Shown here: positions 1 through 64,000 of the stretch, piece after piece
How the letters are laid out: every line of letters begins with the position of its first letter
Position numbering within the stretch: the first letter of the stretch is position 1
Source of the DNA: Burkholderiaceae bacterium
GTDB lineage: Bacteria > Pseudomonadota > Gammaproteobacteria > Burkholderiales > Burkholderiaceae_C
Direction: 5' to 3'
Assembly: GCA_026125795.1 (NCBI GenBank)
Contig: JAHCKM010000001.1
Coordinates: forward strand, 1,798,001 to 1,862,000
DNA length: 64,000 nucleotides
Program-made: the position numbers and the translations under genes
The notes under the pieces: generated by a model
What the model was told of the DNA's origin: nothing
The model's database searches: none
The model's input: the letters and a program-made list of their open reading frames with translations, nothing else

Positions 1-63
1 ACGAGCGGGACTCCAATCCAGGGCTCCGGGCCAGTGACGGAGCGCAGTGTGCGAAGCGGTGCT

Positions 64-100
64 TGAACGCCGTCTGAAGCTCGCGTTCATCCGGCGTTCA
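64..100 (+). promoter_or_regulatory. Likely response-regulator binding site (paired direct repeats)
   Basis: Four related pentamers form a symmetric array: TGAAC at 64, TGAAG at 75, GTTCA at 85 and GTTCA at 96. Each pair has an 11-base period, and the second pair is the inverse of the first. Direct repeats about one helical turn apart are typical binding sites of OmpR/PhoP-family dimers. The array lies 25 bases before the PepSY-regulator-kinase operon, so autoregulation by the regulator at 478 is the natural reading. This is inferred from pattern and position only. Confidence 0.5.
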
Positions 101-124
101 GATTCGGCCCGCGAGAATCGGCGC

Positions 125-463
125 GTGAACACCTTCCGCACCTCGACCCTGTCGTTGCTTACCGCCGTGCTGGCGCTGCTGCTGACCAGCCCGCGAGCGC
201 TTGCAGACAACGACCAGGACAGAGCGCGCGCGGCCGTTCAGGCCGGAAAGGTTCTGCCGCTGAAGACCATTCTGGAGCGACTGGAGCGCGATCATCCGGG
301 CCGACTGCTCGAAGTGGAGCTCGAGGAGGACGACGGACGCTGGCTCTACGAGATCAAGCTGATCGAGCCAGGCGGTCGGTTGGTCAAGCTCAAACTCGAC
401 GCCGCCAGCGGCGACGTCGTGCGGCGCATTGAGCGTTCGCAAAGGCCGAGCGATCGACGCTGA
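125..463 (+). CDS. Secreted PepSY-domain protein
   Basis: Protein of 112 residues. The GTG at 125 is preferred over the upstream in-frame GTG at 47 because it gives a clean signal peptide (basic NTFRTST, a leucine/alanine-rich core, cleavage near ALA-DN). The mature part resembles one PepSY domain: a helix KVLPLKTILERLERDHPGR followed by strands including WLYEIKLIEPGGRLVKLKLD and SGDVVRRI. PepSY proteins are periplasmic and are often encoded beside two-component systems, where they may tune the sensor. The gene is followed 14 bases later by a response regulator, so the three genes probably form one operon. The exact function is unknown. Confidence 0.8.
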   Translation: MNTFRTSTLSLLTAVLALLLTSPRALADNDQDRARAAVQAGKVLPLKTILERLERDHPGRLLEVELEEDDGRWLYEIKLIEPGGRLVKLKLDAASGDVVRRIERSQRPSDRR

Positions 464-477
464 TAGGCTCGACGCTC

Positions 478-1137
478 GTGCGACTTCTTCTGGTTGAAGA
501 CGACTCGACCCTGCGTGCGCAGCTTCGCGCTGGCCTGCAAGAGGCCGGCTATGTGGTCGACGAAGCCGACAATGGCCGCGATGCGCACTTCCAGGGTGAC
601 ACCGAGGCCTACGACGCGGTCGTTCTCGACCTGGGCTTGCCGCTGCTCGACGGTCTCTCCGTGCTCAAGCGTTGGCGCGACGAGGGCCGCACCATGCCGG
701 TCCTGATCCTGACGGCGCGCGACAACTGGAACGAAAAGGTGGCCGGGATCGACGCCGGCGCCGACGACTACCTGACCAAGCCCTTCCACACGGAAGAATT
801 GCTCGCCCGTGTGCGCGGCTTGATCCGCCGCGCGGCCGGTCAGGCGGCGCCGGTCCTTCGATGCGGAGAACTCGCCCTGGACACGCGCAGCGGCCGCGTC
901 ACGTTGGCCGGCCAGGCGTTGACCCTCACCAGCCACGAGTTCAAGGTGCTCGACTACCTGATGCATCGACCGGGTGCGGTGGTCTCGCGCACGGAACTGA
1001 TCGAGCACATCTACGCCCAAGACTTCGATCGCGACTCCAACACGATCGAGGTCTTCGTGGGGCGCCTGCGCAAGAAGCTGCCACCGGGACTGATCGAGAC
1101 CGTTCGCGGCCAGGGCTACCGCCTGGCGGTGGCGTGA
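478..1137 (+). CDS. OmpR/PhoP-family DNA-binding response regulator
   Basis: Protein of 219 residues with a GTG start. The receiver domain (about 1-115) has the acidic pair at residues 8-9, the phospho-acceptor D51 in VVLDLGLP, T79 and K101 (LTKPF). The C-terminal winged helix (about 125-218) ends in the usual DSNTIEVFVGRLRKKL and ETVRGQGYRL motifs. It resembles the QseB/PmrA/TctD branch. It overlaps the kinase gene that follows by four bases, so the two are translationally coupled and a cognate pair. Its likely target includes the repeat array at 64-100. The signal is not predictable from sequence. Confidence 0.93.
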   Translation: MRLLLVEDDSTLRAQLRAGLQEAGYVVDEADNGRDAHFQGDTEAYDAVVLDLGLPLLDGLSVLKRWRDEGRTMPVLILTARDNWNEKVAGIDAGADDYLTKPFHTEELLARVRGLIRRAAGQAAPVLRCGELALDTRSGRVTLAGQALTLTSHEFKVLDYLMHRPGAVVSRTELIEHIYAQDFDRDSNTIEVFVGRLRKKLPPGLIETVRGQGYRLAVA

Positions 1138-2510
1138 GGCCGCGGTTCGGCTCGCTGCGCCTGCGGCTGCTGGGCGCCACGCTGGCGACGCTCGTCCTGG
1201 CGCTTGCCGGAGGGCATTGGTGGCTCACGGGCCTGTTTCGCGACCATGTGCTGCGGCAGTTCGACATCACCTTGTCGCAGCAGCTTGACCAGCTCGCGGC
1301 GCGTCTGGAGTTCGATGACCAGGGCCGTCCCGTCATCGGTCCGCGAGGCATGAGCGATCCACGCTGGGAGAAGCCGTACTCCGGCCTCTACTGGCAGGTC
1401 GAGGGACTCGTTGGCGATCCGGGCCGTCGCCACAGCGTCTTGCGCTCGCGCTCGCTGTGGGATGCCGAACTGCGTCTGCCCGACGATGCCCTGGCCGATG
1501 GCGCGGTGCACCGGCATGACATCGTCGGACCCCGGGGCGAGCGGCTTCGCGTCGTGGAGCGCTCGCTGCAGACACCCGCGCCAGCGGAGTCCCGATGGCG
1601 CCTGATCGTGGCGGGTGACATGCTCGATGCGGCTGCGGCCATCGATCGCTTCACTGGCGTGCTGGCGGCGTCGCTCGTCGGTCTCGGCGTGCTGCTGGCG
1701 CTTGCCGCGCTGGCCCAGGTCGCCGTGGGGCTGGCACCGCTCAAGGCCATGCAGCAGGGGCTGCAACGCGTACGGGAAGGTCGGGAGCAGCGCCTGGGGG
1801 GTCGGTTCCCGGCCGAGGTGCAGCCCCTCATCGACGAGTTCAACGGCGTGCTTGATCGAAACGCGGAGGTCGTGGCGCGCGCCCGGGCCCACGCGGGCAA
1901 TCTCGCGCATGCCTTGAAGACGCCGCTGGCCATACTCGGTCAGGCGGCACGCAAGGCCGGACCGTCCGAGTTCTCGGCGCTCGTGAACGAGCAGGTCCAG
2001 GTCGCAGAACGCCACATGCAGTGGCATCTCGCGCGTGCACGCGCGGCGGCCGCGCAGCGCATGCCAGGGCAGCGAACCTTGCTCGAACCCGTCCTGCGCA
2101 GTCTGCTGCGGACCATGGACCGGCTGCACGCCGACCGGCATCTGGACATGGGGGCCGACGACGTGTCGGCCGATCTCGCGTTTGCCGGCGAGGAACAGGA
2201 TCTGCAGGAGATGGTCGGCAACCTGCTCGACAACGCCTGTCGCAGCGCGCGAAGCGCCGTCGTTGTCCGGGCGTCACGGGAAGGATCGTGGCTGCGCATC
2301 ACCGTGGACGACGACGGATCCGGCATTGCACCCGAGCAGCGCGCCGAGGTACTGCAACGCGGCGTTCGATTGGACGAGGCCCGCACCGGCAGTGGGCTCG
2401 GTCTTGCCATCGTGGTCGATCTGGCCCGCTTGTATGGCGGCGATCTCACGCTGGACAGTGCCGACGCAGGCGGCCTCAGCGCACGGCTGTTGCTGCCCGC
2501 TGCGGGCTGA
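1134..2510 (+). CDS. Sensor histidine kinase of the PepSY-linked two-component system
   Basis: Protein of 458 residues. The GTG at 1134 overlaps the regulator's stop codon. One membrane helix lies near residues 10-30 (LGATLATLVLALAGG), a periplasmic sensing region near 31-170, and a second helix near 172-198. A linker leads to the H-box with the phospho-acceptor histidine in NLAHALKTPLAIL (about residue 257). The ATPase domain has an N-box (MVGNLLDNACRSA), DDDGSGIAPEQ and a GSGLGLAIV motif. The PhoQ/QseC-like architecture fits the upstream regulator. The sensory domain has no motif that I recognise. Confidence 0.92.
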   Translation: MRPRFGSLRLRLLGATLATLVLALAGGHWWLTGLFRDHVLRQFDITLSQQLDQLAARLEFDDQGRPVIGPRGMSDPRWEKPYSGLYWQVEGLVGDPGRRHSVLRSRSLWDAELRLPDDALADGAVHRHDIVGPRGERLRVVERSLQTPAPAESRWRLIVAGDMLDAAAAIDRFTGVLAASLVGLGVLLALAALAQVAVGLAPLKAMQQGLQRVREGREQRLGGRFPAEVQPLIDEFNGVLDRNAEVVARARAHAGNLAHALKTPLAILGQAARKAGPSEFSALVNEQVQVAERHMQWHLARARAAAAQRMPGQRTLLEPVLRSLLRTMDRLHADRHLDMGADDVSADLAFAGEEQDLQEMVGNLLDNACRSARSAVVVRASREGSWLRITVDDDGSGIAPEQRAEVLQRGVRLDEARTGSGLGLAIVVDLARLYGGDLTLDSADAGGLSARLLLPAAG

Positions 2511-2612
2511 GCGCGCGAGCGAGGCGCAGTCCGACGCACGTAACTCGACGCGATGCCGGATCCGATGGATGGAGCCGCATTGATGTCATCCATGACTCGA
2601 GAGGACAGGCTG

Positions 2613-3569
2613 ATGGAGTACACGAACTTGTTGGACGACCCTGAGGAGCCTGAGTACAGCCCGACCGAGCGGGCCGCCGCCGCATCACGCAGCACCTGGG
2701 TCAGCGTCGCCGTCAACCTGTTGTTGACCTCGACGCAGATCGTTGCCGGCGTCCTCACCAGGTCGCAAGGCCTGATCGCCGATGGCATCCATTCACTCTC
2801 CGACCTCGTGGCCGACTTTGTGGTGCTGCTGGCCAACCACCAAAGCCGCAAGGACGCCGATGCCGATCATCCCTATGGCCATCACCGATTCGAGACGGCA
2901 GCCTCGCTGGTGCTGGGCGCGCTGCTGCTGGCCGTCGGGCTCGGCATGCTCTGGTCGGCGTTCCTCAAGCTGGAGCAACCGGACGCCGTGCAGAAGGTCC
3001 ACGTCGCCGCACTGTGGGTCGCGGGCGGTGCCCTCGTCGCGAAGGAACTGCTGTTTCGCTACATGCTGACGGTGGCTAAGCGCGTCAAGTCGAGCATGCT
3101 CGTCGCCAACGCCTGGCATGCACGCTCCGACGCAGCATCCTCGCTCGTGGTCGGCGTGGGCATCGTGGGCAACCTCGCCGGCTATCCGATCCTGGACCCG
3201 ATCGCCGCGGCCATCGTCGGCTTCATGGTCGCCAAGATGGGCTGGGAGTTCGGCTGGGACGCGCTGCACGATCTGATGGATCGCGCGATCGACGACGAGG
3301 AGATCGCCGCCATTCGCAAGACCCTGGAAGAGACCTCCGGCGTACAAGGCGTGCACGACATCCGCACCCGCAAGATGGGCGACATGATCGTGGTCGACGC
3401 GCACATCGAAGTCGATGCCTCGCTCAGCGTGGAAGCGGGGCACGACATCGCCGTGCAGGCGCGAAGCCGTGTGATGCAGCGGCACCGCGTGCTCAACCTG
3501 ATGACGCACGTCGACCCCTGGCGACGCCCCGACCTGGATCACGCCGCCGTGGCCACGACGCAGGCTTGA
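2613..3569 (+). CDS. Cation diffusion facilitator (FieF/ZitB-like metal exporter)
   Basis: Protein of 318 residues. The ATG at 2613 is chosen because AGAGGACA lies just upstream; earlier in-frame ATGs at 2553 and 2583 would only add unconserved residues. It shows the CDF metal-site motifs DGIHSLSDLVADF and NAWHARSDAASSL in helices 2 and 5, a His/Asp loop (DADADHPYGHHRFE) and a C-terminal cytoplasmic regulatory domain (about 215-300). The family exchanges Zn2+, Fe2+ or other divalent metals for protons. Substrate specificity cannot be assigned. It is transcribed alone. Confidence 0.9.
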   Translation: MEYTNLLDDPEEPEYSPTERAAAASRSTWVSVAVNLLLTSTQIVAGVLTRSQGLIADGIHSLSDLVADFVVLLANHQSRKDADADHPYGHHRFETAASLVLGALLLAVGLGMLWSAFLKLEQPDAVQKVHVAALWVAGGALVAKELLFRYMLTVAKRVKSSMLVANAWHARSDAASSLVVGVGIVGNLAGYPILDPIAAAIVGFMVAKMGWEFGWDALHDLMDRAIDDEEIAAIRKTLEETSGVQGVHDIRTRKMGDMIVVDAHIEVDASLSVEAGHDIAVQARSRVMQRHRVLNLMTHVDPWRRPDLDHAAVATTQA

Positions 3570-3620
3570 GAGCCCCCGGTGGACACGAGCCACGCGTGCG
3601 GACCGATCATGGGCCCAGGC

Positions 3621-3782
3621 TCAGGTCATGTGCTGCGGCGGCATCTGCACCGAGGCGGCCTCGCCGGGATGGCGGTTCAGGGTCAGCGGCAGCGACACGA
3701 AGGCGGTGAAGACGACGGGGATCAACACGAGCAAGACGGTCCCGACGAAGCGGGCAAGGAATCGGTGCAGTTCGACGTGCAT
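3621..3782 (-). CDS. Small single-pass membrane protein, divergent from the decaheme operon
   Basis: Protein of 53 residues (MHVELHRF at the start, MPPQHMT at the end). The start at 3782 has GGAG at a good distance; a longer in-frame reading from 3896 would add an arginine-rich, unconserved extension. One hydrophobic helix (FVGTVLLVLIPVVFTAFVSLPL) follows a short basic head. No family was recognised. It lies head to head with the reductase/cytochrome operon at 3957, with an FNR-type box between them, so it may share that regulation. It could be a small accessory subunit. Whether it is expressed is unproven. Confidence 0.55.
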   Translation of the reverse strand: MHVELHRFLARFVGTVLLVLIPVVFTAFVSLPLTLNRHPGEAASVQMPPQHMT

Positions 3783-3870
3783 GTGGGGCTCCGGTGGGTT
3801 GCTCGATGCGTGGAGTATTCGGCGACGCACATGAACGCGGTCTGAACGAGGCGAGGCGCTGCTCGGGCCG

Positions 3871-3884
3871 TTGATGGTGGTCAA
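3871..3884 (+). promoter_or_regulatory. FNR/Dnr-type box before the reductase-decaheme operon
   Basis: TTGATGGTGGTCAA differs from the FNR consensus TTGAT-N4-ATCAA at one position. If it activates from -41.5, transcription would start near 3919, and the -10 hexamer would fall at 3907-3912, where CAGAAT (4 of 6 matches) is found. The operon's first codon is at 3957. The site also lies 89 bases from the start of the divergent small gene at 3782. This is a prediction from sequence and spacing. Confidence 0.65.
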
Positions 3885-3956
3885 GGGGGACGCCATGCCC
3901 GATGCACAGAATCAGGTCGTGCTCGGAGTCTCCCCCTGTTCGGTTCATACGCCCCA

Positions 3957-5189
3957 ATGACCGCGCCCCAGTTGCTCGCCTGGATCTCGGCAGCGCTGTT
4001 GCTGCAACTGGCTGCCGGCATCGCCTGGACGCTCTGGCGTCGAGCGGCGACGCCCGCAGTTGCGGAACCAGCGGCGGCGCCGCTCGCGAAGCGAGACGCG
4101 GGCTGGAACGGATGGCGCGAGTTCCGCGTCGTCCGGCGCGAATACGAGGATCCGGCGCAGACGCAGTGCTCGTTCTACCTGCAGCCGGTCGACGCGCAGT
4201 CGTTGCCGCCGTTCAAGCCCGGTCAGTTCTTGACGTTCTCGCTGGACGTCATGGCCCAAGGGAACGACGCGGCTGCGAGTACCCGCCCGATCACGCGCTG
4301 CTACTCGCTGTCGGATCGTCCCGACCCGGCGCACTACCGGGTGACGATCAAGCGCGTGCCGCCACCGGTGGACCACCCCGAGTTCGACCCCGGGCTGTCG
4401 TCCAACCACTTCCACGACCATGTGCAGGTCGGCAGCGTGTTGCGGGTGAAGGCACCTTCCGGGCACTTCTACATCGATCCGGATCCCGGTGTGCCGGCCG
4501 TGCTGATCGGGGGCGGCATCGGCGTGACGCCCATGATGAGCATGCTTCGCTGGTGCCTGGCCCGGCAGCCGCAGCGCACGCTGCACTTCTACTACGGGCT
4601 GCGCAACAGCCGCGAGCATGCGTTCAAGGCGCAGCTCGAGGAACTGGCGACGGCCCATCCGTCGTTGCGGCTGAACGTGGTCTACAGCCGCCCCGAGACG
4701 ACGGATGAAGCGGGCCGCGACTACCAGCACCACGGACACGTGGCCGTAGAACTGCTGCGCCGAACGCTGCCCCATGGCCGGCACCAGTTCTACGTCTGCG
4801 GACCGCCGGCCATGATGCAGACGCTCGTTCCCGCGCTGGCCGAATGGGGCGTGCCCGTCGCCGACCTTCACTACGAGGCGTTTGGTCCGGCGTCGGTCAA
4901 GCTCCCGGGCGCCGCACCAGCCGAAGCCGCCACGAAAGTCGACGTGCAGTTCCGGCGCTCCGGCCGAACACTGCAGTGGGACGGGAGCGATGGGTCGCTG
5001 CTCGACTTCGCCGAGCGTCATGGCATCGCCGTCGAATCCGGTTGCCACTCCGGCGGGTGCGGCAGTTGCGAGACCCGCCTGCTCGAAGGCTCGGTGCGCT
5101 ACGAACACGCACCGGACCACGATGTCGCCGCCGGGCACTGCCTGCTCTGTGTCGGACAGCCCGCCACCGCCTTGGTGCTGGAGGCCTGA
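3957..5189 (+). CDS. Membrane-anchored FAD/NAD(P)H reductase with C-terminal 2Fe-2S domain
   Basis: Protein of 410 residues. A single N-terminal helix (LLAWISAALLLQLAAGIAWTL) is followed by WRR, which places the rest in the cytoplasm by the positive-inside rule. An FAD-binding barrel of ferredoxin-reductase type (about 55-180) has RCYSLSDRP and a flavohemoglobin-like NHFHDHVQVG segment. The NAD(P) domain (about 180-310) has GGGIGVTPMM and YVCGPPAMM. A plant-type ferredoxin domain (about 325-410) has CHSGGCGSC and a distal CLLC, giving the four cluster ligands. There is no globin domain, so it is not a flavohemoglobin. Its stop codon overlaps the start of the next gene. It probably takes electrons from NAD(P)H to the iron-sulfur cluster and on to the membrane protein that follows. 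Confidence 0.85.
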   Translation: MTAPQLLAWISAALLLQLAAGIAWTLWRRAATPAVAEPAAAPLAKRDAGWNGWREFRVVRREYEDPAQTQCSFYLQPVDAQSLPPFKPGQFLTFSLDVMAQGNDAAASTRPITRCYSLSDRPDPAHYRVTIKRVPPPVDHPEFDPGLSSNHFHDHVQVGSVLRVKAPSGHFYIDPDPGVPAVLIGGGIGVTPMMSMLRWCLARQPQRTLHFYYGLRNSREHAFKAQLEELATAHPSLRLNVVYSRPETTDEAGRDYQHHGHVAVELLRRTLPHGRHQFYVCGPPAMMQTLVPALAEWGVPVADLHYEAFGPASVKLPGAAPAEAATKVDVQFRRSGRTLQWDGSDGSLLDFAERHGIAVESGCHSGGCGSCETRLLEGSVRYEHAPDHDVAAGHCLLCVGQPATALVLEA

Positions 5190-5773
5190 TGCCATTGAAG
5201 GCCCGGCTCTTGCGGCGCGAGGTGCTGCCTTTCGTGGCGAGCTTTGCGCTGCTGGCCGTCGTCGCCTTGGCGCTCGACGGTGTGCTGCACCTGCTGAACC
5301 TGCTGTGGATCGGCCGCTGGCTCGGCATTCCGGGCACCCTGCTCATCATCGGCTCCACCGCCTATTCGCTGCGCAAGCGCAAGCTCATCCGAAGCGGCCA
5401 CCCGGCCCAGTTGCTGCGCTGGCATGAATTGCTCGCCTGGCTGGGCTCGCTGCTGGTGCTGGTGCATGCCGGCGTGCACTTCAATGCCATCCTCGGTTGG
5501 CTCGCGGTGTGGGCGATGCTGATCAACGTCGGCAGCGGCCTGACCGGCAAGTTCCTGCTCGACCGCTCCCGCCGGCGCCTGGAGGAAGCCCGGCAACACA
5601 TGCGTGCGCGCGGCCTGCCTGAGGCCGAACTCGAGGAACAGCTCTACTGGGACAGCCTGACCTTCGACGCCGTCAAGCAATGGCGTGTGGTGCACTTCCC
5701 GATCACGCTGGCGTTTGCCGTGCTGGCCACGGCACACATCGTGGCCATCTTCCTGTTCTGGGGCTGGAGGTGA
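5189..5773 (+). CDS. Putative heme-b membrane protein (b561/ferric-reductase-like), electron transfer
   Basis: Protein of 194 residues; its ATG overlaps the preceding TGA. About four hydrophobic helices are seen: FVASFALLAVVALALDGVL, GIPGTLLIIGSTAYS, LLAWLGSLLVLVHAGVHF with WLAVWAMLINVGSG, and a last one FPITLAFAVLATAHIVAIFL. Histidines sit within or beside them (RWHELL, VHAGVH, VVHFP, TAHIV), as in diheme cytochromes b. A charged amphipathic loop rich in Arg and Glu lies near residues 125-150. I infer heme b from the histidine pattern; no firm family match is claimed. Placed between a cytoplasmic reductase and a periplasmic multiheme cytochrome, it is well suited to carry electrons across the membrane. 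Confidence 0.7.
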   Translation: MPLKARLLRREVLPFVASFALLAVVALALDGVLHLLNLLWIGRWLGIPGTLLIIGSTAYSLRKRKLIRSGHPAQLLRWHELLAWLGSLLVLVHAGVHFNAILGWLAVWAMLINVGSGLTGKFLLDRSRRRLEEARQHMRARGLPEAELEEQLYWDSLTFDAVKQWRVVHFPITLAFAVLATAHIVAIFLFWGWR

Positions 5774-6675
5774 AGAAGCGCCCCGTCCTGTGGATCGTCG
5801 TCACGCTCAACCTGGTGGTGCTGGTCGCGCTCGCCTTCGTCTATCCGCACCTGATGGTGAGCCCGGGTCCGCTGGTGAAGGGCCACGAGACGCTGGCCAC
5901 CGATTGTTTCGCATGCCATTCGGCCTTGCGGGGTGCCTCGACACGGCGCTGCACCGAATGCCATGCCGTGGCCGATGTCGGCCTGAAGACGACCAAGGGG
6001 GTGCCGATCCCGACGCGCACCGTCAAGGTCTCGTTCCACCAGGAGCTGGTCGAGCAGGACTGCATGGCCTGCCACAGCGACCATCAGGGCCCGAAGGCCA
6101 CCAAGCGCAGCCGCAAGCCGTTCTCGCACGCACTGCTGAAGGTTGCGGTGAAGGACCAGTGTTCGTCATGCCATGCCGTGCCGAAGGACACCGTGCACCG
6201 CGACATCAAGTTGGAGTGCAGCCAATGCCACGGCGACAAGGCGTGGAAGCCGGCGCACTTCGACCACAAGCTGCTGGCGCCGGTCGTGCTCGACCGTTGC
6301 GAGAGCTGCCACAACGCGCCGAACGACCGCATGCACCGTCAGACCCAGGGTGGCTGCAAGTCGTGCCACAAGACCGATGCCTGGAAGCCCGCGACCTTCG
6401 ACCACGACAAGTACTTCGTGCTCGACCGCGACCACCAGGCCCCGTGCGAGACTTGCCACAAGAACAACGACTACAGCCGCTATACGTGCTATGGATGCCA
6501 CGAGCACTCGGAAGCGAAGGTGCGCGCTGAACACCTCGAGGAGGGCATCCGCGACTTCGCGAACTGCGTCGAGTGCCACCGCGATCCGCGTGCGGAGCCG
6601 CAGAAGGGCGGAGGACGGGAGCACGGAGGACGGGAGCACGAAGGACGAGAGCGCGGCAGACGCGAGCGAGATTGA
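5770..6675 (+). CDS. Decaheme cytochrome c, membrane-anchored, periplasmic
   Basis: Protein of 301 residues with a GTG start overlapping the previous stop. After KKRP an N-terminal helix (VLWIVVTLNLVVLVALAF) would export the rest to the periplasm as an anchor or uncleaved signal. Ten CxxCH heme sites follow: CFACH, CTECH, CMACH, CSSCH, CSQCH, CESCH, CKSCH, CETCH, CYGCH and CVECH. Many extra histidines (such as FDHKLL and FDHDKYF) can serve as distal ligands. The repeated unit W-K-P-A-x-F-D-H resembles class III/c7-type multiheme proteins. The C-terminus is a hydrophilic Arg/Glu/Gly/His tail encoded by a short DNA repeat. It is probably the terminal electron carrier of the operon; its partner or acceptor is unknown. 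Confidence 0.88.
   Translation: MKKRPVLWIVVTLNLVVLVALAFVYPHLMVSPGPLVKGHETLATDCFACHSALRGASTRRCTECHAVADVGLKTTKGVPIPTRTVKVSFHQELVEQDCMACHSDHQGPKATKRSRKPFSHALLKVAVKDQCSSCHAVPKDTVHRDIKLECSQCHGDKAWKPAHFDHKLLAPVVLDRCESCHNAPNDRMHRQTQGGCKSCHKTDAWKPATFDHDKYFVLDRDHQAPCETCHKNNDYSRYTCYGCHEHSEAKVRAEHLEEGIRDFANCVECHRDPRAEPQKGGGREHGGREHEGRERGRRERD
6610..6654 (+). repeat. Three 15-bp tandem units coding the decaheme tail
   Basis: Two identical copies of GGAGGACGGGAGCAC and a third copy with three changes lie in frame. They encode the repeating GREH/GRERG tail of the decaheme cytochrome. Being a multiple of three, copy-number change would keep the frame. Confidence 0.8.
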
Positions 6676-6726
6676 CCCCGCGACGCCCGTCCTCGCGCAA
6701 GCCCTGACCCGTTGGAGACACAAGAC

Positions 6727-7149
6727 GTGAAGATCCTGATCGCTGCCGACGGCAGCGCCTACACCAAGCGCATGCTGGCCTTCATCGCGGCCCATGATGA
6801 GTGGCTCGGGCCTCGGCACAGCTACACGGTGCTCCATTGCGTGCCAGCGTTTCCGCATCGCGCGGCGGCTTTCGTGGACAAGTCGCAGGTGCAGTCGTTC
6901 TACCGGGACGATGCCGAGACCGTGTTCAGGCCGATACGCGTCTTCTTCAAGCGTCAACGCATGGCCGCAACATTCATCCACCGCATCGGGCCCGCAGGGT
7001 CGACCATCGCCAAGCTTGCCGAGCAGCAGCGGTTCGACTTGATCATCCTGGGCTCCCACGGCCACGGCGCTGTCGCCGGAGTGGTGATGGGTTCAGTGGC
7101 CACGAAAGTGGTCTCGCTGTGCGACACACCGGTGCTGTTGGTTCGGTGA
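6727..7149 (+). CDS. Universal stress protein (UspA family)
   Basis: Protein of 140 residues. The GTG at 6727 is chosen because TTGGAGA lies about ten bases upstream. It has the single Usp fold: the start KILIAADGSAYTKRM, and the ATP-binding signature near the C-terminus (LGSHGHGAVAGVVMGSVATKVV), matching G-2x-G-9x-G(S/T). In other denitrifiers Usp proteins help survival in oxygen-starved cells. The gene follows the decaheme gene by about 50 bases and may be read from the same promoter. Confidence 0.92.
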   Translation: MKILIAADGSAYTKRMLAFIAAHDEWLGPRHSYTVLHCVPAFPHRAAAFVDKSQVQSFYRDDAETVFRPIRVFFKRQRMAATFIHRIGPAGSTIAKLAEQQRFDLIILGSHGHGAVAGVVMGSVATKVVSLCDTPVLLVR

Positions 7150-7262
7150 CGGCTTCGGACGCCGCCGGCGCACACTGAGTACGTACCAGCCGTGGTGCAC
7201 AGCCCAGCCCGCGACGATGTCGTGACAGGGCACACCGCGGTCGTGCGCGGGAGCCCAGCGCC

Positions 7263-9728
7263 ATGAGTCGGCGCAACGTGCCGCTCGAGCGGCTGGCCAC
7301 GTTGCAGCCAGGCGCCCAGGGGCTGAGCACTGCCCAGGTCGAGACCCAGCGCACCTACGGTTTCAACGACATCGTGGCGCCGGCCGCCAGCGGCTGGCTC
7401 GTCGTCGCACGCGACACGGCGCGCGACCCGATGCTGTGGTTCCTGGTGCTGACGGCGGGCCTGTTCGGGCTGCTGGGACAGGTTGCCGAGTCGCTCACGC
7501 TGCTGGTGGCCATGGTGCCGCTGCTGGGCATGGATGCCTACCTGCATCGACGAACGTCCGCGTCCTCCGCCGGACTGGCGAGCCGGCTGGCCAGTTCGGC
7601 GCGGGTGCTGCGTGATGGGCAGTGGCGGGACATCCCGTCGAGGGAGCTGGTGACTGGCGACATGGTCGAGGTGACGCCGGGCGAGTACTTCCCCGCCGAC
7701 GGACTGCTGGTGTCCGGCACCGGCCTTCAGGTCGACGAATCGACCTTGACCGGCGAGTCCTTGCCGGTGGCCAAGCGCGCCCTCGAGTCTTCGGCGGCGC
7801 TGCCAGCCAGCGCCTCCGAGGAGTTCTGGGGCACCGCGGGCACACGCCTGCTGACGGGTACGGCCCAACTGCGCATCTTGTTCATCGGCGGCGAGACGCG
7901 CTATGGCGAGATCGTCCGTTCCGCCACCGAAGGCAACCACGCCGCGACTCCGCTGCAGAAGGCCATCGGCGAACTCGTGGCCGTGCTGCTTGGCGTGGCC
8001 ATCATGGTGTGCATCGTGCTCGCCGCGGTCAGGCTGTGGCAAGGCCACGGCTGGATCGACGCGCTGCTCAGTGCGGTGACGCTGGCCGTGGCCGCACTGC
8101 CCGAGGAGTATCCCGTCGTCTACACATTCTTTCTCGGCGTCGGAGTTTTCCGGCTGGCGCGCAAGAAGGCGCTCGTACGACGGGCGGTGGCGGTGGAGAA
8201 CATCGGTCGCGTCAGCTGCATCGTGTCCGACAAGACCGGAACGATCACCGCGGGCTCGCTAGCGCTGGCGCATCGGACGCCGGCCGCTGGATTAAACGAG
8301 GACTCGGTGTTGCAGGTCGCCGCATTGGCCGCGAGGCCCGATAGCGGCGATCCGCTCGACCAGGCCTTGCACGGCGCGGCAGGACCGCTGCCGCACGCGA
8401 CGAGGCTGGCCGACTTCCCGTTCACCGAAGGTCGGCGCCGCGAGACGGTGGTCTGGCGTTGGGCCGACGGGAAGGCGAGAGCCTTCACCAAAGGTGCCCC
8501 GGAGACCGTGCTGGCCACGTCTGAATTGTCCGAACTCGAACGAGCCGGCTGGCTGGCGCGGGTGGAGGAGTACGCACGATCCGGACACAAGGTCATCGGC
8601 TGCGCCCGGCGCGACATGCCCGCAGATGCACCCGCCGACCGCGAACCCGGAGGCGGGTTCGAATTCGCGGGCCTGCTGGTGTTCGAGGATCCGGTTCGCG
8701 ACGGCGTGCGCGAAGCCGTCGACGACTGCACGGCCGCCGGCATGCGCGTCATCATGGTCACGGGCGACCACCCGGCCACGGCGGTGGCCATCGCGCGCGA
8801 GATCGGGCTCGGCGGAGCACAGCCCCGGGTCATCGTCCTGGCGCCCGAGGACGATGCGGCGGCCGCGCTCCGCGCCCATGGTGACGTGCACGTGGTGGCG
8901 CGCGCCACACCGCCGCAGAAGCTGGCGCTGGTGCAGGCGCTGCAATCCGAGGGAGAACTGGTCGCCGTCACGGGCGACGGCGTCAACGACGTCCCGGCGC
9001 TTCGCCTGGCCGACATCGGCGTGGCCATGGGCGAGCGCGGCACGCGCAGCGCCCGCGAGGTTGCACCGGTGGTGCTGCTCGACGACAACTTCAGGACTAT
9101 CGTCGATGCGGTGGCCGAAGGCCGCCAGCTCTTCCAGAACCTGCGGCTCGCGTTTGCGTACCTGCTGCTCGTGCATCTGCCGCTCGTGATCGGTGCCGCC
9201 GTGATCCCGCTGATGGGCCTGCCTCTGTTGTTCCTGCCGATTCACATCGTGTGGCTGGAACTCGTCATCCACCCGACGGCAATGCTGGCGTTCCAGGATC
9301 TTCCGTTGGCAGGACCGCTCGCGCCGGTACGGCGCCATCGACGCGCACGGTTCTTTTCGCCTGGCGCCTGGGTGGCGATCGTCGTGGTCGGCGGGCTCGT
9401 GAGCGTGGCCGTGGTCTGGAGCTACCTTCACGCACTCGGCGCCGACCGAAACGTCGAGCATGCGCGCGCGATGGCCCTGACCGTTCTACTGGTGTCCAGC
9501 GCCGGAATCACGGCCGGGCTGACGAAGCTGCGCCAGGCCGCTGCGCGCTGGCTCGTCGTCGGGACGCTCGCATCGCTCGGCGTGCTCGTCCAGGTCCCCG
9601 GGATCAGCGGATTCTTGAATCTGCGGCCGCTGCACGGCACCGACGGTGCTCTGATGCTTGTGGTTTTCGCCGTGGTTGCGGCGATCTCCTCAGGGCTCGC
9701 CTCACGGTTGAGGCTGCGCCTAGACTGA
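7263..9728 (+). CDS. P-type cation-transporting ATPase (P2-like)
   Basis: Protein of 821 residues with an N-terminal cation-ATPase region (about 5-45), actuator motif TGES, phosphorylation motif DKTGTIT (about residue 325), nucleotide-binding KGAPE and hinge GDGVNDVPAL. About eight to ten membrane helices are present. The helix-4 transport motif is PEEYP rather than the PEGLP of calcium pumps or the CPC of heavy-metal pumps, so it belongs to a poorly characterised P2-related group; Ca2+, Mn2+ or monovalent ions are all possible. It sits 113 bases after the stress-protein gene and ends just before the convergent nar operon. Confidence 0.88.
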   Translation: MSRRNVPLERLATLQPGAQGLSTAQVETQRTYGFNDIVAPAASGWLVVARDTARDPMLWFLVLTAGLFGLLGQVAESLTLLVAMVPLLGMDAYLHRRTSASSAGLASRLASSARVLRDGQWRDIPSRELVTGDMVEVTPGEYFPADGLLVSGTGLQVDESTLTGESLPVAKRALESSAALPASASEEFWGTAGTRLLTGTAQLRILFIGGETRYGEIVRSATEGNHAATPLQKAIGELVAVLLGVAIMVCIVLAAVRLWQGHGWIDALLSAVTLAVAALPEEYPVVYTFFLGVGVFRLARKKALVRRAVAVENIGRVSCIVSDKTGTITAGSLALAHRTPAAGLNEDSVLQVAALAARPDSGDPLDQALHGAAGPLPHATRLADFPFTEGRRRETVVWRWADGKARAFTKGAPETVLATSELSELERAGWLARVEEYARSGHKVIGCARRDMPADAPADREPGGGFEFAGLLVFEDPVRDGVREAVDDCTAAGMRVIMVTGDHPATAVAIAREIGLGGAQPRVIVLAPEDDAAAALRAHGDVHVVARATPPQKLALVQALQSEGELVAVTGDGVNDVPALRLADIGVAMGERGTRSAREVAPVVLLDDNFRTIVDAVAEGRQLFQNLRLAFAYLLLVHLPLVIGAAVIPLMGLPLLFLPIHIVWLELVIHPTAMLAFQDLPLAGPLAPVRRHRRARFFSPGAWVAIVVVGGLVSVAVVWSYLHALGADRNVEHARAMALTVLLVSSAGITAGLTKLRQAAARWLVVGTLASLGVLVQVPGISGFLNLRPLHGTDGALMLVVFAVVAAISSGLASRLRLRLD

Positions 9729-9757
9729 CACAACCTCGGTTGAGCCCGCGGCCGTCG

Positions 9758-9780
9758 CGCGTCAACTTGCCAGTTGCGCG
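9758..9780 (+). terminator. Hairpin between convergent ATPase and carbonic anhydrase genes
   Basis: CGCG-T-CAACT pairs with AGTTG-CGCG around a TGCC loop, a nine-pair stem with one bulged base, 30 bases after the ATPase stop. There is no U-run, so it may be only part of a terminator. The remaining intergenic bases up to 9903 show nothing that I can name. Confidence 0.35.
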
Positions 9781-9903
9781 GTTGAGCGAGTTGGTTCGTT
9801 GGTTCTTCAGTGCTCGGTGTCTGCTGCTTGATCGATCGAAGGACTGCTCCGGGTCGTCAGTGGTCCTCCGGACGCAGCCCACGGCCGATAGACCGCCCGC
9901 GCG

Positions 9904-10629
9904 TCACTCCGTGCACGGCTCGGCGTCCACGCGGCCCCAGTGGGTCGTGTCGACCTCGCTGAACGCGGCGGCGTCGGTGGTGGTGTCGAGGAACGGTCCG
10001 GTGCCGCTGTGCGATGAGCGTGATGCGGGCACGAAGCCGCCGGCCTTCACGTCGAACACGTGCACCTCGCCGTCTTCGATCACGTAGTGCCAGCCGTGCA
10101 GCGTGAGCTCGCCCCGCTCGACGCGCGAGCGCACCATCGGGTATTCCATCAGGCGCTCCAGCTGCAGCACCACGGCGCGCTGCTCGGTGCGGCGCAAGGC
10201 CTCGGGCGTGGGCTGCACCGGCAGCGCGGCGTCACGCGCCAGGTCGAGCCAGACGCGCAGGTTCTTCGCCTCCGACGGCACGTCTTCATACAGCGCCTTC
10301 ATCGCGCCGCAGTGGCTGTGGCCGCACACCACGATGCGGCGCACCTTGAGGTTCAGCACGGCGAACTCGATGGCCGCTGCGGTGCCGTGGTGCCCTCCAT
10401 CCAGCGTGCCGCAGCAAGGCGGCACCAGCGCGCCCACGTTGCGCACCATGAACAGCTCGCCCGGGCCGGCGCCGGTCAGCAGATACGGCACCAGGCGCGA
10501 GTCGGAGCAGCCGATGAACAGCGTGGTCGGGTGCTGGCCGTCGTCGACCAGCTCGCGAAACTGCGCCTCGTAGCGGGGAAACGCGTGGTCGTGAAAGCGG
10601 CGCAGCCGTTGCAGCAGTTCGTCGGGCAT
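9904..10629 (-). CDS. Beta-class carbonic anhydrase
   Basis: Protein of 241 residues starting MPDELLQRLRR. Zinc ligands are seen in IGCSDSRLVP (Cys, Asp-Arg dyad) and GHSHCGAM (His, Cys), with the conserved NVGALVPP segment between them. The length fits the family, with a C-terminal extension of about 25 residues. It interconverts CO2 and bicarbonate. The gene is 22 bases after the parvulin gene and ends the nar transcription unit, so it may be co-expressed with nitrate respiration. A separate promoter cannot be excluded. Confidence 0.93.
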   Translation of the reverse strand: MPDELLQRLRRFHDHAFPRYEAQFRELVDDGQHPTTLFIGCSDSRLVPYLLTGAGPGELFMVRNVGALVPPCCGTLDGGHHGTAAAIEFAVLNLKVRRIVVCGHSHCGAMKALYEDVPSEAKNLRVWLDLARDAALPVQPTPEALRRTEQRAVVLQLERLMEYPMVRSRVERGELTLHGWHYVIEDGEVHVFDVKAGGFVPASRSSHSGTGPFLDTTTDAAAFSEVDTTHWGRVDAEPCTE

Positions 10630-10651
10630 CGGCGTTGCGCCTGTTGCGGCC

Positions 10652-11392
10652 TCACTGCACCAGCGGCGTGCCGGACGCATCGAGCGGCACGCCTTCGATG
10701 TCGGCGGCACCGGCGAGCACCTGCAGGTACTGGCGCAGCGCGTGGATCCAGGTCTGCTGACGCAGCGTCTGCGCCACCGCGGCGCGCACCTCGTTGAACT
10801 CGGGTGCCGCGCCGGCGTCGCGCGCACGCACCTCCACCACGTGCAGGCCGAAGCGGCTGTGCACCAGGCGCGGCAGCACGCCGATGGTGTCGCCGCCGAA
10901 CACGTCGCGCGCGAACTCGGGCGCGCAATCGTCGCGGCCGATCCAGCCGAGGTCACCGCCCTGAGCGCCGCTGGGGCAGTTGGACCATTGACGCGCCGCC
11001 TCGGCGAACGCTTCGCTGTCGGGTTCTGCGCAGCGCAGCTCCAGCAGCAGCGCCTCGGCGCGCGGGCGCAAGGCCTGCACGTCCACGCCCGGCGTCACCG
11101 CAAACAGCACGTGCCGCACGTGCAGCCGCTCGCCGCGGCCGTACCGCGCCGGGTTGGCCTCGAAGTGCCGGCGGCACGCTTCTTCGGAGGGCTCGGGCAC
11201 GGTCAACTCGCGATCGAGCAGTTGTTCGATCGCATCGCCGGTGGAATCCGCCTGGATGCCGGCGGCCGCCGCGGCCTGGCGCAGCAACTCGCCACAGGCG
11301 CGCTGGCGCAGCGCGGTGTCGTCCAGGATTTCGCCGCCGTCGTGCAGCGGCACGCCGTTGACGCGCGCGACTTCGAGCATGGTCGTGTCCAT
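10652..11392 (-). CDS. Parvulin-type peptidyl-prolyl isomerase of the nar operon
   Basis: Protein of 246 residues. The ATG at 11392 is favoured by GAGGAG nine bases upstream; an in-frame ATG at 11410 would overlap narI. A SurA-like N-terminal helical region precedes the rotamase domain (about 120-215) with LHVRHVLFAV, GGDLGWIGRDDC and LVHSRFGLHVVEV. No signal peptide is visible, so it likely acts in the cytoplasm. A PPIase directly after narI recurs in proteobacterial nar operons, and a role in NarGHI maturation is plausible but unproven. Confidence 0.88.
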   Translation of the reverse strand: MDTTMLEVARVNGVPLHDGGEILDDTALRQRACGELLRQAAAAAGIQADSTGDAIEQLLDRELTVPEPSEEACRRHFEANPARYGRGERLHVRHVLFAVTPGVDVQALRPRAEALLLELRCAEPDSEAFAEAARQWSNCPSGAQGGDLGWIGRDDCAPEFARDVFGGDTIGVLPRLVHSRFGLHVVEVRARDAGAAPEFNEVRAAVAQTLRQQTWIHALRQYLQVLAGAADIEGVPLDASGTPLVQ

Positions 11393-11402
11393 CGTGCGCT
11401 CC

Positions 11403-12224
11403 TCAGGCATCGGCGCGGCGCGCCGCGATGGGGTGGGCCAGCGGCTCCGGCTGCGGCCGGGTCGGCAACGCCGCGCTGGCGGCTGCTGCCACGCCGCGCT
11501 TCGGCTGCAGGTGCCCGGCCGGCAGGTTGAGCCTGCGGCTGCGCACCACCTGGTACGGCCGCCACGCATAGGCCAGCGTCGCAAAGCCGCTCCACACGTG
11601 CACCAGGCGCGTGAACGGGAACACCAGGAAGATCGTCATGCCGAGGAACATGTGGGCCTTGAAGACCCAGCTCGCGTCGGCCAGCAGCTCGACGCCGCCG
11701 GCTCGGAACGTGACGACGCGCTGCGCCCACTCGGCCAGCTTCATCATCATCGCGCCGTCGAGATGCTGGGCCGACAGCGGGATCGTCGCCAGCCCGAGCG
11801 CGAACTGCAGCCACAGCAGCACCAGCAGCGCGATGTCGCTGGCTTTCGACGTGGCGCGGATGCGCGCATCGGCCAGGCGCCGGTGCAGCAGCAGCGTCAG
11901 GCCGATGAAGCCGAGCAGGCCGAACAGGCCGCCCGACACCATCGCCACGAGCTGCTTGTCGCCGGCGCTGATGAAAGGCTCGTAGACCATGTGCGGCGTC
12001 AGCATGCCGAAGCCGTGGCCGAAGAACAGGAACAGGATGCCCACATGGAACAAGTTGCTGCCCCAGCGCAGGCTGCCGGTGCGCAGCAGCTGCGACGAGT
12101 CGCTCTTCCAGGTGTACTGGTCGCGGTCAAAGCGGATCCAGCTGCCGACGAGGAACACCGTCAGGCAGATGTAGGGGTAGTAGCCGAACAGCAGCGTGTC
12201 GATCCACGGCGATGTCGTGTTCAT
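11403..12224 (-). CDS. narI: Respiratory nitrate reductase gamma subunit (cytochrome b)
   Basis: Protein of 273 residues with five membrane helices, e.g. YYPYICLTVFLVGSWIRF, LFHVGILFLFFGHGFGML and HMFLGMTIFLVFPFTRLVHVW. The histidines in FHVGILFLFFGH and AHMFLGM...RLVH match the positions that bind the two b-hemes in NarI. It oxidises quinol on the periplasmic side and passes electrons to NarH. The protein is longer than typical NarI (about 225-240) because of a hydrophilic C-terminal tail of about 40 residues. Its start overlaps narJ by four bases. Confidence 0.95.
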   Translation of the reverse strand: MNTTSPWIDTLLFGYYPYICLTVFLVGSWIRFDRDQYTWKSDSSQLLRTGSLRWGSNLFHVGILFLFFGHGFGMLTPHMVYEPFISAGDKQLVAMVSGGLFGLLGFIGLTLLLHRRLADARIRATSKASDIALLVLLWLQFALGLATIPLSAQHLDGAMMMKLAEWAQRVVTFRAGGVELLADASWVFKAHMFLGMTIFLVFPFTRLVHVWSGFATLAYAWRPYQVVRSRRLNLPAGHLQPKRGVAAAASAALPTRPQPEPLAHPIAARRADA

Positions 12225-12922
12225 GCCTGCACTCCTTGCGAGGCTTGCGGTGCGGGGCGCTTTGTGACGGATGTGCGAACGATCTGGATCGGCTGCGGCG
12301 TTCCCGGCTTGGACTGGCCGTTGGTGCTGCAGCCGCCGAAGGCGGGCGGCTCGGCCCAGGCCTCGTCGAGCGCGGGCTCCTCGGCCACGGGCACCGCCTG
12401 GACGCGCTCGCCGGCGAGCTCGAGCACCGCAGCGATCACCGAGGCGTAAGGGCTCTCGCGCTTGAGCAGCGCGCTGAAGATCGCGTTCAGGATGTGCGCC
12501 GTCTCGCCGAGGAACTCGCGCGCCGTGCGCACCGGCTGCATCGACGCGAACTCCAGCACCGCCGGCAGGTAGTCAGGCAGCTCGCCGGGCTCCAGCTGCA
12601 GTCCGGCGCGCTCGTAGGTCTGCTGCAGGTCGGCCAGCGCCGGGCCGCGCTCGCGCGAGTCGCCGTGCACGTGCTCGAACAGGTGCAGCGAGGTGGCGCG
12701 GCCGCGGTCAAAGGTGTCAACGTAGCGCGCTTCGGCTTCGTACGGGTCGGCCGCGGCGAGCTGGCGCGCGAACGCGATCAGCTCGGCCACGCGCTCGCCG
12801 CGCAGCGCCCGCTCGCGGCGCAAGGCCGTGAGCAGCTCGGGCAAGGCATCGCGCAACTCCGGCGCCGGATAAGACAGCAGGCGCGCCAGGACGCGCAAGG
12901 TGATGTGGGTGGTGGGTTTCAT
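12221..12922 (-). CDS. narJ: Nitrate reductase assembly chaperone (molybdenum cofactor insertion)
   Basis: Protein of 233 residues of the TorD/DmsD-type chaperone fold. The family signature YVDTFDRGRATSLHLFEHVH followed by GDSRERG is present near residues 68-95. NarJ binds the NarG N-terminus and holds it until the molybdenum and iron-sulfur cofactors are inserted and the complex attaches to NarI. The last 45 residues are Pro/Ala-rich and unlike the core. It starts ten bases after narH. Confidence 0.95.
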   Translation of the reverse strand: MKPTTHITLRVLARLLSYPAPELRDALPELLTALRRERALRGERVAELIAFARQLAAADPYEAEARYVDTFDRGRATSLHLFEHVHGDSRERGPALADLQQTYERAGLQLEPGELPDYLPAVLEFASMQPVRTAREFLGETAHILNAIFSALLKRESPYASVIAAVLELAGERVQAVPVAEEPALDEAWAEPPAFGGCSTNGQSKPGTPQPIQIVRTSVTKRPAPQASQGVQA

Positions 12923-12932
12923 GCTCGGTTGC

Positions 12933-14456
12933 TCACACCGTGGCCTTGATCGGGATCGTGCGGCGCTTCTTGCCGCCGAAGATCGATGTCTCGCTCGCGC
13001 CGTCGGAGCAGCCGTTGCCGAACGAGAAGCCGCATCCGCCGCGCAGGTCGAAGGCGTTCTCGGCGTACTCGCGGTGCGTGGTGGGGATGACGAAGCGGTC
13101 TTCGTAGTTGGCGATCGCCATCACCTGGTACATCGCTTCCACCTCGGCGGCCGTGAGGCCCACCTGCTTCAGCACCTCGGGCTTCTCCACGCGATCGACG
13201 TGCTTGCCGCGCTGGTAGGCGCGCATCGCCAGCATGCGTTCGAGCGCGCGCTCCACCGGGGCGGTGTCGCCGGCGGTCAGCAGGTTGGCGAGGTACTGCA
13301 CCGGGATGCGCAGCTGCTTGACATCAGGGATCTCGCCGTTGGCGCCGATGTGACCGGCGTTGGCGGCGGCGGTGATCGGCGACAGCGGCGGCACGTACCA
13401 GACCATCGGCAGCGTGCGGTACTCGGGGTGCAGCGGCAGCGCTACCTTCCACTCCATCGCCATCTTCCACACCGGGCTTGCCTTGGCGGCGGTCAGCCAC
13501 GCCTCGGGGATGCCGTCGGCGCGCGCCTGTTCGATCACCTGCGGATCGTTCGGGTCGAGGAAGATCTCGCACTGCGCCTCGTAGAGGTCACGGTCGCGCG
13601 GCGTGGTGGCGGCCTCGGCGATCCGGTCGGCGTCGTACAGCATCACGCCCAGGTAGCGGATGCGGCCCACGCAGGTCTCGGAGCACACCGTGGGCTGCCC
13701 GGCCTCTATGCGCGGGTAGCAGAAGATGCACTTCTCGGCCTTGCCGGTTTGCCAGTTGTAGTAGATCTTCTTGTACGGGCAGCCCGATACGCACATGCGC
13801 CATCCGCGGCACTTGTCCTGGTCGATCAGCACGATGCCGTCTTCTTCGCGCTTGTAGATCGAGCCCGAGGGGCACGACGCCACGCACGCCGGGTTGAGGC
13901 AGTGCTCGCACAGGCGCGGTAGGTACATCATGAAGGTGTTCTCGAACTGGCCGTAGATGTCCTTCTGCACGGCCTCGAAGTTCTGGTCCTTGGAGCGCTT
14001 GCTGAACTCGCCGCCGAGGATCTCCTCCCAGTTCGGGCCCCACTCGATCTTCTCCATGCGCTGGCCGGTGATCAGGCTGCGCGGGCGCGCGGTGGGCGCG
14101 GCCTTGCTCTCCGGCGCCGACTGCAGGTGGTCGTAGTCGAAGGTGAAGGGCTCGTAGTAGTCGTCGATCTGCGGCAGGTTCGGGTTGGCAAAGATGCGCA
14201 TCAGCAGCTTCCACTTGCCGCCCTGGCGCGGCTCGATGGAGCCATCAGGGTTGCGGATCCAGCCGCCTTGCCACTTGTCCTGGTTCTCCCAGTCCTTCGG
14301 GTAGCCGATGCCGGGTTTGGTCTCGACGTTGTTGAACCAGGCGTACTCCATGCCCGGACGGTTGGTCCAGACGTTCTTGCAGGTCACCGAGCAGGTGTGG
14401 CAGCCGATGCACTTGTCGAGGTTGAGCACCATGCCGATCTGGGCGCGGACTTTCAT
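12933..14456 (-). CDS. narH: Respiratory nitrate reductase beta subunit (iron-sulfur)
   Basis: Protein of 507 residues starting MKVRAQIGMVLNLDKCIGC; the open frame extends far upstream but that part lies antisense-style within narG's other frame. Cysteine groups CIGCHTCSVTC, CEHCLNPACVASC, CRGWRMCVSGC and CIFC...CSETC supply one 3Fe-4S and three 4Fe-4S clusters; the tryptophan in CRGWRMC marks the 3Fe-4S site as in E. coli NarH. It relays electrons from NarI hemes to NarG. The start overlaps the narG stop by four bases. Confidence 0.96.
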   Translation of the reverse strand: MKVRAQIGMVLNLDKCIGCHTCSVTCKNVWTNRPGMEYAWFNNVETKPGIGYPKDWENQDKWQGGWIRNPDGSIEPRQGGKWKLLMRIFANPNLPQIDDYYEPFTFDYDHLQSAPESKAAPTARPRSLITGQRMEKIEWGPNWEEILGGEFSKRSKDQNFEAVQKDIYGQFENTFMMYLPRLCEHCLNPACVASCPSGSIYKREEDGIVLIDQDKCRGWRMCVSGCPYKKIYYNWQTGKAEKCIFCYPRIEAGQPTVCSETCVGRIRYLGVMLYDADRIAEAATTPRDRDLYEAQCEIFLDPNDPQVIEQARADGIPEAWLTAAKASPVWKMAMEWKVALPLHPEYRTLPMVWYVPPLSPITAAANAGHIGANGEIPDVKQLRIPVQYLANLLTAGDTAPVERALERMLAMRAYQRGKHVDRVEKPEVLKQVGLTAAEVEAMYQVMAIANYEDRFVIPTTHREYAENAFDLRGGCGFSFGNGCSDGASETSIFGGKKRRTIPIKATV

Positions 14457-17400
14457 GTCTGTTCTCCCGCGACAGCTTGTTCGCCATCGAGCCAGTCGAT
14501 CTTTCTCATCTTTCGCACCACCACGAACTCGTCGCGGTTGGTGCCGATGGTTCCGTAGTAGTTGAAGCCGTAGCTGAGCTGCGCGTAGCCGCCGATCATG
14601 TGCGTGGGCTTGGTGACGATGCGCGTCACCGAGTTGTGGATGCCGCCGCGCTGGCCGGTGATCTCGGAGCCCGGCGTGTTGATGATCTTTTCCTGCGCGT
14701 GGTACATCAGCGTCATGCCCGGGTTGACGCGCTGGCTCACTACCGCGCGCGCCGCGATGGCGCCGTTGGCGTTGTAGAGCTCGATCCAGTCGTTGTCCTC
14801 GATGCCGGCCGCGCGCGCATCGTCCTCGCTCAGCCACACCACCGGTCCGCCGCGATTGAGCGTCAGCATCATCAGGTTGTCGGAGTAGGTGCTGTGGATG
14901 CCCCACTTCTGGTGCGGCGTGATGAAGTTGAGCACCACCTCCTTGTGGCCGTTGGGCTTGATGCCTTGGGTGCCGCCCACGGCCTTCAGGTCTACCGGCG
15001 GCCGATAGCTCGTGAACTCCTCGCCGAAGGCGCGCATCCACGGATGGTCCTGGTAGAACTGCTGGCGCCCGGTGAGGGTGCGCCAGGGAATCAGCTCGTG
15101 CACGTTGGTGTAGCCGGCGTTGTACGAGACCTTCTCGCTCTCCAGCCCGCTCCAGGTGGGCGAGCTGATGATCTTGCGCGGCTGCGCCTGCACGTCGCGG
15201 AAGCGGATCTTCTCGTCCTCGCGGTGCAGCGCCAGGTGCGCGTGCTCGCGGCCGGTGAACTTGGACAGCGCCTCCCACGCCTTGACCGCGACGTGGCCGT
15301 TGGTCTCGGGTGCCAGCATCAGGATCACCTCGGTGGCGTCGATGTCGGTCTCGATCTTGGCCAGGCCCTTGGTCGGCCCTTCGGTGTGCACCTTGCCATT
15401 GAGCTCGGCGAGCTGGCGCACCTCTTCGGCGGTGTTCCACGCGATGCCTTTGCCGCCGTTGCCCACCTTCTCCATCAACGGGCCGAGCGACGTGAAGCGT
15501 GCGTAGGTGGCGGGATAGTCGCGCTCGGCCACGGTGATCTGCGGCGCGGTCTTGCCCGGGATCAGGTCGACCTCGCCGCGCTTCCAGTCGAGCACGTCGA
15601 TCGGCTGGGCCAGCTCGCCCGGCGTGTCGTGCATCAGCGGCGTCAGCACCACCTCTTTCTCGACGCCGAGGTGGCCGGGGCACAGCTCGGAGAAGGTCTT
15701 GGCGAAGCCCTTGTAGATCTCCCAGTCGCTCTTGGCCTGCCACGCCGGGTCGACCGCGGTCGACAGTGGGTGGATGAACGGGTGCATGTCGCTGGTGTTG
15801 AGGTCGTTCTTCTCGTACCAGGTGGCGGTGGGCAGCACGATGTCCGAATACAGGCACGTCGTGCTCATACGGAAGTCGAGCGTGACGATCAGGTCAAGCT
15901 TGCCTTGCGGTGCCTCGTCGTGCCAGCGCACTTCCTGCGGTTTCGCGTCGTCGGGGCCCAGATCCTTGCCTTGCACGCCGTGGCTGGTGCCCAGCAGGTG
16001 CTTCAGGAAATACTCGTGGCCCTTGCCCGACGAGCCGAGGATGTTGGAGCGCCACACGAACATGTTGCGCGGCCAGTTGTCGGGATGGTCGGGGTCTTCG
16101 CAGCTCAGCTGCAGCGAGCCGTCCGTGAGGCCCTTGACCACGTGCGCCTTCACGTCACCCGCCGCGGCGCCCTCGCGCGCCACCTGCAGCGGGTTGGTCT
16201 TGAGCTGAGGCGCCGACGGCAGCCAGCCCATGCGCTCGGCGCGCACGTTGTAGTCGATCAGGCTGCCGCTGAACTCGCTCTTGTCGGCCAGCGGCGACAG
16301 GATCTCGGACACGCCGAGCTTCTCGTAGCGCCACTGGTCGGTGTGCGCGTAGAAGAAGCTGGTGCTGTTCTGCTGGCGCGGCGGGCGCGACCAGTCGAGC
16401 GCGAACGCCAGCGCGGTCCATCCGGTCTGCGGGCGCAGCTTCTCCTGCCCCACGTAGTGCGCCCAGCCGCCGCCGCTTTGCCCGACGCAGCCGCACAGCA
16501 TCAGCATGTTGATGATGCCGCGGTAGTTCATGTCGCAGTGGTACCAGTGGTTCATCGCCGCGCCGATGATCACCATCGACTTGCCGTGCGTCTTGTCGGC
16601 GTTGTCGGCAAACTGGCGCGCCACGGTGATGACCTGCGCGCGCGGCACGCCGGTGATCTTTTCCTGCCATGCGGGCGTGTAGGGCGCGTCGTCGTCGTAG
16701 CTCTTGGCGCCGTCACCGTGGCCGCGCTCGATGCCGTAGTGCGCGGCCATCAGGTCGAACACGGTGGCCACCAGCGTCTCGCGCTCGGCACCGGCCTTGC
16801 CGAGGCGGATGCGCCGCACCGGCACTTTGCGCACGAGCACGTCGCCGCCTTGCTGGTTGGCGTTGAAGTGCGGTGTGTCGATGCCGGCGAAGTAGGGGAA
16901 CGCCACGTCTTCCACTTGGTGCGGATCGGTTCCTTCGGTGACCGACAGGCACAGCTTCACGTCCTCGCCGTGGCGCGCTTCCTTGTTCTCCAGGTTCCAC
17001 TTGCCGGCGTCGGCGCGGCCGTCGGCGCCCCAACGGAAGCCGATCGAGCCGTTGGGCATCACGACGCGGCCGTTGGAGTCGAACGCGAGCGTCTTCCAGT
17101 CAGGGTTGTTGTCCTGGCCGAGCTTGCCGTTGAAGTCGCTGGCGCGCAGGTAGCGCTGGCTGGCCAATACCTTGCGGCCATCGGGCAGCGTCCGAGGCTC
17201 CAACGTCACCAGCATCGGCAGGTCGGTGTAGCGGCGCGCGTAGTCGTCGAAGTACGCCGAGCGCTTCTGAAAGTAGAACTCCTTCAGGATCACGTGGCCC
17301 ATCGCCATCGCGAGTGCCGCGTCGGTGCCTTGCTTGGGGTGCATCCACAGGTCGGCGAGCTTGCTGACCTCGGCGTAGTCGGGCGTGACCGCCACCGTCT

Positions 17401-18226
17401 TGGCGCCCTTGTAGCGCACCTCGGTGAAGAAGTGCGCGTCGGGCGTGCGCGTCTGGGGCACGTTGGAGCCCCAGGCAATGATGAAGGTGGAGTTGTACCA
17501 ATCGGCCGATTCCGGCACGTCGGTCTGCTCGCCCCAGGTCATCGGGCTCGACGGCGGCAGGTCGCAGTACCAGTCGTAGAAGCTCATCGACACGCCGCCG
17601 ATCAGCGACAGGTAACGCGAGCCGGCCGCGTAGCTCACCATCGACATCGCCGGGATCGGCGAGAAGCCGATGATGCGATCCGGGCCGTGGCGCTTGATCG
17701 TGTGGATGTTGGCCGACGCGATGATCTGGTTGACCTCGTCCCAGCTCGAGCGCACAAAGCCGCCCAGGCCGCGCTGGCGCGTCCATTCCTCCCGCGCGCC
17801 GCTCTCGACGATCGCGGCCCACGCATCGACCGGGCTCTTGGCCACCGCCAGTGCGGCGCGCCAGGCCTTGAGCAGGCGCGCGCGCACCAGCGGGTACTTG
17901 ACCCGGTTGGCGCTGTACAGGTACCAGGAGTACGACGCGCCGCGGGCGCAGCCGCGCGGCTCGTGGTTGGGCAGGTCGGGGCGCGTGCGCGGGTAATCGG
18001 TCTGCTGGGTCTCCCAGGTGACGATGCCGCCCTTGACGTAGATCTTCCACGAGCACGAGCCGGTGCAGTTGGTGCCGTGCGTGCTGCGCACGATCTTGTC
18101 GTGCTGCCAGCGGGCGCGGTAGGCGTCTTCCCAGGTGCGGTCTTCGCCGGTGGTGACGCCGTGGCCGTCGGCGAAGTTCACGCGCGGTTGCGAGAAGTGC
18201 GTCAGGCGGTCGAGAAAGTGGCTCAT
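14453..18226 (-). CDS. narG: Respiratory nitrate reductase alpha subunit (Mo-bisMGD catalytic)
   Basis: Protein of 1257 residues, the expected length. The N-terminal 4Fe-4S site of H-x3-C-x3-C type appears as HGTNCTGSCSW near residue 50, and the molybdopterin regions follow (e.g. GFSPIPAMSMVSYAAGSRY, and a conserved YNSTFIIAWGSNVPQTRTPD stretch). The C-terminal dinucleotide-binding domain lies about 1080-1230. No Tat signal peptide of cleaved type is visible, as usual for NarG facing the cytoplasm. It reduces nitrate to nitrite with quinol electrons. The gap to narK2 (18227-18423) carries a hairpin-rich repeat and may hold a separate narG promoter, but I see no convincing FNR site there. Confidence 0.97.
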   Translation of the reverse strand: MSHFLDRLTHFSQPRVNFADGHGVTTGEDRTWEDAYRARWQHDKIVRSTHGTNCTGSCSWKIYVKGGIVTWETQQTDYPRTRPDLPNHEPRGCARGASYSWYLYSANRVKYPLVRARLLKAWRAALAVAKSPVDAWAAIVESGAREEWTRQRGLGGFVRSSWDEVNQIIASANIHTIKRHGPDRIIGFSPIPAMSMVSYAAGSRYLSLIGGVSMSFYDWYCDLPPSSPMTWGEQTDVPESADWYNSTFIIAWGSNVPQTRTPDAHFFTEVRYKGAKTVAVTPDYAEVSKLADLWMHPKQGTDAALAMAMGHVILKEFYFQKRSAYFDDYARRYTDLPMLVTLEPRTLPDGRKVLASQRYLRASDFNGKLGQDNNPDWKTLAFDSNGRVVMPNGSIGFRWGADGRADAGKWNLENKEARHGEDVKLCLSVTEGTDPHQVEDVAFPYFAGIDTPHFNANQQGGDVLVRKVPVRRIRLGKAGAERETLVATVFDLMAAHYGIERGHGDGAKSYDDDAPYTPAWQEKITGVPRAQVITVARQFADNADKTHGKSMVIIGAAMNHWYHCDMNYRGIINMLMLCGCVGQSGGGWAHYVGQEKLRPQTGWTALAFALDWSRPPRQQNSTSFFYAHTDQWRYEKLGVSEILSPLADKSEFSGSLIDYNVRAERMGWLPSAPQLKTNPLQVAREGAAAGDVKAHVVKGLTDGSLQLSCEDPDHPDNWPRNMFVWRSNILGSSGKGHEYFLKHLLGTSHGVQGKDLGPDDAKPQEVRWHDEAPQGKLDLIVTLDFRMSTTCLYSDIVLPTATWYEKNDLNTSDMHPFIHPLSTAVDPAWQAKSDWEIYKGFAKTFSELCPGHLGVEKEVVLTPLMHDTPGELAQPIDVLDWKRGEVDLIPGKTAPQITVAERDYPATYARFTSLGPLMEKVGNGGKGIAWNTAEEVRQLAELNGKVHTEGPTKGLAKIETDIDATEVILMLAPETNGHVAVKAWEALSKFTGREHAHLALHREDEKIRFRDVQAQPRKIISSPTWSGLESEKVSYNAGYTNVHELIPWRTLTGRQQFYQDHPWMRAFGEEFTSYRPPVDLKAVGGTQGIKPNGHKEVVLNFITPHQKWGIHSTYSDNLMMLTLNRGGPVVWLSEDDARAAGIEDNDWIELYNANGAIAARAVVSQRVNPGMTLMYHAQEKIINTPGSEITGQRGGIHNSVTRIVTKPTHMIGGYAQLSYGFNYYGTIGTNRDEFVVVRKMRKIDWLDGEQAVAGEQT

Positions 18227-18330
18227 TCAGGTCTCCAGATTCGTGCAGTGTCCGAGCCGGGCATCAATGGAATGCGAGGTTTGCGCGACGCTCGGTAACG
18301 CCGGGTCAACGGATCGTGTGCGGTGCGTAA

Positions 18331-18420
18331 CACCCCAAGCGGCCGCCGCGGAGCCGGCTTTGCCGGGCCGCTGGCGGCGCCCCCTTGAGGGGGAGGCGCC
18401 GAAGGCGCTTCGGGGGTGGG
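18331..18420 (-). repeat. Hairpin-rich dispersed repeat between narK2 and narG
   Basis: The segment contains two clear hairpins: GGCG-CCCCC-TTGA-GGGGG-AGG-CGCC (18376-18400) and CCGAAG-GCG-CTTCGG (18399-18413). From memory this is a common intergenic repeat in Rubrivivax/Leptothrix-like genomes. Read on the minus strand it starts four bases after the narK2 stop, so it may act as a partial terminator or mRNA stabiliser between narK2 and narG. Related shorter copies lie at 23916-23985 and perhaps 33195-33235. Confidence 0.65.
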
Positions 18421-18423
18421 ACA

Positions 18424-19812
18424 TCAGCACGGCGCGGGCGCGTTCTTGCGGCTGTAGAACCACCACGTGATCGCGATGCAGGTGACGTAGAAGACGATGA
18501 AGCAGTACAGCGCGGCTTCCGGTCCGCCTGTCATCGAGATCGACGTGCCGTAGCTCTTGGGGATGAAGAAGCCGCCGTAGGCGCCGATCGCCGAGCTGAA
18601 GCCGAGCACGGCCGCCGCTTCCTTGTTGGCATCCTTGACCGCTTGCTCCTGAGCGGCAGGGCCCTGGCCCTGCGCGGCGCGTTGCCGCTCGTTGAGGAAG
18701 ATCACCGGGATCATGCGGAAGGTCGAGCCGTTGCCGATGCCCGAGGTGGCGAACAGCACCAGGAAGGAGATGAGAAAGCCGGTGAAGTGGCCGCCCTGGC
18801 CGTTGCTCGGCAGGAACTGCAGCACCGCCACCACGCCGAGTGCCATCGCGATGAAGTTCCAGAACGTCACGCGCGCGCCGCCCACCTTGTCGGACAGCCA
18901 GCCGCCGATAGGGCGGATCAGCGCGCCCACCAACGGCCCGAGCCACGCGTACTGCAGCGCGTTAACGCCGGGAAACTGGCTCTTGATGAGCAGCGGAAAG
19001 CCGGCCGAGTAGCCGATGAAGCTGCCGAACGTGCCGAGGTAGAGCCAGCACATCCACCAGTTGTGCGCGCGCTTGAAAATCACCGCCTGGTCGGCAAACG
19101 ACGCCTTGGCGTCGGCCAGGTCGTTCATGCCGAACCATGCCAGCAACGTCGACACGACGATGAACGGCACCCAGACGAAGCCGGCGTTCTGCAGCCACAT
19201 CTGCGTCTGCGCGCCGGCCTTGGTGACGCTTTGCGGGTCGCCGCCCAGCGTGCCGAACACGCCGGCGGTGATGACCAGCGGCACCACCAATTGCACGATG
19301 GAAACACCGAGGTTGCCGAGGCCGGCGTTCAAGCCCAGCGCCATGCCCTTCTGTGCCTTGGGGAAGAAGAAGCTGATGTTGGCCATGCTGGAGGCGAAGT
19401 TGCCGCCGCCGAAACCGCACAGCAGCGCCAGCAGAACCATCACCTCGTACGGCGTGGCCGGGTTCTGCACCGCATAGCCGATGCCCACCGCTGGCAGAAG
19501 CAGCGACGCGGTGGAGATCGCGGTCCAGCGCCGCCCGCCGAAGATCGGCACCGCGAACGAATAAAAGATGCGCAGCGTGGCACCGCACAGCGCGGGCAGC
19601 GCGGCGAGCCAGAACAGCTGGTTGGTGGAGAACTTGAAGCCGACGTTGGGCAGGTTCACCACCACCACGGACCACACCATCCACACCGCGAACGCGAGCG
19701 TCAGCGCGGGAATCGAGATCCACAGGTTGCGTTGCGCGACCGATTGACCGCTGGTGCGCCAGAAGGACGCGTCCTCCGGGGCCCAGTGCGAAATGACGTG
19801 TGCGGAAGCCAT
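18424..19812 (-). CDS. narK2: Nitrate/nitrite transporter, NarK-type MFS (second copy of the pair)
   Basis: Protein of 462 residues with about twelve helices. The nitrate/nitrite porter signature is seen in GFGGGNFASSMANISFFFP with AQKGMALGLNAGLGNLGVS, and conserved arginines lie in helices 2 and 8 (ALCGATLRIFYSF, GALIRPIGGWLSDK). A large loop near residues 385-410 is rich in Gln and Ala. NarK-family proteins exchange nitrate for nitrite or import nitrate with protons. It follows narK1 by 38 bases, the arrangement of paired or fused NarK1-NarK2 in denitrifiers. Assignment of the K2 subtype is by gene order and likeness, not tested. Confidence 0.9.
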   Translation of the reverse strand: MASAHVISHWAPEDASFWRTSGQSVAQRNLWISIPALTLAFAVWMVWSVVVVNLPNVGFKFSTNQLFWLAALPALCGATLRIFYSFAVPIFGGRRWTAISTASLLLPAVGIGYAVQNPATPYEVMVLLALLCGFGGGNFASSMANISFFFPKAQKGMALGLNAGLGNLGVSIVQLVVPLVITAGVFGTLGGDPQSVTKAGAQTQMWLQNAGFVWVPFIVVSTLLAWFGMNDLADAKASFADQAVIFKRAHNWWMCWLYLGTFGSFIGYSAGFPLLIKSQFPGVNALQYAWLGPLVGALIRPIGGWLSDKVGGARVTFWNFIAMALGVVAVLQFLPSNGQGGHFTGFLISFLVLFATSGIGNGSTFRMIPVIFLNERQRAAQGQGPAAQEQAVKDANKEAAAVLGFSSAIGAYGGFFIPKSYGTSISMTGGPEAALYCFIVFYVTCIAITWWFYSRKNAPAPC

Positions 19813-19850
19813 GACGAGGTCTCCTTGGGTGTTTCAGGTGGTTGTTCGGG

Positions 19851-21152
19851 TCAGGCCGGGACGGGCTGTCCGGCATGCGGACCCATGACCGGCGTGCGGC
19901 GCACCTCGGTGAAGTACATCCAGATCAGCGACACCCACACCACGCCATACATCAACATGAAGGCGGAGGAGCGGATGCCCGTGATGTCCATCAGCGCGCC
20001 GAACATGATCGGCAGCACGAAGCCGCCCAGGCCGCCGGCGAGGCCGACGATGCCGCTGATGGCGCCGATGTTCTTGGGATAGTCGTCGCTGATGTACTTG
20101 AAGACGCTGGCCTTGCCGAACGCCCAGGCGACGCCGAGGATGGCCATCAGCCCGGTGAACGCGTAGACGTTCAGGCCGATGTGGAAGCTGCGCACGCCGT
20201 TGACGGTCTGGATCGAGAAATCGGTCTGCGGGTACGACAGCAGAAACAGGCAGATCCAGCTCACCCACATCACCCACCAGGTGACGCTGTGCGCGCCGTA
20301 CTTGTCGGACAGCCAGCCGCCGATCGCACGCAGCACGCCGCCGGGCAACGAGAAGCAGGCCGCCAGCAGCGCGGCCACGCGGATGTCGAGCCCGTACTCG
20401 CCGACGTAGTACTGCACCATCCACAGGCTCAGCGCCACGTAGCCACCGAACACGATGCTGTAGTACTGGCAGTACTTGAGCACCTTCGGGTCCTTCAGCG
20501 CCTTCATCTGGTCCGCAAACGTGACATGGCTCGGCACCAGGTGCGTCGGGTCGCTGTGGCTGAACATCCAGAACAGCAGCACCGTGCCCAGCATCACCGC
20601 GGCATAGACCTGCGGCACCATCGTCCAGCCGAAGGCCACCACCAGCGCGGGTGCGACGAACTTGTTGACCGCGGCGCCGGAGTTGCCCGCGCCGTACACG
20701 CCCATCGCGAAGCCTTGCCGGTTCTTGGGAAACCAGCGTGCGACGTACGGCGTGCCCACCGAGAACGAGCCGCCCGCCAGGCCGACGAACAGGCCGATCA
20801 CCAGGAAGTGCCAGTATTCGGTGGCGTAGGCCATCAGCCAGATCGCCGGCACCGTGAGCGCCATCAGAATCGTCATCACGATGCGGCCGCCGTAGCGGTC
20901 GGTCCAGATGCCGAGCGGCACGCGGATCAGCGAGCCGGTGAGCACCGGCGTGGCGGTGAGCAGCCCGAACTCGGTGGCGTTCAGGTTGAGCGCCTTCTTG
21001 ATCGGGATGCCGATCACGCCGAACATCATCCAGACCATGAAGCACACCGTGAAGGCCAGGGTGCTGACGATCAGCACCGACAGCGCCTGGCGGCTGCGCG
21101 ATGGGGCGCCCGCGCCGGGCAGCGCGCCTGGTTTGTCGATGGCGATGGCCAT
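19851..21152 (-). CDS. narK1: Nitrate/nitrite transporter, NarK-type MFS (first copy of the pair)
   Basis: Protein of 433 residues. The ATG at 21152 is preferred because AGAGGAG lies just upstream; the open frame continues to 21263 without a good start. Twelve helices are seen, with the signature GLAGGSFSVGTPYVARWFP and MGVYGAGNSGAAVNKFVAP. Arginines in LTGSLIRVPLGIWTDRYGG and GVLRAIGGWLSDKYG correspond to the nitrate-binding positions. It probably supplies nitrate to NarG (H+-coupled type I). It is the first gene of the nar unit. Confidence 0.9.
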   Translation of the reverse strand: MAIAIDKPGALPGAGAPSRSRQALSVLIVSTLAFTVCFMVWMMFGVIGIPIKKALNLNATEFGLLTATPVLTGSLIRVPLGIWTDRYGGRIVMTILMALTVPAIWLMAYATEYWHFLVIGLFVGLAGGSFSVGTPYVARWFPKNRQGFAMGVYGAGNSGAAVNKFVAPALVVAFGWTMVPQVYAAVMLGTVLLFWMFSHSDPTHLVPSHVTFADQMKALKDPKVLKYCQYYSIVFGGYVALSLWMVQYYVGEYGLDIRVAALLAACFSLPGGVLRAIGGWLSDKYGAHSVTWWVMWVSWICLFLLSYPQTDFSIQTVNGVRSFHIGLNVYAFTGLMAILGVAWAFGKASVFKYISDDYPKNIGAISGIVGLAGGLGGFVLPIMFGALMDITGIRSSAFMLMYGVVWVSLIWMYFTEVRRTPVMGPHAGQPVPA

Positions 21153-21348
21153 GTTCACTCCTCTTCGTGTTGACGCCACTGTCGGTCCGATGCATCGCGC
21201 CGAACATCCTTCGGCGGTGCATCCGCGCGATGTCTGAAGGACGAGGGGCACGCTCGGGTGCATCGTCCAAAAGGAGTAGCGAGCATCCGCAGGTTGCGGA
21301 AACCGCTGATCAATCGCCGATGTCGGCGTGTATCGCTGTGTGAACGCC

Positions 21349-21382
21349 CGGTGTCACCGACGCAACGGTGTCACCGACGCAA
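21349..21382 (-). repeat. Tandem 17-bp repeat upstream of narK1
   Basis: CGGTGTCACCGACGCAA occurs twice head to tail, followed by a partial third copy that runs into the end of narL. It lies within the 235-base gap between narL and narK1. Each unit contains the short palindrome GGTGTCACC. The same gap carries one NarL-type heptamer on the minus strand (TACTCCT, 21272-21278) and a lone TTGAT half-site (21309-21313). Function unknown. Confidence 0.7.
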
Positions 21383-21387
21383 CGATG

Positions 21388-22041
21388 TCACACCAGGCCG
21401 CGCTCGCTGGCGTACACGGCGGCCTGCACGCGCGAGCTCAGGTCGAGCTTGCGCAGGATGTGCTGCACGTGGATCTTCACCGTGGTCTCGGCGATGTTCA
21501 GCGTGCGCGCGATCTCCTTGTTGCTGGCGCCGCGTGCGATGCAGCGCAGCGTGTCGCGCTCGCGCGGCGACAGCGTGAGGATCGCGTCAGACGGCGCGGC
21601 CGCTGCCGCGCCGTTGGCGTTGCGCAGCGCCGTCACCAGCTTGCCGGTGAGCTCGGGGCTCACCACCGACTCGCCGCGTGCGCAGCGCGTGATGGCCTCC
21701 ACCAGCGCGTCGCCTTCGATGGTCTTGAGCACGTAGCCCTGCGCGCCGTTCTTCAGCGCCGCGGCGAGATCGGCCTCGTCTTCGCTGACAGTGAGCATCA
21801 GCACGCGCGCCGCGGGCGCGGCATCACGCAGCCCGGGCAATGCATCGACGCCGCGCACGCCGGGCAGGTGGTTGTCGAGCAGGATCACGTCGGGCCGCAG
21901 CTCGGCGGCGCGGCGCTGCGCCTCGCCGGCGTCGGCGGCTTCGCCCACGATGGCGACGCTGTCGTGCTGCGAGAGCAACGCGATCAGGCCGCGCCGGAAC
22001 AGCGTGTGGTCGTCGACCACGAGCAGGCGGATCGGCGTCAT
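21388..22041 (-). CDS. narL: Nitrate/nitrite response regulator
   Basis: Protein of 217 residues of the NarL/FixJ class. The receiver has the acidic pair in VVDDHTLFRRG, phospho-acceptor Asp in VILLDNHLPG (near residue 59) and Lys in GYVLKTI. The C-terminal HTH (about 150-215) reads LSPRERDTLRCIARG, NKEIARTLNIAETTVKIHVQHILRKLDLSSRVQAAVYA, close to E. coli NarL. It overlaps narX by four bases. It should bind TACYNMT-like heptamers and act with FNR on nar and nap promoters. Confidence 0.93.
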   Translation of the reverse strand: MTPIRLLVVDDHTLFRRGLIALLSQHDSVAIVGEAADAGEAQRRAAELRPDVILLDNHLPGVRGVDALPGLRDAAPAARVLMLTVSEDEADLAAALKNGAQGYVLKTIEGDALVEAITRCARGESVVSPELTGKLVTALRNANGAAAAAPSDAILTLSPRERDTLRCIARGASNKEIARTLNIAETTVKIHVQHILRKLDLSSRVQAAVYASERGLV

Positions 22042-23915
22042 GGTGTGGCCTCCGCGGCCATGGCCAGCGGCACTTCGATCGAGACGCACGTGCCGGCGCC
22101 GGGGTGCGACTGCACCGACACCTGTGCGCCGATGCGCTGGGCGCGCTCGCGCATGATGCGCAGCCCCACGTGGCTGTCGCCGGCGCTCTCGTTGCTGTCG
22201 AAGCCGCAGCCGTCGTCGGTGACCTCAAAGCGCCAGGGCGGCCCTGGCTGCACGCGCACGTGGGCGGTGGTGGCCCTGGCGTGCTTGCGCACGTTGGACA
22301 GGGCCTCCTGCACCATGTGCAGCACCTGCACCTGCACGTCGTTGGGCAGCGGCACGCCGTGGCCGTCGATCGCCAGCGCGGTGGTGACGCCGGATTGCTG
22401 CTCGAACTTCTGCAGCGTGGCGCGCAGCGCGGCTTCGATGTCCTGCGCGTCGGTGCGCGTGCGGAAGTGCAGCAGCAGCTCGCGCACGTCGGAGTAGCTC
22501 TCGCGCACGCCGGTGTCGATCTCGGCCAGCGTGCGGCCGGCGGCCTCGTTGTCGCCGCGGCGCAGCGCGCCGCGCAGCAGCTCGACCTGGATCTTCAGGA
22601 ACGCCAGCGATTGCGCGATCGAGTCGTGCAGCTCCTGCGCCAGCAGCGTGCGCTCGCCGGCGACCGCCGCCTCGCGCTCCGCTGCCCCGGCGCGCAGGCT
22701 CTCGATGCCGCCGGCGAGGTGGCTGGCCAGCGCCTCCATCAACGTGCGGTCTTCGTCGTCGAGGGTGTGCTCCCCGCGGTACAGCAGGTCGATCTCGCCG
22801 AGCACGCGTTGATGCAGCCGCACCGGCACGGTGAGCAGCGTCTGGAAGCCGGCACGCGCGCAATGGCCCAGACCGGCATCGGCCGGTCGAATCGCGATGA
22901 CGCGCGTACCGGGTTGCGACGCGCTCTGTCCGCAGTGGCAGTTGGCACTTGGAAGGCAATGCTCGTCGCTGGCCATCGCCGGCGGCAGCCCTTCCTGCGC
23001 CAGCATCAGGTAGTGGCGGTTGCCCTCATCGGTCCAGCGCACGGTGGCGGCGTCGGCGCGCGCGATGCGCCGGATCTTTGACGCGAAGCCGCGTGCCAGT
23101 TCGTCCAGCGTCTCGGCGCGCGCGACGAATGCGCTGACCTCGTACAGCGCGGCCAAGCGCTGCTGCTTGACCTGCAGCCGCGCGGTCTTCTCGCGCACCT
23201 TGGCCTCCAGGCCATCGTACAGCGACTGCAGGTGCGCGGCCATCGTGTTGAAGCCTTCGGCCAGCTCGGCGAACTCGTTGGACGAGGGCACCTGCACGCG
23301 GGCGGTAAAGTCGCCGCTGCGGACCGCGCCGAGGCCCTGGCCCAGCCGGCGTAGCGGCTCCAGCACCATCAGGTGCATCGCGTAGAACAGCAGGAACGCG
23401 CTGACGATCGCCAGTGCGACCATCGTCAGCAGGAAGCTGCGCAACACCGCGGTCCAGTGCGATAAACGGTGTTCAATCAGCAGCACCAGGTGGTTCACGC
23501 GATCCACCATCTCGTCGACCCGCTGCGTGGCCACGGGAGCGCCGCCGGTCCAGTCGGTGCGCAGCGCGAGCCATAACGCGCGCACCGCCGCAAACTCGGC
23601 GTTCGAGGCATCGTCCCAGGGCACGAACAGGGGCCGCGACGGATCGCCGACGGCCAGCAGATTGAGCGTGTCGTCCAGCGCCTGCGTCTGCGCCGGCATC
23701 GTGCCGGCGCGCTGACCGTCGGCCGCGCTCAAGGCCAGGCGGTAGCTCATCATGCGCAGGCGTCCGGCCTCGTTGACGGCCGCCGCGCCGCCTTCGAGCT
23801 GCCAGGTGATCCACAGCGTGAGCGCGATCGAGCCGAGGGCGAGCACCAGAAAGCCGATGCCGATGGCAACGACCCGGAACGCCAGTGCCTTGCGTCGCCG
23901 CGCGACGCCGGTCAT
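22038..23915 (-). CDS. narX: Nitrate/nitrite sensor histidine kinase
   Basis: Protein of 625 residues. An N-terminal helix (about 15-37) precedes a periplasmic domain that starts with the P-box NEAGRLRMMSYRLAL, where the arginine binds nitrate in NarX. A second helix (about 160-185) leads to a HAMP domain, a signalling linker and a GAF-like region containing a Cys cluster (CLPSANCHC). The HPK7-type H-box is LLAQELHDSIAQSLAFLKIQ and the ATPase has DDGCGFD and HVGLRIMRERA. It phosphorylates NarL when nitrate or nitrite is present. The gene begins 71 bases after the hemerythrin-like gene, on the same strand. Confidence 0.93.
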   Translation of the reverse strand: MTGVARRRKALAFRVVAIGIGFLVLALGSIALTLWITWQLEGGAAAVNEAGRLRMMSYRLALSAADGQRAGTMPAQTQALDDTLNLLAVGDPSRPLFVPWDDASNAEFAAVRALWLALRTDWTGGAPVATQRVDEMVDRVNHLVLLIEHRLSHWTAVLRSFLLTMVALAIVSAFLLFYAMHLMVLEPLRRLGQGLGAVRSGDFTARVQVPSSNEFAELAEGFNTMAAHLQSLYDGLEAKVREKTARLQVKQQRLAALYEVSAFVARAETLDELARGFASKIRRIARADAATVRWTDEGNRHYLMLAQEGLPPAMASDEHCLPSANCHCGQSASQPGTRVIAIRPADAGLGHCARAGFQTLLTVPVRLHQRVLGEIDLLYRGEHTLDDEDRTLMEALASHLAGGIESLRAGAAEREAAVAGERTLLAQELHDSIAQSLAFLKIQVELLRGALRRGDNEAAGRTLAEIDTGVRESYSDVRELLLHFRTRTDAQDIEAALRATLQKFEQQSGVTTALAIDGHGVPLPNDVQVQVLHMVQEALSNVRKHARATTAHVRVQPGPPWRFEVTDDGCGFDSNESAGDSHVGLRIMRERAQRIGAQVSVQSHPGAGTCVSIEVPLAMAAEATP

Positions 23916-23985
23916 GCAGCCCCCTGAGGCGCTGCGCGCCTTCCCCCCGAGGGGGACGAGCGGCTTCGGAGCGGCCGTGCGCCGC
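23916..23985 (-). repeat. Short copy of the hairpin-rich intergenic repeat
   Basis: The segment between the hemerythrin-like gene and narX has CCCCCTGAGGCGCTGCGCGCC followed by CCCCCCGAGGGGG, a small hairpin at 23943-23955, and CGGCTTCGG. It looks like a variant of the element at 18331-18420. It could reduce read-through into narX. Confidence 0.5.
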
Positions 23986-24579
23986 TCATGTCGGTGACGG
24001 CTCGCCGAGCCCGTATGGCGCGGGCGTGCTGTTGACGATGCTGCGGAACAGCTCCACGTACGGCGCCTCCGGTCCGGGCGTGACCAGCGGATCGCGGTGT
24101 GCGCCGAATGCGCGCTCGAGCATCATCCAGTCGGGCTCGCCGAAATGCGCCTCGGCCAGCGGCAGGACCTCCTGCTCCTCGATGCGCATGTGCTCGAGGT
24201 AGAACGCCACGTAGGTGTCGAGCGTGGTTTCAAACGCCTCGCGGCGCGGCTCGCCGAGAAACTCCCAGGCGAGCAGCTTGTGCTCCAGCTCGCGGATGCG
24301 CGTGCCGCCGCTCTTGTGCTCGGCATCGAGCCGTGCCAGCACGGCAGCGGCGCCCGGCGCGCACTCGCGCAGGCGCGGGAACAGCATGGTCGATTCCTTC
24401 ACGTGGTGAAGGCGCTCGGGGAACTCGTCGACATAAAACAGCATCGCGCGCAGCACGCGGAACTCAGGCGTGCGATTGCGTCGCCGCGCATCGCGCACCA
24501 GCAGCGTCATCGAACGCAGCACGGCAGCGAGCGCAGCATGTTCGTCGTGGATGATCCGCAACGCGTTAGGCATGTTCAT
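23986..24579 (-). CDS. Hemerythrin (HHE)-domain protein
   Basis: Protein of 197 residues; the ATG at 24579 has AGGAG at good spacing. The cation-binding pattern is present: IIHDEHAALAAVL, LHHVKESTMLFPRL, LDAEHKSGGTRIRELEH and YLEHMRIEEQEVLP. Such proteins hold a diiron site and bind oxygen or respond to NO or iron stress; Ric/YtfE-type repair is one possibility, though the N-terminal domain of YtfE is absent. It lies directly upstream of narX-narL on the same strand, apparently driven by the FNR-type box at 24627. That suggests a role in nitrosative or oxygen-shift protection. Confidence 0.85.
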   Translation of the reverse strand: MNMPNALRIIHDEHAALAAVLRSMTLLVRDARRRNRTPEFRVLRAMLFYVDEFPERLHHVKESTMLFPRLRECAPGAAAVLARLDAEHKSGGTRIRELEHKLLAWEFLGEPRREAFETTLDTYVAFYLEHMRIEEQEVLPLAEAHFGEPDWMMLERAFGAHRDPLVTPGPEAPYVELFRSIVNSTPAPYGLGEPSPT

Positions 24580-24626
24580 CGGCAGTCTCCTGATATCGAC
24601 TCTAGGCATGGGCGAGGCGCCGAACC

Positions 24627-24640
24627 TTGATGTTGCGCAA
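24627..24640 (-). promoter_or_regulatory. FNR-type box between hemerythrin-narXL and ccoI
   Basis: TTGATGTTGCGCAA: one perfect half-site, the other half two bases off the consensus. Read toward the hemerythrin-like gene, a -41.5 centre predicts a start at 24592, and the -10 hexamer at 24604-24599 is TAGAGT (4 of 6). The resulting leader still contains AGGAG before the ATG at 24579. Read toward ccoI the start would fall inside the current 5' end of that gene. Confidence 0.55.
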
Positions 24641-24660
24641 ACGCCGTCGAGCCGGCTGGA

Positions 24661-26904
<2,244 letters not shown>

Positions 26905-26921
26905 CAACGGAGGGAGAAACG

Positions 26922-27122
26922 ATGGACATCCTGTTCCTGCTGATACCGATGTCCGTGGTGCTTGCGCTGCTGGTGATCGCGGTGTTCGCCTGGGCGCTCA
27001 ACGGCGGCCAGTTCGACGACATCGAGTTCGAAGGCCGGCGCATCCTGACTGATGCAGATCAAAAGGCAGCCACCGCGCTTGATGTGCATCAGGTCCGCGG
27101 CGCAACGTCCCTCGAACAATAA
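26922..27122 (+). CDS. ccoS: cbb3 oxidase maturation protein CcoS
   Basis: Protein of 66 residues with GGAGGGAGAA before its ATG. One N-terminal helix ([23 protein letters not shown]) is followed by [16 protein letters not shown], the family signature. CcoS is needed for cofactor insertion into cbb3. Its 3' end carries two FNR-type boxes that probably serve ccoN. Confidence 0.92.
27049..27062 (+). promoter_or_regulatory. Distal FNR/Anr box upstream of ccoN
   Basis: CTGATGCAGATCAA has one mismatch to TTGAT-N4-ATCAA. Its centre is 30 bases, three helical turns, upstream of the next box. If transcription starts near 27127 it would be at -71.5, one of the class I positions used by CRP/FNR proteins. 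It lies within ccoS coding sequence. Confidence 0.6.
27079..27092 (+). promoter_or_regulatory. Proximal FNR/Anr box upstream of ccoN
   Basis: TTGATGTGCATCAG has one mismatch to the FNR consensus. A centre at -41.5 gives a start at 27127 and a -10 at 27115-27120, where AACAAT (4 of 6) is found. ccoN starts at 27149. This would give the oxidase genes their own oxygen-controlled promoter inside ccoS. Confidence 0.7.
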
Positions 27123-27148
27123 CCCTTACGACAGCACGAGTACATCTG

Positions 27149-28585
27149 ATGAGCACAACCTCCCTCGCACCTCCCGCCTACGACGACCGCGCCGTACGCC
27201 TGTTCACCGTGATGGCCGTTGTCTGGGGCATCGTCGGCATGGCGGTCGGCTTGCTGATTGCCGCCCAGCTCGCCTGGCCGCAGCTCAACTTCGGCATCCC
27301 GTGGCTCAGCTACGGCCGACTGCGCCCGCTGCACACCAACGCGGTGATCTTCGCCTTCGGCGGCTCGGCGCTGTTCGCCACCAGTTACTACGCGGTGCAG
27401 CGCACCTGCCAGGTGAAGCTGTTCCTGCCCAAGCTGGCGCTGTTCACGTTCTGGGGTTGGATGGCTGTGATCGTGGCGGCCGCCGTCTCGCTGCCGCTGG
27501 GCTACACGCAGGGCAAGGAGTACGCCGAGCTCGAGTGGCCGATTGACCTGCTGATCGCGGTGGTGTGGGTGAGCTACGCGATCGTGTTCTTCGGCACCAT
27601 CGGCATCCGCAAGGTGCGCCACATCTACGTGGCCAACTGGTTCTTCGGCGCCTTCATCCTCACGGTGGCGCTGCTGCACATCGTCAACAGCGCGGCCATC
27701 CCCGCCGGCTGGATGAAGAGCTACTCGGCCTATGCCGGCGTGCAGGACGCGATGGTGCAGTGGTGGTACGGCCACAACGCGGTGGGCTTCTTCCTGACCG
27801 CGGGCTTCCTCGGGATGATGTACTACTTCATTCCCAAGCAGGCCGAGCGCCCGGTGTACAGCTACCGGCTGTCGATCGTGCACTTCTGGGCCCTGATCTT
27901 CACCTACATGTGGGCGGGCCCGCACCACCTGCACTACACCGCGCTGCCCGACTGGGCGCAGTCGATCGGCATGTTGTTCTCGCTGATCCTGCTGGCGCCG
28001 AGCTGGGGCGGCATGATCAACGGCATCATGACCTTGAGCGGCGCGTGGCACAAGCTGCGCGACGACCCGATCCTCAAGTTCCTGATCGTCTCGCTGTCGT
28101 TCTACGGCATGTCGACCTTCGAGGGTCCGATGATGTCGATCAAGACGGTCAACGCGCTGTCGCACTACACCGACTGGACCGTCGGCCACGTGCACTCGGG
28201 CGCCTTGGGCTGGGTCGGCCTGGTGTCGATGGGCTGCCTGTACTTCCTGATCCCGCGCATGTTCGGCCGCAAGCAGATGCACAGCGTGCCGGCGATCAAC
28301 CTGCACTTCTGGATCTCCACCATCGGAATCGTGCTGTACATCGCCGCGATGTGGATCGCCGGCGTGATGCAGGGCCTGATGTGGCGCACGATCAACGAAG
28401 ACGGCACGCTGGCCTACAGCTTCGTCGAGAGCGTGAAGGCGACCTATCCGTTCTACGTGATCCGCTTCATGGGTGGCGCGCTGTACCTGGCCGGCATGTT
28501 CGTGATGGCGTGGAACACGTGGATGACCGCCACCGCCGGCCGGCGCGAACCGGCGCCGCCGCTGGTCGCCACCGCCACCGCGTGA
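27149..28585 (+). CDS. ccoN: cbb3-type cytochrome c oxidase subunit I
   Basis: Protein of 478 residues with twelve predicted helices. The heme-copper core is visible: [20 protein letters not shown] near the N-terminus (low-spin heme His), [23 protein letters not shown] (CuB His and the cbb3 cross-linked Tyr region), and [15 protein letters not shown] with two CuB histidines. [18 protein letters not shown] carries the last heme ligands. It reduces oxygen to water at high affinity. It heads ccoNOQP. Confidence 0.96.
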
Positions 28586-28607
28586 ACTGAACTCTTCGAG
28601 GAAACCC

Positions 28608-29234
28608 ATGGCTGCCCACAACAAGATCGATACGCTGTCGCACGAGCGCATCGAGACCAGCAACACCCTGATGATCGTGCTCATCGTGCTCGTCGTCGCG
28701 ATCGGCGGTCTGGTGGAGATCGTGCCGCTGTTCTTCCAGCGCTCTACCACCGAGGCGGCGCCGGGGCTCAAGCCCTACACCGCGCTGCAGCTCGCCGGGC
28801 GCGACGTGTACCTGCGCGAGGGTTGCTACAACTGCCACTCGCAGATGATCCGGCCGTTCCGCGCCGAGACGCTGCGCTACGGCCCGTACTCGCAGGCCGG
28901 CGAGTTCGTCTACGACCATCCGTTCCAGTGGGGCAGCAAGCGCACCGGCCCCGATCTGCACCGGGTGGGCGGCCGCTACAGCGACGAATGGCACCGCGTG
29001 CACCTGATCAACCCGCGCGACGTGGTGCCCGAGTCGAACATGCCGGCCTACCCCTGGCTGGAGAAGAACAAGGTCGACGGCAGCGTGATGAGCGCGCACA
29101 TGAAGGCGCTGCGCACGGTGGGCGTGCCCTACGCCGACAGCGACCTCGCCGGCGCCGCCGAGGCGGTGAAGGACAAGACCGAACTCGAAGCGTTGATCGC
29201 CTACCTGCAGGTGCTCGGCACCGCTGTCAAGTGA
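28608..29234 (+). CDS. ccoO: cbb3-type oxidase subunit II, monoheme cytochrome c
   Basis: Protein of 208 residues with an N-terminal anchor ([24 protein letters not shown]) and one heme site, [17 protein letters not shown], near residue 75. The conserved [19 protein letters not shown] and MPAYPWL (Met heme ligand) follow. It passes electrons from CcoP to CcoN. Confidence 0.96.
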
Positions 29235-29241
29235 GACCGAC

Positions 29242-29397
29242 ATGAACCTCGACGTGAACGACCTGCGCATCACGGCCACCGTGTTGTCGCTGTTGATCTT
29301 CCTGGGTATCTGCGTCTGGGCCATGGCGCGCCGCAACCGCGCGCGCTTTGACGAAGCTGCACAGCTCCCGCTGCATGAAGAAAGAACCCCGACATGA
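29242..29397 (+). CDS. ccoQ: cbb3-type oxidase small subunit IV
   Basis: Protein of 51 residues: a short N-terminus (MNLDVNDLRI), one helix (TATVLSLLIFLGICVWAMA) and a basic, then acidic tail (RRNRARFDEAAQLPL). It matches CcoQ in size, topology and place. It begins 7 bases after ccoO and its stop overlaps the ccoP start (ATGA). CcoQ stabilises the complex in the presence of oxygen in some species. Confidence 0.88.
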   Translation: MNLDVNDLRITATVLSLLIFLGICVWAMARRNRARFDEAAQLPLHEERTPT

Positions 29398-30314
29398 GCG
29401 ACTTCTTCCATTCCGGCTGGTCGATCTACGTGGCCGTTGCCACGCTGGTCGGCATCATCGCGTGCCTGCTGCTGTTGATCGTGGCCGCGCGCCGCAAGGT
29501 CATGGCCACCGACAACACCACCGGGCACGTGTGGGACGAGGACCTGCGCGAGCTGAACAATCCGCTGCCGCGCTGGTGGATGGGCCTGTTCGTGATCACC
29601 ATCGTGTTCTCGCTGGTCTACCTGGCGTTCTACCCGGGCCTCGGCAGCTATGCCGGCAAGCTCGGCTGGTCGCAACGCCAGGCCTATGACGCGGAGGTGC
29701 AGCGCCTGCAGCAGCAGGTGGCGCCGCTGTATGCGCGCTTCGCCGCGATGAACGCGTCGCAACTGGCCACCGACGCCCAGGCCATGCGCGTGGGCGAGCG
29801 CCTGTTCATCAACAATTGCTCGCAATGCCACGGCTCCGATGCGCGCGGCAGCAAGGGCTTCCCCGACCTCAGCGATGCCGACTGGCTGTATGGCGGCTCG
29901 CACGACAAGATCGTGGAGAGCATCACCCAGGGCCGGCGCGGCGTGATGCCGCCGATGGCGGCGGCGGTGGGCAGCGCCGACGACGTGCGCAACGTCGCGC
30001 AGTATGTGTTGAGCCTGTCGGGCAGCCCGCACAACGCGTTCGCCGCGCAGGCGGGCAAGGCCAAGTTCGCCGCGTGTGCGGCCTGCCACGGTGCCGACGG
30101 CAAGGGCACGCAGGCACTCGGTGCGCCCAACCTCACCGACAAGGTGTGGCTGCACGGCTGGGGCGAGCAGGCGGTGATCGACGCGATCCAGCGCGGCAAG
30201 GACAACCAGATGCCGGCGCATGCCGACAAGCTGTCGGCCGAGCAGATCCGCGTGCTGGCCGCCTACGTGTGGAGCCTGTCGCAGTCGACCCTCACCGCCG
30301 GCAAGGCGCAGTGA
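29394..30314 (+). CDS. ccoP: cbb3-type oxidase subunit III, diheme cytochrome c
   Basis: Protein of 306 residues. An N-terminal helix (VAVATLVGIIACLLLLIV) and the conserved HVWDEDLRELNNPLPRWW lead to a second helix (about 62-82). Two c-heme sites follow: NNCSQCHGSDARG near residue 143 and ACAACHGADGKG near 229, with methionine ligands in VMPPM and QMPAH. It accepts electrons from soluble cytochromes or bc1 and feeds CcoO. Confidence 0.96.
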   Translation: MSDFFHSGWSIYVAVATLVGIIACLLLLIVAARRKVMATDNTTGHVWDEDLRELNNPLPRWWMGLFVITIVFSLVYLAFYPGLGSYAGKLGWSQRQAYDAEVQRLQQQVAPLYARFAAMNASQLATDAQAMRVGERLFINNCSQCHGSDARGSKGFPDLSDADWLYGGSHDKIVESITQGRRGVMPPMAAAVGSADDVRNVAQYVLSLSGSPHNAFAAQAGKAKFAACAACHGADGKGTQALGAPNLTDKVWLHGWGEQAVIDAIQRGKDNQMPAHADKLSAEQIRVLAAYVWSLSQSTLTAGKAQ

Positions 30315-30336
30315 AACGCACGGAAGCAACCAGGCC

Positions 30337-31797
30337 GTGAGTTCCACCGGCAAGAGCGCCGTCATTCCGATCGAGCCGGTGCCCGCGGCCACGGTTGAGC
30401 CTCAACTCGTCTCGCTGTACGAGAAGTCCGCCAAGATCTATCCGCGTGCCGTCAGCGGGGCGTTCGCACGCTGGCGCTGGGCGCTGGTGTGGCTGACGCA
30501 GCTGGTGTTCTACGGCGCGCCGTGGCTGGAGTGGAACGCGCGCCAGGCGGTGCTGTTCGACCTGGGCAGCCGCCGCTTCTACATCTTTGGCCTGGTGCTG
30601 TACCCGCAGGACTTCATCTACCTGACGGCGCTGCTGGTGCTGTCGGCGCTGGGGCTGTTCCTGTTCACCGCGGTCGCGGGGCGCCTGTGGTGCGGCTATG
30701 CATGCCCGCAGACGGTCTACACCGAGATGTTCCTGTGGGTGGAGCGGCGCATCGAGGGCGACCGCATCGCGCGCATGCGGCTCGATGGCGCGCCGTGGGG
30801 TTTCGACAAGCTCTGGCGCAAGACGGCCAAACACGGCGTCTGGGGCGCGATCGGCCTGTGGACCGGCATCACGTTCGTCGGCTACTTCACGCCGATCCGC
30901 CAGCTGGTGCCGGCGTTCGCGTCGTTCGGGCTCGGGCCGTGGGAGACGTTCTGGGTGCTGTTCTACGGCTTCGCCACCTACGGCAACGCCGGCTTCATGC
31001 GTGAGCAGGTGTGCAAGTACATGTGCCCCTATGCGCGCTTCCAGAGCGCGATGTTCGACCGCGACACGCTGATCATCGGCTACGACGCGCAGCGCGGCGA
31101 GCCGCGCGGCTCGCGCTCGCGCAAGGTCGATCCGCGCGCGGCGGGCCTGGGCGACTGCATCGACTGCACGCTGTGCGTGCAGGTGTGTCCCACCGGCATC
31201 GATATCCGCGACGGTCTGCAGTACGAGTGCATCGGCTGCGCCGCCTGCATCGACGTGTGCGACGGTGTGATGGACAAGGTGGGTTATCCGCGCGGCCTGA
31301 TCCGCTACAGCACCGAGAACGGCATCGAGCGCGGCCTGAGCCGGCGCGCGATGTGGGGTCGCGTGCTGCGTCCGCGCGTGCTGGTTTACGGCGCGGTGCT
31401 GGCCGCGGTGGCCGGCGCGTTCGTCTTCAGCCTGTGGTTGCGCGAGCCGTTCAAGGTGGACGTGGTGCGTGACCGCGGCAGCCTGGCGCGCATCGTGGGC
31501 GAGGGCCAGGTCGAGAACGTCTATCGGCTGCAGATCATGAACGCCACCGAGCGCACGCAGCGTTATGCAATCGCGGTGGAGGGCCTGCCCGGCATCGCGG
31601 TGGTGGCCAGCGAGCCGGCCGATGTCGGCCCGGCGCAGGCGCGCTGGGTGCCGGTGCGCGTGCAGCTGCCGCACGAAGCCGCCGCGCAGCTGGCCGGCAA
31701 GTCGAGCACCATCCGCTTCCGCATCGAGCGGCTCGCCGATCCCGAGCATCCGGCGCGCACGGTGCTCGAGAAGTCCACGTTCATCGTGCCGCGTTGA
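30337..31797 (+). CDS. ccoG: Cytochrome oxidase accessory protein, polyferredoxin
   Basis: Protein of 486 residues from a GTG start. Four to five helices, including the CcoG/RdxA signature GRLWCGYACPQTVYTEMF, are followed by CKYMCPYARFQ and two 4Fe-4S motifs, CIDCTLCVQVCP and CIGCAACIDVCD. A periplasmic Ig-like domain ends the protein (about 385-486). CcoG is a cupric reductase that helps deliver Cu(I) to cbb3 oxidase. The gene starts 22 bases after ccoP. Confidence 0.94.
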   Translation: MSSTGKSAVIPIEPVPAATVEPQLVSLYEKSAKIYPRAVSGAFARWRWALVWLTQLVFYGAPWLEWNARQAVLFDLGSRRFYIFGLVLYPQDFIYLTALLVLSALGLFLFTAVAGRLWCGYACPQTVYTEMFLWVERRIEGDRIARMRLDGAPWGFDKLWRKTAKHGVWGAIGLWTGITFVGYFTPIRQLVPAFASFGLGPWETFWVLFYGFATYGNAGFMREQVCKYMCPYARFQSAMFDRDTLIIGYDAQRGEPRGSRSRKVDPRAAGLGDCIDCTLCVQVCPTGIDIRDGLQYECIGCAACIDVCDGVMDKVGYPRGLIRYSTENGIERGLSRRAMWGRVLRPRVLVYGAVLAAVAGAFVFSLWLREPFKVDVVRDRGSLARIVGEGQVENVYRLQIMNATERTQRYAIAVEGLPGIAVVASEPADVGPAQARWVPVRVQLPHEAAAQLAGKSSTIRFRIERLADPEHPARTVLEKSTFIVPR

Positions 31798-31811
31798 CGA
31801 AGGAGACGACC

Positions 31812-32018
31812 ATGCCTCATGCACAGAAAAGCAGCCGCTGGTGGCGCGAGCCGATCATGTGGCTGGTGCTCGGTGGTCCGGCCGCCGTGGTGGTGGCCGG
31901 CATCGCCACCGCCGCGATCGCGCTGCACGGCGCCGATCCGGTGATCAAGGCCGATGCCAGCAAGCCGCCGGCGGTGCAGGCGCGCAACCACGCGGCAACA
32001 CCACAGGCCAAACAATGA
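31812..32018 (+). CDS. Short FixH/CcoH-like membrane protein
   Basis: Protein of 68 residues. The segment WWREPIMWLVLGGPAAVVVAGIATAAIAL matches the membrane anchor of FixH (CcoH), but the periplasmic domain of classical FixH (total about 150 residues) is missing; only a 25-residue soluble tail remains. FixH/CcoH assists assembly of cbb3. Short versions like this follow ccoG in several betaproteobacteria as far as I recall. Its stop overlaps the next start by four bases. Confidence 0.7.
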   Translation: MPHAQKSSRWWREPIMWLVLGGPAAVVVAGIATAAIALHGADPVIKADASKPPAVQARNHAATPQAKQ

Positions 32019-32320
32019 AGCAGCGCCTGATGTGGATCGCCTGGCCGGCGTTCCTCGTCGCCGGCGTGATCGAGATGCTGGTGTTCGCCTTCGTCGACCC
32101 GCAGCAGTTGCACGGGCTGAATGGCGAACCGCTCGAGTGGTCGCGCTCGGCGGTGTACACGCTGGCGTTCTTCGGCTTCTGGTGCGCCACGATGGCCTCA
32201 AGTGCACTGACCACGCTGCTCGCGCGCTCGCCGTTCGAGGTCAACCGCTGTCCGCTGCCGATTGACGGGCGGCCGGCCGGATGCCCCAAGCCCGGCGTGG
32301 GCGGCAAGGCAGCCTGCTGA
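32015..32320 (+). CDS. Two-helix membrane protein ending the cco cluster
   Basis: Protein of 101 residues with two helices (LMWIAWPAFLVAGVIEMLVFAF and AVYTLAFFGFWCATMASSALTTLL). The C-terminal tail carries three cysteines (NRCPLPIDGRPAGCP and a final AAC). I do not recognise a named family. Translational coupling to the FixH-like gene and to the cco genes suggests a role in oxidase assembly or copper/heme handling, which is inference. Confidence 0.75.
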   Translation: MKQRLMWIAWPAFLVAGVIEMLVFAFVDPQQLHGLNGEPLEWSRSAVYTLAFFGFWCATMASSALTTLLARSPFEVNRCPLPIDGRPAGCPKPGVGGKAAC

Positions 32321-32333
32321 AGACGGCCAGCGC

Positions 32334-32346
32334 CGGCCTGCGGCCG
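32334..32346 (+). terminator. Small hairpin between the cco cluster and fnr
   Basis: CGGCC-TGC-GGCCG lies 13 bases after the last cco gene and before the convergent fnr stop, within a stretch full of GGCC/CCGG inverted repeats. No U-run follows, so a terminator role is tentative. Confidence 0.3.
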
Positions 32347-32371
32347 ATCCGGCCAATCCGGACCGTCCTCG

Positions 32372-33082
32372 CTATCGTTCAGCGGCGAAACCGGCCAGTG
32401 CGCGCAGCGCCTTCTCGTCGACGATCTGCACGCGCCGGTGCTGCACCTCGAGCAGGCCGAGCTGCTGCAGGTGTGTCATCGACCGGCTCACCGTCTCGAG
32501 CTTGAGGCCGAGGTAGCTGCCGATCTCGGCGCGCGACATGCGCAGCACCATCGCCTTGCACGACTGGCGCCGTGCACGCAGGTGCGTGCACAGGTCGCAC
32601 AGGAAAGCCGCCACGCGCTGGTGCGACTGCAGCGCGCCGAGCCACACGATCAGCCCGCGCTGGCGCACGATCTCGCGGCTCAGCATCCGGTGCAGCGTGC
32701 GCTGCAGCCACTGCCACTTGCGTGATGCGCGTTCCAGCGTGTCGAAGCGCAGCATGCAGACTTGCGAATCCTCCAGCGCCACGGCACTGCAGCGCTGCTG
32801 TCCGGTGCTGATCGCATCGAGCCCGAGCAGCGCACCGGCCATGGGAAAGCCGGTGACACGCTCACGGCCTTCATAGGGCACGCTGGTCTTGAACGACCCG
32901 CTGCGCACCGCCACCAGCGACGTGAACGCATCGCCGGCGCGAAAGACGCTGTCGCCGCGACGGATGTCCCGGCGTTGTTCCACCAACGCATCGAAGCGCT
33001 CCAGCTCGGCGGGCGACAGACCCGAAGGCAGGCAGGTCTCGCGTTGCAGGCAGGTGGAGCACAAGGCCTTGGTTGCAGCCAT
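32372..33082 (-). CDS. fnr: FNR-type oxygen-responsive transcription regulator
   Basis: Protein of 236 residues from the ATG at 33082. The N-terminal cysteines ALCSTCLQRETC (C-x2-C-x5-C) plus a later cysteine in QQRCSAVALEDSQVC supply the oxygen-sensitive 4Fe-4S cluster, as in E. coli FNR. The effector domain is about 20-145. The HTH MSRAEIGSYLGLKLETVSRSMTHLQQLGLL has the E-x-x-S-R recognition residues that read TTGAT half-sites. It should activate genes when oxygen is low; candidate sites lie at 3871, 24627, 27049, 27079 and 33116. Confidence 0.92.
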   Translation of the reverse strand: MAATKALCSTCLQRETCLPSGLSPAELERFDALVEQRRDIRRGDSVFRAGDAFTSLVAVRSGSFKTSVPYEGRERVTGFPMAGALLGLDAISTGQQRCSAVALEDSQVCMLRFDTLERASRKWQWLQRTLHRMLSREIVRQRGLIVWLGALQSHQRVAAFLCDLCTHLRARRQSCKAMVLRMSRAEIGSYLGLKLETVSRSMTHLQQLGLLEVQHRRVQIVDEKALRALAGFAAER

Positions 33083-33115
33083 GGCGGCATTGTGCGAATA
33101 CGGGCGCGGCCAAGC

Positions 33116-33129
33116 TTGCGTTTTATCAA
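33116..33129 (+). promoter_or_regulatory. FNR-type box between fnr and hemN
   Basis: TTGCGTTTTATCAA: the right half-site is perfect and the left has the same TTGCG variant as the box at 24627 (read on its other strand). It is 34 bases from the fnr start and 113 from hemN. It could mediate autoregulation of fnr, activation of hemN, or both. A -10-like CACAGT lies at 33152-33157 in register for hemN (3 of 6). Confidence 0.55.
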
Positions 33130-33194
33130 GCGGGAGGTCGCGGCGCGCCGGCACAGTGCGAGTCATGACACCCCCACGCTCATCTCATTTGTTA

Positions 33195-33235
33195 CCCCCC
33201 GAGGAGGCTCCAGAGTCCTTCGGGCGGCCGGGCGC
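33195..33235 (+). repeat. Possible partial copy of the intergenic repeat, before hemN
   Basis: CCCCCCGAGGAGGCTCC, then CCTTCGGGCGGCCGGGCG, lies just before hemN. It has the same building blocks (C-run/GAGG, CTTCGG-type core) as the elements at 18331 and 23916 but is degraded. Confidence 0.35.
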
Positions 33236-33241
33236 GCTCTG

Positions 33242-34627
33242 ATGAACCCGACCGCCATGATCCTGCCGGCCGCCACCGTGGCCCGCTTTGACGTGGGGGG
33301 GCCGCGCTACACGTCCTACCCCACGGCCGACCGCTTCACGCCGGCATTTGACGCCCAAGCCTACCGCGCCGCGCTCGAGCAACGCGCGGCCGCGCCGGCG
33401 CACCGGCCGCTTGGCCTGTACGTGCACCTGCCGTTCTGCGCCTCGGTGTGCTACTACTGCGCATGCAACAAGGTCGTCACGCGCGACCGCTCGCGCGCCG
33501 ACGAGTACCTCGACGTGCTGCTGGCCGAGATCGAGCTGCACGCAGGTGCGCTCGGCACGGGCGCCACGGTGTCCCAGCTGCACTTCGGCGGCGGCACGCC
33601 CACCTTCTTCGACGACGCCCAGCTGGCGCGCCTGATGGACGCGCTGCAGCGCGCGTTCACGCTGGCTCCGGGAGCCGAGCGTGCGATCGAGATCGATCCG
33701 CGCACCGTCGACGCCCGGCGGCTGGCGCATCTGGCGTCGCTCGGCTTCGACCGGCTGAGCTTCGGCGTGCAGGACTTCGATCCGATGGTTCAGCAGGCGG
33801 TGCACCGTGTGCAGCCGTTCGAACAGGTGCGCGCGCTGATGCTCGACGCGCGTCGCATCGGCTTTGACTCGATCAACGTCGATCTGATCTATGGCTTGCC
33901 GAAGCAAACGCCGCAGTCGGTGGCGCGCACGCTGGCGCAGGTGGTCGAGCTGGAGCCTGACCGCATCGCGCTGTATGCCTATGCCCATCTGCCCGAGCGC
34001 TTCAAGCCGCAGCGCCGCATCGCGGCCGAGGATCTGCCGCCCCCGGCGGACCGGTTGCAGATGCTGGACGCCGCGATCAAGAGCTTTCTCGATGCCGGCT
34101 ACGAGTACATCGGCATGGACCACTTCGCGCGCCGCGACGACACGCTGGCCGTGGCGCGCCGGCAAGGCCGCCTGCATCGCAACTTCCAGGGCTACAGCAC
34201 ACAACCCGACGGCGACCTGATCGGCCTCGGGGTGTCGGCGATCGGCCAGATCGGTCCGACCTACGCGCAGAACGCCAAGACGCTGCCGGCCTACTACGAC
34301 GCGGTGCGCAGCGGCCGCTTTGCCACCGAACGCGGCTACACGCTCAACGCCGACGATCTGCTGCGCCGCGCCGTGATCCTGTCGATCATGTGCCAGGGCC
34401 AGCTGCGCCATGCCGAGATCGCCGCGTCGCACGGCGTCGACAGCCGCAGGTACTTCGCTGCCGAGCTGCAACGCCTGCAGGGCCTGGCCGATGAAGGGCT
34501 GGTGGTGCTGGATGACGAAGGCCTGCGCGTCACGCCGGCGGGCCGCTTCGTGCTGCGGGCGATTGCCATGGTGTTCGATGCCCACCTGCGCGCACCGGAC
34601 CGCGCGCGCTTCTCGCGCATCGTCTGA
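33242..34627 (+). CDS. hemN: Oxygen-independent coproporphyrinogen III dehydrogenase
   Basis: Protein of 461 residues of the radical-SAM family. The cluster motif with the extra Cys typical of HemN is FCASVCYYCACNKV (C-x3-C-x2-C-x-C) near residue 65; HFGGGTPTFFD and a C-terminal HemN domain (IGLGVSAIGQIG onward) follow. It converts coproporphyrinogen III to protoporphyrinogen IX without oxygen, supplying heme for the cytochromes encoded around it. The next gene overlaps its stop by one base. Confidence 0.95.
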   Translation: MNPTAMILPAATVARFDVGGPRYTSYPTADRFTPAFDAQAYRAALEQRAAAPAHRPLGLYVHLPFCASVCYYCACNKVVTRDRSRADEYLDVLLAEIELHAGALGTGATVSQLHFGGGTPTFFDDAQLARLMDALQRAFTLAPGAERAIEIDPRTVDARRLAHLASLGFDRLSFGVQDFDPMVQQAVHRVQPFEQVRALMLDARRIGFDSINVDLIYGLPKQTPQSVARTLAQVVELEPDRIALYAYAHLPERFKPQRRIAAEDLPPPADRLQMLDAAIKSFLDAGYEYIGMDHFARRDDTLAVARRQGRLHRNFQGYSTQPDGDLIGLGVSAIGQIGPTYAQNAKTLPAYYDAVRSGRFATERGYTLNADDLLRRAVILSIMCQGQLRHAEIAASHGVDSRRYFAAELQRLQGLADEGLVVLDDEGLRVTPAGRFVLRAIAMVFDAHLRAPDRARFSRIV

Positions 34628-35289
34628 TGAGTTCCACCAGCCTGCTGGCCGCGGCCGCGCTCGCCGGCCTTGCCGGCAGTCCGCATTGCCTCGCGATGTG
34701 CGGCGCGGCTTGCGCCGGTGTCGGTGGACAGAAATCGCGGCGCGCGTTCGCGTTCCAGGCCGGCCGGCTCACCGGCTATGCCGCGCTCGGCGCACTGGCG
34801 GCCGCGTCGGCCGGCGCGCTGCAATGGGCGGCCGCGCATGCGGTGCTGCTCAAGCCGCTGTGGGGCATGTTCCATGTGGCCGTGATCGCGCTGGGCGCCA
34901 GCCTGCTGTGGCTCGGCGCACAGCCGGCCTGGGTCGAACGTGGCGCACAGCAGGTGTGGCGCAGCCTGCGCATGCGCACGCTGTCGCTCGACACCGCACG
35001 CTGGCCGTTTGCGGCCGGTGTCTTGTGGGCGTTGCTGCCGTGCGGCCTGCTGTACGCCGCGTTGATGCTGGCTGCGCTGGCCGATTCGGCCGTCGGCGGT
35101 GCGGCGGTGATGGCCGTGTTTGCATTGGCCTCGGGGGCCGTGCTGCAAGTCGGCGCGATCCTGGGGCAGCGCCTCGGCACGCGCTCGGGCGCCTGGGGCG
35201 TGCGCTTGGCCGGGGCGGGCTTGATCGCGGCGTCGGCCTTTGCGCTGCTGCACGGTCTGTGGCCCGCGTTCGCCGCATGGTGCCAGTGA
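34627..35289 (+). CDS. TauE/SafE-like (UreH/DsbD-type) membrane protein
   Basis: Protein of 220 residues with six helices. The N-terminal LAGLAGSPHCLAMCGAACAG, with Cys and His in helix 1, and a central LLPCGLLYAALMLAAL are hallmarks of the UreH-like transmembrane domain family linked to cbb3 clusters. Such proteins are suggested to move metal ions or thiol electrons during oxidase assembly; substrate unknown. It is translationally coupled to hemN (TGATG). Confidence 0.8.
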   Translation: MSSTSLLAAAALAGLAGSPHCLAMCGAACAGVGGQKSRRAFAFQAGRLTGYAALGALAAASAGALQWAAAHAVLLKPLWGMFHVAVIALGASLLWLGAQPAWVERGAQQVWRSLRMRTLSLDTARWPFAAGVLWALLPCGLLYAALMLAALADSAVGGAAVMAVFALASGAVLQVGAILGQRLGTRSGAWGVRLAGAGLIAASAFALLHGLWPAFAAWCQ

Positions 35290-35456
35290 TTCACCGGCGC
35301 TGAGCGCCCACCGCAGGCACTCGGCTCGCGCAGGAGTTGCGCACGCGCGCCGCCGAGCCGAAAGACATCGGACGCGATGCGGGCACTCGGGCCTTCGCGC
35401 GGTGCCGCGACGGGCTCCCGTGGAAGAATCGGGCCCCCGATGCGATGGAGCGCACC

Positions 35457-35624
35457 ATGAACGAGCCGGGCCATGAACCCGCGGCGTCCACGCGCCAGGA
35501 AGAGCTGCGCAGCACGCTGTTCCTCGCGGTGGTGATGGCCCCGGTGCTTGCGGTGATCGTGGTCGCCGGCTACGGCTTCCTGGTGTGGATGTTCCAGCTC
35601 GTGGCTGGACCGCCGGCGTACTGA
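35457..35624 (+). CDS. napE: Periplasmic nitrate reductase small membrane subunit NapE
   Basis: Protein of 55 residues with GGAG before the ATG at 35457. The body (RQEELRSTLFLAVVMAPVLAVI, then GYGFLVWMFQLVAGPP) matches NapE: one helix with a conserved YGFxVWM. Its role in the Nap system is not established. It is the first gene of napEDABC. The 167 bases before it hold two small inverted repeats (GGCGC-TGA-GCGCC at 35296-35308 and ATCGGG-CC-CCCGAT at 35428-35441) but no clear FNR box. Confidence 0.88.
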   Translation: MNEPGHEPAASTRQEELRSTLFLAVVMAPVLAVIVVAGYGFLVWMFQLVAGPPAY

Positions 35625-35628
35625 AGGG

Positions 35629-35901
35629 ATGCCGGCCGAGCTGCACATCGCGAGCCTGGTGGTGCACGTGCTGCCGCGGCGCGTGCCGGCGCTGGCCGCC
35701 TGGATCGGGCAGCTGCCCGGCGCGCGCGTGCATGCCCACAACGCGCTCGGCAAGCTGGTGGTCACGCTCGAGGCCGGTCACGAGCGCGGTCTGCTCGACG
35801 TGCTCGGCCGCATCCAGCGCGCTGCCGGCGTGCTGTCGGCGACGCTGGTCTACCAATGCGTCGACTCGCTCGATGCGATGAACGAGGAGCTTTCGCCATG
35901 A
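35629..35901 (+). CDS. napD: NapA signal-peptide-binding chaperone
   Basis: Protein of 90 residues. It matches NapD: HIASLVVHVLPRRVPALAAWI with GARVHAHNALGKLVVTLE and a ferredoxin-like fold pattern. NapD binds the Tat signal of NapA and prevents premature export. It starts 4 bases after napE. Confidence 0.93.
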   Translation: MPAELHIASLVVHVLPRRVPALAAWIGQLPGARVHAHNALGKLVVTLEAGHERGLLDVLGRIQRAAGVLSATLVYQCVDSLDAMNEELSP

Positions 35902-35935
35902 ACACGCGTGCAGTGCGCAGCGCAGCCAATAGCCC

Positions 35936-38428
35936 ATGACCGCGCGGCGCGAGTTCATCCGGCAATCGGCCGCGGCGGCGGCCGGCGCGGTGGCAGGCAT
36001 TCCGATCGCGGCGGTCGCGCAAGACGAGTTGCCGCCGCCGCACACCGACGGCCTCAAATGGTCCAAGGCGCCATGCCGCTTCTGCGGCACCGGCTGCGGC
36101 GTGATGGTGGGCGTGAAGGACAACCGCGTGGTCGCCACCATCGGCGATCCTCAGGCCGAGGTCAATCGCGGACTCAACTGCGTGAAGGGCTACTTCCTGC
36201 CCAAGATCATGTATGGGCACGACCGCCTCACACAGCCGCTGCTGCGCATGAAGGACGGGCGCTACGCCAAGGACGGCGAGTTCCAGCCGGTCAGCTGGAA
36301 CCAGGCGTTCGACGTGATGGCCGAGCAGTGGAAGCGCGTGCTGAAGACCGGCGGGCCGACGGCGGTGGGCATGTTCGGCTCCGGTCAGTGGACCGTGTGG
36401 GAGGGGTACGCCGCGCTCAAGCTGATGAAGGGAGGCTTTCGCAGCAACAACATCGACCCCAACGCGCGCCACTGCATGGCCAGCGCCGCCGTCGGCTTCA
36501 TGCGCAGCTTTGGCGCCGACGAGCCGATGGGCTGCTACGACGACATCGAAGCGGCCGACACCTTCGTGCTGTGGGGCTCCAACATGGCCGAGATGCACCC
36601 GGTGCTGTGGACGCGCGTGACCGACCGCCGGCTGAGCGGCAGGAACGTCAAGGTTGCGGTGCTGTCGACGTTCGAGCACCGCAGCTACGAGCTGGCCGAC
36701 ATCGAGCTGACGTTCGCGCCGCAGAGCGATCTGGCGATCCTCAACTTCATCGCTCACCACATCATCTCCACCGGGCGCGTGAACCGGGCTTTTGTCGACA
36801 AGCACGTCAATTTCAAGCTCGGCAATGCCGACATCGGCTACGGGTTGCGGCCCGAACATCCGCTGCAGAAGGCGGCGAAGAACGCCGGCGATGCCGGCGG
36901 CGCCAAGCCGATGTCCTTTGACGAGTTCGCGCGCTTCGTCGCAGCCTACGACCTGGAGTCCACCGCCCAGTTGAGCGGCGTGCCGAAGAACCGCCTGCTC
37001 GCGCTGGCCGAGTTGTATGCCGACCCCGGCGTCAAGGTGATGTCGTTCTGGACCATGGGGTTCAACCAGCACACGCGCGGCGTCTGGTGCAACAACATGG
37101 TCTACAACATCCATCTGCTGACCGGCAAGATCTCCACGCCGGGCAACAGCCCGTTTTCGCTGACCGGCCAGCCGTCGGCCTGCGGCACGGCGCGCGAGGT
37201 GGGCACGTTCGCGCACCGGCTGCCGGCCGACATGGTCGTCACCAACCCGAAGCACCGCGCGCACACCGAGGAGATCTGGCAGCTGCCGGAGGGCACGATC
37301 CCCGGCACGCCGGGCTACCACGCGGTGCTGCAGAACCGCATGCTGAAGGACGGCAAGCTCAATGCGTACTGGGTGATGGTCAACAACAACATGCAGGCGG
37401 CCGCCAACCTTTCTCAAGAGGGTTGGCCGGGCTACCGCAATCCGGCCAATTTCGTCGTCGTCTCCGACGTCTACCCGACGGTGACCGCGCTGGCGGCCGA
37501 TCTGATCCTGCCGGCGACGATGTGGGTCGAGAAGGAGGGCGCCTATGGCAACGCGGAGCGCCGCACACACTTCTGGCATCAGCTGGTCGGCGCGCCGGGC
37601 GACGCGCGCTCCGACCTGTGGCAGCTGATGGAGTTTTCCAAGCGCTTCACGGTCGACGAGGTGTGGCCCGAGGAGCAGCTGGCCAAGAAGCCGGTGCTGC
37701 GCGGCAAGACGCTTTACGAGGTGCTGTTCCGCAACGGACAGGTCGATCGCTACCCACTGTCGGAGATCGAGGCCGGCTACGACAACGCCGAGTCCAAGGC
37801 GTTCGGCTACTACGTGCAGAAGGGCCTGTTCGAGGAGTACGCGCGGTTCGGCCGCGGCCACGGTCACGACCTGGCGCCGTTCGACACCTACCACCGCGTG
37901 CGCGGCCTGCGCTGGCCGGTGGTCAACGGCAAGGAGACGTTGTGGCGCTATCGCGAGGGCGCCGACCCGTACGTGAAGGCCGGCGCCGGTTTCCAGTTCT
38001 ACGGCCATGCCGACGGCAAGGCGGTGGTGTTTGCGCTGCCGTACGAGCCACCGCCCGAGGCGCCCGACAAGGACTATCCGTACTGGCTCGCGACCGGCCG
38101 CGTGCTCGAGCACTGGCACTCGGGCTCGATGACGCGGCGCGTGCCGGAGCTGCACCGCGCGGTGCCCAACGCGCTGTGCTACATGCATCCCGACGACGCC
38201 AAGGCGCTCGGAGTGCGCCGCGGCAGCGAGGTGGAGGTGGCGTCGCGGCGCGGCAGCATGCGCACGCGCGTGGAGACACGCGGTCGCAACAAGCCGCCGC
38301 GCGGGCTGGTGTTCGTGCCCTGGTTCGATGCCAGCCAGCTGATCAACAAGGTCACGCTCGATGCCACCGACCCGATCTCGTTCCAGACAGACTTCAAGAA
38401 GTGCGCAGTCCGGATCACGAAGGTGTGA
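35936..38428 (+). CDS. napA: Periplasmic nitrate reductase catalytic subunit (Mo-bisMGD, 4Fe-4S)
   Basis: Protein of 830 residues with a Tat signal, [20 protein letters not shown], at the N-terminus. The 4Fe-4S motif [13 protein letters not shown] with the distal LNCVKGYF lies near residues 48-85, and the molybdenum-ligating cysteine is in [18 protein letters not shown] near residue 180. The C-terminal molybdopterin-dinucleotide domain is about 700-825. It reduces nitrate in the periplasm without direct proton pumping. Confidence 0.97.
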
Positions 38429-38432
38429 GGCG

Positions 38433-38945
38433 ATGAGCGCGCACACTCGCTGCGTCGTTGGCGCATGCGCCGCGGCGGCGCTGGCCGCGGGCGCGTTACT
38501 GGCCGCGGGCGGCGCCTTCGGTGCAGGACCGGGCCAGCAGCCGGCTTTGGTCGATGCCGCTCGCGGCGCGGTGCCGGTGCCGGACATCACGCGGCCGCCG
38601 CGCCTGGGCAACCCGGTCAATGACGACCGCCGCCAGCCGCGCGGGTGGGAGCGCCAGCCGCCGATCATCCCGCACCGCATCGACGGCTACCAGGTCGACA
38701 AGAACTTCAACAAGTGCCTCGACTGCCATGCGCGCGCGCGAACCGAGTTCAGCCAGGCGGTGCCGGTCAGCGAAACGCACTACATCGACCGCAGCGGCAA
38801 GCGGCTCGAGCAGATCTCCACGCGGCGCTATTTCTGCAACCAGTGCCACGTGGCGCAGGACGCGGTGGCACCGTTGGTCGACAACACGTTCCGCGGCCTC
38901 GGCACCCTATCGGCGCCGACCGGCCACTCCACGCCCAAGCCCTGA
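38433..38945 (+). CDS. napB: Periplasmic nitrate reductase diheme cytochrome c
   Basis: Protein of 170 residues with a signal peptide (about 1-30) and two heme sites, [10 protein letters not shown] and [10 protein letters not shown]. Conserved [12 protein letters not shown] and PVSETHY carry distal histidines as in NapB. It takes electrons from NapC and gives them to NapA. It starts 4 bases after napA. Confidence 0.95.
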
Positions 38946-38958
38946 ACGGATCCCGGTA

Positions 38959-39612
38959 ATGCTCGCTTTGTTCAGACGCTACTGGCAGGTGATCCGCCAG
39001 CCCAGCAGGCACTTCAGCCTCGGCGCGCTGGTGATCGTGGGCTTCGTCGGCGGTGTGCTGTTCTGGGGCGGCTTCAATACCGCGATGGAGTTCACCAACA
39101 CCGAGGCGTTCTGCACCGGCTGCCATGAGATGCGCGACAACGTGTTCGCCGAGCTGAAGAGCACGATCCACTACACCAACCGCTCCGGCGTGCGCGCCAA
39201 GTGTTCCGACTGCCACGTGCCGCACGACTGGACCGACAAGATGGCGCGCAAGATGCAGGCCTCGAAGGAGGTGTGGGGGAAGATCTTCCGCACCATTGAC
39301 ACGCCGGAGAAGTTCCGTGTCAAGCGGCTCGAGCTGGCGCAGCACGAGTGGGCGCGCCTCAAGGCCAACGACTCGCTGGAGTGCCGCAACTGCCACGACT
39401 ACGACTACATGGACTTCACGCGCCAGAGCGTGCGTGCGCAGAACATGCACTCGACCTACCTGGCCCGGCGCGAGAAGACCTGTATCGATTGCCACAAGGG
39501 CATCGCGCATCGGCTGCCGCTGATCCCCCCCGGTGATGCACCCACCGACACGCCCGGCCAGGTGGTGCCCAAGCCCGAGCAGCAGGCCGGCCACACGTCC
39601 CAGACGCGATGA
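38959..39612 (+). CDS. napC: NapC/NirT-type tetraheme quinol dehydrogenase
   Basis: Protein of 217 residues with one N-terminal anchor ([19 protein letters not shown]) and four heme sites: [29 protein letters not shown] and [11 protein letters not shown]. It oxidises quinol and feeds NapB-NapA. No napF, napG or napH is present nearby, so this Nap relies on NapC alone. The stop lies one base from the convergent MFS gene. Confidence 0.95.
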
Positions 39613-39613
39613 C

Positions 39614-41098
39614 CTAAGGGGTGCGTTCGCTCTCGATCCGGATGCGCCGCGCGAAGGCCCACACCGCCAGCACCAGCAGCGTCAGCAAGGCCAGTGCTCC
39701 GGCGAAGCGCGCATGGCCTGAGGTGGTGCCTGCCGGCGACCACAGCCCGGCCAGGTACGACAGGCCCACCACCGCCACGCCGAGGGCGTTTCCGGTGCTC
39801 TGCATCGTCGACAGGATGCCGGCGGCCACGCCGGCGTGTTGCGGCGGCGTGCGCGACAGCGCCAGCGACACCAGCGGCGCCATGATCAGCCCGATGCCGG
39901 CGCCTTCGATCAGCAACGCGGGCAACATCGCGCCGATGCCGAGACCCTTGACGGCCACCGCGACCTGCAGGATATGGCCCAGCATCAGCAGCAGCGCACC
40001 GAGCTCCACCAATGGCCGGTTGAGCCTGCGTGCAATCGCGCCGCCGCCCATCGATGCCGCGAAGAACGCCGCTCCGAGCACAGCGAACACCAAGCCCGAC
40101 TGAAGGGCCGAGGCGCCCAGCGTGGCCTGCAGGTGCAGGCCCAGCACGAAGTAGAACGATGCGATGCCGGCGTAGAACACCAGCACGGTGCCGATGCCGA
40201 GCTGGAACAGCCGCACCGACACCAGCTCGCGCGGGATCATCACCGCCAGTCCGTGGTTGCTGCGGCGCCGTTGGCTTGCCGCGAAGACGAGCAAACACAC
40301 GACCGCGGCCAGCAGCAGGCCGATGTTCCAGGCCGCCGGCAGCGCCTCGCGCCCGTAGGTGAGCGGCACGATCAGGCAGGTGAGCGACGCGGCCATCAGC
40401 AGCATGCCCGCCACGTCGACGCGGCGCGCGCTCGCGGCGGCCGGGTCGCGATCGAGCAGGTGTGCGCCGAGCACGATGGCGGTCAACGCGATCGGCGCGT
40501 TGATGAAGAAGCAGCTGCGCCAGCCGGTGCCTCCGAGGTTCAGCTCGATGAGTGCGCCCCCGAGCAGCTGCCCCATGACGCCGGCCACGCCCATCGTCAT
40601 CGCATAGGCGGCGAACGCACGCGCGCGTTTGGCGCCGGGGAAGTTCAGTCCCAGCAGTGCCAGCACCTGCGGGTGCAGCAGCGCACCGGCTGCCCCTTGC
40701 GCGAAACGCATCAGCACGAGCATCAGCCCCGACGTGCTCAAGCCGCACGCCACTGACGTGACGCCGAACAGGGCCATCCCGGCCAGGAACATCTGGCGCC
40801 GCCCGAACAGATCGCCCAGCTTGCCGCCGGCGATCAGCCCGGCCGCATTGGCGATGGCGTAACCGGCCACGATGAGCTGCATCTGGCCCGGCGTGGCCGC
40901 GATGTCGTGCGCGATCGACGGCAGCGCGACGATCACGATGAAGAAGTCGAGCACGACCATGAAGGCACCGGCCAGGATCACGAGCAGGCGCGCGCCGTCG
41001 CGGCGTGTCAGGCCGGAGGCCGCAGCGGCCGGCGTTAGGTCGGCCGCGCCGCCCACGGCGCCCGCTCCCAATGTGTTTGTCGTTTGGCTCACCGGCAC
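39614..41098 (-). CDS. MFS drug-efflux-type transporter (DHA2/EmrB-like, 14 helices)
   Basis: Protein of 494 residues. Motif A is DLFGRRQMFLAG, and the DHA2 motif C-like stretch RAFAAYAMTMGVAGVMGQLLGG is followed by WRSCFFINAPIAL, typical of this family. Fourteen hydrophobic helices are counted. Such proton antiporters export drugs or organic compounds; the substrate is unknown. It is transcribed alone, convergent with napC. Confidence 0.85.
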   Translation of the reverse strand: MPVSQTTNTLGAGAVGGAADLTPAAAASGLTRRDGARLLVILAGAFMVVLDFFIVIVALPSIAHDIAATPGQMQLIVAGYAIANAAGLIAGGKLGDLFGRRQMFLAGMALFGVTSVACGLSTSGLMLVLMRFAQGAAGALLHPQVLALLGLNFPGAKRARAFAAYAMTMGVAGVMGQLLGGALIELNLGGTGWRSCFFINAPIALTAIVLGAHLLDRDPAAASARRVDVAGMLLMAASLTCLIVPLTYGREALPAAWNIGLLLAAVVCLLVFAASQRRRSNHGLAVMIPRELVSVRLFQLGIGTVLVFYAGIASFYFVLGLHLQATLGASALQSGLVFAVLGAAFFAASMGGGAIARRLNRPLVELGALLLMLGHILQVAVAVKGLGIGAMLPALLIEGAGIGLIMAPLVSLALSRTPPQHAGVAAGILSTMQSTGNALGVAVVGLSYLAGLWSPAGTTSGHARFAGALALLTLLVLAVWAFARRIRIESERTP

Positions 41099-41216
41099 CC
41101 CGAGGGACGCGGCATTGTGGCCGGTCCCGCGGGGGCGCGGGAGACTTCAGGCGTTGATCTGGCGCAAGCAAGCCCGGCGGCGGGTCGTCACTCGCGGATC
41201 GAGTGGACGCCGGGTC

Positions 41217-42905
41217 TTACACGGTGTACCAGCGCATCGGCTCGCTGTTGGGATGGCGCTCGCGCGCGAACGAGACGAAGTTGTCAAACGGCATCGGCCG
41301 GCCGAATGCATAACCCTGCACCATGTCGCAGCGGATGCGCTTGAGGATCTCCATGTCGCCCTGCGCTTCCACACCTTCGGCAATCACGCTCAGCGACAGC
41401 GAATGAGCCAGCCGCACCAGGCTCTTGACGATCTTGTGGCTGGTATCGCTCGACGAGATGTCCTTGACGAACGAGCGGTCCACCTTGAGCGTGTGCACCG
41501 GAAAACGCGCCAGGTAAGCAAACGACGAATAGCCGGTGCCGAAATCGTCGATGCTCAGGCGCACGCCCATGCGGTGCAGCTCGGACAGCACCTTGGTGCT
41601 GGTGTCCACGTCCTGCATCAGGGCGCCCTCCGGGATTTCGATCTCCAACAGGTTGGGGGGAATGTTGGCCGCACGCAACGCCTCGCGCACGCGGTCAACC
41701 AAGCAGGCATCCCCTAGGGATTGCACTGAGAGGTTGATGCTAATTGGCACCTGGATGCCCATGGCGTACAGCGTGCTGACGTGATGCAGCGCCTGCTTGA
41801 GCACCAGTTGGTCGATGGTGCCCATCAGGCCGGCCTCATCGGCCAGCGGCAGAAACTCCGCCGGTGACACCAGGCCGCGTTTGGGGTGGGCCCAGCGGAT
41901 CAGCGCCTCGGCTCCGACCAGCGTGCCTTCGGCCAGCGAACCCTTGGGCTGCAGCATCAGCATCAGCTGCTGCTGCTCGATGGCGGCGCGCAACTCGGCC
42001 TCCAACTCGGTGCGCAGCTGCGACGAGCGCTCCAGGCCCGGCTCGTACGACACCAGGCCGCCGCGCTGTGTCTTCTTGGCGTGGCGCAATGCGAGGGCGG
42101 CGCGCTTGAGCAACTGCTCGGGGTCGCGGCACTCGATGTCGCGCACCACGCAGCCGGCGCTGGCCCCGAGCACGAAGCGGTGGCCGTGCAGAATCAGCGG
42201 CTGCTTGGCGATGTCGATCAGCGCCTGGGCGCGTTCGTGCAGACCCTCAGCCCCCTGCTTCTGCAGCACGCAGAACTCGTCGCCGTTGAGCCGGTACAGC
42301 TGCTCGCCCGGGACGGTGCCGGTCTGCAGCCGCGAAGCCACCTCGAGCAGCGCCATGTCGCCGCCGGCGTAGCCCAGGGCGTCGTTGATGCTGCGGAAAC
42401 GATCGAGCCCGATCACCAGCAGCGAGAAGGCATGGTTCTGCTCGCACAGGCTCTCCAGGTCGTTGACCAGCCCGAGCTTGTTCGGGATGCCGGTCAGCGG
42501 GTCCTTCACCACCTGCTGCGCAAGCTGGTACTGGCGCACCACGCTTTCGGAGGCGTCGTTGGCCAGCAGCAACATGCCGTCGTTCACCGGGAATACCCGA
42601 GCCATCAGCCAGCGGTCGAGCACCGTGGAGTAGCCGATCTTCGCCGTGGGCTTGCGTTCGCGGCGGCAACGCTCGATGACCTCGTAAAAAATCGAGCGCT
42701 TGAAGTTGGGGAAGTATTCGAAAGGCGTCTTGCCGATCACCTCGCTGCGGCTCAACCCGAGGTTGGACAGGTAGATCGAGTTGCAGTAACGCACCGTCCA
42801 GTCGTCGTCGACGTAGACGATGGCTTCGCCCGCCTGCCTCAATAAGTGATCGAGGTCAAGCCCCTCGAGGGGGCCAAACAACGACTCGATGTCCTCGCGG
42901 CGCAT
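41217..42905 (-). CDS. PAS-GGDEF-EAL cyclic-di-GMP signalling protein
   Basis: Protein of 562 residues: a PAS domain (about 18-130), GGDEF domain (about 140-300) and EAL domain (about 310-555). The GGDEF active-site loop reads RLNGDEF, so the first glycine is Asn and cyclase activity is doubtful. The EAL domain keeps its metal and catalytic residues: EALIRW, SINLSVQSL, EIPEGALM, DDFGTGYSS, KVDRSFV, EGVE and QGYAFGRPMP. It is most likely a c-di-GMP phosphodiesterase controlled by a PAS ligand. No membrane segment is seen. Confidence 0.92.
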   Translation of the reverse strand: MRREDIESLFGPLEGLDLDHLLRQAGEAIVYVDDDWTVRYCNSIYLSNLGLSRSEVIGKTPFEYFPNFKRSIFYEVIERCRRERKPTAKIGYSTVLDRWLMARVFPVNDGMLLLANDASESVVRQYQLAQQVVKDPLTGIPNKLGLVNDLESLCEQNHAFSLLVIGLDRFRSINDALGYAGGDMALLEVASRLQTGTVPGEQLYRLNGDEFCVLQKQGAEGLHERAQALIDIAKQPLILHGHRFVLGASAGCVVRDIECRDPEQLLKRAALALRHAKKTQRGGLVSYEPGLERSSQLRTELEAELRAAIEQQQLMLMLQPKGSLAEGTLVGAEALIRWAHPKRGLVSPAEFLPLADEAGLMGTIDQLVLKQALHHVSTLYAMGIQVPISINLSVQSLGDACLVDRVREALRAANIPPNLLEIEIPEGALMQDVDTSTKVLSELHRMGVRLSIDDFGTGYSSFAYLARFPVHTLKVDRSFVKDISSSDTSHKIVKSLVRLAHSLSLSVIAEGVEAQGDMEILKRIRCDMVQGYAFGRPMPFDNFVSFARERHPNSEPMRWYTV

Positions 42906-42988
42906 TTCGGTTGCACTCCCGGAAGAAACGCTCTGCTATCTTTTAGGTAGAGGTCGGGGTCACAAGAAGACGTTGGGGCAGCACTGCC

Positions 42989-43705
42989 ATGAGTTTTGAC
43001 TTCATCGAGCTGAGCGAAGCGCTCGAATGCAGCTTCACCAGCCGTGTGGCACTGCGGCCAGTCGCACTGAGCGACGCCTGGCCTCTCTTTGCTGCAACAC
43101 GGAATCCGGCGTTCAACAGGCACCTCAGCTGGGCCCAGCCTGAGAACGAGGAGTTGGTATTGAAGCGTGTCCGATTGATCATGGATGCATCGAGAAGGGG
43201 CCGACTAACCGCCTTATCGGCCGTACGGCGCAGCACTGGAGAGTTCATCGCACTGTTTCGCTTCATCCCGCATGCCACGCTGAACGACACGGTGGAGATG
43301 GGCGTCTGGATGCATGACAAGTTTTGGCATGGCCGATATGGCCTTGAGTTGGGGCAACTGTGCGTGTCGGGGGCGTTTTCGTTGTCCAACGTGAGCCGGT
43401 TGCTGGGCGCCTCGACGCTCGACAATCGTGGATCCTTCCACTTGATGAAAGCGGTAGGCATGACCGAAGGTGGATTGGTCGAACGCGACTTCGAGATCGG
43501 CCGGCTGACACTGCGCGAGTTCACCATTACTCGCGCCGAGTGGGCGGCGCGCCACGCCACCGCCTTCTCGGTGTTCGACGACGGGCGTGTGAGCCAACAC
43601 CTGCCGCCATCGCGCGCTACCGTGCCTTTGGAGGTGCCGGTAGTGGCTATGGAGCTGAGTGCCGGGGCGCCGGTAACGGTGACGGATGAGTTGCAGCACG
43701 CTTGA
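42989..43705 (+). CDS. GNAT-family acetyltransferase (RimJ-like)
   Basis: Protein of 238 residues. The fold pattern of ribosomal-protein-alanine acetyltransferases is seen: VALRPVALSDAWPLFAAT, EMGVWMHDKFWHGRYGLELG (pantetheine-binding region), VSRLLGASTLDNRGSFHLMK and VERDFEIGRLTLREFTI. An unusual C-terminal tail of about 55 residues follows. The base composition looks less GC-rich than its neighbours, which could mean later acquisition. The acceptor is unknown. Confidence 0.75.
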   Translation: MSFDFIELSEALECSFTSRVALRPVALSDAWPLFAATRNPAFNRHLSWAQPENEELVLKRVRLIMDASRRGRLTALSAVRRSTGEFIALFRFIPHATLNDTVEMGVWMHDKFWHGRYGLELGQLCVSGAFSLSNVSRLLGASTLDNRGSFHLMKAVGMTEGGLVERDFEIGRLTLREFTITRAEWAARHATAFSVFDDGRVSQHLPPSRATVPLEVPVVAMELSAGAPVTVTDELQHA

Positions 43706-43744
43706 GCCGTAAGGTCTTGTTGCCGTCGAGTTTGCATGCCCGGA

Positions 43745-43771
43745 TCACGGGCGCCCCCGAAGGGGTCGTGA
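43745..43771 (+). terminator. Hairpin downstream of the acetyltransferase
   Basis: TCAC and GTGA form the base of the stem and CCCC-GAA-GGGG its top, 40 bases after the acetyltransferase stop. No U-run follows. It could be a weak terminator. Confidence 0.35.
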
Positions 43772-43888
43772 CATTCGTCCGCTGCAATTGAAACCGGCCT
43801 GCCGAGCGCGCAATACGTCCGCTTTGACGGGCTGCGGGGTCGCGCGAACCCGCCGGTTCGCGGGGCGCGGGATCAATTTCCACCTCGG

Positions 43889-43902
43889 TTGACCTGGGTC
43901 AA
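43889..43902 (+). promoter_or_regulatory. Perfect TTGAC-N4-GTCAA palindrome (NNR/Dnr/FNR-type box)
   Basis: TTGACCTGGGTCAA is a perfect 5-4-5 inverted repeat of the type bound by NNR/Dnr/NarR regulators. It lies 151 bases upstream of a Crp/Fnr-family gene whose HTH carries E-x-x-S-R. The spacing does not give a good -10 for class II activation, so autoregulation or repression is as likely as activation. Confidence 0.55.
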
Positions 43903-44052
43903 CGAGCGTGCATTTCGCACGCCGCTGACGTCTGGCGGCAACGCGTCGGCGCGGTTGCGGCCTGGTTCTGACGTCGCACGGCCGCGCGTCTCGTCGGACG
44001 CCGCGCGGGCGATTTCATCTACATTGCAGCCGTTGGGACTGGGCGAGCCTTC

Positions 44053-44706
44053 ATGACGAGAGGCGGTTCGGGAGTCGATGCGCGCTTCGCCGCGCTGAGC
44101 GATCCGGTGCGCACGCTGGCCGAGCGCGGCATCGTGCGCGGCTACCGCAAGGGCACGGTGCTGATCGAGGAGGGCGACCGCGGCGACACGCTGTACATCG
44201 TGCTGTCGGGCCGCGTGCGCGTGTACTCCAGCAACGAGGCCGGCCGCGAGGTCAGCTACGGCACCTATGGCGCCGGCGAGTACATCGGCGAGATGAGCCT
44301 CGACGGCGGCACGCGTTCAGCCAGCGTGATCACGCTCGAAGCCACCACCTGTTCGGTGGTGACGCGCGCCACGCTGGAGGCCTACATCGCCGAGCGGCCG
44401 GCGTTCGCCTTCGAGTTGATGGCCAAGCTGATCCGGCGCGTGCGCGCCGCCACCCTCAGCACCAAGCAGCTCGCGCTCAACGACGTGTACGGCCGCCTCA
44501 AGGCGTTGCTGGAGTCGCATGCCGACGCCGACGCGCCGCTGCCGCGCACGCTGCACGAGCGCCTCACGCACCAGGACATGTCGAGCCGCATCGGTTGTTC
44601 GCGCGAGATGGTGAGCCGGTTGATGAAGGACCTGCAGCGCGGCGCCTACATCGACCACGACGGGGGCGTGATCCGGCTGTTGCGGCCGCTGCCGCCGCGT
44701 TGGTAG
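44053..44706 (+). CDS. Crp/Fnr-family regulator without FeS cysteines
   Basis: Protein of 217 residues. The cyclic-nucleotide-binding-like domain (about 15-130) has a near-canonical phosphate-binding cassette, GEMSLDGGTRSASV, so binding of cAMP or another nucleotide is possible. The C-terminal HTH reads HQDMSSRIGCSREMVSRLMKDLQRGAYI, with E-x-x-S-R as in FNR. There is no N-terminal cysteine cluster. It could be a CRP-like or NNR/Dnr-like factor; the adjacent TTGAC-N4-GTCAA box suggests the type of site it reads. Confidence 0.87.
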   Translation: MTRGGSGVDARFAALSDPVRTLAERGIVRGYRKGTVLIEEGDRGDTLYIVLSGRVRVYSSNEAGREVSYGTYGAGEYIGEMSLDGGTRSASVITLEATTCSVVTRATLEAYIAERPAFAFELMAKLIRRVRAATLSTKQLALNDVYGRLKALLESHADADAPLPRTLHERLTHQDMSSRIGCSREMVSRLMKDLQRGAYIDHDGGVIRLLRPLPPRW

Positions 44707-44817
44707 TCACGGCAGCAGAAGCAGCAGGCCGAGCGCCATCAACGCGATGGTGCCGGCCGCGCTCAGCACCACCGTGAGCAGTGGCCCGATCGGCCCGTGC
44801 GCGCGCCGCAGGTTCAA
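44707..44817 (-). CDS. Possible 36-residue membrane peptide coupled to the LuxR gene
   Basis: A TTG at 44817 overlaps the stop of the LuxR-type gene (TTGA) and opens a frame of 36 residues: NLRRAHGPIGPLL followed by TVVLSAAGTIALMALGLLLLLP. It would be a single-helix peptide with a basic head. The overlap and the clear helix argue for a real product; the rare start and small size argue against it. No family is recognised. Confidence 0.3.
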   Translation of the reverse strand: MNLRRAHGPIGPLLTVVLSAAGTIALMALGLLLLLP

Positions 44818-45476
44818 TGGGGTGTCTGCCGCAGCACGCTGACGATGGGCGGCAGCATCGACACGGTGCGCACCAGCGCGCCGATCGAGGGCACGCTGGT
44901 CTTCGAGCGGATGCTGCCCACGTGCGTGCGCACCGTCGACAGCGCCACGTTGTGCGTGCGTGCGATCTCGGCCGGCCGCGCGCCGCGGCACAGGCTCTTG
45001 AGCACCAGGGTTTCCACCGGCGTCAGCTTGTGCGAGCGCGCGAACGCCTCGACCGACAGGTCCTGGCACACCTGCGGCTTGCCGAGCAGCACCAACGCCC
45101 ACTGCGGCGCTGCGCCGCCGGGAGCCAGCGGTACCAGCGACAGGCTGATGCGCCGTGCCGGCAGGCCGAGGGTGATCAGCTTGCGGTGGGCGCGCTGGAA
45201 CACGTCGGACAGCGCGTCGCGCAACAGCACCGCATCGTGCGCGTGTTGCGCCTGCAGCCGCGCCTGCAGCAGTTGCAGCGGGTGCTCGGCATCGAGTTCG
45301 CTGCGCGCCGCATGGTTGGCATGCACGACGCGCTGGCTGCGGTCGAGCAACAGCAGACCGTAGTCGATCTCGTCCAGCGTCGCGGCCAGCAGGCCGAGCA
45401 GGCCGGATTCGTCCGTGCGGCTCGGCGCCTCGACGGGACGTGCGGGCACCTCGGGGACAACAGCCTTCATCAACAT
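44814..45476 (-). CDS. LuxR-type transcription regulator with PAS-like N-terminus
   Basis: Protein of 220 residues. The ATG at 45476 has GAGGTGACC directly upstream; the open frame runs to 45554 without a better start. A PAS-like region (about 25-135, DEIDYGLLLLDRSQRVVHANHAAR) precedes the HTH (about 155-215): LTPVETLVLKSLCRGARPAEIARTHNVALSTVRTHVGSIRSK. There is no receiver Asp, so it is an orphan regulator. The ligand and targets are unknown. Confidence 0.82.
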   Translation of the reverse strand: MLMKAVVPEVPARPVEAPSRTDESGLLGLLAATLDEIDYGLLLLDRSQRVVHANHAARSELDAEHPLQLLQARLQAQHAHDAVLLRDALSDVFQRAHRKLITLGLPARRISLSLVPLAPGGAAPQWALVLLGKPQVCQDLSVEAFARSHKLTPVETLVLKSLCRGARPAEIARTHNVALSTVRTHVGSIRSKTSVPSIGALVRTVSMLPPIVSVLRQTPH

Positions 45477-45640
45477 GGTCACCTCGAACGGTCGCGTGTG
45501 TGCGCCACAGCCCTCCCGCAGCGCGCGCCGCCACGGTAGACCCGCGGGATCCATCGAAGTGGTGAGGAAATGGGGGCTGGATTTGTGCGGTATTCACCTT
45601 TTGTCTTGCGGCCGGTGGCGCGGTGGAGTCACCGGCCCGC

Positions 45641-46804
45641 TCATCGCCACAGCGGCCGCAGGCACCACACGCCGATGACCGGCCCCACGGCCAGCCACGG
45701 CAGCACCAGCTGCAGCGGCCACAGGCCGGCCAGGTGCACGAACAGCACGATGGTGGCGGTGGAGATCGCGAAGCCGATGCTGTTCACCAGCGTGAGCACG
45801 CTGCCCACCAGCGCACGCGGTGCATTGGTGGCAGTGAGCGCGCTGAACTGCGGCGAGTCGCCCGACACCGTGAGGCCCCACAGCAGAAGCCACACGGCCC
45901 ATGGCAGCAGCGCTGCGTCGAGCATCCACGGTGCCACCAGTGCGCAGGCTCCGCTGCACGCCAGCTGCAGTGCCGCGACGCGCGCACCGCCGAAGCGCCG
46001 CGCCCACACGCCGCCACCCACGCAGCCGACCGTGCCGGCGGCAATCGCCGCGAAAGCCCACCACGATGCGCCGGCAGGGTCGGCGATGCGCTGTCCGATG
46101 ATCGCCGGCAGCAGCACGATCAGCGCGTACAGCTCGCCCATGTGGCCAAAGTAGCCGAGCACCGACGCGCGCAGCCGGCGGTCGTGCCAGATGACGGCCA
46201 GCGCGCCGGGACTCCAGGTGGTGTGCGCCGTGCGCGGCGCGAGGTGCGGGCCGTCAGGCACGGCCAGCGCCATCAGCACGCCGCCGGACGCGGCGATGGC
46301 GCCGACCGAGGCCATCACCGCCTGCCAGGGCCAGTGGGCACCGAGCGCGCGCAGGCCGTAGGGCAGTGCGGTGCCGAGCACGAGCGCACCCACCAGCACG
46401 CCGAGCGCCCAGCCCAGACCTTGTGCATACCAGCCGGCCGCGATCTTCATGCCGACCGGATAGATGCCCGCGAGGCAAATGCCGGTGGCGAAGCGCAGCA
46501 CCAGCAGCACCGACAGCTGAGGCGGCAGCCACGCAGTCGCTGCGGCGAGCGCCGCACCGAGCAGAGAACAGGCCAGAAAGACCTGTCGCGGCGAGAAGCG
46601 ATCGGCCACCGCAAGCAGCGCGAACGCCAGCGTGCCCACGATGAAGCCCAGCTGCACCGCCGCGGTCAGCCAGCCCACCGCATCGGGCGGCAACGCGGCA
46701 TCGCGCTGCAGATCGGGCATCACCGCGTTGATCGCGAACCACAGCGACGTGGCGGCCAGCTGCGACAACGCGATCGCCGGCAGGATGTGGCGCGGCGGCG
46801 TCAT
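45641..46804 (-). CDS. MFS transporter (12 helices)
   Basis: Protein of 387 residues with twelve predicted helices. Features include SQLAATSLWFAINAVMPDL at the start, the motif-A-like LLAVADRFSPRQVF, and LRFATGICLAGIYPVGMKIAAGWY in helix 4. It resembles the CynX/NimT and related branch by eye, but the substrate cannot be assigned. It is the last gene of a minus-strand series that starts with the ABC exporter, though gaps of 129-164 bases suggest separate transcripts. Confidence 0.83.
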   Translation of the reverse strand: MTPPRHILPAIALSQLAATSLWFAINAVMPDLQRDAALPPDAVGWLTAAVQLGFIVGTLAFALLAVADRFSPRQVFLACSLLGAALAAATAWLPPQLSVLLVLRFATGICLAGIYPVGMKIAAGWYAQGLGWALGVLVGALVLGTALPYGLRALGAHWPWQAVMASVGAIAASGGVLMALAVPDGPHLAPRTAHTTWSPGALAVIWHDRRLRASVLGYFGHMGELYALIVLLPAIIGQRIADPAGASWWAFAAIAAGTVGCVGGGVWARRFGGARVAALQLACSGACALVAPWMLDAALLPWAVWLLLWGLTVSGDSPQFSALTATNAPRALVGSVLTLVNSIGFAISTATIVLFVHLAGLWPLQLVLPWLAVGPVIGVWCLRPLWR

Positions 46805-46933
46805 GAAACGTCGTGGGCGGCAGCCGCTGAGGCAGGCCGGGACCCACCGCGCCGGGCATCTCGCCGGCGCCGCGTGGCCATGCCACCCGCCGAGACCGCG
46901 CGGGCTGCACGCCGGTGCCGACTCACGTGGAGC

Positions 46934-47722
46934 TCAGGCCTTGCCCTCGCGGAGGGCCGACGCCTTGGCACGCAAGCGGCGCATGCCGCCGAGCCAACGA
47001 CCGACATCGGCCGCCTTGCGCTGCATGTAGTCATGCACCTCCGGATGCGGCAGCACGAGGAAGCGCTCCTCGCGCATGGCCGCGATCACGTCATCGGCCA
47101 CCTGCTCGGCGCTCACCGAGCCTTCGAGCAGAAAGCTCTTGCGGCCGCCTTCGGGGCCCATCAGCATCGGCGTGCGCACGCCCTGTGGGCACAGGCAGCT
47201 CACGCGGATGCCGCGATCGCCGTATTGGATGCTCAGCCATTCGGCGAACGACACCGCCGCGTGTTTGGTCACCGCATAGAGCGCCGATTCCGGGTGCGAC
47301 AGCAACCCGGCCGCCGATGCGGTCTGCAGCAGATAGCCCTCGCCGCGCTCCAGCATCTGCGGCAGCACGGCGCGAGCGCCGTACACGTGCGCCATCAGGT
47401 TCACCTCCCAGCTGCGCTGCCAGTCGGCGTTGGGCGCATCGACACCGCCACCGAGCGCGATGCCGGCGTTGGAGCACAACACGTCGACGCGGCCGAAGTG
47501 CCGCGTGGCCTCTTCGATCAGGGCTCCGACGTCGGCCTCGTTCGATACGTCGATGCGCAGCGCCAGGCCCTGGACCTCGTGTGCCAGCGCCTGTGCGGCC
47601 TCGAAGTTCAGATCAGCCACCACGAGGCCTGCAGCGCCCGCGCGCGCAAAGCGGCGCACCAGCGCCGCACCGATGCCCGATGCGCCGCCGGTGACGACGA
47701 TGACCTTGCCGTTCATCTCCAT
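46934..47722 (-). CDS. Short-chain dehydrogenase/reductase
   Basis: Protein of 262 residues of the classical SDR family. The nucleotide motif is [13 protein letters not shown], with Asp in VVADLNFE pointing to NAD(H) preference; NAGIALGGG, a serine in [11 protein letters not shown] and the catalytic Y-x3-K in ALYAVTKHA follow. The substrate is unknown; together with the phosphotransferase 15 bases upstream and the acyl-CoA genes further on, a role in fatty-acid-like or xenobiotic catabolism is possible. Confidence 0.88.
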
Positions 47723-47737
47723 GGAGACCGCCTTTGC

Positions 47738-48814
47738 TCAAGTCTGTGATTGTTGCGCCAGCGCCCAGGCCTGCTCGGCCAGGGGTCGCGCGCGGCGTCC
47801 GGCCTGCAGCGCCTGCGCGTTGGAGGCATTGCCCTGCAGCGCCCGCTTCATGATGCCCTGCAGGATGCCGACCAGCCGGAACATGTTGAACACCATGTAG
47901 TAGTTCCAGTGCGCGTCGCTCACCGGTTGCGTGTGGCCGGTGGCCTCCAGGTAACTCGCGAGGTATTCGCGCTCGCTCGGGATGCCGAGCGCCGCCAGGT
48001 CCACGCCGGCCAGGCCGCGCGAGCCCTCGGCGGCGGGCATGCGCCAGGTCATGCAGTGGTACGCAAAGTCCACCAGCGGATGGCCCAGCGTGGACAGCTC
48101 CCAATCGAGCACCGCGACGATGCGCGGCTCGGTGGGGTGAAAGATCACGTTGTCGAAGCGGTAGTCGCCGTGCACGATGGCGGTTTCGTCGCCGGGCGGG
48201 ATGCGCGCGGGCAGCCAGTCGATCAGGCGGTCCACCGCCTCGATGGTCTCGGTCTCGGCGGCTTTGTACTGCTGCGTCCAGCGCGCCACCTGCCGTGCGA
48301 TGTAGTTGCCGGGCCGGCCGTAATCCGCCAGCCCCACCGCGGCCGGATCCACCTTGTGCAACGCCGCGATCACGCGCCCCAGCTCGGCGTAGTGCGCGCG
48401 CCGCTGCTCGGGCGTGAGATCGGGCAGACGCGGATCCCACAGCACGCGGCCGTCGACACAGTCCATCACATAGAACGCGGTGCCGATCACCGACGGGTCC
48501 TCGCACAGCAGGTGCGTGCGCGGCACCGGGACGTCGGTGCCGGCGAGCGCGCTGATGACACGGAACTCGCGGTCGACCGCGTGGGCCGACGGCAGCAGCT
48601 GGCCCGGCGGCTTGCGGCGCAGCACGTAGCATCGGCCGCTCGCCGTGGTCAGCTTGAAGGTTGGGTTGGACTGACCGCCCTTGAACTGCTCGACCTTGAG
48701 GCCGTCGCCGAAGCCGTCGATGCGATCGCGCAGGTGGCTCGCCAGTGCCGCTTCGTCAAATGCGTGTTGCGGCGCGACCGGCCGCGTGCCGATGAACTGC
48801 TCGTAACTTCCCAT
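47738..48814 (-). CDS. Aminoglycoside-phosphotransferase-fold kinase (ACAD10/11-like)
   Basis: Protein of 358 residues. The start FKGGQSNPTFKLTT and RRKPPGQLLPSAHAVDREFRV match the subgroup related to the kinase domain of ACAD10/ACAD11. The catalytic loop is HGDYRFDNVIFHP and the metal motif LDWELSTLGHPLVDFAYHC. In that subgroup hydroxy-acyl substrates are phosphorylated before beta-oxidation. The gene is followed by an SDR 15 bases later, forming a probable two-gene operon. Confidence 0.88.
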   Translation of the reverse strand: MGSYEQFIGTRPVAPQHAFDEAALASHLRDRIDGFGDGLKVEQFKGGQSNPTFKLTTASGRCYVLRRKPPGQLLPSAHAVDREFRVISALAGTDVPVPRTHLLCEDPSVIGTAFYVMDCVDGRVLWDPRLPDLTPEQRRAHYAELGRVIAALHKVDPAAVGLADYGRPGNYIARQVARWTQQYKAAETETIEAVDRLIDWLPARIPPGDETAIVHGDYRFDNVIFHPTEPRIVAVLDWELSTLGHPLVDFAYHCMTWRMPAAEGSRGLAGVDLAALGIPSEREYLASYLEATGHTQPVSDAHWNYYMVFNMFRLVGILQGIMKRALQGNASNAQALQAGRRARPLAEQAWALAQQSQT

Positions 48815-48958
48815 GGCGACGCACGATGGCAGGCTTTTGCCGACAGGAACAGCGCATTTGCCCCACCCGGCGAGGTCGATGCCGCCGCACCGGGCCCGGC
48901 CATGGGGCCGATGCCCAGGCCCGGTGGCGTGTCCGCGGCGGTGGCCCGTGGTGCAGGC

Positions 48959-49417
48959 TCAAGCGCTCGCCAGCAGGGCCTGCAGTTGCATCAACAAGGG
49001 CACCTGGCCGGCGTTGATCTTCTGCGCCGCCTGGTCGATGCCGAACCACTCGATGCGATCCACCTCGGGATAGCGCCGCACGACGCCCTTGGCGTCGACG
49101 ACCTCGAAGGTGTTGGAGCGAAAGCTCGAGAGATTCCAGTCGGCCTGTGTCGCCCATGCGTCGATCACCTTGCCGCTCTTGAGCCGCACCGGCTGCAGCG
49201 TGATGAACGGGCCCGGCAGCCGGTGGCCGGTCTCTTCCTCGAACTCGCGCACGGCGGCTTCGAGCGGCGGCTCCGGCGGCAGGTACTCGCCCTTGGCGAT
49301 CGACCACGCTCCAAGGTCCTTGCGCGCCCAGAACGGGCCACCGGGGTGAACCAGCAGCACCTGCCAGTCGCCGCCATGGCGTCGATACGGCAGGAGGCCT
49401 GCGCTGCGCTTGCTCAT
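48959..49417 (-). CDS. NUDIX hydrolase
   Basis: Protein of 152 residues starting MSKRSAGLLPYRR. The NUDIX box is complete: GEYLPPEPPLEAAVREFEEE followed by TGH, matching G-x5-E-x7-R-E-U-x-E-E-x-G-U. WQVLLVHPGGPFWARKDLGAW resembles the subgroup with diadenosine-type or nucleotide-sugar substrates. It hydrolyses a nucleoside diphosphate linked to some group X. It lies 40 bases after the ABC exporter gene on the same strand. Confidence 0.9.
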   Translation of the reverse strand: MSKRSAGLLPYRRHGGDWQVLLVHPGGPFWARKDLGAWSIAKGEYLPPEPPLEAAVREFEEETGHRLPGPFITLQPVRLKSGKVIDAWATQADWNLSSFRSNTFEVVDAKGVVRRYPEVDRIEWFGIDQAAQKINAGQVPLLMQLQALLASA

Positions 49418-49457
49418 CGGTTGCGACGTCGCCAGCCGCGGATTCTGCCTGGCTCTT

Positions 49458-51353
49458 TCAGGCCGTCGCCATACCCACCGCCTGGCTCTCGAGCATGTGC
49501 GCAAACAGCGGTTGCCGCCCGGCCAGCTCGGCGGCCGTTCCGCTGTCGACCACACGGCCGCCCACCAGCAGCACCACGCGGTCAAAGTGCCTGAGCAGGC
49601 TCATGCGGTGCACGCTGGCCACGATGCAGGCGCCGGCAAAATGCGCGCACAGCCGCTGCACCACGAACGATTCGGTCATCGGGTCGAGTGCGCTGGTCGG
49701 TTCGTCGAGCAGCAGCAGCGACCTGTCGCGAGCCATCAGCACGCCGCGCGCCAGGCACAGACGCTGGCGCTGCCCGCCCGACAGGTTGGAGCCGGCTTCG
49801 CTGATCGGGGTGTCCAGGCCTTCCGGCAATGTGACCAGCACCTCGTCGAACGCGCTGACGCCGATCGCGCGCTCGAGCGCGCCGGCTTCGGGTGTGGCGT
49901 CGAACACGATGTTCTCGCGCACCGTGGCTTCGAAGACCTCGGGCTCCTGGGGGATCAGCGTGGCGATCGCGCCGAGGTGGCGCAAACCCGGCTGGTGCAC
50001 GCCGTCGACGGCGACGTGCGCGGCACGCGGCTCGTACAGGCCCGCCAGCACACGCATCAGCGTGCTCTTGCCCGCGCCGCTGGGCCCGACGATCGCAATG
50101 CGCTCGCCGCGCCGGAGCCGCAGCGACACGTCGTGCAGCCGCCCGCGCGAGCTGTCGCGCTCGGCGGTTGATGCCGCCTCCTCGAGATGCGCCGGCGCGT
50201 GGTTCAGGCCGTGGATGTCCAATGTCTGCCACATGTCGCTGATCCGGCCTGTTGCGGCGGGCCGCTGCGGCGCCAGCCAGATCGGCTGCGCGCTCGCGTA
50301 GTCGGTGCGGTTGCGCGCCAAGCCCTGCAGGTTGCCAGCCATCGAGCCGATCACGCCGGCGGCCTGCTGCGCGTACTGATACACCATGAACAACGTGCCG
50401 AGCATCACCGTGCCGTGCGTGCTGCCGCTGTGCCACACATAGCTCGCGACCAGTCCCCAGGTGAGGCAGACGCCGAGCAGGTCGACCGCGCACCACTTCA
50501 CCTCGTTGAGCACGATCATGCGCTTGAGCGGCTCAAACACCGCGTCGAGCCGGCGCGCCAGCAGGCGCTGCGTCGACGGTTGCAGCCGCAACGACGTCAC
50601 GGTGCCGATGTGGCCCAGCACGTCGAGCAGCCCGGCGGCGTAGCGGCGCTCGGCCTGGTTCTCGCGCGCCGACAGCTTCATCATCGACACGTCGCAGCGC
50701 ACGATGACGCCGATCACCATCAGGTAGCCGGCGCCAGCCACCATCGACAGCCACGGGGCCAGCAGCCACAGCGCCAGCAGCGGGCCGAGGAAGTTGACGG
50801 CGCTTTGCAGGTAGATGAACTGGCTCTGCGCGAAGTTCTGCAGCGCATGCGTGCTCTGCGACACGCGCTGCTGCAGCTCGCCCGAGTGGTGGCGTTCATG
50901 CCACTGCAGCGGCGCCTCGGCCAGCCGCGCGTGCAGCGCCTGCGCGAGCTGCTGACGCACGCGCACGCCGACGTGGCGCTCCAGCACGCGGCCGGGCCCG
51001 TGCAAGGTCCAGGTGCAAAGCGAGATCAGCACGATGGCTCCGACCCACAAACCAGCCTGCGACAGCGCGGCGGCGCCGCCTTGCTGCAGCGTGTCGATGG
51101 CACGCGCCGCGGCCCACGGTGCCATCAGCTTGACGAGCTGCGAGGCGATCAGCAGTGCCGCCGCGCCGAGCAGGCGCGCCCGTGCGCCGCCGGCATGGCG
51201 CCACAGGCTGGCGTAGAGCTGGGGGATGGAAGCGGGGGCGGAGAGCGAACTCGAAGACTGCACGAGCGGCGACTGCAACAGAAGGAACGACGCGGGCGAT
51301 GGCCGATCTCGATCGTGCCTGCCGCCTGGCGGTTCAACGCGCGGCAGGTCCAT
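49458..51353 (-). CDS. ABC exporter half-transporter (6 helices + ATPase)
   Basis: Protein of up to 631 residues; the first ATG at 51353 lacks a clear ribosome site, so the true start may be some tens of codons later. Six helices span about 45-330. The ATPase domain (about 395-620) has Walker A GPSGAGKST, signature LSGGQRQRLCLARG, Walker B SLLLLDEPTSALD and switch His in VASVHRM. It should work as a homodimer exporting lipids, peptides or drugs. The substrate is unknown. Confidence 0.88.
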   Translation of the reverse strand: MDLPRVEPPGGRHDRDRPSPASFLLLQSPLVQSSSSLSAPASIPQLYASLWRHAGGARARLLGAAALLIASQLVKLMAPWAAARAIDTLQQGGAAALSQAGLWVGAIVLISLCTWTLHGPGRVLERHVGVRVRQQLAQALHARLAEAPLQWHERHHSGELQQRVSQSTHALQNFAQSQFIYLQSAVNFLGPLLALWLLAPWLSMVAGAGYLMVIGVIVRCDVSMMKLSARENQAERRYAAGLLDVLGHIGTVTSLRLQPSTQRLLARRLDAVFEPLKRMIVLNEVKWCAVDLLGVCLTWGLVASYVWHSGSTHGTVMLGTLFMVYQYAQQAAGVIGSMAGNLQGLARNRTDYASAQPIWLAPQRPAATGRISDMWQTLDIHGLNHAPAHLEEAASTAERDSSRGRLHDVSLRLRRGERIAIVGPSGAGKSTLMRVLAGLYEPRAAHVAVDGVHQPGLRHLGAIATLIPQEPEVFEATVRENIVFDATPEAGALERAIGVSAFDEVLVTLPEGLDTPISEAGSNLSGGQRQRLCLARGVLMARDRSLLLLDEPTSALDPMTESFVVQRLCAHFAGACIVASVHRMSLLRHFDRVVLLVGGRVVDSGTAAELAGRQPLFAHMLESQAVGMATA

Positions 51354-51398
51354 CCGAATGCATCGTTCTGCCGGCCGGCGTGCGTTGCGTCACGGCGT

Positions 51399-54254
51399 TC
51401 AACGGCAGGCCTGCAACACGGCGACACACGGCTCCTGCAGCACGGCATTCACCGCGATCCCGCCGTCGGCACCGAGCTCGCGGTCGGTCAGCAGGTGGTG
51501 CCAGCGGCGTGGCGCGTCGGCCGGCAAGAGCACTCGCGTGCCCGCCCAGCAGCTGCCATCGTTGAGCGCATCGATCGCCCCTTGGCAGGCTTGCCAGACG
51601 AGGCGCGGCACGATCGTCAGGCAGGCATCGTCGGCATGGCGGCGCAGAAAGGCCACGATGTGCGTCGCGCGCGGCCCCTGCACCGCGAGCGGCAGGTAGT
51701 CGCCGTCGCGCAGCAGCGCGGCCATCGTGCGGCGCCAGCGCAGCAGCCGTGCCGTGACGAACAACTTGTGCAGGCCGCCGGCCAGCGGCTGCGACGCCAG
51801 CGCGGTCGCATCGAGCGCGTCGGCCTGCTCGAGCCGCGCGGCCAATCGATCCCAGTCGACCGGCCGCCGGTTGTCGGGGTCGACCAGGGCGTGTTGCCAA
51901 TCCTCCTGGCCCTGATAGAGATCGGGAACGCCCGGAGACGTGAGCTTCAGTGCGACCAGCGCGAGGCTGTTGACGCAGCCGAACGGCGCCAGCCGCTCGA
52001 CGAAGCCGCGCAGGTCGGTCAGCAGGGGATTGGGCTCCAACCGGGCCAGCAGCACCTCCACCGCCCGCTGCAGGCCTTGTTCGTACACCGTGTCGGCATC
52101 GAGCCAGCTGCTGTGCTGCTTGGCCTCGCGCACCGCTTTCAGCATGTAGGCGACCACACGCTCGCGCAGCGTGTCGAACCCGGCTGCATCGCCGTCCGCA
52201 CCGGCGGGCCAGATGCCCACCAGCGTCTGGAACAGCAGCATCTCGTCGTTGCGTTCCGGCGTCGGATCGACGCTGGCGATGCGCCATTGTGTACACGCCA
52301 GTTCGTGCCAGTGGCGCAGCGCGTCACCCCAGGCCGCAGGCATCTCGGAGAGCACCGCCAGCCGGGCCCGCACATCCTCCGAGCGCTTGCTGTCGTGGGT
52401 GGAGCTGCTTAGCATGGTGTGCGGTGTGCGTTGCAGGCGCACACGATTGGCGGCATGGAACTCGTCGGCGTCGTGGCCGAAGCGACGCGGCTCCCCGCCG
52501 ACGTCGTTGAGCGCCACCAGCCGGTGATAGCGGTAGAAGGCGGTGTCCTCCATCGCCTTGGCCATCACCGGCGCGGTGAACTGCTGCAAGCGCCGCACAA
52601 AGCGCAGCTGGCAGGCGCGCCGCGCCGCGCCTTCCAGCGGTTCGAGCAGCAGGCCGCGGATGAAGTCGACGAGCACCTGCTGCGAAGGGCGGCAGCCGCT
52701 GCGCGCGGCGGCGGCGCAGCGCTCGATGCGTGCCCGGTCGGCCGGCGTCACGCCGCGCTCGGTGACGTACGTGCGGTAGACGTCGAGCGCCGCGGTGAAC
52801 TCGACGATCGCCGCCCGCAGCGCGGGCCGCGTGAAGTCACGGCTGTGCCGGTGGCCGAGTGCAAGGTCGTGCGCGAGTTCGGTCAGCAGCCGCAGGTCGG
52901 CCGCCAGCGGAATCGCCATGATGGTCCGCTTGGCGGCGTCGAGCTCGGCGCCGTAGTCGATCGCGCGTCCGACGAAGCCGGCGTACAGCGCATCGAACTC
53001 GGCCTCGTGGCTGCCGTCGACGAACAGCCCGATGGCCTGGTTGGCGAAACGATAGCCGGTGTCGCCGTGCACGGCCCAGTGCTCGGGCCAGGGTTCTTCG
53101 TCGCCGAGGATCTTCTCCGCCACGATCCAGACGGCCCGGTTCGCGTCGCCGCGCGCCTGCGCCACGCGCTGCTGCAGCCGCTGAAAGTAGGCCTGCGGAT
53201 CGGCCATGCCGTCCGGGTGGTCGATGCGCAGCGCCTGCACGCGGCCGTCGGCCGCCCAGTCGAGGATGCGGCGGTGCACCGCCTCGAACACCTCGGGCTG
53301 CTCGATGCGCAGCCCGGCGAGCGCATCGACATCGAAGAAGCGCCGGTAGTTGAGCTCGTCGCCCGCGGCGCGCCAGTGCGCGAGGCGATAGGCCTGGCGT
53401 TGCAGCAGGGCATCGAGCCGGTCCCAGCTGGCGGGCTCGTCGGAGCGCCCGCGCAAGGCTTCGGCGCAACCATCGAGCCAGCGCGCCGCCCAGCCGCCGC
53501 GGGCGTGAAGCTCGCCCAGCGCGGCGGCAAACGCGACCACCTCGCGCTGCCGCGTGGCGCGCTGCACAGCATCGGCGGTGTCGCGGGCCGGCAGCGCGGC
53601 GCAGCCTTGGGCGATCGATGCCACACGCGCGCGATCGGCCTCGGTGGCGTCGTCGGGCAGCGGCACGGCGTTCAGCAGCGCGGCATGGTCGGCCATGTCG
53701 ATCGGGAAGACGTGCTCGAAATAGCGCAACACCATCGCGCCGCGCGCCGCATCGAAGGCCGGAACGATCTCGCCGGCTTCCAGCGCATGGCCGTACGGCT
53801 GTCCGAGCACGGGCAGCAGCACCTTGCCGCGCAGCTCGTGCTGCGGCGGTGTCCACTCGATGTCGAAGAAAGCGGCGTGCTCGGCGGCCGGGCCGTTGGC
53901 CAGCACGTCGAGCCACCACTCGTTGTTGGCGGCGAGAACCGCCAGATGGTTGGGGACGATGTCCAGCAACAGGCCGATGCCGGCGGCGCGCAGCGCGCCG
54001 CTCAGTTCGGCGAAGGCGTCGTCGTCGCCCAGTTCCGGATTGAGCCGCCCGGGATCGACGCCGTCGTAACCATGCAGGCTGCCGCGCCGTGCCGCCAGCA
54101 CCGGCGACGCGTAGAGATGGCTGATGCCGAGCCGGTGCAGGTGCCCGATGCGCCGCTGCGCCGCCCGCAGGTCGAAGCCGGCGTGCAGCTGCAGTCGGTA
54201 CGTTGCGCGCGGGATGTCGGCGCTGGCTGGCGGCGGCTGCAGCTCGTCGCTCAT
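51399..54254 (-). CDS. treY: Maltooligosyl trehalose synthase
   Basis: Protein of 951 residues; the ATG at 54254 overlaps the treZ stop by four bases, while the open frame upstream lies inside treZ in another frame. GH13_26 motifs are present: ATYRLQLHAGFDLRAAQ, LLLDIVPNHLAV, VQALRIDHPDGMADP (nucleophile Asp) and WIVAEKILGDEEPWP (acid/base Glu), then the C-terminal TSPGVPDLYQGQE and NRRPVDWDRL. It converts the reducing end of maltodextrins to a trehalose unit. Confidence 0.95.
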   Translation of the reverse strand: MSDELQPPPASADIPRATYRLQLHAGFDLRAAQRRIGHLHRLGISHLYASPVLAARRGSLHGYDGVDPGRLNPELGDDDAFAELSGALRAAGIGLLLDIVPNHLAVLAANNEWWLDVLANGPAAEHAAFFDIEWTPPQHELRGKVLLPVLGQPYGHALEAGEIVPAFDAARGAMVLRYFEHVFPIDMADHAALLNAVPLPDDATEADRARVASIAQGCAALPARDTADAVQRATRQREVVAFAAALGELHARGGWAARWLDGCAEALRGRSDEPASWDRLDALLQRQAYRLAHWRAAGDELNYRRFFDVDALAGLRIEQPEVFEAVHRRILDWAADGRVQALRIDHPDGMADPQAYFQRLQQRVAQARGDANRAVWIVAEKILGDEEPWPEHWAVHGDTGYRFANQAIGLFVDGSHEAEFDALYAGFVGRAIDYGAELDAAKRTIMAIPLAADLRLLTELAHDLALGHRHSRDFTRPALRAAIVEFTAALDVYRTYVTERGVTPADRARIERCAAAARSGCRPSQQVLVDFIRGLLLEPLEGAARRACQLRFVRRLQQFTAPVMAKAMEDTAFYRYHRLVALNDVGGEPRRFGHDADEFHAANRVRLQRTPHTMLSSSTHDSKRSEDVRARLAVLSEMPAAWGDALRHWHELACTQWRIASVDPTPERNDEMLLFQTLVGIWPAGADGDAAGFDTLRERVVAYMLKAVREAKQHSSWLDADTVYEQGLQRAVEVLLARLEPNPLLTDLRGFVERLAPFGCVNSLALVALKLTSPGVPDLYQGQEDWQHALVDPDNRRPVDWDRLAARLEQADALDATALASQPLAGGLHKLFVTARLLRWRRTMAALLRDGDYLPLAVQGPRATHIVAFLRRHADDACLTIVPRLVWQACQGAIDALNDGSCWAGTRVLLPADAPRRWHHLLTDRELGADGGIAVNAVLQEPCVAVLQACR

Positions 54255-56029
54255 CGGCCGTCGCTCCAGTGCCAGCGGCCCGACCAGGGCGCCAGCGTGG
54301 CGCCGTGCGCGACGCCTTCCGCGTGCACGCACTCGCCGGGCAGCGCGTCGGCGGCCACGGCGTCGGGCCCGAGGTTGACCTGCACGGCCCAGACACCGGG
54401 CCGTGCCCCGCCGAAACGCCAGCGCAGCTGCAGCAGCGGTCCGTGCACCACGGCGTCGTGGCCGTCGCCGAGCAGGTCGGGCAGGCGAGGCCGCAGGTGC
54501 GACGCCCGCCGCGCGAGCAGCGTGCGGTAGCGCGCGCGCCACGCGTCAACGTCGGGCCCGGGCCGCAGGCGGCACCGTTCGACGGTCTCGGCGCTGCACG
54601 GATCGGGCAGCCGTCCCGCGCGGGCCGCCTCGGCATAACGCGGAAAGTGAGCGAACTCGTCGACGCGGCCGCGGCGCACGGCGTCGCGCAGCTCGCCGTC
54701 CCAGTCGGCGAAATACAGGAAGGGCACCGTGGCGCCGTCCTCCTCGCCCATGAACAGCATCGGCGGTGATGGCGCCAGCAGCACGATCGCCGCCGCCAGC
54801 TGCAGCGCCGCGGGCGCGGCCAGCGTCGTCAAACGCTCGCCGAAGGCGCGGTTGCCGATCTGATCGTGGTTTTGCAGGAAGTTGACCGTGGCCGACAGCG
54901 GTGCACGTCCCTGCGCCGGGCGCCGCGGCGGCGCGCCGGGAACGTTGTGCGGCCCACCCTCGCGCGCGAAGCCGCGCGTCAGGCTCTGCGCCAACTGCTC
55001 GATCGGCTGGTCGAACTCGGCGTAGTAGCCGTCGCGCTCGCCGGTCAACAGCACGTGCAGCGCATGGTGCACGTCGCCGTTCCACTGGCCGTCGAAGCGA
55101 CCGGGAGTGCCCGGTGCGCCCAGCCGACTGCGGTCGTTGCTGTCGTTCTCCAGCACGAGGTGGACGTGCCGCCCGGCGCAGCCGGCGCGCACGTGCTGCG
55201 AGATCTGCTCGACGATGTCGGGGCGGCGATCGTCGCGAATCGCGTGCACGGCGTCGAAGCGCAGGCCGTCGAGGTGGTATTCGTTCAGCCAGTACAGCGC
55301 ATGCTGCAGGTAAAAGTCGCGCACGCTGCCGTCGCTGAAGTCGATCGCTGCGCCCCAGGCGGTGCGATGCCGCTCGGTGAAGAAGCCCGGTGCATACGCG
55401 TGCAGGTAGTTGCCGTCCGGCCCGAAGTGGTTGTCGACCACGTCGAGCAGCACCATCAGGCCGAGGCCGTGCGCCGCGTCGATGAAGCGCTTGAATGCCG
55501 CGGGCTCGCCGTAGCCGTGGTACGGCGCGAACGGCAGCACGCCGTCGTAGCCCCAGCCGAAGCGCCCCGGCCAGTCGGCCACCGGCATCACCTGCAGCGC
55601 GGTGATGCCGAGCTCGCGCAGCGCGGGCAGCCGCAGGCGCGCCGCATCCCAGGTGCCGGCCTCGGTGAAGCAGCCGATGTGCAGTTCATAGAGCACCACC
55701 TCGTGCCACGGACGGCCGTGCCAGGCCGCGTCACCCCACTCGAACGCACTCGGGTCGATCAGCACCGAATCGCCATGCGGTCCATCGGGATTCCAGCGCG
55801 AGGCCGGATCGGGCACGTCGAGCCGATCGTCGATGCGCCAGCGGTAGCGTTGACCGGCGCGCGCGCCGGCGATGCGGACGTCCCACCAGCCCTCGTCGCG
55901 GCGCTGCGCCGCCAGCAGCTGGCCGTCGAGACTGAGCTCGACGCGCGCGGCGGCCGGCGCCCACAGCCTGAAGTCGGCGGCGTCGCCGTGCAGCATGGCG
56001 CCCCAGCGCATGGTGTGGCGGCGCTTCAC
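54251..56029 (-). CDS. treZ: Maltooligosyltrehalose trehalohydrolase
   Basis: Protein of 592 residues from a GTG at 56029 that overlaps the glgX stop; an ATG at 56011 is a possible alternative. An N-terminal E-set domain (about 5-100, FRLWAPAAARVELSL) precedes the GH13 barrel with DVVDNHFGPDGNYL, LDGLRFDAVHAI (nucleophile), LVLENDSNDRS (acid/base) and NFLQNHDQIGNR. It releases trehalose from the end made by TreY. Tight coupling with glgX and treY shows a single trehalose-from-glycogen operon. Confidence 0.94.
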   Translation of the reverse strand: MKRRHTMRWGAMLHGDAADFRLWAPAAARVELSLDGQLLAAQRRDEGWWDVRIAGARAGQRYRWRIDDRLDVPDPASRWNPDGPHGDSVLIDPSAFEWGDAAWHGRPWHEVVLYELHIGCFTEAGTWDAARLRLPALRELGITALQVMPVADWPGRFGWGYDGVLPFAPYHGYGEPAAFKRFIDAAHGLGLMVLLDVVDNHFGPDGNYLHAYAPGFFTERHRTAWGAAIDFSDGSVRDFYLQHALYWLNEYHLDGLRFDAVHAIRDDRRPDIVEQISQHVRAGCAGRHVHLVLENDSNDRSRLGAPGTPGRFDGQWNGDVHHALHVLLTGERDGYYAEFDQPIEQLAQSLTRGFAREGGPHNVPGAPPRRPAQGRAPLSATVNFLQNHDQIGNRAFGERLTTLAAPAALQLAAAIVLLAPSPPMLFMGEEDGATVPFLYFADWDGELRDAVRRGRVDEFAHFPRYAEAARAGRLPDPCSAETVERCRLRPGPDVDAWRARYRTLLARRASHLRPRLPDLLGDGHDAVVHGPLLQLRWRFGGARPGVWAVQVNLGPDAVAADALPGECVHAEGVAHGATLAPWSGRWHWSDGR

Positions 56030-58142
56030 GTGGCGTTGTCCACCGGATGCGTCAGCAGAACGATCGAACGCCCGCTGATCATCGTGCGCGCCTGCAAGGG
56101 CACCTCGTGCGCAGGAAAGCCGTTGAACGTGCAGGTGTCGATGCGCGGCGCCCACGCGCCGTCCGGCAGCGTGAAATCGACGGGTTCGTCGCCGCCGTTG
56201 ACGATCAGCAGCACGTGGTCGCCGATCAGCGGCGTTTCGGCATCGTCGTCGGGCTCGGGATTGGCGCGGCCGTCGAGCAGCACGCCGACGCAGGCCGTCT
56301 CGTGCCAGCGCTCGCCGTCGACTTCGCTGCCGTCGGGATGCCGCCACACGATGTCGCGCACGCCGTCGGGGCCGGGTCCGTTGAACCAGCTCGCGCGGCG
56401 CAGCGCCGGCAGCGTGCGCCGCAACGCCGCGAGCCGCTCGACGAACCCGAGCAGGCGCTCGCGCGCCGGCGTCATCGACCAGTCGAGCCACGCGATTTCG
56501 TTGTCCTGGCAGTAGCCGTTGTTGTTGCCGCGCTGCGTGCGGCCGATCTCGTCGCCGCCCAGCAGCAGCGGCGTGCCCTGCGAGCAGAACAGCGTGGCCA
56601 GCAGGTTGCGCTTCAGGCGTTCGCGCTGGGCGTTGACCAGCTCGTCGGCCGTCTCGCCCTCGAACCCGCAATTCCACCCGCGGTTGTGGTTCTCGCCGTC
56701 GCGGTTGTCCTCGCCGTTGGCTTCGTTGTGCTTGAGGTTGTAGGAGACCAGGTCGTGCAGCGTGAAGCCGTCGTGCACGGTCACGATGTTGACGCTGTCG
56801 GTCGGTGCGCGCCCCGAGCTCTGGAACAAGCTCGCCGAGCCGGCCAGCCGTTCCACCAGGTGCGCCAGCGGCGTCTCGCGCTGGCACCAGAAGCCGCGCA
56901 CCGTGTCGCGGTACACGCCGTTCCACTCGGCCCATCCTTGCGGAAAGCCGCCGACCCGATAGCCGTCGGGCCCGAGGTCCCACGGCTCGGCGATCAGCTT
57001 GCAGTCGAACAGCGCCGGCTCCTGCGCGATCGCGCCGAAGAAGCCGCTGTGGGCGTTGAAGGCCTCCGGTCCGCGGCCGAGCGTCACCGCGAGGTCGAAC
57101 CGAAAGCCGTCCACGTGCATCTCGCTGGCCCAGTAGCGCAGGCTGTCCATGATGAGCCTCAGTGCCGTCGGGCTGGTGGTGTCGAGCGAATTGCCGGTGC
57201 CCGTGTAATCGACGGTGTAGCGCGGATCGTGCGGGCTCAGGCGGTAGTACGCGCTGTGTTCGATGCCTTTGCAGCTCAGCGTTGCACCCAGGTGGTTGCC
57301 TTCGCATGTGTGGTTGTAGACCACGTCGAGGATCACCTCGATGCCGGCTTCATGCAGCGCCTTGACCATCTGCTTGAACTCGCGCACCGCGGCACCCGGC
57401 GAGCCGTCGCTCGCATAACGCGGCTCGGGCGCGAGAAAGCCGAGCGTGTTGTAGCCCCAGTAGTTGCGAAGCCCGAGATCGTGCAGGCGATGGTCGTCGA
57501 CGAAGGCATGCACCGGCAGCAGCTCGACGGCGGTGACGCCCAGGCGCCGCAGGTGCGTGATCGCCGGCGGCGAGGCTAGCCCCAGGTAGGTGCCGCGCAG
57601 TGCTTCGGGCACCGCGGGGTGTCGCATCGTGAACCCCTTGACGTGGACCTCGTAGAACACCGTCGTGTGCCAGGGCGTGCGCGGCGCGGCGCTGTCGCCC
57701 CAGTCGAACGCATCGTCGATCACCACGCCCTTGGGCATCGCGGCGGCGTTGTCTTGCAGGCTGCACGAAGGTCCTCGGCCTCCTCGCCGAGCACGTAGCC
57801 GTACAGCGGCGGGCCCCAGCGCGGCGCGCCGTGGATCGCGCGGGCGTACGGATCGAGCAGCAGCTTGTGCGGATTGCAGCGCAGGCCGGCACCGGGATCG
57901 TACGGGCCGTGCACGCGATAGCCGTACAAGGTGCCCGGACCGATGTCGGGGACGTAGCCGTACCACACACGGTGGCGGTGGCGTGCCAGCGGCAGGCGGC
58001 GCTCGTTGCCGCCATCGGCATCGAACAGGCACAGCGTCACCTGCTCGGCCGCACCGGCATGCAGCGCAAAATTGACGCCGCCGCCGTCCCAGGTGGCGCC
58101 GAGCGGGTAGGGTCGACCGAGGCGGACGCGAGGCTTGGTCAT
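56026..58142 (-). pseudogene. glgX: Glycogen debranching enzyme, interrupted by a frameshift
   Basis: Two reading frames together encode a full GlgX of about 705 residues. The first part starts at 58142 (TKPRVRLGRPYPLGATW, a CBM48-type domain) and runs to GEEAEDLR. The second continues with CSLQDNAAAMPKGVVIDDAF and includes ILDVVYNHTCEGN, GFRFDLAVTLG, LIAEPWDLGPDGY and TVHDGFTLHDLV. The switch near 57763-57772 corresponds to one missing base. All catalytic residues are intact on the 3' side. It is either a sequencing error, a recent mutation, or (less likely) programmed frameshifting. The intact enzyme would trim glycogen branches to maltooligosaccharides for TreY. Confidence 0.85.
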
Positions 58143-58375
58143 CAAACCACCAGCGGACCGCGCGCCACCTCGCGAGTGGCCCGTGCAGGGTGCCACCCCG
58201 GCGGCACGGCCATGACGACGGGGTGCGCGGGGCGGGTGATGGGCATGGCGGGCATCTCGTGAGACCGCTGCTCGGACGGCCGAGCGCCGCGTCTTGCGTC
58301 CGAGCGCCCGAGCAATCGGCGTTCCCACAAACCCGGAGAGGATAGCGCTCCGGTGCGTCTATCGCACGCGCGGGC

Positions 58376-59947
58376 TCAGGCGCGATAGCGCTCGCGCAGC
58401 TCGCGCTTGAGCACCTTGCCGATCGCGCTGCGCGGCAGCTCGTCGACCCATCTCAGATCCGCCAGTCTCTGCGTCTTGCCGACACGCTCGTTGAGCCAGC
58501 CTCTGATCGCATCGGCCGTGTCGCGGCTGCCGTCGCGGCGCACGACAAACGCCACCGGCGTCTCGCCCCATGACTCGCTCGGCACGCCGACCACCGCCAC
58601 GTCCGCCACCGCCGGGTGCCGCCGCAGCTCGGCCTCGAGGTCGCTCGGGTAGATGTTGAAGCCGCCGGAGATGATCATGTCCTTGCGGCGGTCCATCAGG
58701 ATCAGGAAGCCGTCTTCGTCGAAGCGGCCGACGTCGCCGGTGCGGATGTAGCGCCGGCCCGCCGCGTCGAACCACTCGGCCTCGCGCGACTTGGCGGGCT
58801 GGTTGTGATAACCGAGCATCATGCTCGACGAGCGGCCCACCACTTCGCCCACCGCATCGGGGCCCTTGGGGAGTTCGCGGCCTTGTTCGTCGATCAGCCG
58901 GAGGTCGTGGCCTTCGGCGGGTTGGCCCACGGTGTGCAGCTTGGTCGGATGCAGGTGGCAATACAGGATGGTGCTGCCGCCGCCTTCGGTCATGCCGTAG
59001 TACTCGGTGAGCCCGCCCGGCCAGCGGCGCAGCACCTCGGCCTTGAGCTCGGCGCGAAACGGCGCACTGGTGCAGGCCTTGAACCTGAAGCTCGACAGGT
59101 CGTGCTGGTCGAAGCCGGGCCATGCCATCAGCCGCTGGTACTGCACCGGCACCAGCATCGTGTGCGTGGCGCGGTGTGTTTGTGCCAGCTCGAGGTAACG
59201 CGCGCAGTCGAACTTCGGAAGCAGTACCACCGCACCGCCGCGCGCCAGCGTGGGGATCACCACCACCAGCGTGGTGTTGGAGTACAGCGGTGTGGCGATC
59301 AGCGTGACGGTGTCGGGCCCGTAGCCGCCCGCCTCGGCACGGCGCACCTGGCCCCAGCGCATCGAGTGCGGCTGCACGATGCCCTTGGGCGTGCCGGTGG
59401 TGCCCGACGAATAGATGATGTTGAACGGCCATGCCGGGTCGATGGCCACCGGCGTCGGGCGCGTGCCCGGCGGCTCCAGCCATGACGACAGCGCGCGGTC
59501 GCCCGCGCTGTCGTCGAGCCGGATGCGCAACGCGCGCTCGCCGCTCACCTCGGCCGGCACGGCCTGCGCGTTGACGGCATCCAGGAACAGATGACGCGCT
59601 CCGGCGTCGGCCGTCATGCCGGCAACCTGCGCCGGCGTGCTGCTCGGCGCCAGCGGCGCCACCGCGACGCCGGCGCGCAACGCGCCCATGAACAGCACGA
59701 GGTAGGCGTTGCTCGCATGGGCGCAGATCGCGATCGCGTCGGGCGGCGCGAGCCCGTCGCGCTGCAGCGTGGCGGCCACGCGGTCCATCGCGGCGTCGAG
59801 CGCGGCATAACTGAGCCGCTCATCGCCGCAGACCAGTGCGGTCGCGTCGGGTCGCACCCGCGCGTGCGCGGCGATCAAGTCGGGCAGGGTCTCGAAATCC
59901 GGCAGCGGCTCGGCCGCGGCGACGACGATGGGCTCGGACGCAGTCAT
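58376..59947 (-). CDS. Acyl-CoA synthetase (AMP-forming ligase)
   Basis: Protein of 523 residues starting MTASEPIVVAAAEPL. Adenylating-enzyme motifs: YSSGTTGTPKGIV (P-loop), YYGMTEGGGS, GRSSSMMLGY, RTGDVGRFDEDGFL and the C-terminal catalytic Lys in RSAIGKVLKREL. It activates a carboxylic acid to its CoA thioester. It is divergent from two acyl-CoA dehydrogenase genes, so the three probably act in one degradation pathway. The substrate class is unknown. The 233 bases between it and glgX (58143-58375) show nothing recognisable. Confidence 0.9.
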   Translation of the reverse strand: MTASEPIVVAAAEPLPDFETLPDLIAAHARVRPDATALVCGDERLSYAALDAAMDRVAATLQRDGLAPPDAIAICAHASNAYLVLFMGALRAGVAVAPLAPSSTPAQVAGMTADAGARHLFLDAVNAQAVPAEVSGERALRIRLDDSAGDRALSSWLEPPGTRPTPVAIDPAWPFNIIYSSGTTGTPKGIVQPHSMRWGQVRRAEAGGYGPDTVTLIATPLYSNTTLVVVIPTLARGGAVVLLPKFDCARYLELAQTHRATHTMLVPVQYQRLMAWPGFDQHDLSSFRFKACTSAPFRAELKAEVLRRWPGGLTEYYGMTEGGGSTILYCHLHPTKLHTVGQPAEGHDLRLIDEQGRELPKGPDAVGEVVGRSSSMMLGYHNQPAKSREAEWFDAAGRRYIRTGDVGRFDEDGFLILMDRRKDMIISGGFNIYPSDLEAELRRHPAVADVAVVGVPSESWGETPVAFVVRRDGSRDTADAIRGWLNERVGKTQRLADLRWVDELPRSAIGKVLKRELRERYRA

Positions 59948-59986
59948 GCGCGCAGCATAGCCGCGCGCCACGGGGAGCCGCTCGCC

Positions 59987-60015
59987 TTGTGTCGTTTTGG
60001 AGTTGGCGGTATGTT
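59987..60015 (+). promoter_or_regulatory. Weak sigma70-like promoter before the acyl-CoA dehydrogenases
   Basis: TTGTGT (59987-59992) and TATGTT (60010-60015) are 17 bases apart, with three and four matches to the consensus. A start near 60022 would leave a 36-base leader containing GGAAAGGAG before the GTG at 60058. Confidence 0.3.
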
Positions 60016-60057
60016 CCCGGCGCCTGTCATGGGCCGCCAGAATGGAAAGGAGACCAC

Positions 60058-61263
60058 GTGAGCGTCGATGCGCCGGCCCCTGATCTCGCGCTCGAGGCGT
60101 TTCGCCGCGACACACGCGCCTGGCTCGAGGACAACTGCCCGCCCGAGATGCGCCAGCCGGTCACGAGCGAGGCCGACATCTGCTGGGGCGGCAAGCGCTT
60201 CAAGTTCCAGAGCGAGGCCCAGAAGCTGTGGATGCAGCGCATGGCCGAGCGCGGCTGGACGGTGCCGCAGTGGCCGCGCGAGTACGGTGGCGGCAGCCTG
60301 ACGCATGCGCAGGCCGCGGTGCTGCGCGAGGAGATGGCGGCGCTCAAGTGCCGCGTGCCGCTGCAGAGCTTTGGCATCTGGATGCTCGGCCCCGCACTGC
60401 TGCAGTACGGCAGCGAGGAACAGAAGCGCCATTACCTGCGCCAGATCGCGCGCGGCGAGATCCGCTGGTGCCAGGGCTACTCGGAGCCCAACGCCGGCTC
60501 CGACCTCGCGTCGCTGGCCACGCGCGCCGAGGTGCACGACGACCACTTCGTCGTCACCGGACACAAGATCTGGACCTCGTACGCCGACGAGGCCGACTGG
60601 ATCTTCTGCCTGGTGCGCACCGACACGGCCAAGAAGCACACCGGCATCAGCTTCCTGCTGATCGACATGACCTCGCCCGGCGTCAGCACCAAGCCCATCA
60701 TGCTGATCTCGGGCAAGTCGCCGTTCTGCGAGACCTTCTTCGACAACGTGAAGGTGCCGCGCGCCAACCTGGTGGGCGAGTTGAACGCCGGCTGGACCAT
60801 CGCCAAGTACCTGCTGACGCACGAGCGCGACATGATCAGCGCGATCGGCGAGCGTGCGGCGCCGCGCCCGGTGGGCCGCTACGCGGCCGAGCGCCTGGGT
60901 CGTGACGACAACGGGCGCCTGAACGACCCGATGCTGCGCGCCGACATCGCGCGTTTCGAGGTCGACGAGGCGGCGTTTCGCGCCTGGCTCAAGATGGCCG
61001 GCGAGCAGGCGCGCGCGAAAGAGGCGCACCCCGCGCTGTCGTCGGCGCTCAAGTACTACGGCGCCGAGCTCAACAAGCGACGCTGGGAGCTGATGATGGC
61101 CGTCGGCGGCGCCGACACGCTGGAGTGGGAAGGCGAGCGCTCGTTGCACGGCACGGCGGCGCGCACCTGGCTGCGCAGCAAGGCCAACTCGATCGAGGGC
61201 GGCACGAGCGAGGTGCAACTCAACGTCGTGTGCAAGCGCATCCTCGGCTTGCCGGGAGCTTGA
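60058..61263 (+). CDS. Acyl-CoA dehydrogenase (first of a pair)
   Basis: Protein of 401 residues with a GTG start preceded by AAGGAG. Family motifs: WCQGYSEPNAGSDLASL, KIWTSYADEADWIFCLVRTD, the FAD-contact region SGKSPFCETFFDNVKVPRANL, and a C-terminal SIEGGTSEVQLNVVCKRILG. It oxidises an acyl-CoA to the enoyl-CoA with FAD. It resembles FadE-type subunits that work as alpha2beta2 pairs in steroid or branched-acid breakdown; the second gene begins one base after its stop. Confidence 0.91.
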   Translation: MSVDAPAPDLALEAFRRDTRAWLEDNCPPEMRQPVTSEADICWGGKRFKFQSEAQKLWMQRMAERGWTVPQWPREYGGGSLTHAQAAVLREEMAALKCRVPLQSFGIWMLGPALLQYGSEEQKRHYLRQIARGEIRWCQGYSEPNAGSDLASLATRAEVHDDHFVVTGHKIWTSYADEADWIFCLVRTDTAKKHTGISFLLIDMTSPGVSTKPIMLISGKSPFCETFFDNVKVPRANLVGELNAGWTIAKYLLTHERDMISAIGERAAPRPVGRYAAERLGRDDNGRLNDPMLRADIARFEVDEAAFRAWLKMAGEQARAKEAHPALSSALKYYGAELNKRRWELMMAVGGADTLEWEGERSLHGTAARTWLRSKANSIEGGTSEVQLNVVCKRILGLPGA

Positions 61264-61264
61264 G

Positions 61265-62386
61265 ATGAGCTGGATCCTCGACGAACAACGGCGCATGTTG
61301 CGCGACAGCGCGCAGGACTTTATGGCCGAACGTGCGCCGGTGTGGCAGCTGCGCGCGCTGCGCGACCGGCGCGATGCGCAAGGGCACGATGCGGCGCTGT
61401 GGCGCGCCTTTGGCGATCAGGGCTACAGCGCGACGCTGGTGCCCGAGGCGCACGGCGGCCTCGGTCTCGGCGTGTGCGAGGCCGGGTTGATTGCCGAGCA
61501 GGTCGGCCACACGCTGGCGGCCTCGCCGTACCTGTCCACCGCGGTGCTGGCGGCGTGGCTGCTGAACACGGCCGGCTCCGAGGCGCAGCAAAAGCAATGG
61601 CTGCCGCGCATCGCGGCGGCGCAGGCGATCGTCACGCTGGCGGTCGACGAACAACCGCGCCACAAGCCACAGGCGCTGGCTGCCCGCGCGGCACGCGACG
61701 GCGGAGGCTGGCGCCTCGATGGCGACAAGCTGCTGGTGATCGACGGCCACGTGGCCGACGCGTGGATCGTTGCCGCGCGCGCCGACGCCGGCACCGTGCT
61801 GCTGCTGGTGCCGCGCGACACGGCGGGCGTGGCGATCGAGCGCACGCTGATGGTCGATGCGCACAACGCGGCGCGTCTGCGCTTCGATGGCACCCGCGTG
61901 GGCGCCGACGCGCAGATTGGCTCCATCGAGCACGGCGCCGCGCTGCTCGACGGTGTGCTCGACGTCGGCCGCGCGGTGATTGCCTCCGAGCTGCTCGGCC
62001 TGGCCGACGAGGTCTTCGAACGAACCGTCGAGTACCTGAAGCAACGCAGGCAGTTCGACCGCGCGATCGGCGAGTTCCAGGCGCTGCAGCACCGTGCCGC
62101 GGAGCTGTTCTGTGATCTGGAGCTCACGCGTGCGATCGTGCGCCAGGCGCAGAAGGCGCTGGACGTTGCGTCGGCCGACGCGCCGCTGCGCGTGGCGCAG
62201 GCCAAGGCGCGCGCCTGCCTCACCGCCAACCGCGCGGTGCAGGAGGGTGTGCAGATGCACGGCGGCATCGGCATGACCGACGAGTTGGAGATCGGCATGT
62301 TCATGAAGCGCGCGCGCGTGCTGCAGGAGCTGTTCGGCGACGCGGCGTTCCACGCCGACCGCGCGGCGCTGCTGTCGGGCTACTGA
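61265..62386 (+). CDS. Acyl-CoA dehydrogenase (second of a pair)
   Basis: Protein of 373 residues. It has the acyl-CoA dehydrogenase fold but weaker motifs: VPEAHGGLGLGVCEAGLIAEQ, LLDGVLDVGRAVIASELLGLADE, YLKQRRQFDRAIGEFQALQH and MHGGIGMTDELEIGMFMKRA. It is more divergent than its partner, as in heteromeric dehydrogenases where one subunit contributes the catalytic base. Coupling (one-base gap) suggests equal amounts of the two proteins. Confidence 0.88.
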   Translation: MSWILDEQRRMLRDSAQDFMAERAPVWQLRALRDRRDAQGHDAALWRAFGDQGYSATLVPEAHGGLGLGVCEAGLIAEQVGHTLAASPYLSTAVLAAWLLNTAGSEAQQKQWLPRIAAAQAIVTLAVDEQPRHKPQALAARAARDGGGWRLDGDKLLVIDGHVADAWIVAARADAGTVLLLVPRDTAGVAIERTLMVDAHNAARLRFDGTRVGADAQIGSIEHGAALLDGVLDVGRAVIASELLGLADEVFERTVEYLKQRRQFDRAIGEFQALQHRAAELFCDLELTRAIVRQAQKALDVASADAPLRVAQAKARACLTANRAVQEGVQMHGGIGMTDELEIGMFMKRARVLQELFGDAAFHADRAALLSGY

Positions 62387-62413
62387 AGCCGGCGACGCTG
62401 CGACTTCATGGCG

Positions 62414-62438
62414 GCCCGCGGCCGGGATGGCCGCGGGC
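62414..62438 (+). terminator. Strong GC hairpin between convergent genes
   Basis: GCCCGCGGCC and GGCCGCGGGC form a perfect ten-pair stem around the loop GGGAT, 27 bases after the dehydrogenase pair and 28 before the csbD stop. The symmetry allows it to serve both directions. No U-run is present. Confidence 0.55.
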
Positions 62439-62465
62439 TGCTGTGCCAACGCGACACGCTCGAGA

Positions 62466-62702
62466 TCAAACGCGCCGGTTGCTCGCGGCGAACCAGTCGT
62501 CGTCCTTGACGTCGCGCTCCCAGTCGCTGATCTGGCTGTCGGCGACGTCGCGCGCGAGCCCGTAGCGTTCCTGGATCTTGCCGGAGAGCTGATCGCGCTT
62601 GCCTGCGATGACATCGAGGTCGTCATCGGTCAGCTTGCCCCATTGCTCCTTGAGCCGGCCCTTCACGAGCTTCCAGTTACCTTCAACACGGTCCCAGTTC
62701 AT
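62466..62702 (-). CDS. CsbD-family stress protein
   Basis: Protein of 78 residues. The N-terminal MNWDRVEGNWKLVKGRLKEQWG followed by KLTDDDLDVIAGKRDQLSGK and IQERYGL is the CsbD signature. These small hydrophilic proteins accumulate in general stress; their molecular job is unknown. It is a single gene. The 200 bases up to the esterase hold no gene. Confidence 0.92.
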   Translation of the reverse strand: MNWDRVEGNWKLVKGRLKEQWGKLTDDDLDVIAGKRDQLSGKIQERYGLARDVADSQISDWERDVKDDDWFAASNRRV

Positions 62703-62878
62703 GTGTGCTCCTTTGGTGAACGGGTGGATCGGCAGCGCACAACGATCGAAGCGCGCAGCGATGACACACAGTACGGGCGACCGATCGTGCGGGCGATCGG
62801 ACGGCTTCTGCACGCGCTGTCGTCCAGCGCTCTTGGTGCTGTAGGACGTCGCTGAGCGGATGAGCGGACTCGAGTCTT

Positions 62879-62902
62879 GCCCGTGGCCCGAAGGGCGCGG
62901 GC
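62879..62902 (-). terminator. Hairpin after the esterase gene
   Basis: Immediately after the stop at 62903 (minus strand), GCCCG...CGGGC and GCCC-TTC-GGGC form a two-part stem with a small internal loop. There is no U-run. Position right at the gene end supports a terminator role. Confidence 0.4.
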
Positions 62903-64000
62903 TCAGGTGACGCTGGTCTCCAACCGGGCCTCGCGATTCACGTGCGACATGAAGAACCGCAGCACTTCCCGCGAGGCGTCGGGGCCATTCGGCTCGGCGA
63001 AGGATCCCGCGTTGCTGCCGCCGAACCAGCCGTGCCCACCGCCTTGCACGACCCACTGCTCCACGACCGGCAACCCATCGGGATCCAGGTACGCAATGCG
63101 CGTGCAGAGTCGACCGTTGGTCACGCGCGGCTCCACGCGGCGGGTCAGCGGCCCGCGTTCGGAAGCCAGCTTTGCAGCCGCCTTCTGAACGATCGCATCG
63201 CCGTTGCTGGGTACCACCGTGGCATCGGCCGTGCCGTGCAACACGATGGTCGGAACCGCACGCGATGACTCAGGCGTCCGCCGCGCTCGCGGCTGCAGGG
63301 GCGATGCGGCCGGCTGCGCGCCGTGCATGGCGGCAAACGCCGACGCCACGTCGTGCGCGGCCCCGTGCGGCAAGCCGGAGTGCGCTGCCACGGCCGCGAA
63401 CAGGTCGGGGTGGGTGGCACCGAGGATCACGGCCATCGCGGCGCCGGCCGAGAGGCCGGCCACGAAGACGCTGCGCTCGTCGACGCGGTAGGCTCTGCCG
63501 ATCTCGCGCACGATGCCGGCGATGATGGACGGCTCGGCGCCGGCGCGGTCTTGGTGTTGCGGCTCGAACCAGTTCCAGCAGTTTGAGCCGTTCGCTCGCC
63601 GGGTCTGCTCGGGGTAGGCCACGAGGAAGCCCTGCTCGGCGGCCACTTGATTCATGCGCGTGCCCAGGGCGAAATCGTCGGGATCCTGCTTGCAGCCGTG
63701 CAGCATCACCACCAACGGCAGCGGCGCGCTGCCATCGTACGTAGCCGGAACATAGAGCTTGTAGGCGCGGCGGCCGAGCGGGTGCGAGTGCTCGAAGCGC
63801 AGGAACTGTCCGCTTGACACCGACGGCGGGTTGACCTCGACGGGCTCGTCGTCGGTCGTGGCATCCACCACCTGCGCTTGCACGTCGATCACGTCGGCGT
63901 CGCCGGCGTTGGCGCTGGCGTCGGCGCTTGCGTTTCTGGAATGCTGGGCGATGTGCGCCGCTTCGAGTGCCTTGCGGATGGTGTCGACCACGGCGTTGCC
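62903..64000 (-). CDS. PHB-depolymerase-family esterase, 5' end outside the window
   Basis: At least 362 residues, with the frame still open at the window edge; the GTG at 63991 may not be the true start. A hydrophilic N-terminal region (about 1-60) precedes the esterase domain: YKLYVPATYDGSAPLPLVVMLHGC, NWFEPQHQDR, the lipase box FVAGLSAGAAMAVI (Ser), a later Asp in HGTADATVVPSNGD and His in GGGHGWFGG. No lipid-binding or substrate-binding domain is visible. It hydrolyses esters; intracellular or secreted poly-hydroxybutyrate oligomers and feruloyl-type esters are possible. Confidence 0.87.
   Translation of the reverse strand, partial: GNAVVDTIRKALEAAHIAQHSRNASADASANAGDADVIDVQAQVVDATTDDEPVEVNPPSVSSGQFLRFEHSHPLGRRAYKLYVPATYDGSAPLPLVVMLHGCKQDPDDFALGTRMNQVAAEQGFLVAYPEQTRRANGSNCWNWFEPQHQDRAGAEPSIIAGIVREIGRAYRVDERSVFVAGLSAGAAMAVILGATHPDLFAAVAAHSGLPHGAAHDVASAFAAMHGAQPAASPLQPRARRTPESSRAVPTIVLHGTADATVVPSNGDAIVQKAAAKLASERGPLTRRVEPRVTNGRLCTRIAYLDPDGLPVVEQWVVQGGGHGWFGGSNAGSFAEPNGPDASREVLRFFMSHVNREARLETSVT

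Follow-up and report, generated by a model that had tools for sequence, protein, structure and literature searches.

A module of three overlapping genes, located in a 64,000-nucleotide stretch of the genome of a Burkholderiaceae bacterium (the window), is likely to encode one three-protein complex that exports electrons from NAD(P)H to the periplasm at low oxygen, with a layout like that of NOX/FRE proteins. The first gene encodes a reductase, the second a membrane protein with conserved histidine pairs, and the third a multiheme cytochrome. The presence of this module at positions 3957-6675, as initially annotated, is confirmed, and the interpretation attached to it is partly supported. The features involved are as follows:

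3871 to 3884, unstranded: FNR/Anr-type box TTGATggtgGTCAA, one mismatch, 72 bp ahead of the gene 1 start codon
3957 to 5189, forward strand: gene 1, 410 aa, membrane-anchored FAD/NAD(P) reductase with a C-terminal plant-type 2Fe-2S domain
~3969 to 4040, 4503 to 4823 and 4959 to 5153, within gene 1: anchor, NAD domain and 2Fe-2S domain, respectively
5189 to 5773, forward strand: gene 2, 194 aa, five-helix membrane protein
5770 to 6675, forward strand: gene 3, 301 aa, GTG start, N-anchored decaheme c-type cytochrome, periplasmic by prediction

Genes 1 and 2 overlap by one base, the ATG of gene 2 using the final base of the gene 1 TGA, and genes 2 and 3 overlap by four bases (GTGA). These overlaps, together with the coordinates, the Pfam domains and the ten CxxCH motifs, agree with the gene content originally described. 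The module recurs across many proteobacteria. In the best 80 of 517 relatives, which constitute the trio locus set, all three genes are found in order at 77 loci, bearing out the co-occurrence that the initial annotation had named in advance as a test. Genes 2 and 3 overlap by 4 bases in 77/80 loci, and gene 1 overlaps gene 2 in 48/77 (with starts as chosen by the script). Order and strand are likewise conserved in 20/20 family genomes that have a close gene-2 relative (399 genomes searched). The distribution is patchy: the module occurs in 20/399 family genomes and in 24/398 of the phylum, and a close gene 2 is absent from the five congeneric genomes searched. The cultured Rubrivivax gelatinosus IM 151 is among the carriers (L112).

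Three of the 80 best loci lack the reductase: two retain its anchor alone, and one (L105) has a transposase-like frame immediately upstream of gene 2. Among the 20 loci fetched for the phylum sample, 13 gave a gene 1 match (one match being a 47-residue remnant and two being partial), so the module can occur without the reductase. Five loci have lost the reductase domain but keep its anchor together with genes 2 and 3. Consequently, a different electron donor must be possible there, and the persistence of the anchor without its catalytic domain suggests that it has a structural role in the membrane complex.

Gene 1 matches NAD_binding_1 (PF00175; 2.5e-22) and Fer2 (PF00111; 6.8e-11, residues 335-399), and its FAD_binding_6 (PF00970) score lies 0.4 bit under the Pfam cut-off, but flavohaemoglobin reductase domains are its closest relatives in both NCBIfam and the PDB. 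It shares FAD and NAD domains and the C-terminal Fer2 with PaaE/Hcr-like FNR-type reductases. In a 27-sequence alignment, RCYS, the GGxGxTP glycines, CGP and the four Fe-S cysteines (C363, C368, C371 and C398) are invariant. All 27 sequences carry a K/R excess on the C side of the anchor, which predicts a cytoplasmic reductase, as first proposed, and contradicts a periplasmic one.

Gene 2 encodes five hydrophobic segments; the loops that join helices 2 to 3 and 4 to 5 are basic. Conservation of the histidines of this middle protein, the other test laid down beforehand, is complete for H79, H93, H169 and H183, which form two H-x13-H pairs and are invariant in 66/66 aligned sequences. The same holds for H97 and for W165, S116, G117 and G120 (the SGxxG motif being on helix 4), and H34 is present in 65/66. 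On helix 3 the W of W-x3-H is missing, and the window's protein has W78 next to H79. Gene 2 is predicted to hold two b hemes via H79/H93 on helix 3 and H169/H183 on helix 5; from the positive-inside pattern, H79/H169 would face the cytoplasmic side and H93/H183 the periplasmic side.

No Pfam or NCBIfam model scores above its cut-off for gene 2, and neither gene 2 nor gene 3 has a significant sequence relative in the PDB. DUF4405 (weak Pfam match, E 0.098; profile comparison probability 15.5, 13 sequences), FxsA (18.8 bits against a cut-off of 40), Ferric_reduct (profile probability 0.5, E 0.11, by hhalign with 25 members; no Pfam match) and cytochrome b561 (profile probability 2.1, 15 sequences) were rejected as assignments, the Ferric_reduct, DUF4405 and b561 profiles having been built from part of the fetched loci with two frames >600 aa omitted. 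The structure model of gene 2 is poor (mean pLDDT 62.7, pTM 0.47), as is that of the cytochrome, and a fold search from this low-confidence gene 2 model gave no match at E 0.001; BAR domains ranked first, and the NOX5 transmembrane domain (E 3.4) and cytochrome b561 reached only E 3.4-3.6.

Profile comparison places gene 2 in the same superfamily as the inner-membrane proteins of PCC3 systems. The 66-row gene-2 alignment, compared by hhalign with 12 PCC3-type proteins (13 found, one >600 aa omitted), gave a probability of 98.4 and an E-value of 1e-14 over residues 15-154, in a test that is not fully independent because the 12 proteins were originally found via gene-2 similarity; the PCC3 identity of these proteins was checked by cluster content in three genomes only. 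Weaker HMM matches of gene 2 to PCC3-type proteins reach down to 3.3e-14. The relationship ties a membrane family that lacks a Pfam match to PCC3 proteins of iron-oxidising bacteria, and offers a testable role for both.

This relationship bears on a quinone-linked scheme, in which gene 2 would be a cytochrome b that oxidises quinol or reduces quinone, with gene 3 as its acceptor or donor, and gene 1 would be no more than an accessory able to load those b hemes with NAD(P)H electrons, or a later addition. Quinone exchange has been proposed for the PCC3 inner-membrane proteins, as a quinone-active cytochrome b (He et al., 2017; PMC5566968), and the several loci that have genes 2 and 3 without the reductase domain need another electron partner. 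However, the reductase lies directly upstream in 77/80 best loci and overlaps gene 2 in 48/77, and we regard the scheme as unlikely. The earlier claim that the module would not use quinol is nevertheless not established, given this PCC3 kinship (PMC5566968) and the five loci devoid of a reductase domain.

Gene 3 has ten CxxCH motifs and matches class III/c7 cytochrome models. Across the 80 loci, 56 encode eight hemes and 17 encode ten, 5 are truncated by the contig, and 2 count 7 CxxCH, one (L047) lying at a contig edge and the other (L051) having its start set too late by the script. Eight hemes are therefore the usual form and ten a variant; the decaheme character given by the initial annotation is correct for the window's protein and does not define the family. 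Hemes 5 and 6 are encoded at ~6178-6321, a region missing from octaheme relatives. Nine invariant non-CxxCH histidines accompany the eight core hemes (29 sequences), and the two extra hemes bring their own, H143 and H166 (9/29 sequences). The K/R excess on the N side of the anchor (28/29 sequences) predicts periplasmic hemes, in line with the original reading.

With histidines available for both core and extra hemes, no open catalytic heme is evident. This argues against the cytochrome being a terminal reductase (of nitrite, hydroxylamine, sulfite, peroxide or a metal ion) within a dedicated NAD(P)H-driven enzyme. Multiheme reductases are common, and the neighbouring metal transporters described below suggest a metal substrate. 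Nevertheless, two histidine ligands are apparently available per core heme, leaving no free site in evidence, and gene 3 matches no catalytic multiheme family above cut-off in Pfam or NCBIfam, so that such a function appears highly improbable. NapC/NirT cytochrome models are absent from the Pfam/NCBIfam matches up to E 1, and assignment to DmsE/MtrA (TIGR03508) was rejected at 29.3 bits, far under the curated cut-off of 192.2.

In the favoured mechanism of electron export, the three proteins would form one inner-membrane complex. A hydride from cytoplasmic NAD(P)H would pass to FAD and then, as single electrons, to the 2Fe-2S cluster, from which electrons would reach the cytoplasmic-side b heme (H79/H169) and subsequently the periplasmic-side b heme (H93/H183). 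The bis-histidine c hemes of the cytochrome would accept them and serve as a conduit to periplasmic acceptors. Because outward electron flow would dissipate membrane potential, the module would serve redox balance or the reduction of a periplasmic or extracellular acceptor and not the conservation of energy, costing membrane potential rather than conserving it. Gene order, domain content, the conserved histidines, the charge bias and the FNR-type box are read directly from sequence, and from these we deduce heme binding, the formation of a complex, the direction of flow, regulation in the cell and the acceptor. The well-known routes to periplasmic multiheme cytochromes, including NapC and CymA, begin at quinol. 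If the proposal is true, an NAD(P)H-fed module that bypasses quinone would give electrons another way into periplasmic, and possibly extracellular, transfer. It could also account for how proteobacteria at low oxygen dispose of reducing power.

Regulation at low oxygen is indicated by the box upstream of gene 1. FNR-type boxes with no more than one mismatch occur in 27/73 trio upstream regions, compared with 0.45 expected from shuffles and 0/216 in coding stretches, and boxes of the same class are found at 27049 and 27079, just upstream of a COX1 gene within the window. The module is thus probably switched on by an FNR-type regulator when oxygen is low, as judged from these motifs.

The box also bears on the opposite direction of flow, in which electrons gathered in the periplasm, whether from metals, from sulfur compounds or from an extracellular conduit, would travel inward through the cytochrome and the b hemes to NAD(P)+. 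Flavin reductases of the gene 1 kind are reversible in principle, and reversed flow may be compatible with the sequence. However, typical periplasmic donors would have to pass electrons to NAD+ uphill and against the membrane potential, and the three genes include no visible coupling subunit. The FNR-type box, in turn, points to low oxygen, when NADH would be in excess. A PCC3-like cluster is present in the window genome, and relatives of genes 2 and 3 occur in PCC3-like clusters proposed to mediate electron uptake in iron oxidisers (PMC5566968, PMC10734462). Overall, reverse operation is very unlikely, and we infer that flow from cytoplasm to periplasm is the better reading.

The trio has no fixed gene neighbourhood, and its neighbours vary. 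Within 6.5 kb, relatives of the following were found among the 80 loci: P-type ATPase (24), OmpR-type regulator (14), cytochrome b561 (9), VIT1 (8) and, less frequently, SulP (6), CDF (5), PepSY (5), GDT1-like (3), Usp (1) and carbonic anhydrase (0). All ten queries gave 0/40 in control regions (20 kb each, 7 genomes), one regulator match falling outside the cut-off (1.05e-8). The resulting p-values are too small, since the queries were selected for recurrence or for lying in the window, related loci were counted, and the control regions were not genus-matched. No enrichment near the trio (80 loci vs 40 controls) is seen for GDT1, Usp or carbonic anhydrase. The neighbouring ATPase matches above cut-off only the general P-type model of NCBIfam, TIGR01494. 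Metal-transporter genes recur close to the trio.

Several known systems share parts of this architecture. DmsE/MtrA (TIGR03508) is likewise decaheme and periplasmic, but its similarity to gene 3 is weak and partial, and gene 3 differs in being membrane-anchored and in usually having eight hemes. In MsrPQ with Fre, a membrane b-heme protein receives NAD(P)H electrons via a separate flavin reductase and relays them to a periplasmic partner, as proposed for the trio; unlike the trio, the periplasmic partner is a molybdenum enzyme and the reductase is soluble and without Fe-S. In NOX/FRE proteins, electrons flow outward, as in the export mechanism put forward here. These proteins (PF01794) combine a cytoplasmic FAD/NAD(P) module with a pair of b hemes bound by the H-x13-H histidines of helices 3 and 5 (PMC5566968). 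The trio differs from them in the absence of a profile match (0.5), its separate polypeptides, its extra 2Fe-2S centre and its multiheme cytochrome acceptor. It would have the NOX/ferric-reductase layout, yet its membrane part would derive from the family of PCC3 inner-membrane proteins, a 2Fe-2S centre would be interposed between the flavin and the b hemes, and the first acceptor would be a multiheme cytochrome instead of oxygen or iron. A more elaborate version, which we consider decidedly unlikely in full, holds that the trio is an uncharacterised NAD(P)H:multiheme-cytochrome oxidoreductase, NOX/FRE-like by convergence on the PCC3 membrane family, and that its FNR-induced export would, in species with PCC3, continue to an outer-membrane Fe(III)/Mn(IV)-reducing conduit, with Fe/Mn-type transporters encoded nearby taking care of the metal set free.

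PCC3 and gene 2 have in common five helices, two H-x13-H pairs, SGxxG and an adjacent periplasmic multiheme cytochrome (PMC5566968). The PCC3 membrane protein is longer, at ~300 aa (PMC5566968) and 351 in the window genome, compared with 194 aa for gene 2. As described in the relevant passages of PMC5566968 and PMC10734462, PCC3 comprises a porin, an extracellular multiheme cytochrome and a periplasmic cytochrome of 21-27 hemes, and an NAD(P)H reductase is not listed there. The PCC3 porin-like frame of the window genome had no match at E 1e-4 in the fetched flanks of the 80 trio loci, a scope that a diverged or more distant porin would escape; it did match L213 and L214. A counterpart of the extracellular PCC3 cytochrome, with 10 or more hemes, is not seen beside the trio. 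No second frame with >5 CxxCH occurs in the 80 loci, several of which are short, and two contain a frame besides gene 3 with at least four (4 in L062 and 5 in L112).

The combination of reductase, membrane protein and multiheme cytochrome is neither named nor tested in the literature passages searched. The original remark that no named system has this make-up thus stands for the exact composition, but similar clusters have been reported. He et al. (2017; PMC5566968) describe clusters, mostly porin-less, of a multiheme cytochrome with a short five-helix H-x13-H protein and usually another redox protein, a make-up that fits the trio. In the account given there, most of these short proteins have no significant homology to PCC3/PCC4 proteins and no function is named (PMC5566968). 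Their membrane protein gene lies downstream of the cytochrome, whereas in the trio it lies upstream (PMC5566968). Matched by this description, the trio likely corresponds to the short H-x13-H clusters of He et al. (2017; PMC5566968).

The module consists of three genes on the same strand whose ends overlap, genes 1 and 2 by 1 base and genes 2 and 3 by 4 bases. Coordinates and domain matches bear out the initial annotation, which had read them as a reductase with a 2Fe-2S domain, a membrane protein and a cytochrome with ten CxxCH sites:

3957-5189, plus strand: gene 1, 410 aa, with an N-terminal hydrophobic anchor followed by the FAD- and NAD-binding regions and, at the C-terminus, a Fer2 domain (Pfam)
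5189-5773, plus strand: gene 2, 194 aa, with five hydrophobic segments
5770-6675, plus strand: gene 3, 301 aa, with ten CxxCH and matches to class III and c7 cytochrome models (Pfam)

Among solved structures gene 1 comes closest to the reductase domains of flavohaemoglobins (3ozu, E 1.9e-51), and no Pfam or NCBIfam model matched gene 2 above cut-off. A small divergent membrane-protein-like frame on the minus strand (3621-3896; no match in Pfam) has its promoter region in common with the trio.

The three genes usually occur as a unit. In a survey of 399 genomes from the window's family, gene-2 matches of any kind at E 0.001 were present in 43 and close ones in 20 (51-100% identity, the window's own counted). 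All 20 carry gene 1 immediately upstream and gene 3 immediately downstream on the same strand, one partner gene being interrupted by a contig end in three of them (L002, L013, L021). A scan of named genomes returned 517 relatives; among the best 80, which were fetched, the trio is complete in 77 and gene 3 is present in every one. Co-occurrence in conserved order, which had been proposed as a check, is seen in both sets. These share members (contigs of identical length for G405:C10/L034 and G063:C2/L078), so that their counts are not additive. The overlap between genes 2 and 3 measures 4 bases in 77 of these 80 loci and 10 bases in two; in L051 the start is wrongly assigned. Across a phylum sample, 24 of 398 genomes hold a gene-2 relative at E <=1e-59; the 20 loci fetched from it all include gene 3, and 13 include some match to gene 1, among them a 47-residue remnant in L128 and partial matches in L119 and L123. 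The distribution of the module is patchy, and none of five other genomes searched in the window's genus has a close gene 2. Five cluster-bearing metagenome bins (L068, L113, L094, L105, L109) carry the names Bordetella parapertussis, Klebsiella pneumoniae or Asaia bogorensis, apparently through misnaming of environmental bins.

The predicted heme ligands of gene 2 are strongly conserved. The histidines of the middle protein, whose conservation had been proposed as a check, are unvarying at H79, H93, H97, H169 and H183 in all 66 gene-2 sequences, as are S116, G117, G120 and W165; H34 varies once. Basic residues cluster in two loops (about 6 K/R per protein between helices 2 and 3, about 9 between helices 4 and 5), and together with the hydrophobic segments they would place the N-terminus inside and the C-terminus outside. 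In this predicted topology the first histidine of each pair (H79, H169) would lie close to the cytoplasmic side of the membrane and the second (H93, H183) close to the periplasmic side. K/R are lacking ahead of the gene-1 anchor and average 3.3 behind it, with the same sense in 27 of 27 sequences, and the anchor of gene 3 shows the opposite pattern (28/29). The description of gene 3 as a decaheme cytochrome fits the window but is not typical of its relatives: eight hemes are found in 56 and ten in 17 of the best 80 loci, with five further counts truncated by contigs and two showing seven for technical reasons. The ten-heme form arises from one inserted two-heme repeat. Nine invariant histidines outside CxxCH for eight core hemes, with two more in the ten-heme form (9/29 sequences), suggest that the hemes are bis-histidine and that gene 3 serves as a conduit.

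The upstream regions of many loci point to low oxygen. Upstream regions were compared with the FNR-type box TTGATN4ATCAA in 72 loci and the window, eight of the 80 loci being left out because gene 1 was absent or short or because fewer than 300 bases preceded it. The best match has <=1 mismatch in 27 of the 73 regions and <=2 in 42, against 0.45 and 3.65 in shuffles and 0 and 8 in 216 coding stretches; a good box is absent in 31. The window's copy at 3871, before gene 1, is one of four with <=1 mismatch in 64 kb (0.25 expected). Two others, at 27049 and 27079, immediately precede a COX1 gene that has FixP-type and FixG-type genes after it, a classical FNR target. The Crp-family HTH model has eight hits in the genome, two of them inside the window. 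The respiratory genes nearby are:

11403-12224, minus strand: frame resembling a NarI-type subunit
24661-33166: genes for microaerobic respiration, namely P-type ATPase, COX1, FixP-like and FixG-like genes, with a Crp/FNR-type regulator at 32372-33166

After the first frame, within 11403-23915, come two genes for MFS transporters and one for a histidine kinase of the PilJ-HAMP kind, and nitrate respiration genes likely sit beside the trio. Metal-handling transporter families also recur near the trio in the best 80 loci, among related loci, with queries picked for recurrence or presence in the window and controls not matched by genus. In eight loci (L081, L092, L096, L098, L104, L105, L106, L108), all labelled alphaproteobacterial, a gene for a VIT1-type Fe/Mn transporter is found no more than 6.5 kb from the trio, and in seven of them it directly adjoins it.

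The most likely working, judged from sequence, is an outward path at low oxygen, in which electrons would pass from NAD(P)H to FAD, 2Fe-2S, two b hemes and finally c hemes, from the cytoplasm to the periplasm. Single-chain structure models of the gene-2 and gene-3 proteins are poor. Electron flow out of the cytoplasm lowers the membrane potential, which makes redox balance or acceptor reduction a more likely role than energy conservation. Candidates for the final acceptor are periplasmic cytochromes or the conduit of PCC3, a porin-cytochrome cluster.

Some loci appear to lack the reductase. Three of the best 80 lack gene 1: L088 and L094, where the anchor alone remains, and L105, where a transposase-like frame (L105:1-357) occupies its place immediately upstream of gene 2. 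A profile of the gene-1 anchor, compared with upstream peptides of ten loci without full gene 1, detected the anchor without the reductase, genes 2 and 3 being kept, in L094, L088, L124, L131 and L128 (E 1.8e-9 to 4.8e-4), a count of loci rather than of independent losses. The best control peptide scored 0.47, and L127, at 0.59, was not counted. L128 retains a C-terminal remnant of the reductase besides the anchor; no gene 1 lies close upstream in L122, L132 and L133, and L130 starts too close to a contig end. Among the five loci that keep the anchor, two (L088, L094) come from metagenome bins and three (L124, L128, L131) from draft genomes of a single family, so assembly error is possible. 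Our inference is that the anchor has a function within the membrane complex and that electrons can also come from other donors.

Compared with 12 longer membrane proteins, the gene-2 profile gave a match of probability 98.4 and E 1e-14; it does not match alignments of Ferric_reduct, DUF4405 or b561. Two H-x13-H pairs, W-x3-H-x13-H and SGxxG are present in each of the 13 longer proteins found. One such protein belongs to a cluster elsewhere in the window's own genome (L212, G000:C3 184000-202000):

8278-9333, minus strand: long H-x13-H membrane protein
6345-8372, minus strand: cytochrome
4351-6381, minus strand: cytochrome
1622-4942, minus strand: long porin-like frame (porin by appearance only)

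Its cytochromes have 24 and 22 CxxCH, and those of its relatives in two other genomes, L213 and L214, have 24+38 and 24+34. A second, PCC3-type gene-2 match occurs in 7 of 20 trio genomes vs 23 of 379 others (Fisher p 2.6e-4, a test that ignores shared ancestry and includes weak matches only partly checked individually). The trio itself was rejected as a PCC3 complex because none of the best 80 loci contains a porin match or a second frame with >5 CxxCH. The own-genome, L213 and L214 clusters share the make-up of PCC3 as outlined in He et al. 2017 (PMC5566968). That study also mentions H-x13-H proteins that are shorter, have five helices and neighbour multiheme cytochromes, mostly without a porin and mostly with another redox protein, and most of these short proteins are said there to have no significant homology to PCC3. 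The trio is likely listed in Supplementary Table 6 of that study, to which the kinship of the short (gene 2) and long (PCC3-type) proteins, as read from their sequences, appears to add.
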